A DNA stretch of 48,025 bases. Origin: an uncultured Bacteroidota bacterium (GTDB lineage: Bacteria > Bacteroidota > Bacteroidia > Chitinophagales > Chitinophagaceae). Within the stretch, counting starts at the first letter, position 1, and each line of letters opens with the position of its first letter. A model generated the notes under the pieces. The model did no database searches, was not told where the DNA came from, and saw only the letters and a list, made by a program, of their open reading frames with translations. Position numbers and translations under genes: made by a program. The stretch spans positions 1 to 48,025 of the forward strand of contig CAISOH010000080.1 of NCBI GenBank assembly GCA_903887005.1, given 5' to 3'. Of the stretch, positions 1-48,025 are shown piece after piece.

Positions 1-6
1 CAGCGA

Positions 7-166
7 CCCCGTCAGTACACCTTTTTATCAACTGCCATAGCTTCAGCGAAGGCATGTTCAGGTGTCAGACGGGGTTATGCGGTAGCGGGTGAGCTTTCTA
101 CTGCACTTCAGCAGCCCACGCTACTGCCGTCTGACACCCTTGGAGGTGTGCTGACAGCGGCCAGCA
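7..166. repeat. REP-like hairpin unit, copy 1 (left of RAYT)
   Basis: The unit has three parts. Part A is a hairpin: CCCCGTCAGTACACC at 7-21 pairs imperfectly with CAGGTGTCAGACGGGG at 59-74. Part B at about 90-122 has the GAGCTTTCTACTGC...GCAG core. Part C at about 125-160 is GCCGTCTGACACC...GGTGTGCTGACAGC. The loop of A holds a 32-bp insert that is itself a small hairpin (27-58). The same A-B-C order recurs on the other side of the transposase gene, as expected for REP/BIME-type units mobilised by RAYT proteins. Confidence 0.8.
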
Positions 167-173
167 ACTACAC

Positions 174-779
174 TCAAAATATTTTTTCAAGAAGTTCTGG
201 TTTTAACACAGAATGGCTAATGTCATAAAATTGCCCGGGTTTAATATCAAATAATTGAAATGCCAGATGTCTTTTACACAATCCTGTAGTACCGGTTGAC
301 ATATATTCTCTAAAGGAAGAAAAATTCCATTCTTCCATTTTTGTAACTAACCCTGCTTTGAGTGGATTTTGGTGGATGTAATGAAAACATACTTCTGCGT
401 ATGTAGCTTGGTATGCATAATCGCCCTGGGTTTTATTGAGCAGTTTAAATTTTGTATTCTGTTGAAATATAGAACCTGTGCGGTTATATTGTTTATTTAT
501 TGCTTTGGCATAAGAACTTTGCAACATTCTGAACCCGTTATTTAATTCTGTTGATTCCAGGCTACCAATCTTCTTAGGCTTGCATGAATTTTCATTTACG
601 TGTAACAAAAAATGAAAATGGTTTGGCATTAAGCAATAGGCAAGGATGTCTGAATAAGGATTAATGTGCTTAACGACCATGCCTGTAAATAGTCTGTAAT
701 TATTCTCGTTAAAGAATATTTGCTGTTTGTTGTTACCTCGATTATATACATGAAGCAGGTTGCCGGGAGAATATTGCAT
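174..779 (-). CDS. REP-associated tyrosine transposase (RAYT, Y1/IS200-like fold)
   Basis: This is a single-domain Y1 transposase of the REP-associated type. The HUH metal-binding motif is visible as MPNHFHF about 54 residues from the chosen start. The downstream SYAKAINKQYNRTGSIF segment contains the candidate nucleophilic tyrosine, and YIHQNPLKAGLV is the conserved RAYT C-terminal signature. The open frame extends 14 codons further upstream (to 821), but the family usually begins at the MQYSPGNLLHVYNRG segment, so the ATG at 779 is preferred. The gene sits alone between arrays of hairpin repeats (1-170 and 864-1210), the classic arrangement in which a RAYT nicks and mobilises its cognate REP hairpins rather than itself. 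The reading frame looks intact over about 200 residues, the normal family size, so activity is plausible. Confidence 0.9.
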   Translation of the reverse strand: MQYSPGNLLHVYNRGNNKQQIFFNENNYRLFTGMVVKHINPYSDILAYCLMPNHFHFLLHVNENSCKPKKIGSLESTELNNGFRMLQSSYAKAINKQYNRTGSIFQQNTKFKLLNKTQGDYAYQATYAEVCFHYIHQNPLKAGLVTKMEEWNFSSFREYMSTGTTGLCKRHLAFQLFDIKPGQFYDISHSVLKPELLEKIF

Positions 780-863
780 GTCGTTAAAGTAAAAAGTTTT
801 TTTGAAATGGCAAACTACCATCGTTGAAGCCGTTTGACAACATTCGCGATATGCTGGGCGGCG

Positions 864-1000
864 CCCCCGTCAGAACACCTTTTTCAGGTGTCAGACGGGG
901 TCGTGCGGTGGCCAGATGTTGAGCTTTCTACTGCTGCTCGGGCAGCCGACGCTCCAGCCGTCTGACACCCTTTGAGGTGTGCTGACGGCAGCTACCCGCG
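864..1000. repeat. REP-like hairpin unit, copy 2 (right of RAYT)
   Basis: Same A-B-C structure as copy 1 but without the loop insert: CCCCGTCAGAACACC (865-879), a T5 spacer, then CAGGTGTCAGACGGGG (885-900). The B core follows at about 929-956 and the C hairpin at about 957-991. The intact short loop shows what an unoccupied unit looks like. Confidence 0.8.
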
Positions 1001-1010
1001 GCGCAACAAA

Positions 1011-1140
1011 AACCCCTTCAGTACACATTTTTCCGGTGTCAGACGGGGTTGTGCGGCAGAGGGTGAGCTTTCTACTGCACTTCAGCAGCCCACGCTACTG
1101 CCGTCTACACCCTTGGAGGTTGTGCTGACGGCGGCCAGCT
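1011..1140. repeat. REP-like hairpin unit, copy 3
   Basis: The A hairpin is at about 1013-1047 (stem ending CGGTGTCAGACGGGG), B core at about 1065-1100, and C hairpin at about 1101-1136 with one deletion (GCCGTCTACACC) and one insertion relative to copies 1 and 2. The B segment is almost identical to copy 1, so the copies are related by local duplication or transposition. Confidence 0.78.
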
Positions 1141-1210
1141 AGCCCGTCAGTACACCTTTTTACCAACTGCCATAGCTTTAGCGAAGGCAGGTTCAGGTGT
1201 CAGACGGATT
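1141..1210. repeat. REP-like A hairpin, copy 4, with nested insert
   Basis: Only the A part is present: CCCGTCAGTACACC (1143-1156) and CAGGTGTCAGACGG (1194-1207). Between them is the same 32-bp nested hairpin seen in copy 1 (here 1162-1193, with three differences). The B and C parts are missing, so this copy marks the right end of the array. Confidence 0.75.
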
Positions 1211-1252
1211 CTATAATCGCCAGGCAACCATCATAAAATTAATATCATAAAA

Positions 1253-1283
1253 CGTAGAGACGCAATGCTTGCGTCTCCGCTAC
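1253..1283. repeat. Dispersed dyad GAGACGCAATGCTTGCGTCTC, copy 1
   Basis: An inverted repeat (GTAGAGACGCAATG and its near-perfect complement ending GCGTCTCCGCTAC). A second copy with the same central 21 bases lies at 32367-32393, upstream of the MbnP-like gene. It is a dispersed hairpin element; no protein-coding potential. Confidence 0.75.
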
Positions 1284-2036
1284 ATGGCGTGACCGTGTTC
1301 ACAATTATGTTCCGTTTGCATCAGAGCTCATTGCGGTAGCATTTATTTTTATTGCATAACATGCCTCAGATCCTCAATATCAGCCCATATTAAATAAAAA
1401 TAAATAATCCAAAATATTTGGAATTGTCAATAATGCTGTCTATATTTGTTCTTGAATTCGCATATTATGCCAATAATTTTTAATATTATAAAATTTTAGT
1501 ACGCAAAAAATGCGCAACGCTGGGCAGGAAATGCGCAAGGATTTGAGCACAAAATTTCATTAACTAATTGATTTTCAATATAAAATTGAGCAATAATCAC
1601 CAAAATAAAAAAATCAAACTAGAATTGCGCAACCATTCAAATTTATATTATTCACCATGCATTAAATCCGTAAAAAAAGCATAATTCAAAATAATGACCA
1701 CAATTCCAGGAATTCCTCAATTCCAGAAATTCCGGTTCAGACAAAAAAGGGCAACGTACAGAAAACGTACAGAAAACGTACAGTTCTTTTCTATCAAAAT
1801 TAATATAACTAACAGACAATCAATACAATAAGACTCGTAGAGACAAAATAAAAAATTTCTTTGAAAAACTGTACAATTGTAAATTTATGATAATATCCGT
1901 CCTCTGCTGGTCTCCGATTTTTCACGGGACTCGCCGACAACAGGGTACTGTAGCTGATTGCACCATAATACTAATTTGAAGCTATTGGCCATTTATAAAT
2001 AATCAATTCAGTAAATGTAAGCAAAGTATTAATCTG
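1284..2036. other. Gene-poor AT-rich stretch with short direct repeats
   Basis: No convincing reading frame was found over this roughly 750-bp stretch. It holds three ATGCGCAA/TTGCGCAA boxes (1510, 1531, 1625), a block of GAATTCC-like words (about 1700-1735) and three AACGTACAG direct repeats spaced 11 bp apart (1753-1783). A short GC-richer island lies at about 1897-1960. The pattern looks like a decayed mobile segment, but no gene remnant could be recognised. Confidence 0.5.
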
Positions 2037-2062
2037 AAAAAACCGTTAAAAAACGGTTTTTT
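2037..2062 (+). terminator. Rho-independent terminator
   Basis: Perfect 11-bp stem: AAAAAACCGTT (2037-2047), a four-base loop, and AACGGTTTTTT (2052-2062) ending in a U tract. The stem is symmetrical, so it could work in both directions. No gene is recognised immediately upstream on the plus strand, which leaves open a short transcript in 1.9-2.03 kb. Confidence 0.7.
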
Positions 2063-2154
2063 ATTTGAAAAACATTTTATATTACGAGGTTTTGGTTTTA
2101 TATGACGAAGGACTATATTCCTATAGCCTTTGGATATTAAAACAGCCTGAAAAT

Positions 2155-2185
2155 TTGTTCTTGTTATAACTTAGTTATAACTTTG
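2155..2185 (+). promoter_or_regulatory. mazEF promoter and palindromic operator
   Basis: A Bacteroidota-type promoter fits here: TTG at 2155-2157 and TAACTTTG (TAnnTTTG) at 2178-2185, separated by 20 bp. Overlapping the -7 box are two copies of the self-complementary octamer GTTATAAC (2163-2170 and 2174-2181) with a 3-bp spacer. MazE-type antitoxins bind palindromes in their own promoters, so this is the probable autoregulatory operator. The start codon is only 4 bp past the -7 box, suggesting a leaderless or nearly leaderless transcript. Confidence 0.6.
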
Positions 2186-2189
2186 CTGC

Positions 2190-2444
2190 ATGAATACTAC
2201 AATCAGGAATATAGGTAATTCAAAAGGTATAATACTTCCTAAAAGCATTTTAACCCAATGTGATATAGATACTGACGTGTCCATAGAAGTAAAAGATCAT
2301 CGTATTATTATCTCGGCATCGCCTGCCACTAAAAGAAAAGGCTGGGAAAAAGCTTTTAAGGAAATGGCAAAAAACGGGGATGATGCATTGATCATTCCTG
2401 ATGTATTTAACGATGAAAATACAGATGACTGGACATGGAAATAA
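2190..2444 (+). CDS. mazE: MazE-like antitoxin (AbrB/SpoVT swapped-hairpin fold)
   Basis: An 84-residue protein starting MNTTIRNIGNSKGIILPKSI, which is the standard AbrB-type DNA-binding N terminus (R-x-x-G-N-S-x-G-I-x-L-P). The C-terminal half (after about residue 50) is acidic and likely unfolded, the part that wraps the toxin in MazE/PemI families. Its last ten bases overlap the toxin start, so the two are translationally coupled. The upstream double GTTATAAC palindrome is probably its own binding site. Antitoxin and toxin together form an autoregulated type II module that can arrest translation when the labile antitoxin is lost. Confidence 0.88.
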   Translation: MNTTIRNIGNSKGIILPKSILTQCDIDTDVSIEVKDHRIIISASPATKRKGWEKAFKEMAKNGDDALIIPDVFNDENTDDWTWK

Positions 2445-2755
2445 AACAATATGCTGTTTATTGGGTAAATCTTGATCCTGTAATTGGCAGTGAAGTTAGC
2501 AAAACAAGGCCATGCGTTATTATTTCTCCTGATGATATGAATAAATTTATCCGGACGGTTATTATTGCGCCACTCACCCATACATTGAAAACCTATACTT
2601 CAAGAGTCGCATGTACAGTTGGCGGAGAAAAGGGCATGGTGATGCTTGACCAGGTAAGAACCATTGATAAAAAAAGATTAATGGCCTTTATCTGCAATTT
2701 GAAAAAAACCGAAAGCGAAAAAATTAAAGAAGTGATCAATGAAATGCTCTGCTGA
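2435..2755 (+). CDS. mazF: MazF/PemK-family endoribonuclease toxin
   Basis: A 106-residue PemK-like protein. The N terminus reads YAVYWVNLDPVIGSEVSKTRP followed by CVIIS, the family's hallmark loop and strand with a G-x-E/x-x-K-T-R-P pattern; the arginine there is the usual catalytic residue. The middle segment VIIAPLTHTLKTYTSRV and the later GMVMLDQVRTIDKKRL also match the fold. MazF toxins cleave mRNA at short sequence motifs; the target of this one cannot be read from sequence. The start overlaps the antitoxin stop by 10 bp. The length is normal and no lesion was seen, so the toxin is probably active and held in check by the upstream partner. Confidence 0.92.
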   Translation: MEIKQYAVYWVNLDPVIGSEVSKTRPCVIISPDDMNKFIRTVIIAPLTHTLKTYTSRVACTVGGEKGMVMLDQVRTIDKKRLMAFICNLKKTESEKIKEVINEMLC

Positions 2756-2854
2756 TTTTACCAAGGTGTTCCACTTAAATCCAGCAATAAAACGAAGGAT
2801 TATGCGCGGAAAAATCCGCTCTGAAAATGAAATCAATAATTTATGAATAATTTT

Positions 2855-2962
2855 TCATCTATTCGAGTAGTGCCTATAAATAATAACTACTACTCCAACT
2901 ACAAAGGCTAAAATAAAAAACTGCCACCCCGACAATTTGGGACGGTAATTGAAATCTGTCAT
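2855..2962 (-). CDS. Candidate 35-residue single-span membrane microprotein
   Basis: A short frame from ATG at 2962 to TGA at 2855 encodes a small polar head (MTDFNYRPKLSGWQ), then a continuous hydrophobic span (FFILAFVVGVVVIIY) and a short basic tail ending RHYSNR. Head-span-tail organisation with positive charges after the span is typical of bacterial membrane microproteins. It lies alone in the 380-bp gap between the MazF gene and the MBOAT operon, on the opposite strand to both. No family is recognised and no strong ribosome-binding site is visible, so this is an inference from composition alone. Confidence 0.4.
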   Translation of the reverse strand: MTDFNYRPKLSGWQFFILAFVVGVVVIIYRHYSNR

Positions 2963-3137
2963 TGCCTAAAGATAATAAAATTGCGGTTGTCGCCGAAAAA
3001 TCATATTAATTTATTATTAAATGTATTTTTAGCGCTAGTTACCATCCTGATTCCATTTTATATTTGGAACTTTCTAAACAGCAATGATAGGATTTAATAT
3101 TTTCTTTTTATTTTGAGAAACTTTAGAACCTTGAAAT

Positions 3138-4562
3138 ATGGTATTCAGCAGTATAACTTTTATATTTTATTTCCTGCCCATATTCTTTCTCTTTTATTAT
3201 ATAGCTGATAAAAGATTTAAGAATATTCTTATTTTATGCGGCAGTGTATTCTTTTACGCCTGGGGTGCACCAAAATTCATTTTCGTCATTTTAGGCACCA
3301 CCGTTATTGATTTCTATATTGTCAGACTAATGTCGGTAACACCGAAAAAGAAACTGAAAACCATGTTGTTATGTTTATCACTATGCATCAATCTCGGTTT
3401 ATTGTTTTATTTCAAATACAGCAACTTCTTTGTCGAAAATGTTAACCATATATTTCAGCATATTGGCATAAAAACATTAAGCTGGACCAAACTTATTCTG
3501 CCAATAGGTATTTCCTTTTACACATTCGAGACGCTAACCTATGTGGTGGATGTATATAGGGGAGTTCATAAACCATTGCGCAACTTTTGGGATTACCAGT
3601 TATACATCATACTATTCCCCAAACTTATTGCAGGCCCCATTATACAGTTTCACGACTTTGCCGGACAGATATATGATCATACGGAATTTGAAACTGTTGA
3701 CAACAGGCTTAGAGGGCTCTATAGGTTTTTCATCGGTTTAGGTAAGAAAGTGCTTATAGCCAATGTGGTTGGCGCAAGTGCAGACGCTATTTTTTCATTA
3801 CCGCATAATGAGTTGAGTACCAATACAGCATGGCTTGGAGCCTTAAGCTATACTTTACAAATTTATTTCGACTTTTCCGGCTATTCTGACATGGCAATAG
3901 GCCTTGGCCTTATGATGGGCTTCCGTTTTCCCGAAAATTTCAATAATCCATACACTTCGGTATCCATCACTGATTTCTGGCGCAGGTGGCATATCACCTT
4001 AGGCTCGTGGATGCGCAATTATTTATATATCCCTCTTGGCGGCAACAGGGTAAACAGCAAATTCCGGCTTTACCTGAACCTTTGGCTGGTATTCCTTTTA
4101 TCGGGGCTGTGGCATGGGGCTGCCTGGGGCTTTATCATATGGGGGGTATACCATGGCTTTTTCTTAGTCATGGAACGCCTGTTTTTGGGAAAGTGGCTGG
4201 CGAAAATCGGGAAAGCGTCCTTTATTTATACCTTCTTCGTTGTGCTGGTTGGATGGGTATTTTTCCGGTTAGAAGATTTCAGGAAATCATTAGGCTTCCT
4301 TCATCGTATGTTTTCCTTTCATGCAGATAACAGGAAATGGATACCTGATACTGAATACATTACCATCCTTTTAATTGCTCTGTTCTTTTCATTTTTTACT
4401 TTATCAAAATGGGGCGAACAGTTACAACAGAAAATTTTCCATAAGGATTATTCATTGCGGCTTCATTTCATTATGGCATTTACATCGCTGTTATTATGTA
4501 TTTTATCGGCAGGGCGCATTACGGTGTCAACCTTCAATCCTTTTATCTATTTCAGATTTTAA
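3138..4562 (+). CDS. MBOAT-family membrane O-acyltransferase (AlgI/DltB-like)
   Basis: A 474-residue polytopic membrane protein of the MBOAT family. Conserved features are FKYSNFF near residue 95, the SFYTFETLTYVVDVYRG segment, KLIAGPI, and a DFSGYSDMAIGLGLMMGF helix. The catalytic region NFNNPYTSVSITDFWRRWH leads to LSGLWHGAAW (His about residue 326) and a second histidine in VYHG at about 339. Relatives pass an acyl group, usually acetyl, across the membrane to an extracytoplasmic glycan. The next gene starts 3 bp downstream, and the two following genes encode SGNH-type partners like AlgJ/AlgX, so this is the membrane component of a surface polysaccharide O-acetylation system. The acceptor glycan is unknown. 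Confidence 0.93.
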   Translation: MVFSSITFIFYFLPIFFLFYYIADKRFKNILILCGSVFFYAWGAPKFIFVILGTTVIDFYIVRLMSVTPKKKLKTMLLCLSLCINLGLLFYFKYSNFFVENVNHIFQHIGIKTLSWTKLILPIGISFYTFETLTYVVDVYRGVHKPLRNFWDYQLYIILFPKLIAGPIIQFHDFAGQIYDHTEFETVDNRLRGLYRFFIGLGKKVLIANVVGASADAIFSLPHNELSTNTAWLGALSYTLQIYFDFSGYSDMAIGLGLMMGFRFPENFNNPYTSVSITDFWRRWHITLGSWMRNYLYIPLGGNRVNSKFRLYLNLWLVFLLSGLWHGAAWGFIIWGVYHGFFLVMERLFLGKWLAKIGKASFIYTFFVVLVGWVFFRLEDFRKSLGFLHRMFSFHADNRKWIPDTEYITILLIALFFSFFTLSKWGEQLQQKIFHKDYSLRLHFIMAFTSLLLCILSAGRITVSTFNPFIYFRF

Positions 4563-4565
4563 ACA

Positions 4566-5714
4566 ATGGAAATCAAAATAAAGAAAGGTATTCTTATTTT
4601 CATATTTACTATCCTGCTGATGCCGCTTTTGCAACAATGCTTTGCATTTATTACCAGCGGACCGCTTAATGGATTATTTACCATAGCCCCAAATATTATG
4701 TTTTCATGGCAAAAATGGATGGAAGGCTCTTACCAGGATGGGAAAAATAAATATCTTAATGACAACATCGGTTTAAGGCCCGACCTGATCCGATTAAATA
4801 ACCAGGTTGACTATTCATTGTTCAATAAAGTACATTCGGAATGGAAAGTATTAGTTGGCAGCAATCATTGTTTATACCAGGATGTTTATATTTATGCTTA
4901 TAACGGGAAGGATTATTTGGGCTACGATTCCATACTTAAAAAACTAAGTAAGTTAAAGGCCATCCAGGATACCATGGCGCATCTTGGCAAATCATTGATT
5001 TTAGTGCATTCACCCTGTAAAGCGTTTTATTACCCCGAATATTTTCCTGATAACCTCAAAAATGCCCGCCTGGGGGCTACCAATTTTGAAACTTACAAGC
5101 ATATCGGTGATTCTATAGGCATCAACCAGGTTGACTTTAATACCTGGTTTATATCTATGAAAAGCCAAAGTAAAGAGCTTCTGGTTCCAAGGCAAGGCTT
5201 CCATTGGTCAGTTTATGGCTCCCTGCTTGCCGCAGATAGCCTCGTAAAATATATATAAAAAATTAGAAATATAAGGATGCCGCATGCTGAATGGACAAAA
5301 ATAATTCACACTGATAAAGCCAGGGGTAAAGACGATGATATCGCCAAAGGCCTAAACCTGGTTTTTCCAGTTGTGTCTGAAATATTCAGCTATCCGGAAG
5401 TAAATTATCCTGCAGATTCAACGACGGTGAAACCCAAAGTGATTTATTTAGGGGATAGTTATTTATTTACCTGGATGTATGATTATTTTATGGATAATAC
5501 GAATACCGATTGGCAGATATGGTATTATGGTCATTACCTGTATGACAGGAATAACCGGAATGAACAGCAACTTCACTGGATAGAGAATGATTATTGGTTA
5601 AATGCAATAAAAACAACAGATTGTTTAGTGATCATGTACACATCCCGTAATCTGCCGGAATTGGGAGATGGGTTTATTGAAAAGGCTTATGATTATTATT
5701 ACCCAAAAAAATAA
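4566..5714 (+). pseudogene. AlgX/AlgJ-like SGNH acetyltransferase, interrupted by an in-frame TAA
   Basis: One frame of 383 codons is broken by TAA at 5256-5258 (codon 231). The pieces (4566-5258 and the continuation to 5714) are in the same frame and together align end to end with the next gene. At the break the intact paralogue reads SLVKYIEKHRNI, here SLVKYI-stop-KIRNI, so a single GAA-to-TAA change explains it. An N-terminal membrane anchor (residues 6-26) precedes the SGNH-like domain. FHWSVYGSLLAADSL with the conserved His (about 213) lies before the stop, whereas the GDSY block with the presumed nucleophile Ser (about 298) lies after it, so the short product would lack the catalytic serine. 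It could be a recent pseudogene, a readthrough case or a sequencing error. Reinitiation at ATG 5277 would give a fragment without the anchor. Confidence 0.8.
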
Positions 5715-6875
5715 ATGGACATGCTCAAAAAGGAAAACAAAATAAAGAAGGGCTTATTTATTTTCCTGTTTGCAATTATGTTGTTGCCGGGTTTGCAACA
5801 GAATTTTCCATTTATTACCAGCGGCAAACTATATGGATACTTTGCGGAAGCTCCATATGCAGAATTTTCATGGCCCAAATGGTGGGATGGCTCATACCGT
5901 GATGAAACAAATAAATACCTCAATGACAATGTAGGTTTCCGTCCGGATTTGTTAAGGGCAAATAACCAATTGGAATATTCTTTATTTCAAAAATTACATG
6001 CTACGTGGTTAGCGCCGGGCAAAGATCATTACTTATTCCAGACACATCATATCAATGCATATTACGGAAGGGATTTTATTGGTTATGCAGCAATAGTTGA
6101 TAAAATGGTGAAATACAAAGCCATTAATGATACACTTGCCCGTTCAGGCAAATTAATGGTACTAATTCACTCCCCCTGCAAAGCATTCTTTTACCCGGAG
6201 TACCTGCCTGAAAATCTGAAAAGCCCGCAGCGGAAACCCACTAATTTTGAAACCTATGTGCATGTGGCCGATTCATTGGGAATCAGCCAGGTAAATTTCA
6301 ATTCATGGTTTGTGTCTTTGAAACAAACCACTAAAGAACTGCTGTTTACCAAACAAGGCATCCACTGGTCAGTATATGGATCGCTGCTTGCGGCAGACAG
6401 CCTTGTAAAATATATAGAAAAGCATAGAAATATCCATGTACCTCACCTCGTTTGGACTAAAATAGTGCATACTACTACAGCCAGAGGCCCGGATGATGAT
6501 CTTGCAAAAACACTCAACCTTATTTACCCCACAGTTACAGAAACGTTTAGCTATCCTGAAGTAACTTATCCGGAAGACGCATCCAAGGTGAAACCTAAAG
6601 CAATCTATATAGGAGACAGCTTTTTGGAAACCTGGATAAATGATGGACTAATGGAACATACTAATGCTGAGTGGCAGGTCTGGAACCATTTCAGTACCAT
6701 AAGAGACAGGAATTATGCAGAAGGTCAACCACAACGCGATATTGCCGGTTACGATTGGATAAACGCAATAAAAAACACCGATTGCATTGTAATTATGTAC
6801 ACCTCATTCAATATGAATGAATTTGGAGATGGGTTTATAGAAAAAGCTTATGAATATTTTTATCCAAAAAAATAA
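5715..6875 (+). CDS. AlgX/AlgJ-like SGNH acetyltransferase, intact copy
   Basis: A 386-residue protein beginning with a lysine-rich start and one membrane-spanning helix (about residues 13-32), followed by an extracytoplasmic SGNH-hydrolase-like domain. Blocks seen are YLNDNVGFRPDLLRANNQLE (an N-terminal motif of AlgX/AlgJ relatives), LIHSPCKAFFYPEYLPENL, QGIHWSVYGSLLAADSL with His at 217, and YIGDSFLETW with the GDS serine at 302. In AlgX-type enzymes the histidine sits in a D-x-H-W motif; here the aspartate position is glycine (G-I-H-W) in both copies. It begins at the base following the stop of the damaged paralogue, so the three genes form one operon with the MBOAT gene. Its role is probably to transfer the exported acetyl group onto a cell-surface glycan. 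Confidence 0.85.
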   Translation: MDMLKKENKIKKGLFIFLFAIMLLPGLQQNFPFITSGKLYGYFAEAPYAEFSWPKWWDGSYRDETNKYLNDNVGFRPDLLRANNQLEYSLFQKLHATWLAPGKDHYLFQTHHINAYYGRDFIGYAAIVDKMVKYKAINDTLARSGKLMVLIHSPCKAFFYPEYLPENLKSPQRKPTNFETYVHVADSLGISQVNFNSWFVSLKQTTKELLFTKQGIHWSVYGSLLAADSLVKYIEKHRNIHVPHLVWTKIVHTTTARGPDDDLAKTLNLIYPTVTETFSYPEVTYPEDASKVKPKAIYIGDSFLETWINDGLMEHTNAEWQVWNHFSTIRDRNYAEGQPQRDIAGYDWINAIKNTDCIVIMYTSFNMNEFGDGFIEKAYEYFYPKK

Positions 6876-6876
6876 T

Positions 6877-8094
6877 TTACTGCTCCACGGAACCAAGCAA
6901 TAATTCCAATTCTGCGATTATGCTCTTTATTACTTTACCTTGTTCATATTTTTCTTTTACCAGGTTGCGGGCATTTTCAGCCATTTTTTCAGCAGCCGGC
7001 TTATTATCTAAACACCATTTTACCGCCTTTTCAAAATCCTCCGACTTTTTAACCAGTAAATAATGTTCCTTTACCACTGCTTCAATCCCTTTTATTCCGC
7101 TGGAAGTAGTTATAACAACTTTTCCGGCTGCCATTGCTTCAAGTATTTTTACCCTTATCCCGCCGCTGGAAGTTATTGGTACTATAAGTATTTTCTTATC
7201 AGCAATAAACTCATCCGCGTTTTGCACTTCATCCATACAATGAACACCATGAATATGCAATTTTTTAAATTCTTCAGGCATTTTCCTGCCGGCAAAATAA
7301 AATTCAAATTCCGGCATAGACCTGTGGATCCTGGGCCAGGCATGGTATAAAAACCAATGAATGCCCTCCCTGTTAGGTATCCAGTCCATAGCGCCAATAT
7401 GATACCCTACCCACTTTTCGTTATTTCCCGTCTTTATTTTTTCAACGTCAATACTAAAAGGAGCAACAATCATATTATTGACTTCTTCAAGGCGGGCCAC
7501 AGTATTGGCATCTTTCTCAGTTATAGGTAACAAAAGGTCGTAATCCAACCAGGCGTCTCTTTCAAAATTTCTGATCCTTACAGTAAGGTTATCAAAGTAA
7601 ATCCGCTTGAACCGGTTTTTCTGTTTTTTTGCAAGCCCCTGCCATATCTGGTATTCTATATTGTGCAGCCGTAATACGGTAACAGCATTGGAATGCTCTT
7701 TTATTACCGGCAGATAAGTGGATAAATACACACTTTCTATTTGCACTACATCCGGCTTGAATGATATAAGTACTTCTTTAATTTTTTGTAAAAAATCTTT
7801 ATTAAAAAACCGGATTACATGTTCCGGTTCATTACTAAATAAATAATTTTTTATTATGTCCGTCCATTTCAGATTATTATTAATATCCATCCAATCGAAG
7901 GCATACAAATGTTTAAATAGCTTTCGTAATTGCTCATGATGCAGGTGATGACGGGTTGTATTCATAGACAGAAGGTACACCTTCCAGCCTTGAGAGTGGT
8001 AACCTTCTATCATTGCATCCATTGCCAGGTTACCACCATCTTTCAGGGGATACGGAACCCTGTTGGTAATAATCAGTATTTTGCGTTGTTCCAT
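6877..8094 (-). CDS. Glycosyltransferase, GT-B fold (family 4/1-like)
   Basis: A 405-residue cytoplasmic glycosyltransferase. The N-terminal Rossmann half starts RKILIITNRVPYPLKDGGNLA, the usual glycine-rich acceptor loop of GT4 enzymes. The C-terminal half holds the nucleotide-sugar site: SSGGIRVKILEAMAAGKVVI followed by TTSSGIKG, with the E-x-M-A-A-G-K block that binds the donor diphosphate. The gene converges on the MBOAT/SGNH operon with a single base between the two stop codons, so there is no room for an independent terminator and the transcripts probably overlap. The context suggests assembly of a surface glycan or glycolipid that the acetylation genes decorate. Donor and acceptor cannot be predicted. 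Confidence 0.88.
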   Translation of the reverse strand: MEQRKILIITNRVPYPLKDGGNLAMDAMIEGYHSQGWKVYLLSMNTTRHHLHHEQLRKLFKHLYAFDWMDINNNLKWTDIIKNYLFSNEPEHVIRFFNKDFLQKIKEVLISFKPDVVQIESVYLSTYLPVIKEHSNAVTVLRLHNIEYQIWQGLAKKQKNRFKRIYFDNLTVRIRNFERDAWLDYDLLLPITEKDANTVARLEEVNNMIVAPFSIDVEKIKTGNNEKWVGYHIGAMDWIPNREGIHWFLYHAWPRIHRSMPEFEFYFAGRKMPEEFKKLHIHGVHCMDEVQNADEFIADKKILIVPITSSGGIRVKILEAMAAGKVVITTSSGIKGIEAVVKEHYLLVKKSEDFEKAVKWCLDNKPAAEKMAENARNLVKEKYEQGKVIKSIIAELELLLGSVEQ

Positions 8095-8223
8095 TTAGAA
8101 CGCTAAAATAGAATAACTTTTTCATTAGTCATAAGTCAAAGTAAAAAGCCTCCAGGCCTGCTTAACCAATTAACTATCTAACCAATTAACCAATTTACCA
8201 TTCAATCAATCAACTATTCCTCT

Positions 8224-8231
8224 TAAATTTG
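8224..8231 (+). promoter_or_regulatory. Candidate -7 promoter element (TAAATTTG)
   Basis: A perfect TAnnTTTG match 16 bp upstream of the formyltransferase start codon. No TTG is present at the usual distance upstream, so the -33 element is weak or absent. Confidence 0.45.
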
Positions 8232-8247
8232 AACGGCAAATCCACTT

Positions 8248-8991
8248 ATGCATCAAAAGAGCGTTGTTTTTCTGGGATCGAAACCTATTGGCTATGAATG
8301 CCTTGAATATCTCATCTCTCAAAAAGATGTATTAAATATAAAGATAGCCGGACTTTTAACACATTCGCGTAAGGAATTTGGAAACGCCCACGATTTAAAT
8401 GCCCTTGCAAACAAACACGAAATACCTATAATAAATAACCTTGCTGATCTGCCTGTTTGTGATATTATTTACTCCGTACAATATCACCAGATTCTTAAAC
8501 AGGAACATATAGAGAAAGCGCAGCAGATAGCAGTGAACCTGCATATGGCGCCACTGCCCGAATACCGAGGCAGCAACCAGTTTTCATTTGCTATTATTGA
8601 CCGGAAAAATGAATTTGGCGTTACAATACACCAGGTAGATACCCGCATAGACCATGGCGACATACTTTTCCAGAAAAGATTTCCCATCCCTGAAAATTGC
8701 TGGGTAAATGATCTATACAAGCTAACATACAATGCTTCCCTTAAATTATTTAAACAAACGCTTGCACATGTTATTAAAGGCAATTACAACCCTGTACCGC
8801 AGGAACTGCTTGTTGGGAAATATGGCACAAGCCTTCACTTACGAAATGAAATGGCCGGATTAAAAGTCATAGACCTTGCCTGGGAGAAAGAGAAAATAGA
8901 GCGCTACATCAGGGCAACCTCTATGCCGGGTTTTGAACCGCCGCACTGCGTAATAGACGGGAGGAAAATATTTTTAACGAGTGAGAAATAA
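8248..8991 (+). CDS. Formyltransferase-family protein (Fmt-like catalytic domain)
   Basis: A 247-residue protein with the formyl transferase N-terminal fold. The catalytic triad region is visible: VNLHMAPLPEYRGSNQFSFA carries the N-x-H pair and the P-x-Y-R-G loop, and QVDTRIDHGDILFQ carries the aspartate. It is shorter than methionyl-tRNA formyltransferase (about 310 residues) and has only a small C-terminal part (about residues 190-247) in place of the tRNA-binding domain. Such enzymes use 10-formyltetrahydrofolate; short relatives formylate amino sugars of surface glycans. With a glycosyltransferase and O-acetylation genes next door, an N-formyl sugar role is the better guess than initiator tRNA, but this is inference. 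Confidence 0.8.
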   Translation: MHQKSVVFLGSKPIGYECLEYLISQKDVLNIKIAGLLTHSRKEFGNAHDLNALANKHEIPIINNLADLPVCDIIYSVQYHQILKQEHIEKAQQIAVNLHMAPLPEYRGSNQFSFAIIDRKNEFGVTIHQVDTRIDHGDILFQKRFPIPENCWVNDLYKLTYNASLKLFKQTLAHVIKGNYNPVPQELLVGKYGTSLHLRNEMAGLKVIDLAWEKEKIERYIRATSMPGFEPPHCVIDGRKIFLTSEK

Positions 8992-9003
8992 TAAGCCTAA
9001 AAA

Positions 9004-9027
9004 AAACCACCGTTTTCACGATGGTTT
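9004..9027. terminator. Bidirectional terminator between convergent genes
   Basis: Stem AAACCACCGT with its near-perfect complement ACGATGGTTT around a short T-rich loop. It lies between the formyltransferase (plus) and DUF6600 (minus) genes and has an A run before and a T run after, so it could stop transcription from both sides. Confidence 0.6.
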
Positions 9028-9046
9028 CTTAACTTATAATACTCAT

Positions 9047-10255
9047 TTATCTTCTGCCACGCTCTTCCTGTGATTTTTGATTTGATTGCTGTCTTTGCTG
9101 CGGTTGCGGCCTTTGTTGCTGCTGTTGTTGTGGTTGTGGCCTTTGTTGTTGCTGTGGTTGCGGTTGTGACCTTTGTTGCTGTTGTTGTGGTTGCGGCCTG
9201 TTTTGCTGTTGTGGTTGCGGCATGAATTGCTGCTGTTGTGGCCTGTTTTGTTGTTGAGGGCGATTCATTTGTTGTTGTTGTTGCGGCCTGTTTTCTGGTT
9301 GCTGGATATGCTGAGGCTGAGGCCTGTTTGTCTGCTGCTGGAAATTTTGTTGCTGTTGCTGATTCCGTGTGCCAATAACACCAGTATTATTATTTTGTCT
9401 TTGCTGTATATCCTGCCTGAACTGAGGCTGCCTGTTTCCTTCATGCCGGGAAATTTCCTGCGGCCTGCCAACAGGCTGTGTAGCCCTGACTGAATTAGTG
9501 GGACGAGCGGTTTGCCTGGTTTCTCCACTCACAGCCGGGCGATAAATCTGTACCTCATTACCACGAACATTTGATTCTCTTGAAGACCTGGCATTGGATA
9601 CCTGGTAAACCTGCACCGGATGGTGTGTTTCCCTTTCTATCACTTCGCGGCGCGGGCCATAATAATAAGTGGAATGGTAATTATGGTCAGCATAAGTTTC
9701 ATTAATGTAGTTGGTCTCACGTATGTACCTTCTTACATGACGCGGCTCATAATAACTATACACATTAGGCTGATACAGGTATGCCGGCCCCACAAATACC
9801 CAATAATTTTCAGGATAATCATAGACGCCGCCGGGATTGTAACCCGGGCCCATTGGCGCCCAGCCGTAATATCCGCCACCGGAGCGCCAGCTTACCCATG
9901 CAGGCGCCCATTCATGGCCGGGGATCCATACCCAGCCATAATAAGAATTGTATGTCCAGCGGCCATAATGGTACGTTGCCCATCCATAAGGAGCATCAGA
10001 AACCCACATGTTTCCATATTCTGTCATTGCCCAGTGGCCGTTTGTAGCATAAGGCCGGTAACCAGGGGCTTCATTTGGCACCCATACATTTCCATATTCG
10101 GGATCCTCTACCCATTGCCCATAAGGAGATAATTCATCGTAGAAAGTCTGGTAAGATACCACAACATCCTGTGCAAATGTTTTTTGTCGGGGAACGGTTA
10201 TAAACAATACGCTTATAATAACAAGCCATACTAACAGGCTGGAAATTCTCTTCAT
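9047..10255 (-). CDS. DUF6600 family exported protein with Gln/Pro-rich tail
   Basis: A 402-residue protein with an N-terminal signal sequence (SSLLVWLVIISVLFITV, cleavage probably near QKTFA-QD). Residues about 35-165 hold the aromatic repeats of DUF6600: LSPYGQWVEDPEYGNVWVP, GHWAMTEYGNMWVSDAPYGW, and WTYNSYYGWVWIPGHEWAPA. From about residue 270 the protein becomes low-complexity, dominated by Gln, Pro, Arg and Asn in Q-P-Q-Q-Q type runs. The family is widespread in Bacteroidota and other Gram-negatives, and its function is not established. The tail is encoded by repeated CAA/CAG codons and is expected to vary in length between strains. A TAAATTTG promoter box lies upstream on the minus strand (10280-10287). 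Confidence 0.85.
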   Translation of the reverse strand: MKRISSLLVWLVIISVLFITVPRQKTFAQDVVVSYQTFYDELSPYGQWVEDPEYGNVWVPNEAPGYRPYATNGHWAMTEYGNMWVSDAPYGWATYHYGRWTYNSYYGWVWIPGHEWAPAWVSWRSGGGYYGWAPMGPGYNPGGVYDYPENYWVFVGPAYLYQPNVYSYYEPRHVRRYIRETNYINETYADHNYHSTYYYGPRREVIERETHHPVQVYQVSNARSSRESNVRGNEVQIYRPAVSGETRQTARPTNSVRATQPVGRPQEISRHEGNRQPQFRQDIQQRQNNNTGVIGTRNQQQQQNFQQQTNRPQPQHIQQPENRPQQQQQMNRPQQQNRPQQQQFMPQPQQQNRPQPQQQQQRSQPQPQQQQRPQPQQQQQQRPQPQQRQQSNQKSQEERGRR

Positions 10256-10279
10256 TGTGTGTATTTGTGATTATATATA

Positions 10280-10287
10280 CAAATTTA
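10280..10287 (-). promoter_or_regulatory. Candidate -7 promoter element of the DUF6600 gene
   Basis: Read on the minus strand this is TAAATTTG, a perfect TAnnTTTG, about 25 bp upstream of the start codon at 10255. No clear -33 TTG was found at the expected distance. Confidence 0.45.
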
Positions 10288-10495
10288 GTTCCAAAATTCA
10301 TTTTTGCTAATGATTCAGCATAATAAACATTGTTAAATTAAGTCAAAATTCAAAAGTCAAAAGTCAAAAAGTAAAAGTAGCTCTCCATCGCTAAAGCTAT
10401 TAAAGTAAAAAAGTAAAAAGTCGTTAGCGGACCGAATTATTAACCAATTGACCTTTTAACTAATTACCCTTTTAACCTTTTAACTAATTAACCAT

Positions 10496-10996
10496 TTAAC
10501 GATTTCCCCTGCACAGCCTTATCATTTTAAGCGCAGTTACCGCGGCTTCTTCCCCTTTATGGCCATGGGCGCCGCCAAGCCGCTCCCAGGCCTGGTCTTC
10601 ATTGTCAAGAGTAAGGACTCCGAAAATAACAGGTATGGGTAAAACAAGATTTAGCTGCAGAATACCATCTGTTACTGCCTGGCATACATAATCGAAATGA
10701 GGAGTGCCGCCACGTATTACAGCGCCAAATGCAATGATAGCCTCTGGCTTTTCATCCTTATCTTTATACCGTTCCCATAGATGTCTGCAGGCGAACGGAA
10801 GCTCGAAGCAGCCCGGCACAGCCATATTTTCAATAATATCGCCCGTAAACCTATGAATAATGCCTTCACAGCCATTTACCAGCTCCCTGACTATTTTGTC
10901 ATTCCATTCAGTATGTACGATAGCTACCTTTGGAAGTTTCAATTGCTCTAACTGATGCGTGTCTAATAAGCTAAAACTGTTCTGTGACTGAGCCAT
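10496..10996 (-). CDS. ribH: 6,7-dimethyl-8-ribityllumazine synthase
   Basis: A 166-residue lumazine synthase, the penultimate enzyme of riboflavin synthesis. It condenses 5-amino-6-ribitylamino-uracil with 3,4-dihydroxybutanone 4-phosphate. Recognisable parts are AIVHTEWN at the N terminus, VPGCFELPFACRHLW, AFGAVIRGGTPHFDYVCQAV with the catalytic histidine region, and PVIFGVLTLDNEDQAWERLG near the end. Length and motif order are normal. It stands alone with no other riboflavin gene next to it, and no FMN riboswitch was recognised in the roughly 110 bp upstream, so regulation is probably simple. Confidence 0.96.
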   Translation of the reverse strand: MAQSQNSFSLLDTHQLEQLKLPKVAIVHTEWNDKIVRELVNGCEGIIHRFTGDIIENMAVPGCFELPFACRHLWERYKDKDEKPEAIIAFGAVIRGGTPHFDYVCQAVTDGILQLNLVLPIPVIFGVLTLDNEDQAWERLGGAHGHKGEEAAVTALKMIRLCRGNR

Positions 10997-11078
10997 AAAA
11001 AACCTTTGAGGTATAAAGGTAAAAGGGAAGGGGTAATTTTGTAGTATATTTTAAATCAGTTCAGAAATGCTAAGTTTG

Positions 11079-11110
11079 AGATGGGGCACCCATCAATGAA
11101 TTCGCCCCCC
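11079..11110. repeat. Small dyad between Uma2-like gene and ribH
   Basis: GATGGGGCACCCATC forms a short stem-loop directly followed by AATGAATTCGCCCCCC, ending at the 3' end of the Uma2-like gene. It could act in termination of that gene's transcription on the minus strand only weakly, since no T run follows there. It was seen once in this window. Confidence 0.3.
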
Positions 11111-11695
11111 TTAATTCATACAATCAAACAACTCTTTCAGATCTAATGTAAAACCCGGTAAGATCGGAGTTGTAACAACATCACCTGCAACCATAGGCCG
11201 GGAGGTAACATAATGGCCATTTACGAGATTGTTTACCAGAAAAATTTTATCCTGGGGAAAAACGATCCAGTATTCTGATACGCCAGATTCTTCATAAATA
11301 TCAAATTTATTTTTCAATTCTGTTTCATTGTTGCTTGGTGAAAGAACTTCGACCACGATGTCAGGAGCGCCAATACATCCCCTTTTATCGTACTTAGAAG
11401 TATCGCATACTACACAAACATCAGGCTGCAATACCGTAAATATATCTTTATCTTCTTTTGATTTACGCGGCAAACGAACATCAAAAGGTGCGATAAAAGC
11501 GCGGCAGGATTGTTTTTTTAAGAAATCTCTGAGGGTTCCATAAATTTCACCGGCCAATACCTGGTGATTAAAATTTGGTGCAGGGCTCATTTTAAATATC
11601 TTCCCTTTCAGTAACTCTACCCGCTCTTCAAACTGCCACTTATAGTAATCGGCATAACTGTATATTTTATTTAAATCAAGGTCTGCGAGTTCCAT
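11111..11695 (-). CDS. Uma2 family protein (DUF820, restriction endonuclease-like fold)
   Basis: A 194-residue protein of the Uma2/DUF820 family. Characteristic pieces are HQVLAGEIYGTLRDFL (helix with a conserved glutamate), LQPDVCVVCD, and GAPDIVVEVLSPSNNETELK, which together give the D-x(n)-E-x-L/V-S core of a PD-(D/E)XK nuclease fold. The C-terminal YEESGVSEYWIVFP motif is also typical. The family is very abundant in cyanobacteria and present in multiple copies in some Bacteroidota. Its biological role is unclear and nuclease activity is not proven for most members. It is encoded singly between nadE and ribH on the same strand, with gaps too large for obvious translational coupling. Confidence 0.88.
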   Translation of the reverse strand: MELADLDLNKIYSYADYYKWQFEERVELLKGKIFKMSPAPNFNHQVLAGEIYGTLRDFLKKQSCRAFIAPFDVRLPRKSKEDKDIFTVLQPDVCVVCDTSKYDKRGCIGAPDIVVEVLSPSNNETELKNKFDIYEESGVSEYWIVFPQDKIFLVNNLVNGHYVTSRPMVAGDVVTTPILPGFTLDLKELFDCMN

Positions 11696-11763
11696 AATCT
11701 GATTTCTTTATCAGCAAATTTAAGAAAGAAAAATTTATGTTTATTGCGATTTCATTTTTCTGC

Positions 11764-13446
11764 CTACGACAAATACTTTCCTACTATCGGCACTCTCCTG
11801 CCTACGCCAAATGCTTTGGGCGATACGCGTATGATGGGGCAAAACTGGTTGCGTTTGTATTCATTGGTATTTACCATTTTTAGAATACGGGCAACAAGGG
11901 CAGGGTCATTTCCCATTTGTATAATCTCTTTCGGGCCTTGCCTGCGCTCTATGTATTGATATAATATCGGGTCGAGGATGTCATATTCGGGCAGGCTGTC
12001 ACTGTCTTTCTGATCGTGGCGCAGTTCTGCGCTGGGTGCCTTTTCAATGATATTTTTGGGAATGATTTCACCATTCCGGTTTATATATCTTGCCAATGCA
12101 TATACCTGCATTTTATAGAGGTCGCCAATTACACCAAGGCCGCCGGCCATATCGCCGTATAACGTGCCATAGCCCGTTGCAAGTTCGCTTTTGTTGGAAG
12201 TATTGAGCAATATAGTCCCGAATTTGTTCGACAGCGCCATCACCAATGCTCCGCGTATGCGTGATTGCAGGTTTTCTTCGGCGACATTGAATGGAAGCCC
12301 TTTAAATACAGGTGCAAGCCCTTTTTCAAAAGCTTCAAAAATCCCTTTTATCGGAATGATGTCGTAATGATTACCAAGGTTTTTTGAAAGCTGTTCCGCA
12401 TCGCTTACTGAGTGCGCAGTGGAAAATTGCGAAGGCAGCAAGAGCGCGCTTACATTTTGTGGTCCCAGCGCTTCACAGGCGAGGGCAAGCACTACAGCGC
12501 TGTCTATACCGCCTGAAGAAGCGACTATAGCCTTAGTAAAGCCCATCTTGCTGAAATAATCACGGATACCTAATAGCAGCGCCTGGTGAATTTTGTCCGT
12601 GTTCCTATTTGGTTCAAATTGCTTTGGGGTAAGCTGAACTTCAGGAATCTTCCCATCCGGGTAAACAATATCTCCCCCAAAAGAACCATCTTCATTCCAT
12701 ACTACAGACTGCATAGCTTCCGTAAAATAAGGTAGTTCTGCAGCCAGGTCTCCATTGGCGTTCATTGCAAGGGAGCCGCCATCAAATATTATTTCTGTTT
12801 GTGAGCCTACTGCATTGCAATAAACCATTGGCAGCTTATACTTGAGCACATTTTGTTTTACTATTCCCTTGCGGCCTATCTCATGTACATAATCGAAAGG
12901 GGATGCGCTGAGATTTATCATTATATCGGGCTGCTGCTTTATCAGTTGATCCATAGGGCAAACCCGGTATTGCGGGTCCGCTCCAAGGTTCCAGATATCT
13001 TCACATATTGTCACTGCGAGCCTTTTGCCCTTAAAGGCAAGCACATTCCATTCATAAGCCGGCTCAAAGTAGCGGTACTCATCAAATATATCGTAGGTAG
13101 GTAGCAGACTTTTATGTACCACCCCTTTAATTTCTTTTTCGTAAAACAGGAATGCACTATTAAACAGGTCTTTACCTTCTATTTTCGGATTACGTGAGGG
13201 GCAACCCACCAACACTCCAATAGTATCTGCCGCTTCCCTTATCTTTTCAATTGCTGTCAACCCCTGATCTATAAAGTCATTGAACTCTAAGAAGTCCCTT
13301 GGCGGGTACCCGCATACTGCCAGTTCGGAAAATACAATGAGATCGCCATTTTGCTTTTTGGCTTGTTCAATAGCGGTAAGTATCTTAGCCGTATTAGCTT
13401 CAAAATTGCCTATGTGATAATTCTGTTGTGCGAGGAAGATTTTCAT
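11764..13446 (-). CDS. nadE: Glutamine-dependent NAD+ synthetase
   Basis: A 560-residue two-domain enzyme completing NAD biosynthesis: it amidates nicotinic acid adenine dinucleotide with ammonia released from glutamine. The N-terminal nitrilase-like glutaminase domain (about 1-260) shows the Glu-Lys-Cys triad in FSELAVCGYPPRDF, HKSLLPTYDIFDEYRYF and VTICEDIWN. The C-terminal synthetase domain (from about 285) has the PP-loop ASSGGIDSAVVLALA, then SNKSELATGYGTLYGDMAGG and PSAELRHDQKDSDSLP. Length and domain order are standard for the fused type. A TACCTTTG box on the minus strand (13464-13471) is 18 bp upstream of the start and likely its -7 element. Confidence 0.96.
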   Translation of the reverse strand: MKIFLAQQNYHIGNFEANTAKILTAIEQAKKQNGDLIVFSELAVCGYPPRDFLEFNDFIDQGLTAIEKIREAADTIGVLVGCPSRNPKIEGKDLFNSAFLFYEKEIKGVVHKSLLPTYDIFDEYRYFEPAYEWNVLAFKGKRLAVTICEDIWNLGADPQYRVCPMDQLIKQQPDIMINLSASPFDYVHEIGRKGIVKQNVLKYKLPMVYCNAVGSQTEIIFDGGSLAMNANGDLAAELPYFTEAMQSVVWNEDGSFGGDIVYPDGKIPEVQLTPKQFEPNRNTDKIHQALLLGIRDYFSKMGFTKAIVASSGGIDSAVVLALACEALGPQNVSALLLPSQFSTAHSVSDAEQLSKNLGNHYDIIPIKGIFEAFEKGLAPVFKGLPFNVAEENLQSRIRGALVMALSNKFGTILLNTSNKSELATGYGTLYGDMAGGLGVIGDLYKMQVYALARYINRNGEIIPKNIIEKAPSAELRHDQKDSDSLPEYDILDPILYQYIERRQGPKEIIQMGNDPALVARILKMVNTNEYKRNQFCPIIRVSPKAFGVGRRVPIVGKYLS

Positions 13447-13463
13447 TTTTTATGGTCGAAAGT

Positions 13464-13471
13464 CAAAGGTA
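13464..13471 (-). promoter_or_regulatory. Candidate -7 promoter element of nadE
   Basis: Minus-strand TACCTTTG, a perfect TAnnTTTG, 18 bp upstream of the nadE start codon. It lies inside a run of AGTCAAAG/AGTAGATAG simple words that fill this intergenic region. Confidence 0.45.
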
Positions 13472-13675
13472 GTCAGTAGATAGTAATTAGTAGAGAGTCG
13501 CGAGTTCACTGTTTTTGAGTAAATACTTGAATTGACTAACCCAATTTTAATATCTTTATTTTTATCGGGTAAATTCATTCATGCAAATTTAAAGAAAATA
13601 AGAGGAATATATTATAGCAACAAAAGTTTTAAAATCAGCTCATTCCTTTTATTTTTACGGTTCATACATTCAACT

Positions 13676-16156
13676 ATGCCAGCCGTAAAAAAATCAAGTA
13701 AAAAGAAAAACGCTAAAAAGAAAAAAATAAATCCGAAGCTACAGGTAACGCATACCCATAAGCCAAAGGAAATGAGCGACAAAGAATGGCAAACAACACT
13801 CAGGAAGCAAATAGCTGAAAAGGAAATTTTCAATATAGAGAACATTGGTGATGAGCCTGTGTATAGTGATTTCCGCATACATAACCCAAATTCAAAAAAC
13901 ACCTACAAAGTAGCGCTCCGCAGCAGGGACAACAGCCTGAATTTTTGCTCCTGCCCGGATTTTAAAACCAATTTGCTGGGTACCTGCAAACATATAGAAG
14001 CTGTACGATTGCTGCTCTCTAAAAAAAGAGGTATTAAAAGGTTGCAAAATGAATTGCCTGAACTATCTTATTCTTCCCTCTATGTTTCGTACCTGGATGA
14101 GCGGAAAATAAAACTGCGAATTGGCAGCGACAATAAGGATAAATTTGAAAAATTCGCTAAAAAGTTTTTTGACAGTGATTACACACTACTCCCGGCAGCT
14201 TATTTTGATATTGACAAGCTTTTAAAAGAAGCAAATAGCATTAGCTCCTCGTTCCGTTGTTACGATGACGCCTTGCAAATGATCATAGCCCATCGTGAAG
14301 AAATATACCGAGAAACGCTGGTAAACAAAGAAGGTAAAAACCTGTTGCGCAACATAGTAAATGTATCCTTATTCCCATATCAGGAAGAAGGCATATTATT
14401 TGCAACAAAAGCCGGCAGGTCTGTTCTCGCAGATGATATGGGGTTGGGGAAAACCATTCAGGCCATTACATGGGCGGTGTTGCTGCAAAAATATTTACAT
14501 ACACAAAAAGTAGTTATCGTTTGTCCTACCTCGTTAAAGTACCAGTGGAAAAGTGAAATAGAAAAGTTTACGGACGGCAACACAGTGACTGTGATAGAAG
14601 GCAACCCATTAGTGCGGCAGGAATTGTATAAAAACGACCAAAGTTATTTTATTATAGTAAGCTACCATATAGCGGGCAACGACTGGGCTTACATTAACCA
14701 GATGCAGGCCGATGCAGTGATACTTGACGAGGCACAACGAATCAAAAACTGGAAAACTAAAATATCGCAAAACATCAAGCGCCTTCGTTCGCCTTATTCG
14801 CTTGTGCTTACCGGAACACCTTTGGAAAATAAAATTGATGAATTGTATTCATTAGTACAATATGTAAACCCATTCCTGCTTGGTTCATTACAACAGTTTC
14901 TTTCGGCACATTCGGTAAGAGATCCGTTAACAGGCAAGGCAACTGGCTATACCGGGCTGAATGAAATAGGCTCGAAATTATCCGGTATTATGCTACGCCG
15001 TACAAAAAAAGAAGTGCTGAAACAATTACCGTCTCGCATGGACAAAAACCTGTTCGTGCCAATGACCCCTAAACAGTCTGAAATTCATGAGGAATGTAAG
15101 AATTCAGTTGCTTCTCTTATGGATAAATGGGGGCGCTTCGGTTTTTTGTCGGAAGAAGACAGGCAGCGGCTGATGAACATGCTCAATATGATGCGGATGG
15201 TATGTGATACCACTTATATCATAGACCAGAAAACCAACCACCAGACCAAATTAGACGAATTGTTCAATATCCTTGATGAACTGTTTGAAATGGAAGATGA
15301 GAAAGTAGTCATATTCAGCCAATGGGAACGCATGACCCGGCTGGTAGCTGAAGAACTGAAAACGCGCAAAATTGGTTTTGAATACCTGCATGGCGGCATC
15401 CCCGGTAAACACAGGGAAAGCCTCTTTAAAAATTTCAATAATGATCCGCAATGCAAAGTTTTCCTTTCAACAGATGCAGGAGGAGTCGGGCTAAATTTAC
15501 AAGCCGCCGCCAACCTAATCAACCTGGACATCCCCTGGAACCCTGCGGTATTAGAGCAGCGCATAGGCCGTATTTACCGGATGGGGCAAAAGAAAAATGT
15601 GTCAATAACCAACCTGGTAGCCCAGGGCACGATTGAACATAAAATGCTGACGACCTTGAAATTTAAAAGCGAGGTGGCCGCCGGAATATTAGATAACGGC
15701 GCTGACAGCATTTTCTTAGACGAAGACAGGTTTAAGAATTTCATGGAGTCCGTAGCCATGGTAACGGATGATATTCCGGAATCTTCTGATGGATTTGATG
15801 CCGAGGAAAAGAGTGAAATAGCCGCCGAAAAAATCTCCGGGCCAAAACAGGAAGAAATTGAAGCATTGATGATGCAGGAAGAAATAACAGAAGAACAACC
15901 TGCTGAAACACCAGAAAAGAAAAATGAAGCATCAGAAACACCGGTAGCTTCATTAGTGCAGAATGGCATGAATTTCTTCTCCCAGCTTGTTAATACATTA
16001 AGCGACGAGAATTCAATAAGGCAGTTAGCGCAAAGCATTACCGAAAAAGATGAAAAAACAGGAAAAACCTATCTGAAACTGCCGGTGGACAATGTAGGCA
16101 CTATAGAGAAAGCGCTTAATTTATTGGGTGGATTATTAAAGGGCTTTGGGAAATAA
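13676..16156 (+). CDS. SNF2-family DNA-dependent ATPase with SWIM zinc finger
   Basis: An 826-residue Swi2/Snf2 ATPase from the preferred ATG at 13676; the open frame extends 48 codons further but that part reads like untranslated sequence and the chosen start opens with a lysine-rich stretch (MPAVKKSSKKKNAKKKK). A SWIM zinc finger (C-S-C-P-D-F...C-K-H) lies near residues 85-105. The helicase core follows: DDMGLGKT (motif I), VILDEAQRIKN (motif II), LTGTPLENK (motif III), and STDAGGVGLNLQAA with QRIGRIYRMGQ (motifs V-VI). After about residue 690 comes an acidic Glu/Pro-rich linker and a short C-terminal helical domain. Bacterial SNF2-SWIM proteins are thought to remodel protein-DNA complexes such as stalled RNA polymerase; the target here is unknown. 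Confidence 0.92.
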   Translation: MPAVKKSSKKKNAKKKKINPKLQVTHTHKPKEMSDKEWQTTLRKQIAEKEIFNIENIGDEPVYSDFRIHNPNSKNTYKVALRSRDNSLNFCSCPDFKTNLLGTCKHIEAVRLLLSKKRGIKRLQNELPELSYSSLYVSYLDERKIKLRIGSDNKDKFEKFAKKFFDSDYTLLPAAYFDIDKLLKEANSISSSFRCYDDALQMIIAHREEIYRETLVNKEGKNLLRNIVNVSLFPYQEEGILFATKAGRSVLADDMGLGKTIQAITWAVLLQKYLHTQKVVIVCPTSLKYQWKSEIEKFTDGNTVTVIEGNPLVRQELYKNDQSYFIIVSYHIAGNDWAYINQMQADAVILDEAQRIKNWKTKISQNIKRLRSPYSLVLTGTPLENKIDELYSLVQYVNPFLLGSLQQFLSAHSVRDPLTGKATGYTGLNEIGSKLSGIMLRRTKKEVLKQLPSRMDKNLFVPMTPKQSEIHEECKNSVASLMDKWGRFGFLSEEDRQRLMNMLNMMRMVCDTTYIIDQKTNHQTKLDELFNILDELFEMEDEKVVIFSQWERMTRLVAEELKTRKIGFEYLHGGIPGKHRESLFKNFNNDPQCKVFLSTDAGGVGLNLQAAANLINLDIPWNPAVLEQRIGRIYRMGQKKNVSITNLVAQGTIEHKMLTTLKFKSEVAAGILDNGADSIFLDEDRFKNFMESVAMVTDDIPESSDGFDAEEKSEIAAEKISGPKQEEIEALMMQEEITEEQPAETPEKKNEASETPVASLVQNGMNFFSQLVNTLSDENSIRQLAQSITEKDEKTGKTYLKLPVDNVGTIEKALNLLGGLLKGFGK

Positions 16157-16398
16157 AGTGGAGATTATTTTCAAGGGACTATATTATTTTGGAAGACCGC
16201 TGGCAGCAAGGGGACAGACAGAATATGTTCCTACTGGTTCGTTATCTAACCATCTGTGGAAGGGCTCTTAATAAAACACACTGTTATTACATAAATCAGA
16301 TAAACATTTCTCTCGTTCTATTTGAAATTTTACAATTTTTCATTAAGTTGCACTTTAAATCAGCTAATGACATTTTAACCATTTTCAATAAAAAAATT

Positions 16399-16701
16399 AT
16401 GAATAAAAGACACTTACTTAATAAAAAGTTACTTCCCGTTATTGCTATAGCTGTATTCGCAACGTTGAATTCCTGCAAAAAAGATTATGTCTGTCATTGT
16501 AAGTATTTGTATAATAATACACCTAATAATGCACAGCAACCATATCCAACTTTAACGGCCCCACCAATACACGACTATTATATTAGTCTTTCAGGCACTA
16601 CCAGCAGTGGGATACAAGACCAATGCACTGCATATAAAGGTGGTTTACCCGCGGCCCCTGATTCATCTTATATATACTGCCAGGTTGAGCCACAGCAATA
16701 G
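16399..16701 (+). CDS. Small cysteine-containing lipoprotein, unknown function
   Basis: A 100-residue protein from ATG 16399 (the frame is open further upstream but the signal peptide begins here). MNKRHLLNKKLLPVIAIAVF is a lysine-rich signal sequence followed by the lipobox ATLNSC, after which comes KK and an acidic residue, typical of Bacteroidota lipoproteins. The mature part has four further cysteines (VCHC near its start, QDQC in the middle, YC near the end), enough for two disulfides. No family was recognised. It stands between the SNF2 gene and the response regulator with no operon partner. Confidence 0.65.
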   Translation: MNKRHLLNKKLLPVIAIAVFATLNSCKKDYVCHCKYLYNNTPNNAQQPYPTLTAPPIHDYYISLSGTTSSGIQDQCTAYKGGLPAAPDSSYIYCQVEPQQ

Positions 16702-17163
16702 GTGTTTACCACTTACCTGAGAGAACCTTATTAAACCTGGATTTTAAATTTACGTTTAAAAGAGTTTTCCTCTAAAAAGTCAAGGGAAAACAAGTGTTCC
16801 TTGTGTAAAAAAATAGTGCAGAAATTACCCAAATAAACAAGTCGAAATGTAACTCAACAATGTTCCCGCAGATTATAAATGACTTGTAAAATATTGATTT
16901 TACAAGGCATTTATAAATTAAAGTGTTTCCGCATGAACTTAAACCTGCCAATAGAAAGAGAACTATTACTATTTAATGTAGCTATTTGCAATAGTTTATA
17001 TAGATTTGTTCCTTAAAATTCATAGTAGCAGCGCTTTCTCAGCATGTTGTTTATACAATGATGTTTCTGTTTGTGTATTATGTGTAAGGAACAATGACAA
17101 AATCAAAAATTATTGAAAGTTTATAAAAAATAATTATTGTTTTTTTGCAAAAAAATCTTTAAT
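16702..17163. other. Intergenic region with decayed direct-repeat copy
   Basis: No gene is seen over this 460-bp gap. It contains a hairpin (CTTGTAAAAT at 16883-16892 pairing with ATTTTACAAG) within an approximately 80-bp segment (16859-16950). That segment resembles, almost collinearly, 17601-17690 on the far side of the response regulator. The rest is AT-rich with no further structure recognised. Confidence 0.5.
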
Positions 17164-17171
17164 TACATTTG
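17164..17171 (+). promoter_or_regulatory. Candidate -7 element, response regulator gene
   Basis: TACATTTG, a perfect TAnnTTTG, ends only 5 bp before the start codon at 17177. If used, transcription would begin at or next to the ATG, giving a leaderless message. TTG triplets at 17137 and 17145 flank the ideal -33 distance without matching it exactly. Confidence 0.4.
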
Positions 17172-17176
17172 ATTAT

Positions 17177-17587
17177 ATGGCGAATATTTTAATAATTGAT
17201 GATGATCCTGTAATGCTGACAACTATTCAATATATCCTTAACAGGGAAGGATATAACGTTACTATTACAAAGGATGGTATGGAAGCATTTGAACTCTTAG
17301 ATAATTATCTTTATGATATAGTTATAACAGACCTGATGATGCCTAAAATGAATGGCCTGGAAGTAATAAACAAATTAAGGAACAACCATCTGAACATGAA
17401 TATTGGCATTGTCATTGTGTCAATGGTAAATGAGGCCGCCAGCGATACTGCATTAACCCTTGGCGGAGACTATTATTTACACAAACCAATTATTGTAGAG
17501 GAATTACTTATTATTATCAGGATGCTGCTGGAAGAAAGGCAAAGAATAATAATGCCAAAGAAGACAAGTCACAGGGATAATACATGA
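17177..17587 (+). CDS. Orphan single-domain response regulator
   Basis: A 136-residue CheY-like receiver. The acidic pocket is DDDP (residues 8-11), the phosphoacceptor is Asp52 in VITDLMMPKMNG, a serine follows in VIVSMVNE, and the conserved lysine is in YLHKP near residue 104. There is no output domain: the receiver is followed only by a short charged tail. No histidine kinase is encoded nearby, so its partner is elsewhere. The gene is bounded by two related hairpin-containing repeats (16859-16950 and 17601-17690), which suggests that it arrived or was duplicated as a small cassette. A TACATTTG box lies directly before its start codon. Confidence 0.92.
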   Translation: MANILIIDDDPVMLTTIQYILNREGYNVTITKDGMEAFELLDNYLYDIVITDLMMPKMNGLEVINKLRNNHLNMNIGIVIVSMVNEAASDTALTLGGDYYLHKPIIVEELLIIIRMLLEERQRIIMPKKTSHRDNT

Positions 17588-17614
17588 AACCGGCCGCCAC
17601 ATTGTTCCACAAAT

Positions 17615-17657
17615 AAAAACGCCTTGTAAAATCTATATTTTACAAGGCGTTTTTAAA
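17615..17657. terminator. Rho-independent terminator after the response regulator
   Basis: A long stem, AAAAACGCCTTGTAAAAT, with its complement ATTTTACAAGGCGTTTTT and a four- to five-base loop. It ends in a T run and starts with an A run, so it is bidirectional. The core matches the hairpin at 16881-16910. Confidence 0.85.
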
Positions 17658-17662
17658 AAGAG

Positions 17663-17706
17663 TGGTTCCGTGGGGGCTCGAACCCCAGACCCGCTGATTA
17701 AGAGTC
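17663..17706 (-). tRNA. 3' fragment of a tRNA-Lys(CTT), attachment-site scar
   Basis: Read on the minus strand, this segment has the 3' half of a tRNA: anticodon loop CTCTTAA (anticodon CTT), 3' anticodon strand TCAGC, T arm TGGGG-TTCGAAC-CCCCA, then the acceptor strand CGGAACC and discriminator A. The D arm and 5' acceptor strand are absent: the DNA beyond the anticodon loop becomes AT-rich and unrelated. Such fragments are usually left at the distal end of elements that integrated into a tRNA gene. No integrase is nearby, so it looks like a scar. A complete tRNA-Lys should exist elsewhere in the genome. Confidence 0.7.
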
Positions 17707-17832
17707 AAAAAATTGTATCTTATTTATATTTTTGCATACTTGTTGAAATTACTTGAAAATCGTTACTAATAAAGGCTTTCAGAAATATTTACTTATTGTT
17801 TCTCTTGGTCGTAGAAGCAGCCTTTGCCAATA

Positions 17833-18711
17833 TCATTCAGTTCCCGGTTCATCCAGCAGCCTCATCAGTTGCTGTATCTCATCGGCTTTCCGTTCTTCGC
17901 GGAGGTAGCGGTAGCAGAGGCTTAATTCTTCCATCATTTTATAAATGATGCGCCTTGCAGATAACGGAGTAAAATACTGCTCAGAATTTTCCGCATTTAT
18001 TTTCTTCAGATAGTTTTCCACGTCTTTTTGCGTATAAACCATACCGCTGATCGGGTCAATAAAAAATTGTATGTGCTGTATCCCCTTTTTATCCTGGCTG
18101 AAAAAACTGTGCAGGGTATCTATATAAGCGAAGATGAATTGCCTCGGTACGTCAACAGCGAAAATGGGAATATCAAGCATTTCGCACAGCGCCAGGTATA
18201 GTATGCCTATTGTGTAAGCATTGCCCTGCCTGCTTTCCATTACCTGGTTTATGAAAAAATATTTAGGCTCGCGGGTGGTTAGTTCATTCCCCTGAAGTTT
18301 ATAATAATTATACAATATGGAGTTATATACATTTACCTGTTCCAGAGGCGTGAGATAATTATTCAACTCCAGCCATATATTGCGCCGCATCTGGTCGAAC
18401 TGGGTAAGAATAGCAGGCACATTAAGGTCGGGAAACTGGTATTTGGCAACAAGTATGGCCCCGCGCAGCAATTCCGGGTATCGTGCCGAGCTCCACTCTG
18501 AAAAGTCCTGCTGAAGATCGTGAAAATGAACACGGTGTATTAGCAGCTCTATGCGCTCCTGCACAGATTCATCAATAGTCACTTCCCACAATTTCTCCAG
18601 GTCAGGTATTATTTCCTTGCCATAATGCAACAACTGCGATGCTACGGTATCAAAAACCTCATCATCAGGGTCGTCAATCAATCTTAAAAGGGCCGTAATC
18701 TCTTTATTCAA
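17833..18711 (-). CDS. SirB1-like transglutaminase-fold protein
   Basis: A 292-residue protein resembling the SirB1 N-terminal (Transglut_core2) family. The core segment around residues 95-190 carries FDQMRRNIWLEL, NYYKLQGNELTTREPKYFFI and RQGNAYTIGILYLALCEMLD, the last being the equivalent of the R-x-G-x-x-x-S/T-L-L-Y-L motif; PRQFIFAYID follows. The classical Cys of active transglutaminases is not obvious, so enzymatic activity is doubtful. The first 90 residues look like helical HEAT-type repeats (LLRLIDDPDDEVFDTVASQL). The C terminus is helical. Function in Bacteroidota is not established. Confidence 0.75.
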   Translation of the reverse strand: MNKEITALLRLIDDPDDEVFDTVASQLLHYGKEIIPDLEKLWEVTIDESVQERIELLIHRVHFHDLQQDFSEWSSARYPELLRGAILVAKYQFPDLNVPAILTQFDQMRRNIWLELNNYLTPLEQVNVYNSILYNYYKLQGNELTTREPKYFFINQVMESRQGNAYTIGILYLALCEMLDIPIFAVDVPRQFIFAYIDTLHSFFSQDKKGIQHIQFFIDPISGMVYTQKDVENYLKKINAENSEQYFTPLSARRIIYKMMEELSLCYRYLREERKADEIQQLMRLLDEPGTE

Positions 18712-19013
18712 AAGTCAAAATTCAAAAGTCAAAATTCAAAAAGTATAGAGCCGAAAGTATAAAGTCAAAAGTCAAAGTAGATAGTATATAGTCGTTAGTA
18801 TATAGTCGTTAGTATATAGTCGTTAGTATATAGTCGTTAGTATATAGTCGTTAGTATATAGTCGAAAATGCATAGAGAAATCAAAGCAATGAAATACCTG
18901 ATCTATCAAAATTAATTTTTAGCGAATAACAACTATCTACTAACGACTATCTACTATTCACTAACTACAAATGACTATCTACTATTTACTAACTACTATC
19001 TACTAAATGCTGA
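18712..19013. repeat. Simple-repeat intergenic region with 14-bp tandem array
   Basis: The 300-bp gap upstream of the SirB1-like gene and downstream of topA holds no gene. From 18712 it has AAAAGTCAAAATTC-type words, then six tandem copies of AGTATATAGTCGTT (18783-18864), then CTATCTACTAACGA-type words on the opposite strand sense (about 18925-19010). The two outer halves are partly complementary, so the region could fold into a long imperfect hairpin. Confidence 0.8.
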
Positions 19014-21353
19014 CTACTTCTTCCTCCCTCTCGGAGCCTTTTTAGGCGGGTTTGCTTTCGCCTCTTCAATAATAGCCTTTACCTCTTCTATAGTCAGTTT
19101 TGCAGGGGTTTCTGATTTTTCCTTTGGTATCTTATAATTATGCAATCCCTGCTTGATATATGCACCATAAGGCCCCTTCAGTATCCTTATCTTTTCCTTT
19201 TCAAATACCTTTATTTCACTTTCCAGTTTGGCTTTTCGTTTTTCTTCTATCAGCGGCGCCACTTCCTCCAGTTCTATTGTATAAGGATCCATTCCCTTTT
19301 TCAGGGAATAAAACTGGCCGGCATTCTGTGCATATGGCCCGAAGCGCCCGATATTTACTGTCACATCTTCTCCTTCAAACTGGCCAAGGTTCCTTGGCAA
19401 TCTAAACAGTTCAAATGCTTCTTCCAGTGTTATGGTTTCAATACTCTGGTTGGCGCGCAGCTTGGCAAAACGGGGTTTTTCCTCACCCTCAGATATTCCT
19501 ATCTGCACCATCGGCCCGAAACGCCCAAGCCTTGCCACTACCGGCTTACCGCTTGCCGGGTCCACTCCGAGTTCACGTTCGCCTTTTGCCCTGCTTGCCG
19601 TTTCTATGGTATGTTCCACCAACTCATGGAATGGAACGTAGAAGTCGTCAAGCATTTTATTGTATAGTTGGCGTCCTTCGGCTATATGGTCAAATTCCGC
19701 TTCTATCTTAGCCGTAAAGTCGTAGTCCATAACCTTATGGAAATGTTCCCGGAGAAAATCCGTAACCACCATTCCAAGGTCGGTAGGGAATAATTTATTT
19801 TTTTCCGCTCCTATATTTTCGCTGCCGGTTGCTCCGGTAATTTTATCTTTTTGTAAAGTAATCACCTGGAATTCGCGCTTCACACCATCCTTATCCCGTT
19901 TTTCCACATAACCTCTTTGCTGCACCGTGCTAATAGTTGGTGCGTAAGTAGAAGGCCGTCCAATACCCAATTCCTCTAATTTCTTCACCAAAGAAGCTTC
20001 CGTATATCTGGGTGCAGGACGGGTAAAACGCTCTGTTGCCATCATACGCTGAAAGTCCAATTTCTGCCCGGCAACCAATGGGGGCAACATACCACCTGCT
20101 TCATCTTCGCCATCCTCTTCATCATGTCCCTCACTATATACCTTCAGGAAGCCATCAAAACGCAATACTTCTCCTGTTGCTGTCAGCGGGTCAGGCTGTG
20201 TAGAGACGTTTATTTTGGCTATGGTACGTTCCAGTATGGCGTCAGCCATCTGGCAGGCCATAGTACGCTTCCATATCAGTTCATAAAGACGGCTGGTATC
20301 CGCATCGCCTGCGGTCGTGGCATTCATATCAGTTGGCCTTATAGCTTCATGCGCTTCCTGTGCCGATTCGCTCTTCGTTTTGAAAATCCGCTGCTGGTGG
20401 TATTTCTCTCCATACTGGGCGTATATGGCATTACGGGCCTCCTCTATCGCGGTTTCCGATAAGTTGACGGAATCTGTACGCATATAGGTGATGTGCCCGT
20501 TCTCATACAGCTTCTGCGCCAGCAGCATCGTTTTGGATACCGAGTATCCCAATTTACGGCTTGCTTCCTGCTGTAAGGTGGACGTGGTAAAAGGCGCTGA
20601 TGGCGTTTTCTTACCCGGCTTCACCTGCACATCTTTTACAGAATAGCTGGCGCCCACACATTTTTCGAGATAGCTTTGAGCGCCCTTCGGATCATTTATC
20701 TTATCAGGGCCATCGGCCTTAAAAGTTACGCTCTTATTGTTGATATCATCAGCGGCGAATAATGCATCTACTTTAAAACTGCTGTTTACCGTAAACCGGT
20801 TAATATCGCGCTCCCGCTCTACTATCAGCCTCACAGCTACCGACTGCACCCTGCCAGCCGACAGATTGTTTCGCATACTCATTTTGCGCCACAATACGGG
20901 CGACAACTCAAACCCTACGATACGGTCTAAGATACGGCGTGCCTGCTGCGCGTTTACCAGGTCCATATTTACAGTCCGCGGATTTTCCACGGCGCGCTTT
21001 ATGGCAGGTTTGGTGATCTCATGAAATACAATGCGCTTGGTTTTATACGGGTCTAATCCCAACACCTCGCACAAATGCCAGGATATTGCTTCTCCTTCGC
21101 GGTCCTCATCCGTTGCGAGCCATACTTCGTCCGATTTTTTGGCCAGCGCTTTAAGTTCCTTTACTACCTTCTGCTTATCTTCAGAAACGATATACTTGGG
21201 CTTATATCCATTCTTAATGTCTATGCCCATGTCTTCCTTCTCCAAATCGCGTATATGTCCATAGCACGATTTTACCTCAAAATCGGGGCCTAATATCTTT
21301 TCAATGGTCTTAGCCTTGGCAGGCGACTCCACTATCAACAAATGTTTTGCCAT
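19014..21353 (-). CDS. topA: DNA topoisomerase I (type IA)
   Basis: A 779-residue type IA topoisomerase from ATG 21353 (MAKHLLIVESPAKAKTIEKI); the frame runs 16 codons further upstream but this is the family start. The Toprim domain shows VESPAKA and ATDEDREGEAISWH with the metal-binding acidic residues. The nucleophilic tyrosine lies in GHITYMRTDSVNL near residue 300. Instead of C4 zinc fingers the C-terminal third has repeats of the type LGRFGPMVQIG, IGRFGPYAQNAG and KGPYGAYIKQG, which is usual in Bacteroidota. It ends in a lysine/arginine tail. The enzyme relaxes negative supercoils during transcription and replication. The start is 134 bp from the end of the first T9SS paralogue, with a terminator between. 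Confidence 0.96.
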   Translation of the reverse strand: MAKHLLIVESPAKAKTIEKILGPDFEVKSCYGHIRDLEKEDMGIDIKNGYKPKYIVSEDKQKVVKELKALAKKSDEVWLATDEDREGEAISWHLCEVLGLDPYKTKRIVFHEITKPAIKRAVENPRTVNMDLVNAQQARRILDRIVGFELSPVLWRKMSMRNNLSAGRVQSVAVRLIVERERDINRFTVNSSFKVDALFAADDINNKSVTFKADGPDKINDPKGAQSYLEKCVGASYSVKDVQVKPGKKTPSAPFTTSTLQQEASRKLGYSVSKTMLLAQKLYENGHITYMRTDSVNLSETAIEEARNAIYAQYGEKYHQQRIFKTKSESAQEAHEAIRPTDMNATTAGDADTSRLYELIWKRTMACQMADAILERTIAKINVSTQPDPLTATGEVLRFDGFLKVYSEGHDEEDGEDEAGGMLPPLVAGQKLDFQRMMATERFTRPAPRYTEASLVKKLEELGIGRPSTYAPTISTVQQRGYVEKRDKDGVKREFQVITLQKDKITGATGSENIGAEKNKLFPTDLGMVVTDFLREHFHKVMDYDFTAKIEAEFDHIAEGRQLYNKMLDDFYVPFHELVEHTIETASRAKGERELGVDPASGKPVVARLGRFGPMVQIGISEGEEKPRFAKLRANQSIETITLEEAFELFRLPRNLGQFEGEDVTVNIGRFGPYAQNAGQFYSLKKGMDPYTIELEEVAPLIEEKRKAKLESEIKVFEKEKIRILKGPYGAYIKQGLHNYKIPKEKSETPAKLTIEEVKAIIEEAKANPPKKAPRGRKK

Positions 21354-21426
21354 CCCTGTATTTCCTTTTTTCCGGCCTGAATTCAGGCCAAGCGTGTGCA
21401 ATAATAGAATATTGTTTTGAAAAAGA

Positions 21427-21468
21427 AAAAAGAGACTCTCCCAAATATTCTGAGAAAGGCTCTTTTTT
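21427..21468. terminator. Terminator between the T9SS array and topA
   Basis: AAAAGAG and CTCTC pair with GAG and CTCTTTT across a loop containing AAATATT, with small internal mismatches. On the minus strand this sits after the last gene of the paralogue array and before topA; T runs are present on both sides. Confidence 0.6.
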
Positions 21469-21486
21469 ATATAAAATAAACAGGTA

Positions 21487-22929
21487 TTAATGCGCTATTA
21501 CCACTCGTCCGGTAGTTTGTTCGCCATTAGAAGATAGCGTATATAAATAAATACCATCAGGAAAATTTAGGGTATTAAATACTGCTTTACCCTTATTAGT
21601 ATTGTTCAGCTTCTGAATTGCCACCACCTGGCCAATCATATTTGTAAGCGTTACAGATACATCAGATTCCTGTGTCAGATTGAATTCAATATTCAATTCA
21701 TCGGTAGCAGGATTGGGGATGGCATTAATAATATTTTTAGCAATTGACACATTATCAGCATTATCTGGCAGACAAAATGGAACTGAACATGTCGGACAAG
21801 TAACATACCAGTTAATATATGGATATTGCAAAGCAGATGGACTGCTGCCATTACTCTGAGCCCAGGTGGGACTAAAAACGCTATCCCAATTAGCCGGAGT
21901 ATTTGGGAGCTTTTTCCAATAACCTAAATTCTGATCTGCAGTGTATGGTTCCCAGGTGGGGCATTGGTAGGGTGCCCAGGTTGCAGTATCGGCATTTGCA
22001 TAGTAGGCTACAAGCGGTCTCCATACATTATACTTGTTATTCCCTGAACCAAGCCAGGTACCAATAAGAGTATCTCCCGGAGTTGGAGTACTTAATATGC
22101 CGGTTTTAGTAGCTGGGTCTCCGCTTATAAATGTAATGCTCATGCCACAAAAACTTCCCGCCGCTACACTAATACCTGTTGTGCCGTTAACATGTACAGT
22201 CATTGACCAGACACCATTTTTATTGGTATCAGCCCAGGTGGCGCTGTTCAGAATTATGTCTTTTTTATAGGTAATAGTATAGGAACGCTTTGATAATGTA
22301 TTGGTTACACTATCCCATATCATATCAAAAAAGGCATTACCGCTATAATGCCCTGCACTCATGGATAAGCCTGAAAAGATATCTGATGAAGAACTGCCAT
22401 TGCCAGTCACAAACACACAGCGAAGCGTATCCACTACTGATGCCTTTAATTTATTAAAGGCATACACGCCAAAAAGTGTAACAGAATCTAAATTATATGC
22501 ATTACCAGATGTACCAGCCATGACACGCATTTGACCTACATATGCCTGATCAGGCTCACCACAAAAAAACAAAGCGGCACCAGGGTCAAATACCGCAGCC
22601 TCACAAACAGTAGTAACATGCCGGTAAACCCCGGCATCTGTCAATTCTGTACCATTGGTATCATTCCATATCGTTGTGGCTGCAAGACCGGTAAATGTTC
22701 CATTTCCTCCCGGGCCTCCTCCCAATGTAATATTGTTATAATAGTTTTGAGAAGTGTCCATAGCATCGCCATAATTGTACCGGCGGGCGCCACCTGCAGT
22801 GCTCTTATGTGCGGCAGCATTTTTTTGCTGGTTGTAATTGCGTAAAGCAGTTGCATCAATTTTACGATCCTGTGCGATGGCATTCATTACTATTGCACAA
22901 CCTGCTAAGAATAAAAAGAACTTTTTCAT
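21487..22929 (-). CDS. T9SS-exported paralogue 1 (last of the array)
   Basis: A 480-residue secreted protein. It has a signal peptide (MKKFFLFLAGCAIVMNAIAQ) and a C-terminal T9SS type A sorting domain over the last 75 or so residues: AIPNPATDELNIEFNL, VSVTLTNMIGQVV and GIYLYTLSSNGEQTTGRVV. The central part, shared by all five array members, has RYNYGDAMDTSQNYYNNITL, a TIWNDTNGTEL stretch, GYWKKLPNTPANWDSVF, YPYINWYV and a C-P-T-C pair just before the sorting domain. No enzyme family is recognised; the middle is rich in beta-prone Asn/Thr/Gly. It is the closest relative of the adjacent paralogue 2 and follows it after only 25 bp, so the two are probably cotranscribed. Cargo of the Por machinery, surface-bound or released. 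Confidence 0.85.
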   Translation of the reverse strand: MKKFFLFLAGCAIVMNAIAQDRKIDATALRNYNQQKNAAAHKSTAGGARRYNYGDAMDTSQNYYNNITLGGGPGGNGTFTGLAATTIWNDTNGTELTDAGVYRHVTTVCEAAVFDPGAALFFCGEPDQAYVGQMRVMAGTSGNAYNLDSVTLFGVYAFNKLKASVVDTLRCVFVTGNGSSSSDIFSGLSMSAGHYSGNAFFDMIWDSVTNTLSKRSYTITYKKDIILNSATWADTNKNGVWSMTVHVNGTTGISVAAGSFCGMSITFISGDPATKTGILSTPTPGDTLIGTWLGSGNNKYNVWRPLVAYYANADTATWAPYQCPTWEPYTADQNLGYWKKLPNTPANWDSVFSPTWAQSNGSSPSALQYPYINWYVTCPTCSVPFCLPDNADNVSIAKNIINAIPNPATDELNIEFNLTQESDVSVTLTNMIGQVVAIQKLNNTNKGKAVFNTLNFPDGIYLYTLSSNGEQTTGRVVIAH

Positions 22930-22954
22930 TGTATAGACTTTGAAGTATTAAAAA

Positions 22955-24394
22955 TCAATGTGCAATAGCTACACGCCCCATAGTGCGTTCACCATTAGCT
23001 TCCAATGTATAAACATATACACCAGCCGGAAGAGCTGATGTATTAAATACTGCATTGCCATTCGCTATATTGTTCAACTTCTGATTAGCAACTACCTGGC
23101 CTAATATATTTGAAAGTGTTACAGAAACATCAGATGGATGTGTTAGCGAAAATGAAATATTCAACTCCTTATTTGCAGGATTGGGGATTGCATTAACACC
23201 ATTCTGAAAGGTTGTCATGTTCGCTGCATCTCCTATCGGGTTAGGGATAATACCGCATGTCGAACAACTGATGTACCAGTTAATATATGGATACTGCAAA
23301 ACAGATGGACTGCTGCCATTGTTCTGCGCCCATGTAGGGCTAAAAACGCTATCCCAATTAGCCGGAGTATTGGGAAGCTTTTTCCAATAACCTAAATTCT
23401 GATCTGCAATATATGGTTCCCATGTGGGGCATTGATATGGAGCCCAGACTGCAGTATCTGCATTTGCATAGTACGCCACAAGCGGTCTCCATACATTATA
23501 CTTGTTCTTTCCTGAGCCAAGCCAGGTATCTATAAGAGTATCTCCCGGAGTTGGAGTACTTAATATGCCGGTTCTGGTAGCCGGGTCTCCGCTTATAAAT
23601 GTAATGCTCATACCACAGAGACCTCCTGCCGATACACTAATACCTGTAGTGCCGTTTGGATGCACAGTCATTGACCAGACACCATTTTTATTGGTATCAG
23701 CCCAGGTGGCGCTGTTCAGAATTATGTCTTTTTTATAAGTTGTAATATAAGTGCGTGACGATACTGTATTAGTAACACTATCCCATATCATATCTAAAAA
23801 GGCATTACCGCTATAATGCCCGCTACCCACAGATAATCCTGAGAAAATGTCAGATGAAGCGCTGCCATTGCCTGTCACAAACACACACCGAAGCGTATCT
23901 ACTACCGATGTCTTTAATTTATTAAAATAATAAACTCCAAAAAGGGTAACAGAGTCTATATTGTATGCATCACCTGTGATACCACCTCTGACACGTATTT
24001 GACCTATATATGCCTGATCCAGATCAACATTTAAAATAGCGGCTGCCGGGTCAAATACCGCAGCCTCACAAATAGTAGTAACATGCCGGTAAACCCCGGC
24101 AGTTGTCAATTCTGTACCATTGGTATCATTCCATATGGTTGTGGCTGCAAGTCCGGTAAATGTGCCATTACCTGCCGGCCCGTTTCCCAATGTAATATTG
24201 TTATAATAGTTTTGAGAAGTGTCCATAGCATACCCATAATTGTACCTGCGGGCGCCACCTGTAGTGCTCTTATGTGCGGCAGCATTTTTTTGCTGGTTGT
24301 AATTGCGTAATGCGGCAGCATCAATTTTACGATCCTGTGCAATAGCATTCAATACTATTGCACAACCTGCCAAGAATAAAAAGAACTTTTTCAT
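22955..24394 (-). CDS. T9SS-exported paralogue 2
   Basis: A 479-residue protein nearly identical to paralogue 1 through most of its length, including the 5' flank GTATAGACTTT just before the start codon. It differs mainly in the pre-sorting linker (CSTCGIIPNPIGDAANMTTF) and in the sorting domain (NAIPNPANKELNISFSLTH). The signal peptide, the NYYNNITLGNGPAGNGTFTG motif and the GYWKKLPNTPANWDSVF block are conserved. There is no terminator between it and paralogue 1. The high similarity and shared flank point to a recent tandem duplication, with faster divergence at the C terminus. Function unknown. Confidence 0.85.
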   Translation of the reverse strand: MKKFFLFLAGCAIVLNAIAQDRKIDAAALRNYNQQKNAAAHKSTTGGARRYNYGYAMDTSQNYYNNITLGNGPAGNGTFTGLAATTIWNDTNGTELTTAGVYRHVTTICEAAVFDPAAAILNVDLDQAYIGQIRVRGGITGDAYNIDSVTLFGVYYFNKLKTSVVDTLRCVFVTGNGSASSDIFSGLSVGSGHYSGNAFLDMIWDSVTNTVSSRTYITTYKKDIILNSATWADTNKNGVWSMTVHPNGTTGISVSAGGLCGMSITFISGDPATRTGILSTPTPGDTLIDTWLGSGKNKYNVWRPLVAYYANADTAVWAPYQCPTWEPYIADQNLGYWKKLPNTPANWDSVFSPTWAQNNGSSPSVLQYPYINWYISCSTCGIIPNPIGDAANMTTFQNGVNAIPNPANKELNISFSLTHPSDVSVTLSNILGQVVANQKLNNIANGNAVFNTSALPAGVYVYTLEANGERTMGRVAIAH

Positions 24395-24524
24395 TGTATA
24401 GACTTTAGGTTAGGAATACTATACATAAAGCTATAAATAAATATCTGAATTAATCCAAATTATTATTCAAATATTTTTTTATGATGCTTTGCTACGCATT
24501 GTTTGTAGGGATGACTGCATTCAT

Positions 24525-24557
24525 AGATGTCCCACACTTTGAAAGTGTGGGACATCT
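24525..24557. repeat. Large perfect dyad, copy A
   Basis: AGATGTCCCACACTTT followed by one G and the exact complement AAAGTGTGGGACATCT: a 16-bp perfect stem. Identical copies are at 26325-26357 and 28134-28166, and related ones at 42834-42868 and 47746-47776. It has no T run, so it is a hairpin repeat and not a classic terminator. Confidence 0.9.
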
Positions 24558-24670
24558 CCAGCGCCCTACCAATCAATATCTAATCAGATATGGAAAAATA
24601 TGCAAGGACCAATATTCAGCACAAATTGACGCTTTTGCTGAGAATAAATACCAGTGAGTTCCTAAAAGCA

Positions 24671-24696
24671 ACAGGGTAACCAATTCGCTACCCTGT
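24671..24696 (-). terminator. Terminator of paralogue 3
   Basis: ACAGGGTA pairs with TACCCTGT around a ten-base loop. On the minus strand it lies 20 bp past the stop of paralogue 3 (24717). It is a weaker version of the 11-bp stem at 26472-26499. Confidence 0.6.
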
Positions 24697-24716
24697 ATTA
24701 AAAGGAAACTATAAGA

Positions 24717-26192
24717 TTAATGTGCTATAATCACACATCCTGTATTGCGATCTCCATCAGCAGATAGCGTATAAATATAAACGCCACCTGCAAGAACGGA
24801 TGTATTAAATACCGCCTTACCATTAACCATATTATCCAACTTCTGATTAGCAACTACCTGGCCTAAAATATTTGTAAGTGTTACAGAAACATCTGACGCC
24901 TGTGACAGAGAAAAGGTAACATTCAGTTCATCTGCAACTGGATTAGGGTATGCAGCTACCTTATTAAATGCACTTACATTATTAACAGCCAGTGCATGAA
25001 GAGGAGACAAAACAAGCCCGCATGTAGGGCAGGAAGAAACATACCAGCTAATGTATGGATATTGGTAAGCACAAGCGCCACCTCCGGGAAGACCAAATGA
25101 CCATAACGGAAGAAATGAGTTATAAGAAAAACCTGTATCATTTGGCAGCGACTTCCAGAAACCACAATTCGCATCATTATTGTATGAATCATAGGTTGGG
25201 CATGGGTATGGTGCAAATGCAGGGGTAAGAACGCCAATCGAATCTTTGGCATAATAGGCAACAAGCGGGCACCAGACATTATACTTGCTGTTTCCCCAGC
25301 CATGCCATTTACCTACTAAAGTATCTCCGGGAGTGGGTGTGCTTAGAATGCCAGTATGTGTTGCCGGGTCACCGCTAATGTAAGTAATGGTGATAGCGTT
25401 TTTAAATCCTGCAGAATCCTTCATTCCTAAGGCGCCGTTAACAGCTATCGTTTTATGCCATATACCGCCTGGTAAAGTATCATTCCTTGTGGTATTGTCT
25501 AAAAGAATATCCATGTAGTGAGGAACCGTTGCGGGGTATAAATTAGCCAGATTTTTCCCTGTCCCTGTGTTTTGTACGGCATCATAAAAAAAACCAGAAT
25601 TTATACAGACTCCATAATGTCCTTTCCTGGTTGAAGTGTCCGGGAAAAAATTATCGTAAACGTGCTTTCCATCACCTGTCATAAAAACCATTCGCAACGT
25701 ATCTACTTCCGTGCTCTTTGTACTATTATACAGATATACCCCAAATAGTTCCACAGAATCAACTTCATATGCGTCCGTATCTGAAATATACATCTGACCG
25801 ACATATGCCTGGTCAGGGTCTCCATTAAGAATGGCTGCAGCCGGGTCAAACATATCTCCCTGGCATACATAAACATCATGACAATATATATGCCCGCTAT
25901 CATAGAAAATACCATTGGTATCATTCCAGATGGTTATTGCCCCAAGGCCCATATGTGTACCATTTCCTCCAGGGCCTTCTCCTAAAGATATATTGTGGTA
26001 ATAATTACCAGAAGTATCTATAGCATCTCCATAATTATACCAGCGTGGGGGAACTGAGGTAGTCTTTCGGGCCGCTGCGGCATTTTTTTGCTTCAGGTAA
26101 TTATGCAATACCGAAGCATCAATTTTAAAATCCTGTGCGCATATATTCAGCGAGATAGCGCATATTGCTAAAAATAAAAAGAACTGCTTCAT
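24717..26192 (-). CDS. T9SS-exported paralogue 3
   Basis: A 491-residue member of the same family, clearly more distant from paralogues 1 and 2. The signal peptide is MKQFFLFLAICAISLNICAQ. Family blocks are kept in altered form: WYNYGDAIDTSGNYYHNISL, TIWNDTNGIFYDSG, FWKSLPNDTGFSYNSF, YPYISWYV and the C-P-T-C pair. A region of about residues 185-245 has extra sequence (GKNLANLYPATVPHYMDILL) shared with paralogue 5 and not with 1, 2 and 4. The last 75 residues are a T9SS type A sorting domain (YPNPVADELNVTFSLSQ to the terminal histidine). No catalytic motif was recognised. Confidence 0.85.
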   Translation of the reverse strand: MKQFFLFLAICAISLNICAQDFKIDASVLHNYLKQKNAAAARKTTSVPPRWYNYGDAIDTSGNYYHNISLGEGPGGNGTHMGLGAITIWNDTNGIFYDSGHIYCHDVYVCQGDMFDPAAAILNGDPDQAYVGQMYISDTDAYEVDSVELFGVYLYNSTKSTEVDTLRMVFMTGDGKHVYDNFFPDTSTRKGHYGVCINSGFFYDAVQNTGTGKNLANLYPATVPHYMDILLDNTTRNDTLPGGIWHKTIAVNGALGMKDSAGFKNAITITYISGDPATHTGILSTPTPGDTLVGKWHGWGNSKYNVWCPLVAYYAKDSIGVLTPAFAPYPCPTYDSYNNDANCGFWKSLPNDTGFSYNSFLPLWSFGLPGGGACAYQYPYISWYVSSCPTCGLVLSPLHALAVNNVSAFNKVAAYPNPVADELNVTFSLSQASDVSVTLTNILGQVVANQKLDNMVNGKAVFNTSVLAGGVYIYTLSADGDRNTGCVIIAH

Positions 26193-26324
26193 TATATAGC
26201 TTTTTTAAGGTTGGGAATACTATATAAAGTTATAAATAAATATTTGGATCAATCAAAAATATTATTAAAATAATTTTTTTATGCTTTGCTACGCTTTGAA
26301 ATTTGTCTGGATGACTGCATTCAT

Positions 26325-26357
26325 AGATGTCCCACACTTTGAAAGTGTGGGACATCT
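26325..26357. repeat. Large perfect dyad, copy B
   Basis: Identical in all 33 positions to copy A at 24525-24557 and lying at the same place within its intergenic block. Confidence 0.9.
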
Positions 26358-26471
26358 CCAGCGCCCTACCAATCAATATCTAATCAGATATGGGAAAATA
26401 TGCAAGGAGTAATATTCAGCACATATTGACACTTTTGCTGAGATTAATTACCAGTGACTTCCAAAAAACAA

Positions 26472-26499
26472 AACAGGGTAACGAAACCGTTACCCTGTT
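26472..26499 (-). terminator. Terminator of paralogue 4
   Basis: AACAGGGTAAC and GTTACCCTGTT form a perfect 11-bp stem over a six-base loop. On the minus strand it follows the gene stop at 26521 by 21 bp and is itself followed by TTGTTTTTTGG, the expected T-rich tract. Confidence 0.8.
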
Positions 26500-26520
26500 A
26501 AAAAAAGAAAACTATTTAAA

Positions 26521-28008
26521 TTAATGTGCAATAGTCACACGGCCAGTCGCATGTTCGCCATTAGCTTCTAAAGAATAAACATAAACGCCTGATGGAAGAG
26601 CAGCGGTATTAAACACTGCTTTACCGGTAGCAATATTACTTAGCTTTTGAGTACCAACAACCTGACCGATCATATTAGTAAGCGTTACAGATACATCAGA
26701 TGCCTGGGTTAATGAGAAAATGATATTCAACTCATCATTTGCAGGATTAGGAACTGCATTAATATTATTTACTGTAGTTACATTATTAAGGCCCAGATAA
26801 GTAGAAGGAAGCGTTCCGCAGGAAGCACAAACAACATGCCAGCTAATATATGGATATTGCCGGGAAGATGCACCACCGCCGCTATTCCATGCCCAGGTAG
26901 GAATATATACATCGTCCCAATTCGCTGGTGTATTAGGAAGCCTTTTCCAGTACCCTAAATTATTATCAGCCTGATTTGCCTCCCATGAAGGGCATTGATA
27001 TGGGGCCCAGACTGCATTACCTGCATTAGCATAATAAGCGACAATTGGACGCCAGACATTATACCTGTTCATGCCTGAACCAAGCCAGGTACCTAATAAT
27101 GTGTCACCTGGAGTAGGTGTAGCCAGTTTCCCGGCGCCTGTAGTTGCAGCAATGTCTCCGCTTATGAATGTGATGGACATACCACAAATAGAACCTGCCG
27201 GTACAGAAATACCTGTAGCGCCATTTGTTGGAATAGTACCGGACCATATGCCATTTTTATTTGTATCGGCCCATCTTGCACTGTTCAAAATAACATCAAA
27301 TTTATAAGTAGTAGTAAAGGTACGGGTTGATGCCGTATTGGTTACGCTATCCCAAATCATATCAAAAAACGATACTCCGGGATAATGTCCTCCGGTACCC
27401 ATCTTAAACCCTGAAAAAATATCAGATGAACCGCTGCCATCGCCAACCACAAATACACAACGCAGTGTATCAACGACCGTAGTTTTGGTTTTATTAAAAG
27501 AATATACTCCAAATAGTGCAACTGAATCCCATGTATATGCATTAGAATTAGTGAGTTCATATTGACCGATATATGCACCATCCATCTCTCTGTTAAAAAT
27601 CTGAGCTTTGGGATCAAATACTGCCGCCTCACTCACATCTGTAATATGCTGGTAAACGCCTCCGGTGTACAATGCGGTGCCATTAGTATCTTTCCAGATT
27701 GTGGCTGTACCAAGGCCGAAAAATGTACCATTTCCAGAAGGTCCTCCACCCAAAGTAATATTATTGTAATAATTTTGGGATGTATCTATAGCGGATCCGT
27801 AATTGTACCATCGGGGGCTACCGGCTGTAGTCTTATTTGCAGATTTTCCAAATCTTTGCTGTAAATCATTACGCAAAGCCACAGCATCAATTTTACGATC
27901 CTGTATTGGATTAATAGTATTAACCATGCTACCATGGCGGAGCTCCTGTGCGCTCATATTCATTGCTATTGAGCCAGCAGCTAAGAAGAAAAATAATTTT
28001 TTCATATT
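26521..28008 (-). CDS. T9SS-exported paralogue 4
   Basis: The likely start is the internal ATG opening MKKLFFFLAAGSIAMNMSAQ, a proper signal peptide; the frame is open 18 codons further upstream (to 28062) but that part lies in the copied intergenic block. The protein is about 495 residues. Family features are the WYNYGSAIDTSQNYYNNITL motif, TIWKDTNGTALYTGGVY, the GYWKRLPNTPANWDDVY block, a C-A-S-C pair in place of C-P-T-C, and the sorting domain NAVPNPANDELNIIFSL. It is closer to paralogues 1 and 2 than to 3 and 5. Exported by T9SS; function unknown. Confidence 0.85.
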   Translation of the reverse strand, partial: NMKKLFFFLAAGSIAMNMSAQELRHGSMVNTINPIQDRKIDAVALRNDLQQRFGKSANKTTAGSPRWYNYGSAIDTSQNYYNNITLGGGPSGNGTFFGLGTATIWKDTNGTALYTGGVYQHITDVSEAAVFDPKAQIFNREMDGAYIGQYELTNSNAYTWDSVALFGVYSFNKTKTTVVDTLRCVFVVGDGSGSSDIFSGFKMGTGGHYPGVSFFDMIWDSVTNTASTRTFTTTYKFDVILNSARWADTNKNGIWSGTIPTNGATGISVPAGSICGMSITFISGDIAATTGAGKLATPTPGDTLLGTWLGSGMNRYNVWRPIVAYYANAGNAVWAPYQCPSWEANQADNNLGYWKRLPNTPANWDDVYIPTWAWNSGGGASSRQYPYISWHVVCASCGTLPSTYLGLNNVTTVNNINAVPNPANDELNIIFSLTQASDVSVTLTNMIGQVVGTQKLSNIATGKAVFNTAALPSGVYVYSLEANGEHATGRVTIAH

Positions 28009-28133
28009 ACATCTTTTAGTTTTGGAATACAACATAAAGTTATAAAAAAATATTGGGATCATTTCAAATTATTTTTCAAATATTTTTTATTGTATTTTGC
28101 TAAGCATTGATATTTGTCTGGATGTGCATTCAT

Positions 28134-28166
28134 AGATGTCCCACACTTTGAAAGTGTGGGACATCT
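28134..28166. repeat. Large perfect dyad, copy C
   Basis: Identical 33-bp dyad to copies A and B, though the flanks here have already diverged (CTGGATGTGCATTC against CTGGATGACTGCATTC in copy B). Confidence 0.9.
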
Positions 28167-28283
28167 CCCGCTCCCCGCCAATCAATATCTAATCAGATAT
28201 GGAAAAGGAAGGCAAGGAGTAATATTCAACACAAATTGACGCTTTTGCTGAGAATAAATACCAGTGACTTCCTAAAAACAAAA

Positions 28284-28307
28284 CAGGGTAACGAAACCGT
28301 TACCCTG
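28284..28307 (-). terminator. Terminator of paralogue 5
   Basis: CAGGGTAAC and GTTACCCTG form a 9-bp perfect stem; on the minus strand it follows the stop at 28332 and is followed by TTTTGTTTTTAGG. Confidence 0.75.
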
Positions 28308-28331
28308 AATATTAAAAAGAAAACTATTAAA

Positions 28332-29879
28332 TTAGTGAGCTACAACTATGCGGCCTGAAGTACGGCCACCGTTAGCTTCTAATGTATAAATATATATACC
28401 ATTAGCAAGTACACTGGTATTGAATACCGCTTTACCTTCAGCTGTATTGTTCACCTTCTGGGTAGCAACAACCTGGCCCATGATATTGGCAAGAGATACA
28501 AATACATCAGAAACCTCAGTAAGAGAGAAGGTAACATTCACCTCATCTGTTGCAGGGTTAGGTACTGCATTAATACTATTTACTGTTGGCAAAGTATTTG
28601 TTCCAAGATATGCAGAAGTAATTGTTGCACAGGTCGGACATGTAATATACCATGTCATATAGGGGAACTGTAAAGGATAAGCTCCGCCACCAACGAGTGA
28701 ATATCCCCATGCGCCTGGGTAATACAGGTTATCCCAGCCATTGGAATAATTAGGCAAAGTTTTCCAGTATCCAAGATTTTGATCTGCAGGATATGGTTCA
28801 TAAGTAGGGCATTGATAAGGGGCATATGCCGCTGTAGAGCCACCGGTTGCATAATAGCTTGAAAGAGGACGCCAAACATTATATTTGTTCATACCGGGAG
28901 TGCCGGCAGAAGAACTAACCAATGTATCACCAGGGGTTGGGCTAGCTAAAGCACCAACTTTTGTAACCGGATCACCGCTTTTGAATGTAATAGTCATTCC
29001 TGCAAAAGAACCTGCAGGAACAGGCATTCCGGATGCTCCTAAAGCACTACGTGGTATGGTCTTAGTCCAGATACCGTTTGACATAGTATCACCCCATGCC
29101 GGAGTGAGGCCTGAATTGTTTAAAATAATGTCATAATGCGGATAAGTGGCTGTAGAAGGATACAATTGAGCTGGAACTGGCCCAGACCCTACATTATGTA
29201 CACTATCATATCTCAGGTCAAGGAAGGTAACCGGGCCATAGTGTGGTGCACCGCTACCGCCAAAACCAGCGCCACCTATATTAGACCCGGTGGAACCATC
29301 GCCTGTCATGAATACAAGGCGGAGCGTATCTACTACAGTAGTCTTTGTTTTATTATAAAGATAAACACCGTAAATCGTAACAGAATCTACCGTATAAGCA
29401 TCACCGGTGGTACCGGCTTTTACACGTATCTGGCCAATATATGCCTGATCAGGGTCCACATTAAAGATTGCTGCAGCTGGGTCAAAAATAGAACCTTGCG
29501 ATACAGTAATAATATGCCGGTAATCGCCGCCGGAATACAATACAGTACCATTTGTATCATTCCATATGGTTTCTTCCATCAATGCATGCAAGCCGGTAAA
29601 AGAGCCATTGCCCCCTGGACCACCTCCCAAAGTGACATTATTGTAATAATTGGCTGAAGTGTCAATAGCTACTGCATGATTGTATGCACGTGACCCGCCT
29701 ACCGTTGTCTTTGCTGCACCATGGCTTTTATTTAATATGCCTTGTGGCATCAATAAAGAACCATCAATTTTGCGATACTGATTTTCGGCATTCTTGGGCG
29801 CCATCATTACCTGGCGCTCCTGGGCAATCACATTCATTGTGATAGAGCCAGCAGCTAAAAGTAAAAATAATTTTTTCAT
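28332..29879 (-). CDS. T9SS-exported paralogue 5 (first of the array)
   Basis: A 515-residue protein, the longest and most diverged of the five. Signal peptide MKKLFLLLAAGSITMNVIAQ. The N-terminal mature region is longer (QVMMAPKNAENQYRKIDGSL). Shared blocks are NYYNNVTLGGGPGGNGSFTG, ETIWNDTNGTVLYSGG, the GYWKTLPNYSNGWDNLY block, FPYMTWYI and C-P-T-C. Its own insert around residues 205-255 (GAGFGGSGAPHYGPVTFLDL then PVPAQLYPSTATYPHYDIIL) partly matches paralogue 3. The C terminus is a T9SS type A sorting domain (NAVPNPATDEVNVTFSL). As the first gene on the minus strand it may be the ancestral copy from which the others were duplicated, but order alone does not prove that. Confidence 0.85.
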   Translation of the reverse strand: MKKLFLLLAAGSITMNVIAQERQVMMAPKNAENQYRKIDGSLLMPQGILNKSHGAAKTTVGGSRAYNHAVAIDTSANYYNNVTLGGGPGGNGSFTGLHALMEETIWNDTNGTVLYSGGDYRHIITVSQGSIFDPAAAIFNVDPDQAYIGQIRVKAGTTGDAYTVDSVTIYGVYLYNKTKTTVVDTLRLVFMTGDGSTGSNIGGAGFGGSGAPHYGPVTFLDLRYDSVHNVGSGPVPAQLYPSTATYPHYDIILNNSGLTPAWGDTMSNGIWTKTIPRSALGASGMPVPAGSFAGMTITFKSGDPVTKVGALASPTPGDTLVSSSAGTPGMNKYNVWRPLSSYYATGGSTAAYAPYQCPTYEPYPADQNLGYWKTLPNYSNGWDNLYYPGAWGYSLVGGGAYPLQFPYMTWYITCPTCATITSAYLGTNTLPTVNSINAVPNPATDEVNVTFSLTEVSDVFVSLANIMGQVVATQKVNNTAEGKAVFNTSVLANGIYIYTLEANGGRTSGRIVVAH

Positions 29880-30240
29880 AAATTCTATGTTTTTTTTAGA
29901 GATTCTTATTTAAGTGATAAAAGTACATACTTTTTTGGAAAAAAAAAATTGAGCTGAGAAATATAGAAATATTTTTTGCGCCGCTTTTTCGTATAAAATA
30001 TAATACAGCAAATTGTATGCCAAACTTTTATAATTGAAATAGAATTTCAGGAATGAAACGATATTCCGTAATTAATCATAAAAATTCCAGGATATTCAAA
30101 TTTCAAAGGAATTTTTCAAGCCTTTATTGTTCACTCAGCTTCAGGCAATAATAAAACAGATTAAAAATTTAATTTCATTACAAATGGACATGGAAGGAAA
30201 ACAACACATCATTTGTATTTAAAAAAATGTCAAATCCCTT
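29880..30240. other. AT-rich intergenic region, no gene seen
   Basis: A 360-bp gap holding the upstream region of the array's first gene. There is TGTACTTTTATC on the minus strand (about 29915-29930), one base from the TAnnTTTG consensus. Otherwise only A/T runs and no hairpin or reading frame of note. Confidence 0.5.
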
Positions 30241-30660
30241 CTAAAGCCCTGAATATGAATAAGTAGGCAGGTAAACCTTCACTGTATCTTCTGTACTGAT
30301 CTTGCAGGGAAGTCCGCCCTTAACGTATGGAGGCACATATAGTGTATGATAACCCCTGCCAAATATATAATAATCGCCCTTCTTTAAGCCAGGGAAAACA
30401 GCAACAGGTATGGTATCCGTTAATACGCACACAACTGAATCATCATAAACGCCATTTGATGGCATATCCAGCGAATTGTACTTAATATAAATGGTACAGG
30501 TATCTACATATAGTCCATGATGTTCAGGGATAACGGTAATAGTCGCATTACCACCCTTACCGCCGCCTGTTGGAACAGGGGCCGATGGCTTCTTACAACT
30601 TTCTGCAGTTGTGAGCCATGCAGCAAAAAAAAAGATTATGAATTTTATTCCGGCTTTCAT
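30241..30660 (-). CDS. Small lipoprotein with one beta-domain, unknown function
   Basis: A 139-residue protein with signal sequence MKAGIKFIIFFFAAWLTTA and lipobox ESC followed by KK, so a probable lipoprotein. A Gly-rich linker (PTGGGKGG) leads to a compact domain with PEHHGLYVDTCTIYIKYNSL, SNGVYDDSVVCVL and GLKKGDYYIFGRGYH, which has the look of an Ig-like or transthyretin-like sandwich. Two cysteines in it (DTC and VVC) could pair. It is divergently placed against the copper-type operon that begins at 30732, so the two may share a control region. No family name can be given. Confidence 0.6.
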   Translation of the reverse strand: MKAGIKFIIFFFAAWLTTAESCKKPSAPVPTGGGKGGNATITVIPEHHGLYVDTCTIYIKYNSLDMPSNGVYDDSVVCVLTDTIPVAVFPGLKKGDYYIFGRGYHTLYVPPYVKGGLPCKISTEDTVKVYLPTYSYSGL

Positions 30661-30731
30661 TGGCCTGTTATTAATTTTCTTTGAACCGGATTTATTTTTT
30701 CATCCGGAAGTGACAAAAGTCATGCAAAAAT

Positions 30732-31166
30732 ATGACAAAAAATATACAGAAAAGGCATCTGCACTCCTTACCTTTGTTTTATTATTCACAACATTTGAAA
30801 AAGCTAATTGCCTTATTTGCCTTATCGGGCATCCTGTTGCAAACCTTTAACCAGGTTGTAATAGTAGCTGCATATTATGCCAATAAAGACTACATAGCTA
30901 AAAACCTATGCGAGAACAGAGATAAACCAAAGATGCATTGCGATGGTAAATGCTGCCTGAAAAAGAAGCTGGCAAAAGAAAGTAAAGAACAGGCGCCCTC
31001 TCCCCGCAACCAGAAAAGCGAACAGGTAATAAACCTTTTCTGCGCCGAAACCAAATTTGAAATTAACCAATTTGTTCCTTCATCATTACCCAATTGTTAT
31101 TTCAGTTATAATGATCTGAAAACTTTTTCCTTCCACCATTCTGTCTTCCATCCTCCAACTGTTTAA
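30732..31166 (+). CDS. Small membrane-anchored protein with CDGKCC motif
   Basis: Up to 144 residues from ATG 30732. The start is uncertain: a perfect TAnnTTTG box (TACCTTTG, 30769-30776) lies inside the first codons, and the hydrophobic segment begins right after a TTG at 30795, so a 123-residue form (KKLIALFALSGILLQTFNQ as membrane anchor) is more likely. After the anchor come YYANKDYIAKNLCENRDKP and the cysteine cluster MHCDGKCCLKKKL, then a charged stretch and a His/Phe-rich tail. Similar small proteins with an H-C-x-G-K-C motif occur in Bacteroidota next to metal or copper genes (from memory). Leading the operon with the Met-rich barrel and MbnP-like protein suggests copper binding or sensing at the membrane. 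Confidence 0.65.
   Translation: MTKNIQKRHLHSLPLFYYSQHLKKLIALFALSGILLQTFNQVVIVAAYYANKDYIAKNLCENRDKPKMHCDGKCCLKKKLAKESKEQAPSPRNQKSEQVINLFCAETKFEINQFVPSSLPNCYFSYNDLKTFSFHHSVFHPPTV
30769..30776 (+). promoter_or_regulatory. Candidate -7 promoter element of the copper-type operon
   Basis: TACCTTTG, a perfect TAnnTTTG, 19 bp before the TTG at 30795. A transcript from here would exclude the ATG at 30732 and favour the TTG start. No TTG at the -33 distance. Confidence 0.4.
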
Positions 31167-31243
31167 TGTTTTTGTTTTAGAAATTCTATACCCGTTTGTT
31201 AAGGTGGGTTGTTATTATTTCATTTAACTTATAACATTAAATA

Positions 31244-32344
31244 ATGAAACCATTAAGCAAACTATTCCTGCTTATCTGTTGCAGCGTACCATTATATAGT
31301 TATGGACAGAATACAGATAAAGATCAGCAGACAGTAATAAATACCGGCAACAAAACCTGTGGTTCCGGCTGTTGCTGTGGCATGGAAACTCAAACTCCAT
31401 CCGGCATCATGACAGACCACATTCATAATAAAGGGGAATGGATGGCAACCTGCACCTATATGGATACCAGGATGAAAGGAAACCATATAGGAGCAACGCC
31501 TGCAAATGACAATATGGTGTACCGGGAAAATTATATGATGGCACCTGAAACTATGAATATGCAAATGCATATGGCAATGCTGATGTATGGGCTTACCAAC
31601 AAGCTTACGCTCATGGGTATGGCCGGTTTTACTAGTGATAATATGATGATGAATATGGCAACGAATATGCCCGGCATGAACATGACTCCCGGAAATACAA
31701 CCATGCAGTCTTTGTCATCAGGTTTTACAGATACTAAAATATACGGATTGTACAACCTCTCTGGTAAAGAATCACAACGCATCATCGCAAGTATGGGTGC
31801 AAGTATCCCCACAGGTACTTTTAAGGCAACAGGTGTTACAATGCTTGGTGAAAACCAGCGCCTTCCGTATGATATGCAACCGGGTACGGGCTCATTCAGT
31901 ATAATACCCGGCATTACTTATGTACATCAATACAACCGGTATTCTTTGGGGGTTGATGCCGGCGCTGATATAAAACTATCCGGTAACACGCTGGGATATA
32001 AACAAGGGAATGTTTATCAGGCCTCTGCATGGGCTAGCCGCAGATTGCTTCCTTTTGTAAGCGGTTCTATACGGGCGGAAGAAATTGTATCGGATAAGAT
32101 CACAGGATCTGACCCGGCAATAGCGATCCCTGTTTATGAAACCAATGACCCCACTGCCAATACCGCTAATTATGGCGGAAAAATGGTTAACATTTATGCA
32201 GGCCCTAATTTTCATTTTGATCAACCTGTCTTAAAAAATTTCCAGCTTCATTGTGAATATGGCGTTCCGGTATATCAGAATCTTAATGGCACACAAATGT
32301 CGGAGCATTCAAATTTAGTGGCAGGGTTGATGTATAAATTTTAA
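31244..32344 (+). CDS. Met-rich outer-membrane beta-barrel ('transporter'-like)
   Basis: A 366-residue protein with signal peptide (KLFLLICCSVPLYSYGQ). The mature N terminus carries a cysteine cluster (TCGSGCCCGME) and then an exceptional methionine-rich stretch: about residues 90-150 include METMNMQMHMAMLMYG-type and MMMNMATNMPGMNM runs. Methionine clusters of this kind bind Cu(I) in exported proteins. The rest alternates in the manner of an outer-membrane barrel (KIYGLYNL, GSFSIIPGITYVHQY) and ends in an aromatic residue (LVAGLMYKF), the usual barrel signature; it resembles the Phenol_MetA_deg-type channels annotated as transporters. The gene is followed by the MbnP-like gene on the same strand. 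Copper specificity is inferred from composition and neighbours. Confidence 0.72.
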   Translation: MKPLSKLFLLICCSVPLYSYGQNTDKDQQTVINTGNKTCGSGCCCGMETQTPSGIMTDHIHNKGEWMATCTYMDTRMKGNHIGATPANDNMVYRENYMMAPETMNMQMHMAMLMYGLTNKLTLMGMAGFTSDNMMMNMATNMPGMNMTPGNTTMQSLSSGFTDTKIYGLYNLSGKESQRIIASMGASIPTGTFKATGVTMLGENQRLPYDMQPGTGSFSIIPGITYVHQYNRYSLGVDAGADIKLSGNTLGYKQGNVYQASAWASRRLLPFVSGSIRAEEIVSDKITGSDPAIAIPVYETNDPTANTANYGGKMVNIYAGPNFHFDQPVLKNFQLHCEYGVPVYQNLNGTQMSEHSNLVAGLMYKF

Positions 32345-32366
32345 CCGGACATAACACACCAAATCA

Positions 32367-32393
32367 CGTAGAGACGCAATGCTTGCGTCTCTG
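32367..32393. repeat. Dispersed dyad GAGACGCAATGCTTGCGTCTC, copy 2
   Basis: CGTAGAGACGCAATG and its complement TTGCGTCTCTG in the gap between the barrel and MbnP-like genes. The same element is at 1253-1283. In this position it could also attenuate transcription within the operon. Confidence 0.75.
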
Positions 32394-32436
32394 CCAAAAC
32401 AAACAAAAATTCAAAATCAATTTTATAAAGATAATT

Positions 32437-33246
32437 ATGAAAAATAAGACAACAGTTTTTCGCATAGCATCATTTTGTGCCCTTTTACTCACAGCTATCT
32501 GCTTTATGAGTATTACTTCCTGTAAAAAAAAGACTACAGTTGAAGCTACCGGCACCTTCTTCATACACCTGCACACAAATATTGACACCAACGAGGTAGC
32601 AGATAAGACTGCATTATACAGAGATTCCGGAGGCAGGCATTTCGGGCTGTCAGTTGCGCAATTCTATCTTTCCAATATCATGATCCACAATGTCAATGGC
32701 AACATGTACACTTTTACCGGTGTTCACGTTCTTAAATGCATTGATAGTGAAGCTTATCTTATTGGGAATGCGCCTGTTGGCACTTATGATTATGTTATGT
32801 TTGATGTCGGATTAGATCAGGCGACTAACGCACTTACTCCCGCAAGTTTTACCAACAACGGAAACACCCCAAATTCTACGATGTGGTATGGCAATACCTC
32901 ACAAGGGTATATGTACATGAAATTACAGGGTTTTGCAGATACCACCATGGCTCAGAACGGAACCAACCTTGTTCATTTTTCATATGGTATCGGCAAGATG
33001 TTCGCCGTGGGGGGCGGAGACAGAAATCTGAAATCCGTTAGCATGCCTGTGCGCACAGCCTCTTATGCACCTTATATTTTAACTGTCGGTGGCACTCAAT
33101 ATATCCATATGATCTGCGATTATGGAAAACTGCTCTCGACAGTGAATTTCAACACACAGGATAGCACTGATACTTACAGTCTAAACCCTTCAATATCCAA
33201 CATAATTGCTAATAATATCCCGAACATGTTCAGTTATGAGGAATAA
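32437..33246 (+). CDS. MbnP-like copper-binding lipoprotein
   Basis: A 269-residue protein from ATG 32437; the frame is open 18 codons upstream but the signal peptide begins here (MKNKTTVFRIASFCALLLTA) and ends in lipobox SITSC followed by KKK. The mature part matches the MbnP family: FFIHLHTNIDTNEV, FGLSVAQFYLSNIMIHNVNG, the NSTMWYGNTSQGYMYMKLQGF block with the conserved tryptophan, and the closing strands. In characterised MbnP a copper ion is held by a histidine and a tryptophan-derived kynurenine, made by the partner diheme protein MbnH. No MbnH-type gene is in the window. In the FSYGIGK segment, where relatives as I recall have a Y-H-x-G motif, the histidine position is glycine. The stop overlaps the next start by 11 bp. 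Confidence 0.85.
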   Translation: MKNKTTVFRIASFCALLLTAICFMSITSCKKKTTVEATGTFFIHLHTNIDTNEVADKTALYRDSGGRHFGLSVAQFYLSNIMIHNVNGNMYTFTGVHVLKCIDSEAYLIGNAPVGTYDYVMFDVGLDQATNALTPASFTNNGNTPNSTMWYGNTSQGYMYMKLQGFADTTMAQNGTNLVHFSYGIGKMFAVGGGDRNLKSVSMPVRTASYAPYILTVGGTQYIHMICDYGKLLSTVNFNTQDSTDTYSLNPSISNIIANNIPNMFSYEE

Positions 33247-33619
33247 ACCCTTTATTTCATCTGCTATTACCATAACACTCGTCAGTGTTATGGTAATGGT
33301 TTCCTGTACGCATAAAAGCGCAGTTTTGCCTGATGTAAGTTTCAGTAAAGACATTATCCCCATATTCCAGGCCAGTTGCGCTTTGAATGGAGGTTGTCAT
33401 TCAGGTGCAACTAATAATGGTCATAACATGGATTTTGACAGCAATGCTGCTTACAATACCATTATCACAAAGCAACTGGTAATTTATAGTAATCCCACAG
33501 CAAGTTTATTGTATGTCCAAATCAGTTCCGGCATCATGCCTAAATCACCCTACCCTATCCTGAGCGCTGACAAAATTAACTTAGTACTTAACTGGATAAA
33601 ACAGGGCGCAAAGCCATAA
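33236..33619 (+). CDS. Cytochrome c-like lipoprotein with a C-x5-C-H motif
   Basis: A 127-residue protein from ATG 33236, overlapping the end of the MbnP-like gene (ATGAGGAATAA), which fits translational coupling. The N terminus is a signal sequence with lipobox MVSC. The mature domain reads VSFSKDIIPIFQASCALNGG then CHSGATNNGHNMDF, the layout of small c-type cytochromes (F-x(n)-C...C-H, later a methionine). The two cysteines are separated by five residues and not the usual two, so it is C-x5-C-H. A distal methionine in SGIMPKSPYPIL is the likely sixth ligand. Relatives with extra spacing (C-x4-C-H) are common in Bacteroidota. It could be the electron-transfer partner for copper or for the MbnP-like protein. 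Confidence 0.75.
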   Translation: MRNKPFISSAITITLVSVMVMVSCTHKSAVLPDVSFSKDIIPIFQASCALNGGCHSGATNNGHNMDFDSNAAYNTIITKQLVIYSNPTASLLYVQISSGIMPKSPYPILSADKINLVLNWIKQGAKP

Positions 33620-33805
33620 ACCCCTGCCCCCTAAAGGGGAACTAAGAATTTAGCTTTCTCAAGATCATTTTACAACAGATTTCTATTAAACAATTTTATT
33701 GGAACAGAGGTGTTAATCAAAAAAATAATTCAGCACAGTATATTCCTATCCTGATGTAATAATATACAGCTTAATAGCTTGCCCTCCTTCAGGGGTCAGG
33801 GGTTC
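33619..33805. repeat. 24-bp inverted repeats flanking a gene-free 140 bp
   Basis: Left arm AACCCCTGCCCCCTAAAGGG... at 33619-33642 and right arm at about 33782-33805, which reads GAACCCCTGACCCCTGAAGG... on the minus strand. The arms match in 19 of 24 positions and are themselves partly dyadic. Nothing coding lies between. The right arm overlaps the last codons of dtd. It could be a small non-autonomous element or two copies of a dispersed GC-rich repeat. Confidence 0.5.
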
Positions 33806-34245
33806 TTACTATCCATTATTATTGTTACCGGCCCGTCATTGACCAATGCTACTTTCATATCTGCTCCGAAAACGCCTGTAGCAACCTGCTTACCTGACCT
33901 TTCCGAAAGGGTGGCAATAAAGTATTCGTACAAAGGAATAGCCTGCTCAGGCCGGGCAGCTTTAATAAATGAAGGGCGATTACCCTTTTTATAAGATGCA
34001 TGGAGTGTGAACTGGCTTACCACCAGCAGGTCGCCATCTATATCTTTTATGTCTTTGTTCATTAGCCCGTTTTCATCAGCAAAAACTCTTAGTTGAGCTA
34101 TTTTGCCGCAAAGCCAGTCTGCATCTTCTCTATTGTCTTCTGTTTCTATACCTAATAGTATAAGGAAACCATTGCCTATAGCTGATTTCAGGTCGCCATT
34201 GATGGTAACGCTTGCTGTGGAAACTCTCTGAATTATTACTCTCAT
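33796..34245 (-). CDS. dtd: D-aminoacyl-tRNA deacylase
   Basis: A 149-residue DTD enzyme that removes D-amino acids (and glycine from tRNA-Ala) from mischarged tRNAs. The signature VVSQFTLHASYKKGNRPSF contains the S-Q-F-T-L block, and the second signature NDGPVTIIMDS contains the cross-subunit Gly-cis-Pro pair. Start MRVIIQRVSTASV is standard. The last residues (after MDS) are encoded by the right arm of a GC-rich inverted repeat (33782-33805) and may have been altered by it; the catalytic parts are not affected. Confidence 0.96.
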   Translation of the reverse strand: MRVIIQRVSTASVTINGDLKSAIGNGFLILLGIETEDNREDADWLCGKIAQLRVFADENGLMNKDIKDIDGDLLVVSQFTLHASYKKGNRPSFIKAARPEQAIPLYEYFIATLSERSGKQVATGVFGADMKVALVNDGPVTIIMDSKNP

Positions 34246-34403
34246 ATACTTTCAGTCCGCCATGCATGGAGGCATTTGTTTCCACTAAACTAATAAATTC
34301 ATGGTTACCTCACTCATTGCTGTTATTTTTGTGGCTATACTTGCAAAGGGATTAGTTAGTGAATTGTATCGAAAAAGTTAAATAGATAATCTGTCATGGT
34401 AAA

Positions 34404-34439
34404 AATTGTCATGGTGAGCCGCGCCGAACCACGACAATT
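34404..34439. repeat. Dispersed dyad with GAGCCGCGCCGA loop, copy 1
   Basis: AATTGTCATGGT and ACCACGACAATT form an imperfect 12-bp stem around GAGCCGCGCCGA. The same loop with a different stem sequence is at 47962-47991. It lies between dtd and mnmE, which are divergently transcribed. Confidence 0.75.
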
Positions 34440-34551
34440 CTTACAATGACCTGCTGAGTAATGTACATTAGCTGAACAAAGTTCCGAACTCATTAATTTG
34501 CCCTTAGCATAGTTTTATAATTCCGAATAACCGGGATATAGATTTTTTTCA

Positions 34552-35940
34552 ATGATCAACATCAGTGATACCATAGTAGCAATAGCAACCCCACCAGGTG
34601 AAGGGGCAATAGGCATGATACGCCTGAGCGGGAATGAAGCTATTGCTATTGTTAATAAAATATTTTCAGGTAAAGACCTCGCAAAACAACAATCACATAC
34701 ACTTCATTTCGGAAAGATAATGGATGGAGCGAAAGTGATAGATGAGGTGGTAGTGAGTATATACAAAGGGCCTAAGAGCTATACAGGAGAAGATATCATA
34801 GAGATTAGTTGTCATGGTTCTGACTATGTGCTGAAGCAGGTCATCAACCTGTGTATGGAGCATGGCGCAAGAATGGCCAGGCCCGGAGAGTTCACACTCA
34901 GAGCTTTTCTGAATGGCAAGCTCGACCTGACGCAGGCCGAAGCTGTTGCCGACCTGATAGCAAGCCAGAGCGGTTCTGCTCATAAGGCTGCGATACATAA
35001 TCTGCGTGGCGGCTTTAGCGAAGACCTGAAACAGATGCGCGAAGAGCTGATAAAGTTCAGCGCGCTTATTGAACTGGAGCTTGATTTTAGCCAGGAAGAT
35101 GTGGAATTTGCAGACCGTACACAGTTTTATGCATTGATAGACCGGCTCACGACCGCCACAGAGCAATTGATAAATTCCTTTAAGCTGGGCAACGTAATAA
35201 AGAATGGCGTAAGCGTAGCTATTATTGGCAGGCCAAATTCGGGCAAAAGCACGCTGCTCAATGCGCTGCTAAATGAGGAACGCGCAATAGTGAGCGAGAT
35301 AGCAGGCACTACCCGCGATACTATTGAGGAAACACTCAATATCAATGGCATACTTTTTCGTCTCATAGATACCGCAGGCATCCGCGAGCACAGCATAGAT
35401 ACCATAGAACTAAAGGGTATGGAGAGAAGCAAGGAGGCTATGAATAAGGCGGATATCGTCATTTATCTTTTTGATTTGACAGAGAACAATCCCGTCACTG
35501 CGAGGAACGAAGCTGCCCAATTCCCAATTCCCAATTCCGAAAACGGAGTCAAATACCTGCTGGTAGGAAATAAAGTGGATGAGACCGGAATGGAAAATGC
35601 AAAGAACACTTTTGCTGATATTGACAATAATATCATTTTTATCTCTGCTAAAAACAAAGAAAATATTCATCAGCTAAAAGAAACACTTTTTGCGCTTGTA
35701 GCCGGAGGGGAAATAAAACAGGAAGGCACCATCATCACTAATGCGAGACATTACGGAGCGCTGCAGGAAGTTCTGAAATCACTGCATGATATAAAGAACG
35801 GGCTGGACAATAATATATCAGGAGACCTTATCTCGCTTGATATCCGCACCTGCCTTTTTGCGCTTGGAGAGATAACAGGCGAAGTGACAACAGAGGATAA
35901 GCTGGATTACATTTTCTCGAAGTTTTGTATCGGGAAGTAA
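34552..35940 (+). CDS. mnmE: tRNA-5-carboxymethylaminomethyl modification GTPase
   Basis: A 462-residue MnmE (TrmE). With MnmG it modifies uridine 34 of several tRNAs. The N-terminal tetrahydrofolate-binding domain opens DTIVAIATPPGEGAIGMIRL, the helical domain has GEFTLRAFLNGKLDLTQAEA, and the G domain shows GRPNSGKST (about 226-234), GTTRD, DTAG and NKVD. The C-terminal zinc-like motif is FCIGK, ending the protein. Between G3 and G4 (around residues 322-329) there is a run of Phe, Pro, Ile and Asn encoded by a repeated AATTCCC word, unlike relatives. The 3' end (TTGTATCGGGAAGTAA) is the site used by SGI1-type elements in other bacteria. Confidence 0.97.
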   Translation: MINISDTIVAIATPPGEGAIGMIRLSGNEAIAIVNKIFSGKDLAKQQSHTLHFGKIMDGAKVIDEVVVSIYKGPKSYTGEDIIEISCHGSDYVLKQVINLCMEHGARMARPGEFTLRAFLNGKLDLTQAEAVADLIASQSGSAHKAAIHNLRGGFSEDLKQMREELIKFSALIELELDFSQEDVEFADRTQFYALIDRLTTATEQLINSFKLGNVIKNGVSVAIIGRPNSGKSTLLNALLNEERAIVSEIAGTTRDTIEETLNINGILFRLIDTAGIREHSIDTIELKGMERSKEAMNKADIVIYLFDLTENNPVTARNEAAQFPIPNSENGVKYLLVGNKVDETGMENAKNTFADIDNNIIFISAKNKENIHQLKETLFALVAGGEIKQEGTIITNARHYGALQEVLKSLHDIKNGLDNNISGDLISLDIRTCLFALGEITGEVTTEDKLDYIFSKFCIGK

Positions 35941-36040
35941 ACAATCTACTATTAACGCTCATTTTCTCAGTGTTCATGCGGGTTTTGGAAGTTCTCATTT
36001 GCCGTTATCAAGTATAATATTTGCTATTAGTAGCTCTTTT

Positions 36041-36150
36041 TTAGTTACTAATTTGGTTACTACAAATAAATTGGGGGTCTTTATGGTTACTAGGCGAAAT
36101 AACTACTGCTAAATACTGCTAGTTACTGCCAAATACTGCTAAATACCCAC
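36041..36150. promoter_or_regulatory. Iteron-like 10-bp direct repeats upstream of the HTH gene
   Basis: Four 10-bp units in exact register: AACTACTGCT, AAATACTGCT, AGTTACTGCC, AAATACTGCT (36101-36140), followed by a fifth, broken unit. Further upstream GGTTACTA and AGTTACTA occur three times (36043, 36055, 36085). The inverse AGTAAC is just before the ATG. A period of 10 bp puts all sites on one DNA face, as in operators or iterons. Confidence 0.6.
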
Positions 36151-36188
36151 AATTCTAAATTATTAGTGACCAAAACAAGAAGTAACTT

Positions 36189-36557
36189 ATGAGTAGCAAC
36201 ATGCGAATCCCGAAAGTATGCGAATACTGTAAAAACGAGTTTACAGCGCAGAAACTAGCAACAAAGTATTGCTCTTTAAAATGCGCCCAGCGAAACTATA
36301 AGAAAACAAAGCGGGATGAGAAGATAAATGCAGCACATAAAGAATACACGGAAATTCGGCAAAATAACAAGCCAAAACTGGCAGATACTATTATCTATCC
36401 AAAATCTTATTTAACAGTAAAAGACACCTGTAAAATGCTGAATGCTTCCGATTCTACAATACGCAAGTATATCAAAGACGGAAAAATAAAAACAATTAGG
36501 ATTGGCAAGAAGCATATAATCAAAAGAGAAGATATTGAAAAGATGTTCCAGATATAA
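36189..36557 (+). CDS. Zinc-ribbon plus excisionase-type HTH protein
   Basis: A 122-residue protein with two parts. Residues 1-45 hold a zinc finger, CEYC...YCSLKC, with the cysteines spaced as in small treble-clef fingers. After a lysine-rich linker the second part, YLTVKDTCKMLNASDSTIRK followed by YIKDGKIKTIRIGKKHIIKR, is a winged HTH of the MerR/excisionase (HTH_17) type. In Bacteroidota such proteins commonly accompany tyrosine recombinases on integrative elements. No recombinase gene is present here. It lies 250 bp after mnmE and is preceded by 10-bp direct repeats that may be its binding sites. Confidence 0.8.
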   Translation: MSSNMRIPKVCEYCKNEFTAQKLATKYCSLKCAQRNYKKTKRDEKINAAHKEYTEIRQNNKPKLADTIIYPKSYLTVKDTCKMLNASDSTIRKYIKDGKIKTIRIGKKHIIKREDIEKMFQI

Positions 36558-36864
36558 AGTCAGTTTGCAAGTTCGCAAAGTTTGCAACTATTCAGTTTTG
36601 AAAAATAAATTTATAGCGATGCAAAAAGTAATTTTCCTTTACTGGTAAGGCTTTCAGTTATTTGAGGTACAAATGGGGTACAAAAATTGGGAATAATGCA
36701 GTATTTATTCTATTTCTGCTATACCTAATTTGCTGCAAAAGCCTATAAAGAATAAACCAAGGGGGTTAAAATAAATATACATTGTCGAAAAGCAGGCTTT
36801 GCGGGATTTAATTTTTCCTGAATTAAATGAAACAAATTCGTATAATTGAAAAACACTAAAAATT
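36558..36864. other. Gene-free segment of the putative element remnant
   Basis: A 307-bp gap without a reading frame. It contains TTTACTGGTAAGGCTTTCAG (36635-36655), resembling DNA next to the tRNA-Lys scar at 17765-17783, and a GGTACAAA direct pair (36666-36673 and 36677-36684). Such pairs are seen near recombination sites, but function is not proven here. Confidence 0.4.
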
Positions 36865-37200
36865 CTATTTTGTCTCCCTAACAATGTTTTGTTTGTAATT
36901 TGATACTATCAGATTTCTGAAATGATCTAAATCCTTACATGCTGCTATATATGTCTTTTCGTTAATTTTACCATCTCCAAATTTTTTACTAATATCTTCC
37001 ATCATTTTATTAATTTTATTTATTGTTCCGCTCATACTTTGACGTGGTAAACCAAAGAAATCCTTTATGTATTCTTTTATGAAATCTTTTAATGGTGTCA
37101 AAACTAAAATGTCAATTACCCCATGTCCTATTAACTGTATAAGTGCTTTTGATTCTGTAGAAATATAAAATTCATAATTTATCTCGAAAGAATGATGCAT
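36865..37200 (-). CDS. Hypothetical protein, element-associated
   Basis: A 111-residue protein with no recognised family. The N-terminal half is hydrophobic/amphipathic (LIQLIGHGVIDILVLTPL) and the C-terminal half is helical and lysine-rich (GTINKINKMMEDISKKFG). It is AT-rich, like the two HTH genes around it, and lies on the opposite strand to them. The position inside the suspected mobile remnant suggests accessory cargo. Confidence 0.5.
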   Translation of the reverse strand: MHHSFEINYEFYISTESKALIQLIGHGVIDILVLTPLKDFIKEYIKDFFGLPRQSMSGTINKINKMMEDISKKFGDGKINEKTYIAACKDLDHFRNLIVSNYKQNIVRETK

Positions 37201-37344
37201 TATTAACGAGACCTGATGAATAATATCTACCTAAACCACATAGAACTATGTAAGATTGTAAGATTTCGTAAGGATATTACATAATATTACAGATTCATAA
37301 TATGCAATCTCAAATTGTTTCAAATTGCAGCATAAGCAAAATGT

Positions 37345-37614
37345 ATGCATATGAAACAAATCATTTTAATCCTCTCAGAAATTCAATCTTTACTAGAGTT
37401 AAACAAAGAGGTATTAACTCTCCAACAGTACGCAAAATATGCTGGTATTTCAATTCAAACAGCATATAAACAAACCTCACAGAGAAGGTTACCATTTTAT
37501 CGCCAAGGCAAACATCTTTATTTAAAAAGAGAAGATGTTATTGCCTTCCTTTTAAGCCATCCAGTTAAATCAAATTCAGATATTGAAAAGGATGCGATGA
37601 AACATTTGCAATAG
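37345..37614 (+). CDS. Small excisionase-type HTH protein
   Basis: An 89-residue protein; a start at the second Met (37351) is equally possible. LTLQQYAKYAGISIQTAYKQ followed by RRLPFYRQGKHLYLKREDVI is an HTH_17 DNA-binding domain: helix-turn-helix plus the R-Q-G-K-x-L/x wing. The first 20 residues are a helix, possibly for dimerisation. Proteins of this kind act as excisionases or control genes on integrative elements. It is the last element-type gene before housekeeping genes resume. Confidence 0.75.
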   Translation: MHMKQIILILSEIQSLLELNKEVLTLQQYAKYAGISIQTAYKQTSQRRLPFYRQGKHLYLKREDVIAFLLSHPVKSNSDIEKDAMKHLQ

Positions 37615-37719
37615 GATACTCAAAGCCCATCGCTCAACATGAGGACAATTTGAAAAATTATTCTTAACCAAAACTAATATTGAATCCACTTATTACATTT
37701 CAACCTGCGATTTATGGCT

Positions 37720-37830
37720 TTTAGCCAATTAACTATTTACCCTTTTAACCATTTACCCAATTAACTATTTACCCTTTTTAACCATTTACCCAATTAACCA
37801 TTTCCCCTTTTAACTATTTAACCAATTAGC
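37720..37830. repeat. Degenerate TTAACTATTTACCC minisatellite
   Basis: Alternating words (AATTAACTATTTACCC, TTTTAACCATTTACCC and the like) fill about 110 bp before the E2 gene. Related, shorter runs occur at about 8161-8215 and 10438-10498, always intergenic. Confidence 0.7.
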
Positions 37831-37832
37831 CT

Positions 37833-37840
37833 TACTTTTG
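37833..37840 (+). promoter_or_regulatory. Candidate -7 promoter element of the E2 gene
   Basis: TACTTTTG, a perfect TAnnTTTG, 25 bp upstream of the ATG at 37866. The -33 position falls in the minisatellite and has no TTG. Confidence 0.5.
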
Positions 37841-37865
37841 ATTTTTAAAATACAGAACATTATTT

Positions 37866-39284
37866 ATGGCGGAAGCGATACGTATGCCGTTGCTGAGTGA
37901 TACGATGAAGGAGGGTGTGATAGCGGAATGGCACAAAAAAGTAGGCGACACAGTAAAAGCAGATGATACAATAGCAGATGTAGAGACTGATAAAGCCACT
38001 ATGGAAGTAATGCCATATGTTGATGGCACGCTGTTGTATATCGGTGTGGAGAAAGGAAAGGGAGTGCCGGTAAATGGCATTATGGCTATTATAGGCAAGC
38101 CTGGGGAAGACTATCAATCTATTCTGGATGCTGAAGGTCTCTCCAAAGGAGAGGGAAGTGCTAAACAACCCGCGGCCGAAGCTACTCCTGCCCAACCTGC
38201 GGAAAAAGCACCTGCACCTGCTACCCAACCTGCGCCTGCTAAAGAAGCTCAACCGGCACCGGCAATTCAAACTGCAGCTGAAGTAACTCCGGCACAACCG
38301 ACAGCTACCGCACCTGTCCAGCCTGTGGCACAACCTTCTCCGGCGGAAACTAAAGAACAACCAGCGTCTGAAACCGATGATCGTTTGAAAGCTTCCCCGC
38401 TTGCCAAAAAACTGGCTGAAATAAAGGGCCTGGATATTCATGTTGTAAAAGGCAGCGGAGACGGTGGCCGTATCATAAAAAGAGACGTGGATACTTACAC
38501 GCCCCCACCACCCCAATCCGCTGCACCTGCGCCTTCTGCACCGGCAGTTCCTCCGGCTCCAAAAGCAGCGCCGGTAGTAGCCATATCCCAGCCAGCAGGA
38601 GAAGAAGGACACACAGATACTCCATTGACGCAGATGCGAAGGATTATCGCGCAAAAACTGTCGGAAAGTAAGTTCAGCGCGCCGCACTTTTATCTGCGCA
38701 TGACCATTACTATGGATAAAGCCATTGAAGCCCGTAAAGCCATCAATGAAATATCTCCGGTAAAGATCTCCTTCAATGACCTCGTAATAAAAGCATGTGC
38801 TACAGCGCTGCGGATGCATCCGGGTGTAAACAGTTCATGGATGGGCGACTTTATCCGTCAGAACCATCATATTCATATTGGCACAGCAGTAGCGGTGGAA
38901 GAAGGGCTGATAGTACCGGTTATAAAATTCGCCGACCAGAAATCATTATCTCAGATAGCACAGGAAGCAGGCAATCTTTATGAGAAAGCCCGTACAAAAA
39001 AAATACAGCCGCCTGAGTTTACGGGCAATACTTTTACCATTTCCAACCTCGGCATGATGGATATTGACGAGTTTACCGCCATTATCAATCCACCGGATAG
39101 CTGCATACTTGCAGTGGGTAAAATAACGCCTACGCCGGTAGCAGAGAATGGCGCCGTGGTAATACGCCAACTGATGAAAATAACACTCAGTTGCGACCAC
39201 CGTGTTGTAGATGGCGCTGTCGGTTCCCGTTTCCTGCAAACATTGAAGACCCATTTGGAAAACCCGGTAACGATGCTTGTGTAA
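37866..39284 (+). CDS. Dihydrolipoamide acetyltransferase (2-oxoacid dehydrogenase E2)
   Basis: A 472-residue E2 component, most like pyruvate dehydrogenase E2. The lipoyl domain (1-80) carries the lipoyl lysine at 43 in VETDKATMEV. A long Ala/Pro/Gln-rich flexible linker (about 98-170) lets the lipoyl arm swing. A peripheral subunit-binding domain follows (KASPLAKKLAEIKGLDI to IKRDVDTY). The C-terminal catalytic domain (about 235-472) has FTISNLGMMDIDEFTAIINP and the active-site motif DHRVVDGAVGSRFLQTL with its histidine. E1 and E3 are not in the window. Substrate choice (pyruvate or branched-chain acids) is by overall resemblance only. Confidence 0.93.
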   Translation: MAEAIRMPLLSDTMKEGVIAEWHKKVGDTVKADDTIADVETDKATMEVMPYVDGTLLYIGVEKGKGVPVNGIMAIIGKPGEDYQSILDAEGLSKGEGSAKQPAAEATPAQPAEKAPAPATQPAPAKEAQPAPAIQTAAEVTPAQPTATAPVQPVAQPSPAETKEQPASETDDRLKASPLAKKLAEIKGLDIHVVKGSGDGGRIIKRDVDTYTPPPPQSAAPAPSAPAVPPAPKAAPVVAISQPAGEEGHTDTPLTQMRRIIAQKLSESKFSAPHFYLRMTITMDKAIEARKAINEISPVKISFNDLVIKACATALRMHPGVNSSWMGDFIRQNHHIHIGTAVAVEEGLIVPVIKFADQKSLSQIAQEAGNLYEKARTKKIQPPEFTGNTFTISNLGMMDIDEFTAIINPPDSCILAVGKITPTPVAENGAVVIRQLMKITLSCDHRVVDGAVGSRFLQTLKTHLENPVTMLV

Positions 39285-39332
39285 TAATAGTTCAATTCCG
39301 AAATGGCTGAATGGCTCAATTAACATAACAAT

Positions 39333-39368
39333 AAAATTCAAAGCCCTTTAAAGAGAGCTTTGAATTTT
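39333..39368. terminator. Terminator after the E2 gene
   Basis: AAAATTCAAAGC and GCTTTGAATTTT make a perfect 12-bp stem around a 12-base loop. The loop contains CCTTTAAAG. It ends in a T run; the next gene starts just 30 bp on. Confidence 0.75.
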
Positions 39369-39399
39369 ATGTACTTTGGTGAAAATTTGTAGAAATAGT

Positions 39400-40179
39400 A
39401 TGAAGTATCTCCTTTCATTCTTATCATTAATGCTACTTGGTTTCTGCTCATTTGCACAGGATAATTATGAGATACAGATTTATGGTGCGCAAACCATACC
39501 GGGAGGCGTCACTATGCTGGAACTTCACAGCAATTATACTTTTGGCGGGCAACAGAATATACAGGATGGCGTCTTACCAACACATCATATGCTGCACGAA
39601 ACCATAGAAATAACTCATGGTTTTAATAACTGGTTCGAAACAGGATTTTACTTGTTTAATGCAATAGGCTCAGATAACCGGACAAACTTTGTAGGCAGCC
39701 ATATAAGGCCACGCGCTATGATACCTGAAAGCTGGCACTGGCCTGTGGGCCTAAGTCTTTCAGCAGAAGCAGGATATCAGAAACGCGGGTATAGCACAGA
39801 CGACTGGACGCTGGAGATACGGCCTGTTATAGATAAAACATGGAAGAAGTTTTACGTTTCATTCAATCCGGTATTTGATAAATCTTTGCATGGCCTCAAT
39901 CAAACCAGTGGCTTTGGTTTCTCCCCAAATCTGAAAGCCAGTTATAATATCTCTAAAAAAATTGCAGCAGGATTTGAATATTACGGCTCAATAGGGAACA
40001 TAACTATGCCGGACCCATACCAGCAGCAGCAACACCAGTTATTCCTAGCCGTGGACCTTGATTTTTCGCCTGATTGGGAATTCAACGCCGGTTATGGATT
40101 GGGGTTTACAGACGCAAATGATAATAGCATTTTCAAAATAATTCTTGGCTACCGCCTGCATAAAAAAAACAAAAAATAG
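39400..40179 (+). CDS. Outer-membrane beta-barrel protein, unknown function
   Basis: A 259-residue protein from ATG 39400, where a signal peptide begins (MKYLLSFLSLMLLGFCSFAQ); the open frame starts 8 codons earlier but overlaps the terminator region. The mature chain has alternating polar/hydrophobic strands with many aromatic residues (FETGFYLFNAIG, WKKFYVSFNPVF, AGFEYYGSIGNI, WEFNAGYGLGFT) and ends with IILGYRLH plus a lysine tail. This is the pattern of small outer-membrane barrels. No specific family was recognised. It stands between E2 and OsmC genes without a clear functional link. Confidence 0.7.
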   Translation: MKYLLSFLSLMLLGFCSFAQDNYEIQIYGAQTIPGGVTMLELHSNYTFGGQQNIQDGVLPTHHMLHETIEITHGFNNWFETGFYLFNAIGSDNRTNFVGSHIRPRAMIPESWHWPVGLSLSAEAGYQKRGYSTDDWTLEIRPVIDKTWKKFYVSFNPVFDKSLHGLNQTSGFGFSPNLKASYNISKKIAAGFEYYGSIGNITMPDPYQQQQHQLFLAVDLDFSPDWEFNAGYGLGFTDANDNSIFKIILGYRLHKKNKK

Positions 40180-40203
40180 CAGCCCCTGGTGTGGAGCTGC
40201 CGG
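40178..40203. terminator. Weak stem-loop between convergent genes
   Basis: GCAGC and GCTGC enclose CCCTGGTGTGGA, then come A/T-rich bases. It is between the barrel gene and osmC, which converge; the stem is short and T-run poor. Confidence 0.35.
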
Positions 40204-40226
40204 TAAAAAATAAAATATTAATCACG

Positions 40227-40640
40227 CTATACTAATGTAGCAGAAACCAATGTTTTCTCACAATTGAAAAGCTTACCTACAAGACAACCTTCATGAGCAT
40301 CGCCGGCAAGTTTTTTAAATTCTTCAGCTGATATTCCCGGCACTTTACCTGTCACCCTTAATTCGCTTTTCGTAATGGTACCATTATCCAGGGTAATATC
40401 GCACCTCGTTTCTAATTGTTCCGGAGTGAAATTTGCAGCGCCCAATACAAAAGACAGTTTCATTGTAAAACAGCCTGCATGTGCAGATGCTATCAGTTCT
40501 TCCGGATTGGTACCTACACCTTCTTCAAACCTGCTTTTGTATGAATACTGTGTTTTATTGAGCACAGTGCTTTGAGTGGTAAGGTGGCCACTGCCTTCTT
40601 TACCTGAGCCGTTCCATACGGCGGTTGCATTACGTTTCAT
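40227..40640 (-). CDS. osmC: OsmC-family peroxiredoxin-like protein
   Basis: A 137-residue OsmC/Ohr-fold protein which reduces organic hydroperoxides with a pair of cysteines. The N-terminal part has AVWNGSGKEGSGHLTTQS, then YSYKSRFEEGVGTNPEELIA with the conserved glutamate and S-A-H-A-G-C-F-T-M, the peroxidatic cysteine motif. The resolving cysteine lies in HEGCLVGKLFNC. Length and order are those of the OsmC subfamily. It is transcribed opposite to both neighbours. Confidence 0.93.
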   Translation of the reverse strand: MKRNATAVWNGSGKEGSGHLTTQSTVLNKTQYSYKSRFEEGVGTNPEELIASAHAGCFTMKLSFVLGAANFTPEQLETRCDITLDNGTITKSELRVTGKVPGISAEEFKKLAGDAHEGCLVGKLFNCEKTLVSATLV

Positions 40641-41124
40641 GAGAATTTTTTTTTGAACAGCAAAGATAATGGAAGTAGGTTGTATTCAAATGGGATTATG
40701 TTATGCCTGTATCAATATTGGATATTAATCATGAAATCAATGAAGTATAGTAAATATTTGAGTAGCGTCATCAAAAATACTTTACTTTGTAAGCTGTAGA
40801 AATGAAATCAAAACTATTCATTTTAATTTTTGCTGATACACTGGAGCGAAATGACACAAAAGTCTTACTGGTTTATTTTCGGGAAAACAACTGTTGATAG
40901 GGGAAAATTAGATAGTTATCTTATCAAAAAAACCGAAAACAAAAAGCCGGAAAATTAAGGCTTTCAGAACCGATCATTATCCAAATTCCAGATTTTGTAA
41001 AAGAACAATTGATATCAAATAGTGCAATTACAAAATTTTTATTTCATCAGCAACATTTCACATTATTGCAATACAACCCAAATTCCCAATCCCAAATTCC
41101 CAATTACGCCTTACCTTAGCGTCC
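40641..41124. other. Intergenic region upstream of the biotin carboxylase gene
   Basis: A 480-bp gap. It has one candidate microORF (40851-40958), the 11-mer AAGGCTTTCAG at 40957, and just before accC a run of AATTCCC-type words (about 41083-41106) with CTTACCTTAG close to a -7 element (one mismatch from TAnnTTTG). No other feature recognised. Confidence 0.5.
40851..40958 (+). CDS. Possible 35-residue microprotein
   Basis: ATG 40851 to TAA 40956-40958. The peptide starts MTQKSYWFIFGKTTVDRG and ends in a lysine/asparagine-rich tail. A GGAG lies 5 bases upstream of the ATG (a rare strong Shine-Dalgarno in Bacteroidota). No hydrophobic span and no family. It could be the stump of a decayed gene. 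Confidence 0.25.
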   Translation: MTQKSYWFIFGKTTVDRGKLDSYLIKKTENKKPEN

Positions 41125-42627
41125 ATGCAAAAAATACTCATCGCCAATCGTGGCGAGATTGCTATGCGCATCATGCGCACAGCAAAGGAAATGGGCATTA
41201 AAACAGTAGCTGTATTTTCAGAAGCCGACAGGAATATGCCCTTTGTACGATACGCTGATGAAGCGGTTTGTATAGGCCCTGCTTTATCTTCCCAGTCTTA
41301 CCTGCGTGGAGAAAAAATCATAGAAGTGGCTATAAAAACCGGTGCAGAAGGTATTCATCCCGGTTATGGATTTCTTAGTGAGAACGCTTCTTTTTCAAAA
41401 GCCGTTTCTGATGCCGGGCTTATTTTCATAGGGCCTTCAGCGCATTCCATTGAGGTAATGGGCAGCAAGATAGGCGCCAAGCAAGCCGCCAAAAAGTTTA
41501 ATGTACCCATGGTGCCGGGTACGGAAGAACCGCTGAAAGATATTGAAGAAGCACGAAAGGTAGCTGAAAGCATAGGCTTTCCCATACTGGTAAAAGCTTC
41601 CGCAGGCGGTGGCGGTAAGGGTATGCGCGTGGTGAATAATGAGGCCGAATTTGAAGAACAGGTACGGGCCGCGAAGAGCGAGGCGCTCAATTCGTTTGGA
41701 AATGATGATGTGTTTATTGAAAAGTATGTGGGCGCTCCAAAGCATATAGAGATACAGCTCATGGGCGACCAGCATGGCAACTATGTTTACCTGTTTGAGC
41801 GGGAATGCAGCATACAACGCCGCCATCAGAAGCTGATAGAGGAAGCGCCATCAAGCTGCCTGACCCCTGACATCAGAAAAGCGATGGGCGAATGTGCAGT
41901 TGCTGCGGCACGATCCTGCAACTATTATGGGGCAGGCACCGTAGAATTTCTGGTGGACGAACATCTGAATTTTTACTTCCTGGAAATGAACACCCGCCTG
42001 CAGGTGGAGCATTGCGTAACGGAAATGATAACCGGTATAGACCTTGTGAAAGAGCAGATAAATGTTGCGCGCGGCAATAAGCTTTCCTTCTCGCAGGATG
42101 ACCTTAAAATAAACGGACATGCTATAGAACTGCGGGTATGCGCCGAAGACCCATTCAATAACTTTCTGCCTGATACAGGTAAACTGGAAATATACCAGCC
42201 GCCAAAAGGCCCCGGTATCCGGGTGGATGATGGCTATGAAGAAGGGATGGATATACCTATCTTTTATGATCCTATGATCGCGAAGCTGATAGCTTATTCC
42301 TCAACGCGTGACGAAGCCATAGACCGGCTATGCCGCGCTATTGACGAGTATTATGTCAAGGGCATACAGACCACACTCGAATTTGGCAAATGGGCCGTGC
42401 AGACGGAGCAATTCCGCTCCGGAAAATTTGATACTAAGTTTATTGATAATTACTTCAAACCCGAATACCTTAATAAAGAAAATGCAGATGCGGAACAGGT
42501 TGCCGCTTTGCTTTCCGCATATATTTGGGAAAAAGACAAGAATCAAAGTAATGGCGCCACAGCACTCCCTCCATTAGCTATCGAAGCAAATGGGACTGTA
42601 AATAAATGGAAAATAAATCGCAGGTAA
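41125..42627 (+). CDS. accC: Biotin carboxylase (acetyl-/propionyl-CoA carboxylase subunit)
   Basis: A 500-residue biotin carboxylase; it carboxylates the biotin of a carrier protein using bicarbonate and ATP. Motifs are ILIANRGEIAMRIMRTAKEM at the start, KASAGGGGKGMRVV (ATP loop), RECSIQRRHQKLIEEAPS, and EMNTRLQVEHCVTE, in which the usual proline is cysteine. After the normal core of about 450 residues there is an extension of about 50 (starting near ENADAEQVAALL) as in Bacteroidota subunits that associate with a separate biotinyl protein. The carrier and carboxyltransferase genes are not adjacent, so the complex cannot be identified from context. Fatty acid synthesis or propionate use are both possible. 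Confidence 0.92.
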   Translation: MQKILIANRGEIAMRIMRTAKEMGIKTVAVFSEADRNMPFVRYADEAVCIGPALSSQSYLRGEKIIEVAIKTGAEGIHPGYGFLSENASFSKAVSDAGLIFIGPSAHSIEVMGSKIGAKQAAKKFNVPMVPGTEEPLKDIEEARKVAESIGFPILVKASAGGGGKGMRVVNNEAEFEEQVRAAKSEALNSFGNDDVFIEKYVGAPKHIEIQLMGDQHGNYVYLFERECSIQRRHQKLIEEAPSSCLTPDIRKAMGECAVAAARSCNYYGAGTVEFLVDEHLNFYFLEMNTRLQVEHCVTEMITGIDLVKEQINVARGNKLSFSQDDLKINGHAIELRVCAEDPFNNFLPDTGKLEIYQPPKGPGIRVDDGYEEGMDIPIFYDPMIAKLIAYSSTRDEAIDRLCRAIDEYYVKGIQTTLEFGKWAVQTEQFRSGKFDTKFIDNYFKPEYLNKENADAEQVAALLSAYIWEKDKNQSNGATALPPLAIEANGTVNKWKINRR

Positions 42628-43116
42628 GGAAAGTTGGCAAAATAAAATCCACTATGTTGGATAGTTATTTTTCTTTTATTAACTGCCATAGCTTTTTCAG
42701 CGAAGGCATGTTATGCGAGGCGCAAAATCCGCGAATAGTAAGCAATTTAACCCGGGTTCGATGATAAATATCAGTTATTAGCCAGGCCATTTCTATATTT
42801 TGATGGTTATTATGATACTTGTTGAGGTCTTGGTAGATGTCCCACACCTTTTCGGTGTGGGACATCTACGCTAAATATAGTTAACTTATTGATTGCCAAA
42901 TAAATAATCAACGAATTCACGTTATTTAAGGCTTTTGCAACGAAGCAGGAATGGAACGGCGTAGCCCTCACTGAGACAAATGAAAATAATTATGAACGAA
43001 GTAAAAGAACAGTCAAATTGGTGGACTTTATTTTATCATCGTTCCTAATCATATTTTTATTTAACATTGTTATTCCATAATTGATCACGATATTTATATT
43101 CTAAAATTTAAAGACC
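42628..43116. repeat. Repeat-filled intergenic region (dispersed unit, copy D)
   Basis: A 490-bp gap. From 42679 to 42712 it holds a version of the REP-nested hairpin (AACTGCCATAGC...AGCGAAGGCATGTT). From about 42755 to 42930 is a dispersed unit that recurs at about 47660-47850: TATCAGTTATTAGCCA, TTTCTATATTTTGATG, the dyad at 42834-42868, then CGCTAAATATAGTTAAC and ATTGATTGCCA. A 66-codon minus-strand frame here is made of these repeats and is not called as a gene. Confidence 0.75.
42834..42868. repeat. Large dyad, copy D
   Basis: TAGATGTCCCACACC and GGTGTGGGACATCTA (15 bp perfect) around TTTTC. It belongs to the same family as 24525-24557 but with a longer loop. Confidence 0.9.
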
Positions 43117-43419
43117 ATGGCAAACGAAAATGAAGAAATCACATCAAATGATCCGGAAAAGAGCAATACCGGCTCTGCGCATAAACATCACTCCTGGCTT
43201 GAAGAAGCAATCGGGAAAATAGATGCTGACTTTCCTTTATCGGGTGGAGAAACGGATGCGGAACTTGAGTCATCTGTCGAAGCAGAAGAACATGTAATCA
43301 GCAACCTGGTCGAAAATACCCTCGGGAAGATAGACACGGAGTTCCCGTTATCAGGAGGAGAAACAGATGCCGACCTCAATGCAGCCATCGGATCAGAAGA
43401 AAAAACGGAGGATGATTAG
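43117..43419 (+). CDS. Small acidic protein with two 31-residue repeats
   Basis: A 100-residue soluble, strongly acidic protein. Two direct repeats sit at residues 29-58 and 66-95: each has an amphipathic helix, then GKIDxxFPLSGGETDAxL and an acidic end. The shared core, FPLSGGETDA, is identical in both, offset by 37 residues. There is no signal peptide, cysteine or known domain. The N-terminal 27 residues contain KHHSW preceded by a low-complexity polar stretch. It is a free-standing gene between accC and the NHL giant, followed by a strong terminator. It may be a binding or adaptor peptide; function unknown. Confidence 0.65.
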   Translation: MANENEEITSNDPEKSNTGSAHKHHSWLEEAIGKIDADFPLSGGETDAELESSVEAEEHVISNLVENTLGKIDTEFPLSGGETDADLNAAIGSEEKTEDD

Positions 43420-43489
43420 CCCCGGCCTTAAAGCGAGGAAACTGTAAAGCCCCGCTCAGTCCGCGATTTCCCAGACCTCCGCTAAATAA

Positions 43490-43520
43490 TACCGCCGGAT
43501 TGCTGAACAATCCGGCGGTA
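43490..43520. terminator. Strong bidirectional terminator
   Basis: TACCGCCGGATT and AATCCGGCGGTA make a perfect 12-bp stem around GCTGAAC, followed by AAAAACTACTGTTTTT. It lies between the convergent repeat-protein and NHL genes. Confidence 0.85.
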
Positions 43521-43560
43521 AAAACTACTGTTTTTCTGTCCGCAATAAGCGGTTACTGTA

Positions 43561-46500
43561 TTAATTTTTCAACCACTTCAGCACTTCCGAAGTCGTGTTG
43601 TTGGTCAGTTTGATGATGTACATTCCGGGCGCAAGGGAAGCGGCCTTTATTTGTATTGTGCTGCTGCCTTTACTCCATTTATCACTCATTATTTCCCTGC
43701 CTGTAGGGTCATACATGGTTACCGCAAGCGCATCGTTAACCGGGTGCTGGGCATACAGGTTTACTATGCTGTTGTCCTGTCCCTGCTGCGATAACCAATA
43801 CTTATTATTGTCAACAATGTTTACCGGCATAATTCCATTGGTAGAAATTACAATTGAAGCCGAAGTGCCAAGGCATCCGTTCGAGTCAACGGTAATCGTG
43901 TAGGTACCAACACCCGGAGTTGGGAACCATGTAAAAGGATTGGTAACAGCTCCCGTTATTGGAGTTCCTGCAAGGTTCCATTGAAGTGTTGAATATGCGC
44001 CGCTGCAGAAAAGCTGGGATCCTGACTGGACGATAACAGGGTGAGGCGTGGGGTTTACTGTAACATTATAAGAGAAAGCATTGGTCTTAATACCTGAGTA
44101 AATTGTCAGTGTTACTACGAATGTACCTGCTCCGGAGTTAAAACAAATGGTAGGCGTGTCAACATATACATTGGAGATGAACGGCCCCGCAGGGGTTACC
44201 GACCATTTAATGCTATCCGTACTGCCTATGCTGGTATTGGAAAAGTGTATGCAGCTATCCTGGCATATCGGTAAGGAGGAGTAAAATGAGGTATCAAATG
44301 ATGCAAGCAATACGGTCGTTACTTTACGTATTACATTGTTGTCCCTGTCAGCAATATAGAAACTGCCTGCATCATCAGTGCTCAGACCTATAGGGTTTCT
44401 CATTGTTGCTTTTATAGCCGCACCGCCATCACCGCTATAACCGAAAGTACCATTACCGGCTACGGTTGAGATTTTTCCTGCAATATCAATTCTGCGGATA
44501 CGCTGGTTGGTGAAATCAGCTATAAGAATACTATGAGTAGTATCCATTATCACGGCTGCAGGTTGTGATAACTTGGCTGAAGTCGCCGGACCACCATCAC
44601 CGCTGAAACCGTTCACACCCGTACCTGCAATGGTTGCTATATTACCTGAAACTTTATCTACCCTGCGGACAACATTATTGAGGAAATCCGCAATAAATAC
44701 ATTTTGCCCGCCATCAATATACACGCCTTTAGGGTCACTGAGCGTAGCGCTTAATGCTGCTCCGCCATCCCCTGTATAACCCGCAGTACCAGTACCCGCA
44801 AAAGCGTTAATAATACCAGTTGTCAAATTCACTACCCGCACCTTGTTATTATTCCCGTCAGCAATATACAAATTACCGAAAAGGTCACAGGCAATGCCCT
44901 GGGGATAATATAATTGGGCGCCAAGAGCCGAACCGCCATCGCCGCCAGGGCCTACAGAGCCGTTGCCTGCAACAGTGGTAACGATATTGGTAGCCTTGGT
45001 TACTTTACGGATACGGTTATTTCCCATATCCGAGATATACAGATTACCAGCCGCATCGAGCGCAACGCCATTCGGGTTATCCAGCATGGTTTTGGTAGCA
45101 ACCGATCCATCTGCTGTAAAGCCCTGGAAACCCGTACCTGCAAAAATACTGATATTGCCTGTCGGGTCTATTTTACGCACTACATGATTATCCCGGTCTG
45201 CAAGGAAAACGTTCCCGGTCTTATCGGTTGTAACGGAATAAGGCTGGTACAGCATAGTAGCTGTGGCCGGGCCGCCGCTGGCTAAGAAGCCGGCTACTCC
45301 AGTTCCTGCTATGGTAGTAATGATTTTTGTAATAGCATTAACCTTGCGCACCACGCTATTCAGCTGGTCGGTAATATACAGGTCGCCGGTAAACTGGTCC
45401 ACCTCAAGGCCGGATATCTGGTGCAGCTTTGCAGCATTTGCCAGTCCGCCATCTCCGGTATAACCCACTGCTCCGGTTCCTGCATAGGTGGATATTTTTC
45501 CTGATGCAATGTCCACCGCACGCACTACATTATTCAGCGCATCGCCAACATAAAGCGTCGGGCCTGCATTGTAATAAGCAACACTTACCGGAGCACTGAA
45601 CGTAGCGAGGGCAGCCGCGGCCCCGTCTCCGGTATAACCCCATACACCTGTTCCGGCAAAAGTGCTCATCACGCCTTTCCCGTCCACCTTGCGCACCACA
45701 TTATTGGCCCTGTCGGCAATATACATATCACCGGTTGCAGCAGTAGTAACTCCCGTAGGATTTTTCAGTTCCAGGTAAGTAGCAAGGCCACCATAGCCGG
45801 AAGTTCCATTCCCACCAATGGTATAAATATCGCCTATAACACGGCCTGAGGGAGGTGCTGCATTATATACTATGCGGATACGCTCATTTTTAGTATCTGC
45901 GATCAGCAGATTGCCGGTATTATCTAACGTAATGCCTTCAGCAAACGCGATTTGCGAGGTAATGGCAGGATATCCGTCACCGCCATAAAAAGCGGTACCG
46001 TTTCCGGTATAGTTATTTATTATTCCTCCCGGAGTTACCATATCAACATGGTTATTAGCCTGGTCGGCAATATATACATTACCGGTAGCATCCACCACCA
46101 CGCCTGTAGGATTATTCAGAAAGGTAGTTGTACCTGATATTCCATAAGTGGTCGTACCGGCACTCCCGGCAACAATATCACCTGCAATACCAGTGATAAA
46201 TCCTGTTAATACTGTTATTTTAGCAACATTATTAGCGCCGGAATTTGCTATATAGACATTGCCTGTTGCATCTTGCGCAACTCCTGAAGGACTATTTAAA
46301 AGAGAAGCGTTTGCCAGGGCGCCGCTTACAAAATTCCCTGCCGCACCGGTACCGGCAACTGTCGTAACAGCGCCACCTGTAATTTTACGGATACGGTTAT
46401 TGCCTTTATCAGCTACATAAACAATAGTACCCGCACTATTTACACTAACGCCGGTAGGGTTAGTAAATTTTGCCGCTGCGGCCGCACCATCATTAAAACC

Positions 46501-47469
46501 GGCAGTGCCTGGGACAGCACCAGCAAATGTAGAAATAAAGCCTGTAGAAAATGTTACTTTACGAATAACATTATTACCTGCATCTGCTATATAAAGTGCA
46601 CCGGTACCTGAAGGATCGTACGCAATGCCGGAAGGAGTAGTTAATTTGGCAAGGGTAGCTGCTGCTCCGTCACCTGAATAACCAGCCAATGTATTACCTG
46701 CGAATGTGGAAATAATGCCTGAGGTATTGATCTTACGGATTACATTATTCGCCCTGTCGGCAATATAAATATTACCTGCAAGGTCAACAGCCACGCCGGA
46801 AGGATCATTAAACTCCGCAGCAGTAGCCGGGCCGCCATCCACGGTTAAACCGGGCGTTGCAAAAAAGCCTGCAACCGTCCAGATCTTACCAAACGGATCA
46901 ACCATGCGGATGGAATTATTATCCCTGTCAGCAATATAAAGATTGCTGGTGACGCCATCAAATCTTAAACCATAGGGATGGTCAACCATGGCAAGCAGCG
47001 CAGGCCCGCCATCACCGAGAGGGCCTGTTGTGGTACCTGCATTATTGACTATCGTGGTAATAATACCGGAAGAATTTACCTTACGTACACGATGGTTTCC
47101 GCAATCGGCAATATACAGATTGGAGCCGTCATGGGCAACGCCGGTTGGGCCATTGAGCATACAGCCAACAGCGGGCAGCCCGTCGCCGAGGCCGGCAGTG
47201 CCGCCGCCGGCAACTATCCAGTTAATGCCGGCAGGGTCAACCATGTGAATCAGGTTATTGACAGAGTCGGCAATATAAAGGTTGCCGGTGCTTGGGTCTA
47301 AACAAAGACCTGTGGGCATGTTGAATTGCGTCGTGGTGGCAGGGCCTCCCCAAACGAGTGAACCGCCAACTCCATTGCCTGCGATAGTGGTAATAAGCTG
47401 TGCCTGAACACCCGCAGAAAACAGTAAAGTAAATACCGCAGCGAGTAATTTGTAGCAATTGATCTTCAT
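43561..47469 (-). CDS. Giant NHL-repeat protein with PKD-like and T9SS sorting domains
   Basis: A 1302-residue secreted protein. The signal peptide is KLLAAVFTLLFSAGVQAQ. From about residue 25 to 1090 there are 18 NHL-type repeats, each with a core like NPTGVAxDxxGNLYIAD followed by NNxIRKV and a Gly-rich GDGGPAT segment. NHL repeats form beta-propellers, so this would make three six-bladed rings or a similar stack. Then follows a PKD/Ig-like region (about 1095-1225: CQDSCIHFSNTSIGSTDSI and VTVNPTPHPVIVQSG) and a C-terminal T9SS type A sorting domain (about 1225-1302: YAQHPVNDALAVTMYDPTGR to LKWLKN). It is likely a cell-surface binding protein. A partner is not apparent. Confidence 0.92.
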   Translation of the reverse strand: MKINCYKLLAAVFTLLFSAGVQAQLITTIAGNGVGGSLVWGGPATTTQFNMPTGLCLDPSTGNLYIADSVNNLIHMVDPAGINWIVAGGGTAGLGDGLPAVGCMLNGPTGVAHDGSNLYIADCGNHRVRKVNSSGIITTIVNNAGTTTGPLGDGGPALLAMVDHPYGLRFDGVTSNLYIADRDNNSIRMVDPFGKIWTVAGFFATPGLTVDGGPATAAEFNDPSGVAVDLAGNIYIADRANNVIRKINTSGIISTFAGNTLAGYSGDGAAATLAKLTTPSGIAYDPSGTGALYIADAGNNVIRKVTFSTGFISTFAGAVPGTAGFNDGAAAAAKFTNPTGVSVNSAGTIVYVADKGNNRIRKITGGAVTTVAGTGAAGNFVSGALANASLLNSPSGVAQDATGNVYIANSGANNVAKITVLTGFITGIAGDIVAGSAGTTTYGISGTTTFLNNPTGVVVDATGNVYIADQANNHVDMVTPGGIINNYTGNGTAFYGGDGYPAITSQIAFAEGITLDNTGNLLIADTKNERIRIVYNAAPPSGRVIGDIYTIGGNGTSGYGGLATYLELKNPTGVTTAATGDMYIADRANNVVRKVDGKGVMSTFAGTGVWGYTGDGAAAALATFSAPVSVAYYNAGPTLYVGDALNNVVRAVDIASGKISTYAGTGAVGYTGDGGLANAAKLHQISGLEVDQFTGDLYITDQLNSVVRKVNAITKIITTIAGTGVAGFLASGGPATATMLYQPYSVTTDKTGNVFLADRDNHVVRKIDPTGNISIFAGTGFQGFTADGSVATKTMLDNPNGVALDAAGNLYISDMGNNRIRKVTKATNIVTTVAGNGSVGPGGDGGSALGAQLYYPQGIACDLFGNLYIADGNNNKVRVVNLTTGIINAFAGTGTAGYTGDGGAALSATLSDPKGVYIDGGQNVFIADFLNNVVRRVDKVSGNIATIAGTGVNGFSGDGGPATSAKLSQPAAVIMDTTHSILIADFTNQRIRRIDIAGKISTVAGNGTFGYSGDGGAAIKATMRNPIGLSTDDAGSFYIADRDNNVIRKVTTVLLASFDTSFYSSLPICQDSCIHFSNTSIGSTDSIKWSVTPAGPFISNVYVDTPTICFNSGAGTFVVTLTIYSGIKTNAFSYNVTVNPTPHPVIVQSGSQLFCSGAYSTLQWNLAGTPITGAVTNPFTWFPTPGVGTYTITVDSNGCLGTSASIVISTNGIMPVNIVDNNKYWLSQQGQDNSIVNLYAQHPVNDALAVTMYDPTGREIMSDKWSKGSSTIQIKAASLAPGMYIIKLTNNTTSEVLKWLKN

Positions 47470-47745
47470 AAATTTTTATTTTGCCGTTAAATATATATAA
47501 TTAAGTCAAAAATAATGAACGAATTTAGTGATAATTTTCAGATAACAAAAAAATATTTTTCCACAATAACTGAAAGTTAAAATTCCGGCGGAGGTTTGCA
47601 ATTTGGAATTAGATGATTGGATAATGTGATGATGTGATATAATTGGCAAGATATAAATTATCGCGAGTTCAATAATAGATATCAGTTATCAGCCAAGCCT
47701 TTTCTATATTTTGATGCTAATAATGGTCTTTGTTGAGGTCTTGGG

Positions 47746-47776
47746 GGTGTCCCACACCTTTTCGGTGTGGGACACC
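47746..47776. repeat. Large dyad, copy E
   Basis: GGTGTCCCACACC and GGTGTGGGACACC (13 bp perfect) around TTTTC. Compared with copy D the A-T pair in the stem is replaced by a G-C pair, so both sides changed together. Confidence 0.9.
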
Positions 47777-47961
47777 TGTGCTAAATATACTTAACTAATT
47801 GATTGCCATATTAATAATCGTCGAACTCACGTTAAATTAGCCCCTTTTGTTGGAAAAGTAAAATAGCATTCCTTTCATGGTAAGTACCTATCCCGACTCA
47901 TTGAAAAAAAATGTGAATGACATTACTTACTCAAGTGTAAGCCCACAGCCAATAGAATTAC

Positions 47962-47991
47962 TGTCACAGTGAGCCGCGCCGAACTGTGACA
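47962..47991. repeat. Dispersed dyad with GAGCCGCGCCGA loop, copy 2
   Basis: TGTCACAGT and ACTGTGACA form a perfect 9-bp stem around GAGCCGCGCCGA. The loop is identical to copy 1 at 34404-34439, but the stem differs on both sides (CACAGT here, CATGGT there). Confidence 0.78.
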
Positions 47992-48025
47992 ACGATGAGG
48001 ATTTTGCTGAAGTTTAATCAGGGAA

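Follow-up and report, generated by a model that had tools for sequence, protein, structure and literature searches.

Four consecutive genes in the window, i.e., the whole 48,025-nt stretch of DNA analysed here, form an operon that may serve copper-repressed copper acquisition, with a kynurenine-free variant of MbnP, control by a leader peptide, and a small cytochrome in place of MbnH. Drawn from sequence comparison, this reading is given a probability of roughly 0.55. The four genes and a divergent neighbour are as follows.

30241..30660, minus strand: divergent lipoprotein, a conserved neighbour of the operon, with 21 copies at 20 loci when the window is counted
30795..31166, plus strand: gene 1, the CDGKCC protein, with a hydrophobic N-terminus, CxGxC and a C-terminal FHPP
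31244..32344, plus strand: gene 2, a Met-rich predicted outer-membrane barrel with a marginal PF13557 match and an N-terminal CGSGCCC cluster
32437..33246, plus strand: gene 3, an MbnP-family lipoprotein (PF20243) that lacks both WxW and the HxG His but retains HxH and a later His
33236..33619, plus strand: gene 4, a small lipoprotein with CX5CH, a probable mono-haem c-type cytochrome

All four open reading frames, with the metal-type motifs attributed to them in a preliminary description of this DNA, are present. That description proposed checking the co-occurrence of the four families, and the full set is found in order at 16 of 18 closely related loci, the other two being cut by contig ends. 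Among 119 related genomes, 18 (own genome included) match the barrel strongly, at E<1e-100, and in all 18 the MbnP gene adjoins the barrel gene. The four-gene order is a conserved operon, beyond chance. The start codons of genes 3 and 4 are ATG 32437 and ATG 33236, the latter giving an 11-nt overlap with the gene 3 stop, and a gap of 77 nt separates genes 1 and 2.

Gene 1 had been taken to begin at ATG 30732 and to be a working metal protein; both points need revision. The start is probably TTG 30795, because relatives begin at this same point and the family profile covers 30795-31163. The N-terminus is hydrophobic, as judged from the alignment by eye. Family members display CxGxC followed by a C-terminal Pro-Pro 64-71 residues on in 75/75 copies (66 residues in the window), and further copies from other Bacteroidota loci show the C-terminal Pro-Pro at a gap of 63-71 in 21/21; both counts come from copies selected with a profile already holding the two motifs, and matches below 65 bits were left out. 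Pro-Pro lies within the last ten residues of 30/30 gene 1 copies versus 1/458 other gene models. Identity is 54% in the Cys region and 15% in the linker, which is thus poorly conserved. A plain metal carrier was rejected because a leader peptide accounts better for the near-constant spacing and the terminal Pro-Pro. The product of gene 1 probably serves as a leader peptide that senses copper and works like CruR or CutF.

The position of the family in other loci was also determined. No upstream same-strand gene from five tested families is found in 71 of 75 gene 1 copies, and the nearest upstream gene model, scored for 30 copies, is divergent in 22, on the same strand at more than 60 nt in five, and within 60 nt in three. 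Twenty further regions were chosen, mostly from places not known to adjoin MbnP, and ORF calling recovered a gene 1 copy in 19 of them (none in L256). In 11 of these 19 Bacteroidota loci the family heads TonB-receptor operons, three with PepSY_TM. The survey from which the twenty regions were drawn sampled 296 Bacteroidota genomes and places the family in 115 of them (E<=1e-6). Among 20 members scanned there was no convincing Pfam or NCBIfam match, and none matched DUF2946 (PF11162) at E<=10. A DUF2946 search of the own genome likewise gave no match, in a test where the control responded in 1 of 14.

Two characterised systems resemble gene 1. In Bordetella pertussis the CruR operon (cruR-bfrG/crtA-bp2921/crpH; DUF2946) also has a small first gene with a Cys motif, a C-terminal Pro-Pro and a near-constant spacing, with copper genes behind it, and like the CruR operon, gene 1 relatives head TonB-receptor and PepSY_TM operons. 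However CruR has CXXC and RAPP with 45 residues between, whereas gene 1 has CxGxC and FHPP (an HPP end) at 64-71, lacks a DUF2946 match, and in the window is followed by other genes. The Bordetella cruR-bfrG-bp2921 operon is described in part of PMC9426467 as a copper-repressed copper-import operon. CutF of Rhodobacter capsulatus (cutFOG) shares with gene 1 a Cys motif, in its case CxxxC, and the C-terminal Pro-Pro; published lists of CutF-like proteins take in many Bacteroidota. CutF raises expression with copper via an RNA stem-loop, whereas the fold of the gap between genes 1 and 2 is no better than that of shuffles (z -0.98), and a stem-loop of the CutF sort was not found there. CutF and CruR respond to copper in opposite directions, as a passage of PMC9973294 has it, so the sign of the copper response cannot be read from the leader motif by itself.

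With the opposite sign, the operon would be one of copper defence: a CutF-like leader would let copper turn it on, the barrel and the MbnP variant would bind or expel excess copper, and the cytochrome would take electrons from Cu(I). Cu(I) binding suits the Met-rich and Cys-rich stretches, and passages in PMC9973294 describe CutF-type leaders under which copper increases expression, as well as many CutF-like genes lying ahead of efflux genes. This is nevertheless considered unlikely. The operon holds no efflux pump, P-type ATPase or oxidase gene, the gap lacks the stem-loop, and the TonB-receptor and PepSY_TM genes behind gene 1 relatives are the make-up of a copper-import operon. In addition, the characterised MbnP-like CorA is repressed by copper, according to a section of PMC3912023.

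Gene 2 matches PF13557 (Phenol_MetA_deg) with 24.2 bits against a cut-off of 22, a marginal family call, and has 22 Met within one 90-residue stretch. Of the 33 barrels at gene 4 loci, 26 are Met-rich; at loci with MbnH only, the count is 0 of 22. The link to copper made in the preliminary description gains from the neighbourhood of some relatives, where genes for UbiA, COX3, COX4 and SCO1 (Pfam) adjoin one related operon, and homologues lie next to up to four further ones. These oxidase and SCO1 genes, with the Met-rich barrel, argue against the idea that the module is a decayed or repurposed MbnP fold that serves no metal or a different one (nickel, cobalt or haem, for example), which the leader would sense. 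The copper ligands of the MbnP protein are altered, as this idea would have it, and part of PMC9973294 places nickel and cobalt genes beside some CutF-like proteins; however those nickel/cobalt types have His-only motifs, whereas gene 1 has Cys, and the idea is rather improbable.

The MbnP-like identity proposed for gene 3 is borne out. The protein matches PF20243 (MbnP) at 67.1 bits (cut-off 27), and its AlphaFold2 model (pLDDT 85.3) gave six PDB matches at E<=0.001, all of them chains of 7l6g, the MbnP of M. trichosporium and the sole significant solved fold. PDB searches with single MbnP sequences or with the variant profile were unproductive, but a WxW profile did reach 7l6g. An MbnP fold for gene 3 is thus supported by prediction. 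No NCBIfam match to TIGR04052 (MbnP_like_WxW) was seen at E<=1, and the WxW motif is absent in three alignments.

This loss is linked to the gene that follows. Among 110 MbnPs compared, the first Trp (W1) and the conserved His are present in 57/57 MbnPs followed by MbnH and in 0/35 followed by gene 4, while HxH..H is found in 35/35 of the latter versus 3/57 of the former. In a phylum set fetched separately (40 regions, mostly the upper part of a 72-place list drawn with the variant profile), MbnH comes next after every one of 42 MbnPs in 40 loci; W1 is present in 42/42, WxW in 41/42 and the His in 42/42. MbnP matches below 100 bits (relatives set) or 60 bits (phylum set) were left out, and 18 loci that repeat or nearly equal included regions (e.g., L084, near-identical to L080) were excluded from the alignment, partner and gene 1 counts. 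It should be noted that the next-gene labels come from profiles built on these same loci. The 48 Trp-less MbnPs form a single clade, so the link between motif and partner arose in one evolutionary event rather than repeatedly. Gene 4 follows 35 of the 48 and none of the tested families follows 8; of the rest, two precede a WxW MbnP, one precedes a barrel and two are at contig ends.

Gene 4 has no Pfam match. At E<=1 the family profile picks out ten PDB sequences; every one is a cytochrome or a haem enzyme, and the best E is a weak 6e-4. The model (pLDDT 78.1) gave no Foldseek match to PDB at E<=0.001. The haem motif among 32 members is CX5CH in 18, CX4CH in 13 and CX2CH in one; the term CX5CH occurs in none of the 12 papers listed by a literature search. 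These sequences make gene 4 a probable c-type cytochrome with one haem. It occupies the spot directly behind the MbnP gene where MbnH usually stands. The known MbnP/MbnH pair (TIGR04052 and TIGR04039) has in common with the window the MbnP family, the fold, and a haem-protein gene directly behind; it differs in that the window lacks WxW and the HxG His and has a probable mono-haem cytochrome for the di-haem MbnH. The window MbnP seems to have swapped its di-haem partner for the small cytochrome. The C-x5-C-H protein had been suggested to replace MbnH, which holds for position. Because WxW and the conserved His disappear along with the swap, the reaction of MbnH is probably not one that gene 4 performs.

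MbnH was said to be absent, which is correct for the operon but not for the genome: a second MbnP, of the WxW type, lies on contig C38 with MbnH alongside, and this is the single MbnH-family match of the genome. The idea that this far-off MbnH acts on the window MbnP was therefore rejected, as it pairs with its own WxW MbnP. An MbnH gene consistently found elsewhere had been named as evidence against the proposal, and in a sense one is, with a match in 110 of 119 related genomes (E<=1e-20), but besides the pairing just described, the operon-bearing genome G028, listed as 98% complete, has only one weak match (E 3e-38). Three loci (L082, L147 and L157) carry both modules, each MbnP being followed by its own partner. 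In L074 an MbnH-like gene lies behind gene 4. The least probable alternative is that these MbnH proteins encoded elsewhere still convert a remaining Trp of the window MbnP to kynurenine, gene 4 being only an extra electron carrier: a Trp lies one column off W1 in at least 20 of 22 variant proteins (>=90%) and is set on W1 by one alignment, but three others place Phe or Tyr there, the in-between MbnPs of L164 and L165 read MHF, some clade members have no Trp at the motif (MYF, MNY), the conserved His is gone, and the MbnH of the own genome already has a WxW partner.

In the preferred reading, that of copper-repressed acquisition, gene 1 would be exported while being made, and its FHPP end would slow or stall the ribosome. 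Copper at CxGxC would alter this stall, and the downstream genes would be on when copper is scarce. The barrel may gather or admit copper, which the MbnP-fold lipoprotein would receive in the periplasm. The MbnP of M. trichosporium (Manesis, 2021) reportedly has a Cu(I) site formed with the help of kynurenine. Having lost both the WxW that forms kynurenine and the conserved His, gene 3 would have to hold copper elsewhere, perhaps at the conserved HxH and the later His. The small cytochrome, replacing MbnH, would move electrons to or from this copper, and the copper acquired is probably destined for respiratory oxidases. In methanotrophs, CorA/CorB and MopE offer a parallel, a copper protein that is produced when copper is short and has a partner gene for a haem protein. 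A section of PMC3912023 gives the CorA/MopE copper site as kynurenine and two His, whereas gene 3 has no WxW. Of the uptake or storage system first envisaged, acquisition fits better and storage less well.

A broader proposal is put forward more tentatively, at somewhat short of even odds: that a widespread copper-sensing arrest peptide peculiar to Bacteroidota (CxGxC, 64-71 residues, FHPP) heads copper-acquisition operons, and that in one lineage a kynurenine-free MbnP in such an operon traded its di-haem modifying enzyme for a one-haem cytochrome with an unusual motif, CX5CH, so that the MbnP fold came to carry a new copper site. Bacterial copper uptake is poorly understood. A survey of RAPP/RGPP leaders, in the portion of PMC12992588 that treats it, counts Bacteroidota among the groups whose copper genes are not preceded by such leaders, a gap that the gene 1 family could fill. 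The clade of MbnP variants has kept fold and operon while motif and enzyme gene were lost together, and offers a natural experiment on the role of kynurenine in copper binding.

The host is a freshwater-type Bacteroidota genome. An AAATTTA-type 8-mer, missing from the window's own upstream stretch, is found in 10 of 21 such stretches versus at most 5 in shuffles, and is perhaps a promoter element.

The operon and the gene divergent from it are placed in the window as follows.

30241-33619: divergent lipoprotein gene and four-gene operon (gene 1, CDGKCC protein; gene 2, Met-rich barrel; gene 3, MbnP-family lipoprotein; gene 4, CX5CH lipoprotein)
30241-30660, minus strand: divergent lipoprotein with a GGGKGG stretch, recurring next to the operon as 21 copies in 20 loci including the window
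30795: TTG, most likely the start of gene 1

Gaps of 77 nt and 92 nt separate genes 1-2 and genes 2-3, whereas genes 3 and 4 share 11 nt. The gene-2 barrel was matched at E<=0.001 in 33 of 119 related genomes. An MbnP gene adjoins the barrel in all 18 genomes with barrel matches at E<1e-100 (the window's own counted). Genes 1-4 are all present and in order in 16 of these 18 loci, and the remaining two are cut by contig edges (L070 starts inside gene 2, L072 stops in gene 3). The co-occurrence of the four genes, which the preliminary description put forward as a check, is supported. The same gene order is found at lower similarity in more distant loci. A profile search with the MbnP variant lacking WxW gave 39 named loci, nearly all of them MAGs, with titles of Chitinophagaceae, Chitinophagales, Sphingobacteriales, Flavobacteriales, Bacteroidetes/Bacteroidota and uncultured bacteria.

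Gene 3 matches PF20243 with 67.1 bits. Its predicted model (pLDDT 85.3) gave six Foldseek matches at E<=0.001. These correspond to the six chains of 7l6g, the Methylosinus trichosporium MbnP, and have TM-scores of 0.51-0.54 when scaled by query length. The NCBI MbnP_like_WxW model does not match gene 3; it matches the genome's other MbnP, under the cut-off (39.8 of 140 bits). In work attributed to Manesis from 2021, MbnH reportedly converts the first WxW Trp of the M. trichosporium MbnP to kynurenine, a conversion that copper binding requires. In CorA, a related kind of protein, copper is held by two His and a water with a kynurenine nearby, according to PMC3912023.

To relate motif and partner, 110 MbnPs were aligned and the next same-strand gene was recorded for each. 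Where MbnH is next (n=57), the first Trp is present in 57/57, WxW in 56/57 and the His of HxG in 57/57. Where the gene-4 family is next (n=35), Trp at the WxW columns and the HxG His are both found in 0/35. HxH..H is present in 35/35 gene-4-followed MbnPs versus 3/57 MbnH-followed ones. In a separately fetched phylum set (42 MbnPs, 40 loci), MbnH is next in 42/42, with the first Trp in 42/42, WxW in 41/42 and the HxG His in 42/42. Three loci (L082, L147, L157) hold both modules together, and in each module the haem protein comes after its MbnP.

In the tree, all 48 Trp-less MbnPs lie on one side of a single branch (support 100/100), so the motif-partner association has a single origin and the proteins counted are not independent cases. 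Directly after these 48 are gene 4 (35), no tested family (8), a WxW MbnP (2), a barrel (1) or the contig end (2); MbnH directly follows in 0/48, and His at the HxG column is retained in 1/48. At L074 an MbnH-like gene is located after gene 4. It should be noted that the WxW region can be aligned in two ways. One alignment sets a Trp of the variant on the first Trp column; against it, two alignments and a profile-profile alignment place Phe or Tyr there. Trp-less MbnPs at L164:6121-6927 and L165:5779-6546 read MHF where MbnH-paired ones read MHW, possibly an in-between state of the motif.

The preliminary description regarded MbnH as absent. This stands for the operon, where gene 4 and not MbnH follows gene 3, but not for the genome, in which MbnH is present elsewhere with its own WVW MbnP. 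An MbnH gene consistently found elsewhere had been named as counting against the proposal, and in a sense it is found, since a match to the MbnH family at E<=1e-20 was obtained in 110 of the 119 related genomes. However the window genome's single match adjoins that WVW MbnP, and G028, an operon-bearing genome listed as 98% complete, has just one, weak match (E 3e-38). The WVW MbnP and MbnH of the window's genome (L003:5280-8031, contig C38) come after Spy-like and, by eye, sigma-factor-like genes, with neither gene 1 nor a barrel adjoining.

The CXnCH motif of the gene-4 family (n=32) is CX5CH in 18, CX4CH in 13 and CX2CH in one; CX5CH is an unusual form. Against PDB sequences the family profile gave ten hits with E<=1, each of them a cytochrome or haem enzyme and the best at 6e-4, and a structure search with a weak gene-4 model matched no fold. 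Counting gene 4 itself, the window genome contains seven matches to it. Met-rich barrels (at least 15 Met in 90 residues) make up 26/33 of the barrels from gene-4 loci, 0/22 of those from MbnH-only loci and 6/11 of those from loci with neither.

Gene 1 displays a leader signature. CxGxC and a C-terminal Pro-Pro are present in 75/75 copies, with Pro-Pro at most 6 residues from the stop in 72 and 64-71 residues (median 66) between the motifs. Mean pairwise identity is 54% in the Cys-motif region, 15% in the aligned linker and 63% in the final six residues up to Pro-Pro. Pro-Pro lies within the last ten residues in 30/30 gene-1 copies versus 1/458 other gene models of the same loci. A Cys motif and C-terminal Pro-Pro a nearly constant distance apart are also features of the copper-responsive leader CruR of Bordetella pertussis. 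According to PMC9426467, its CXXC and RAPP are 45 residues apart, copper relieves translation arrest and thereby shuts the operon off, and some operons with a CruR relative at their head contain MbnPH-like genes. PMC12992588 reports that CruR arrests translation in vitro. Gene 1 also resembles CutF of Rhodobacter capsulatus as described in PMC9973294. The gene-1 family had no match to DUF2946. Published CutF-like lists include many Bacteroidota proteins (same source), and therefore the family may already be listed. An AAATTTA-type 8-mer was seen upstream of gene 1 in 10/21 stretches (L036, L065-L069, L075-L077, L095, others), and not in that of the window.

The gene-1 family (E<=1e-6) is found in 115/296 Bacteroidota genomes. 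In 19 further loci (L237-L255) from other Bacteroidota, with 21 copies, the gap is 63-71 in 21/21. A TonB-dependent receptor is in the operon in 11 of the 19, accompanied by PepSY_TM in 3, a BNR-repeat protein in 4 and YtkA in 1. The other 8 have MbnP-MbnH-barrel (2), a barrel (1), or something else or nothing recognised (5). The Bordetella CruR operon, with a TonB receptor and PepSY_TM, has the same make-up as some of these operons; PMC12914433 and PMC13038864 connect the two proteins it encodes with copper import and haem-copper oxidases.

On the simplest reading, the genes would form an operon for copper shortage that combines a copper-sensing leader peptide with a rewired MbnP module. The comparisons establish the order of the genes, the tie between motif and partner, the one clade of Trp-less MbnPs, the signature of the leader and the kinds of operon that its family heads. 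We infer that copper is the metal and that control runs in this direction; the barrel would act in transport, gene 3 would carry a His site, and gene 4 would act as a cytochrome. A literature search, covering mainly papers outside subscription journals, found no paper describing the leader, variant MbnP and gene 4 arrangement.

At L066, UbiA, COX3, COX4 and SCO1 genes (Pfam) adjoin the operon, and BLAST grouping places homologues of them at three or four more loci. Downstream at L066 an HMA-domain protein is encoded, and nine other loci have homologues of it. The divergent lipoprotein (30241-30660) had no Pfam or NCBIfam match. A 330-aa outer-membrane-barrel-like protein (L066:10169-11158 and relatives), without a Pfam match, is grouped in 12 loci and is not in the window. 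Elsewhere in the window, 21487-29879 (minus strand) encodes a series of ~480-515 aa proteins, of which the three put to Pfam all have type IX secretion tails, and 43561-47469 (minus strand) a 1302-aa NHL-repeat protein with such a tail. Two small proteins at 36189-36557 and 37345-37614 (plus strand) resemble, by eye, excisionase-type DNA-binding proteins.
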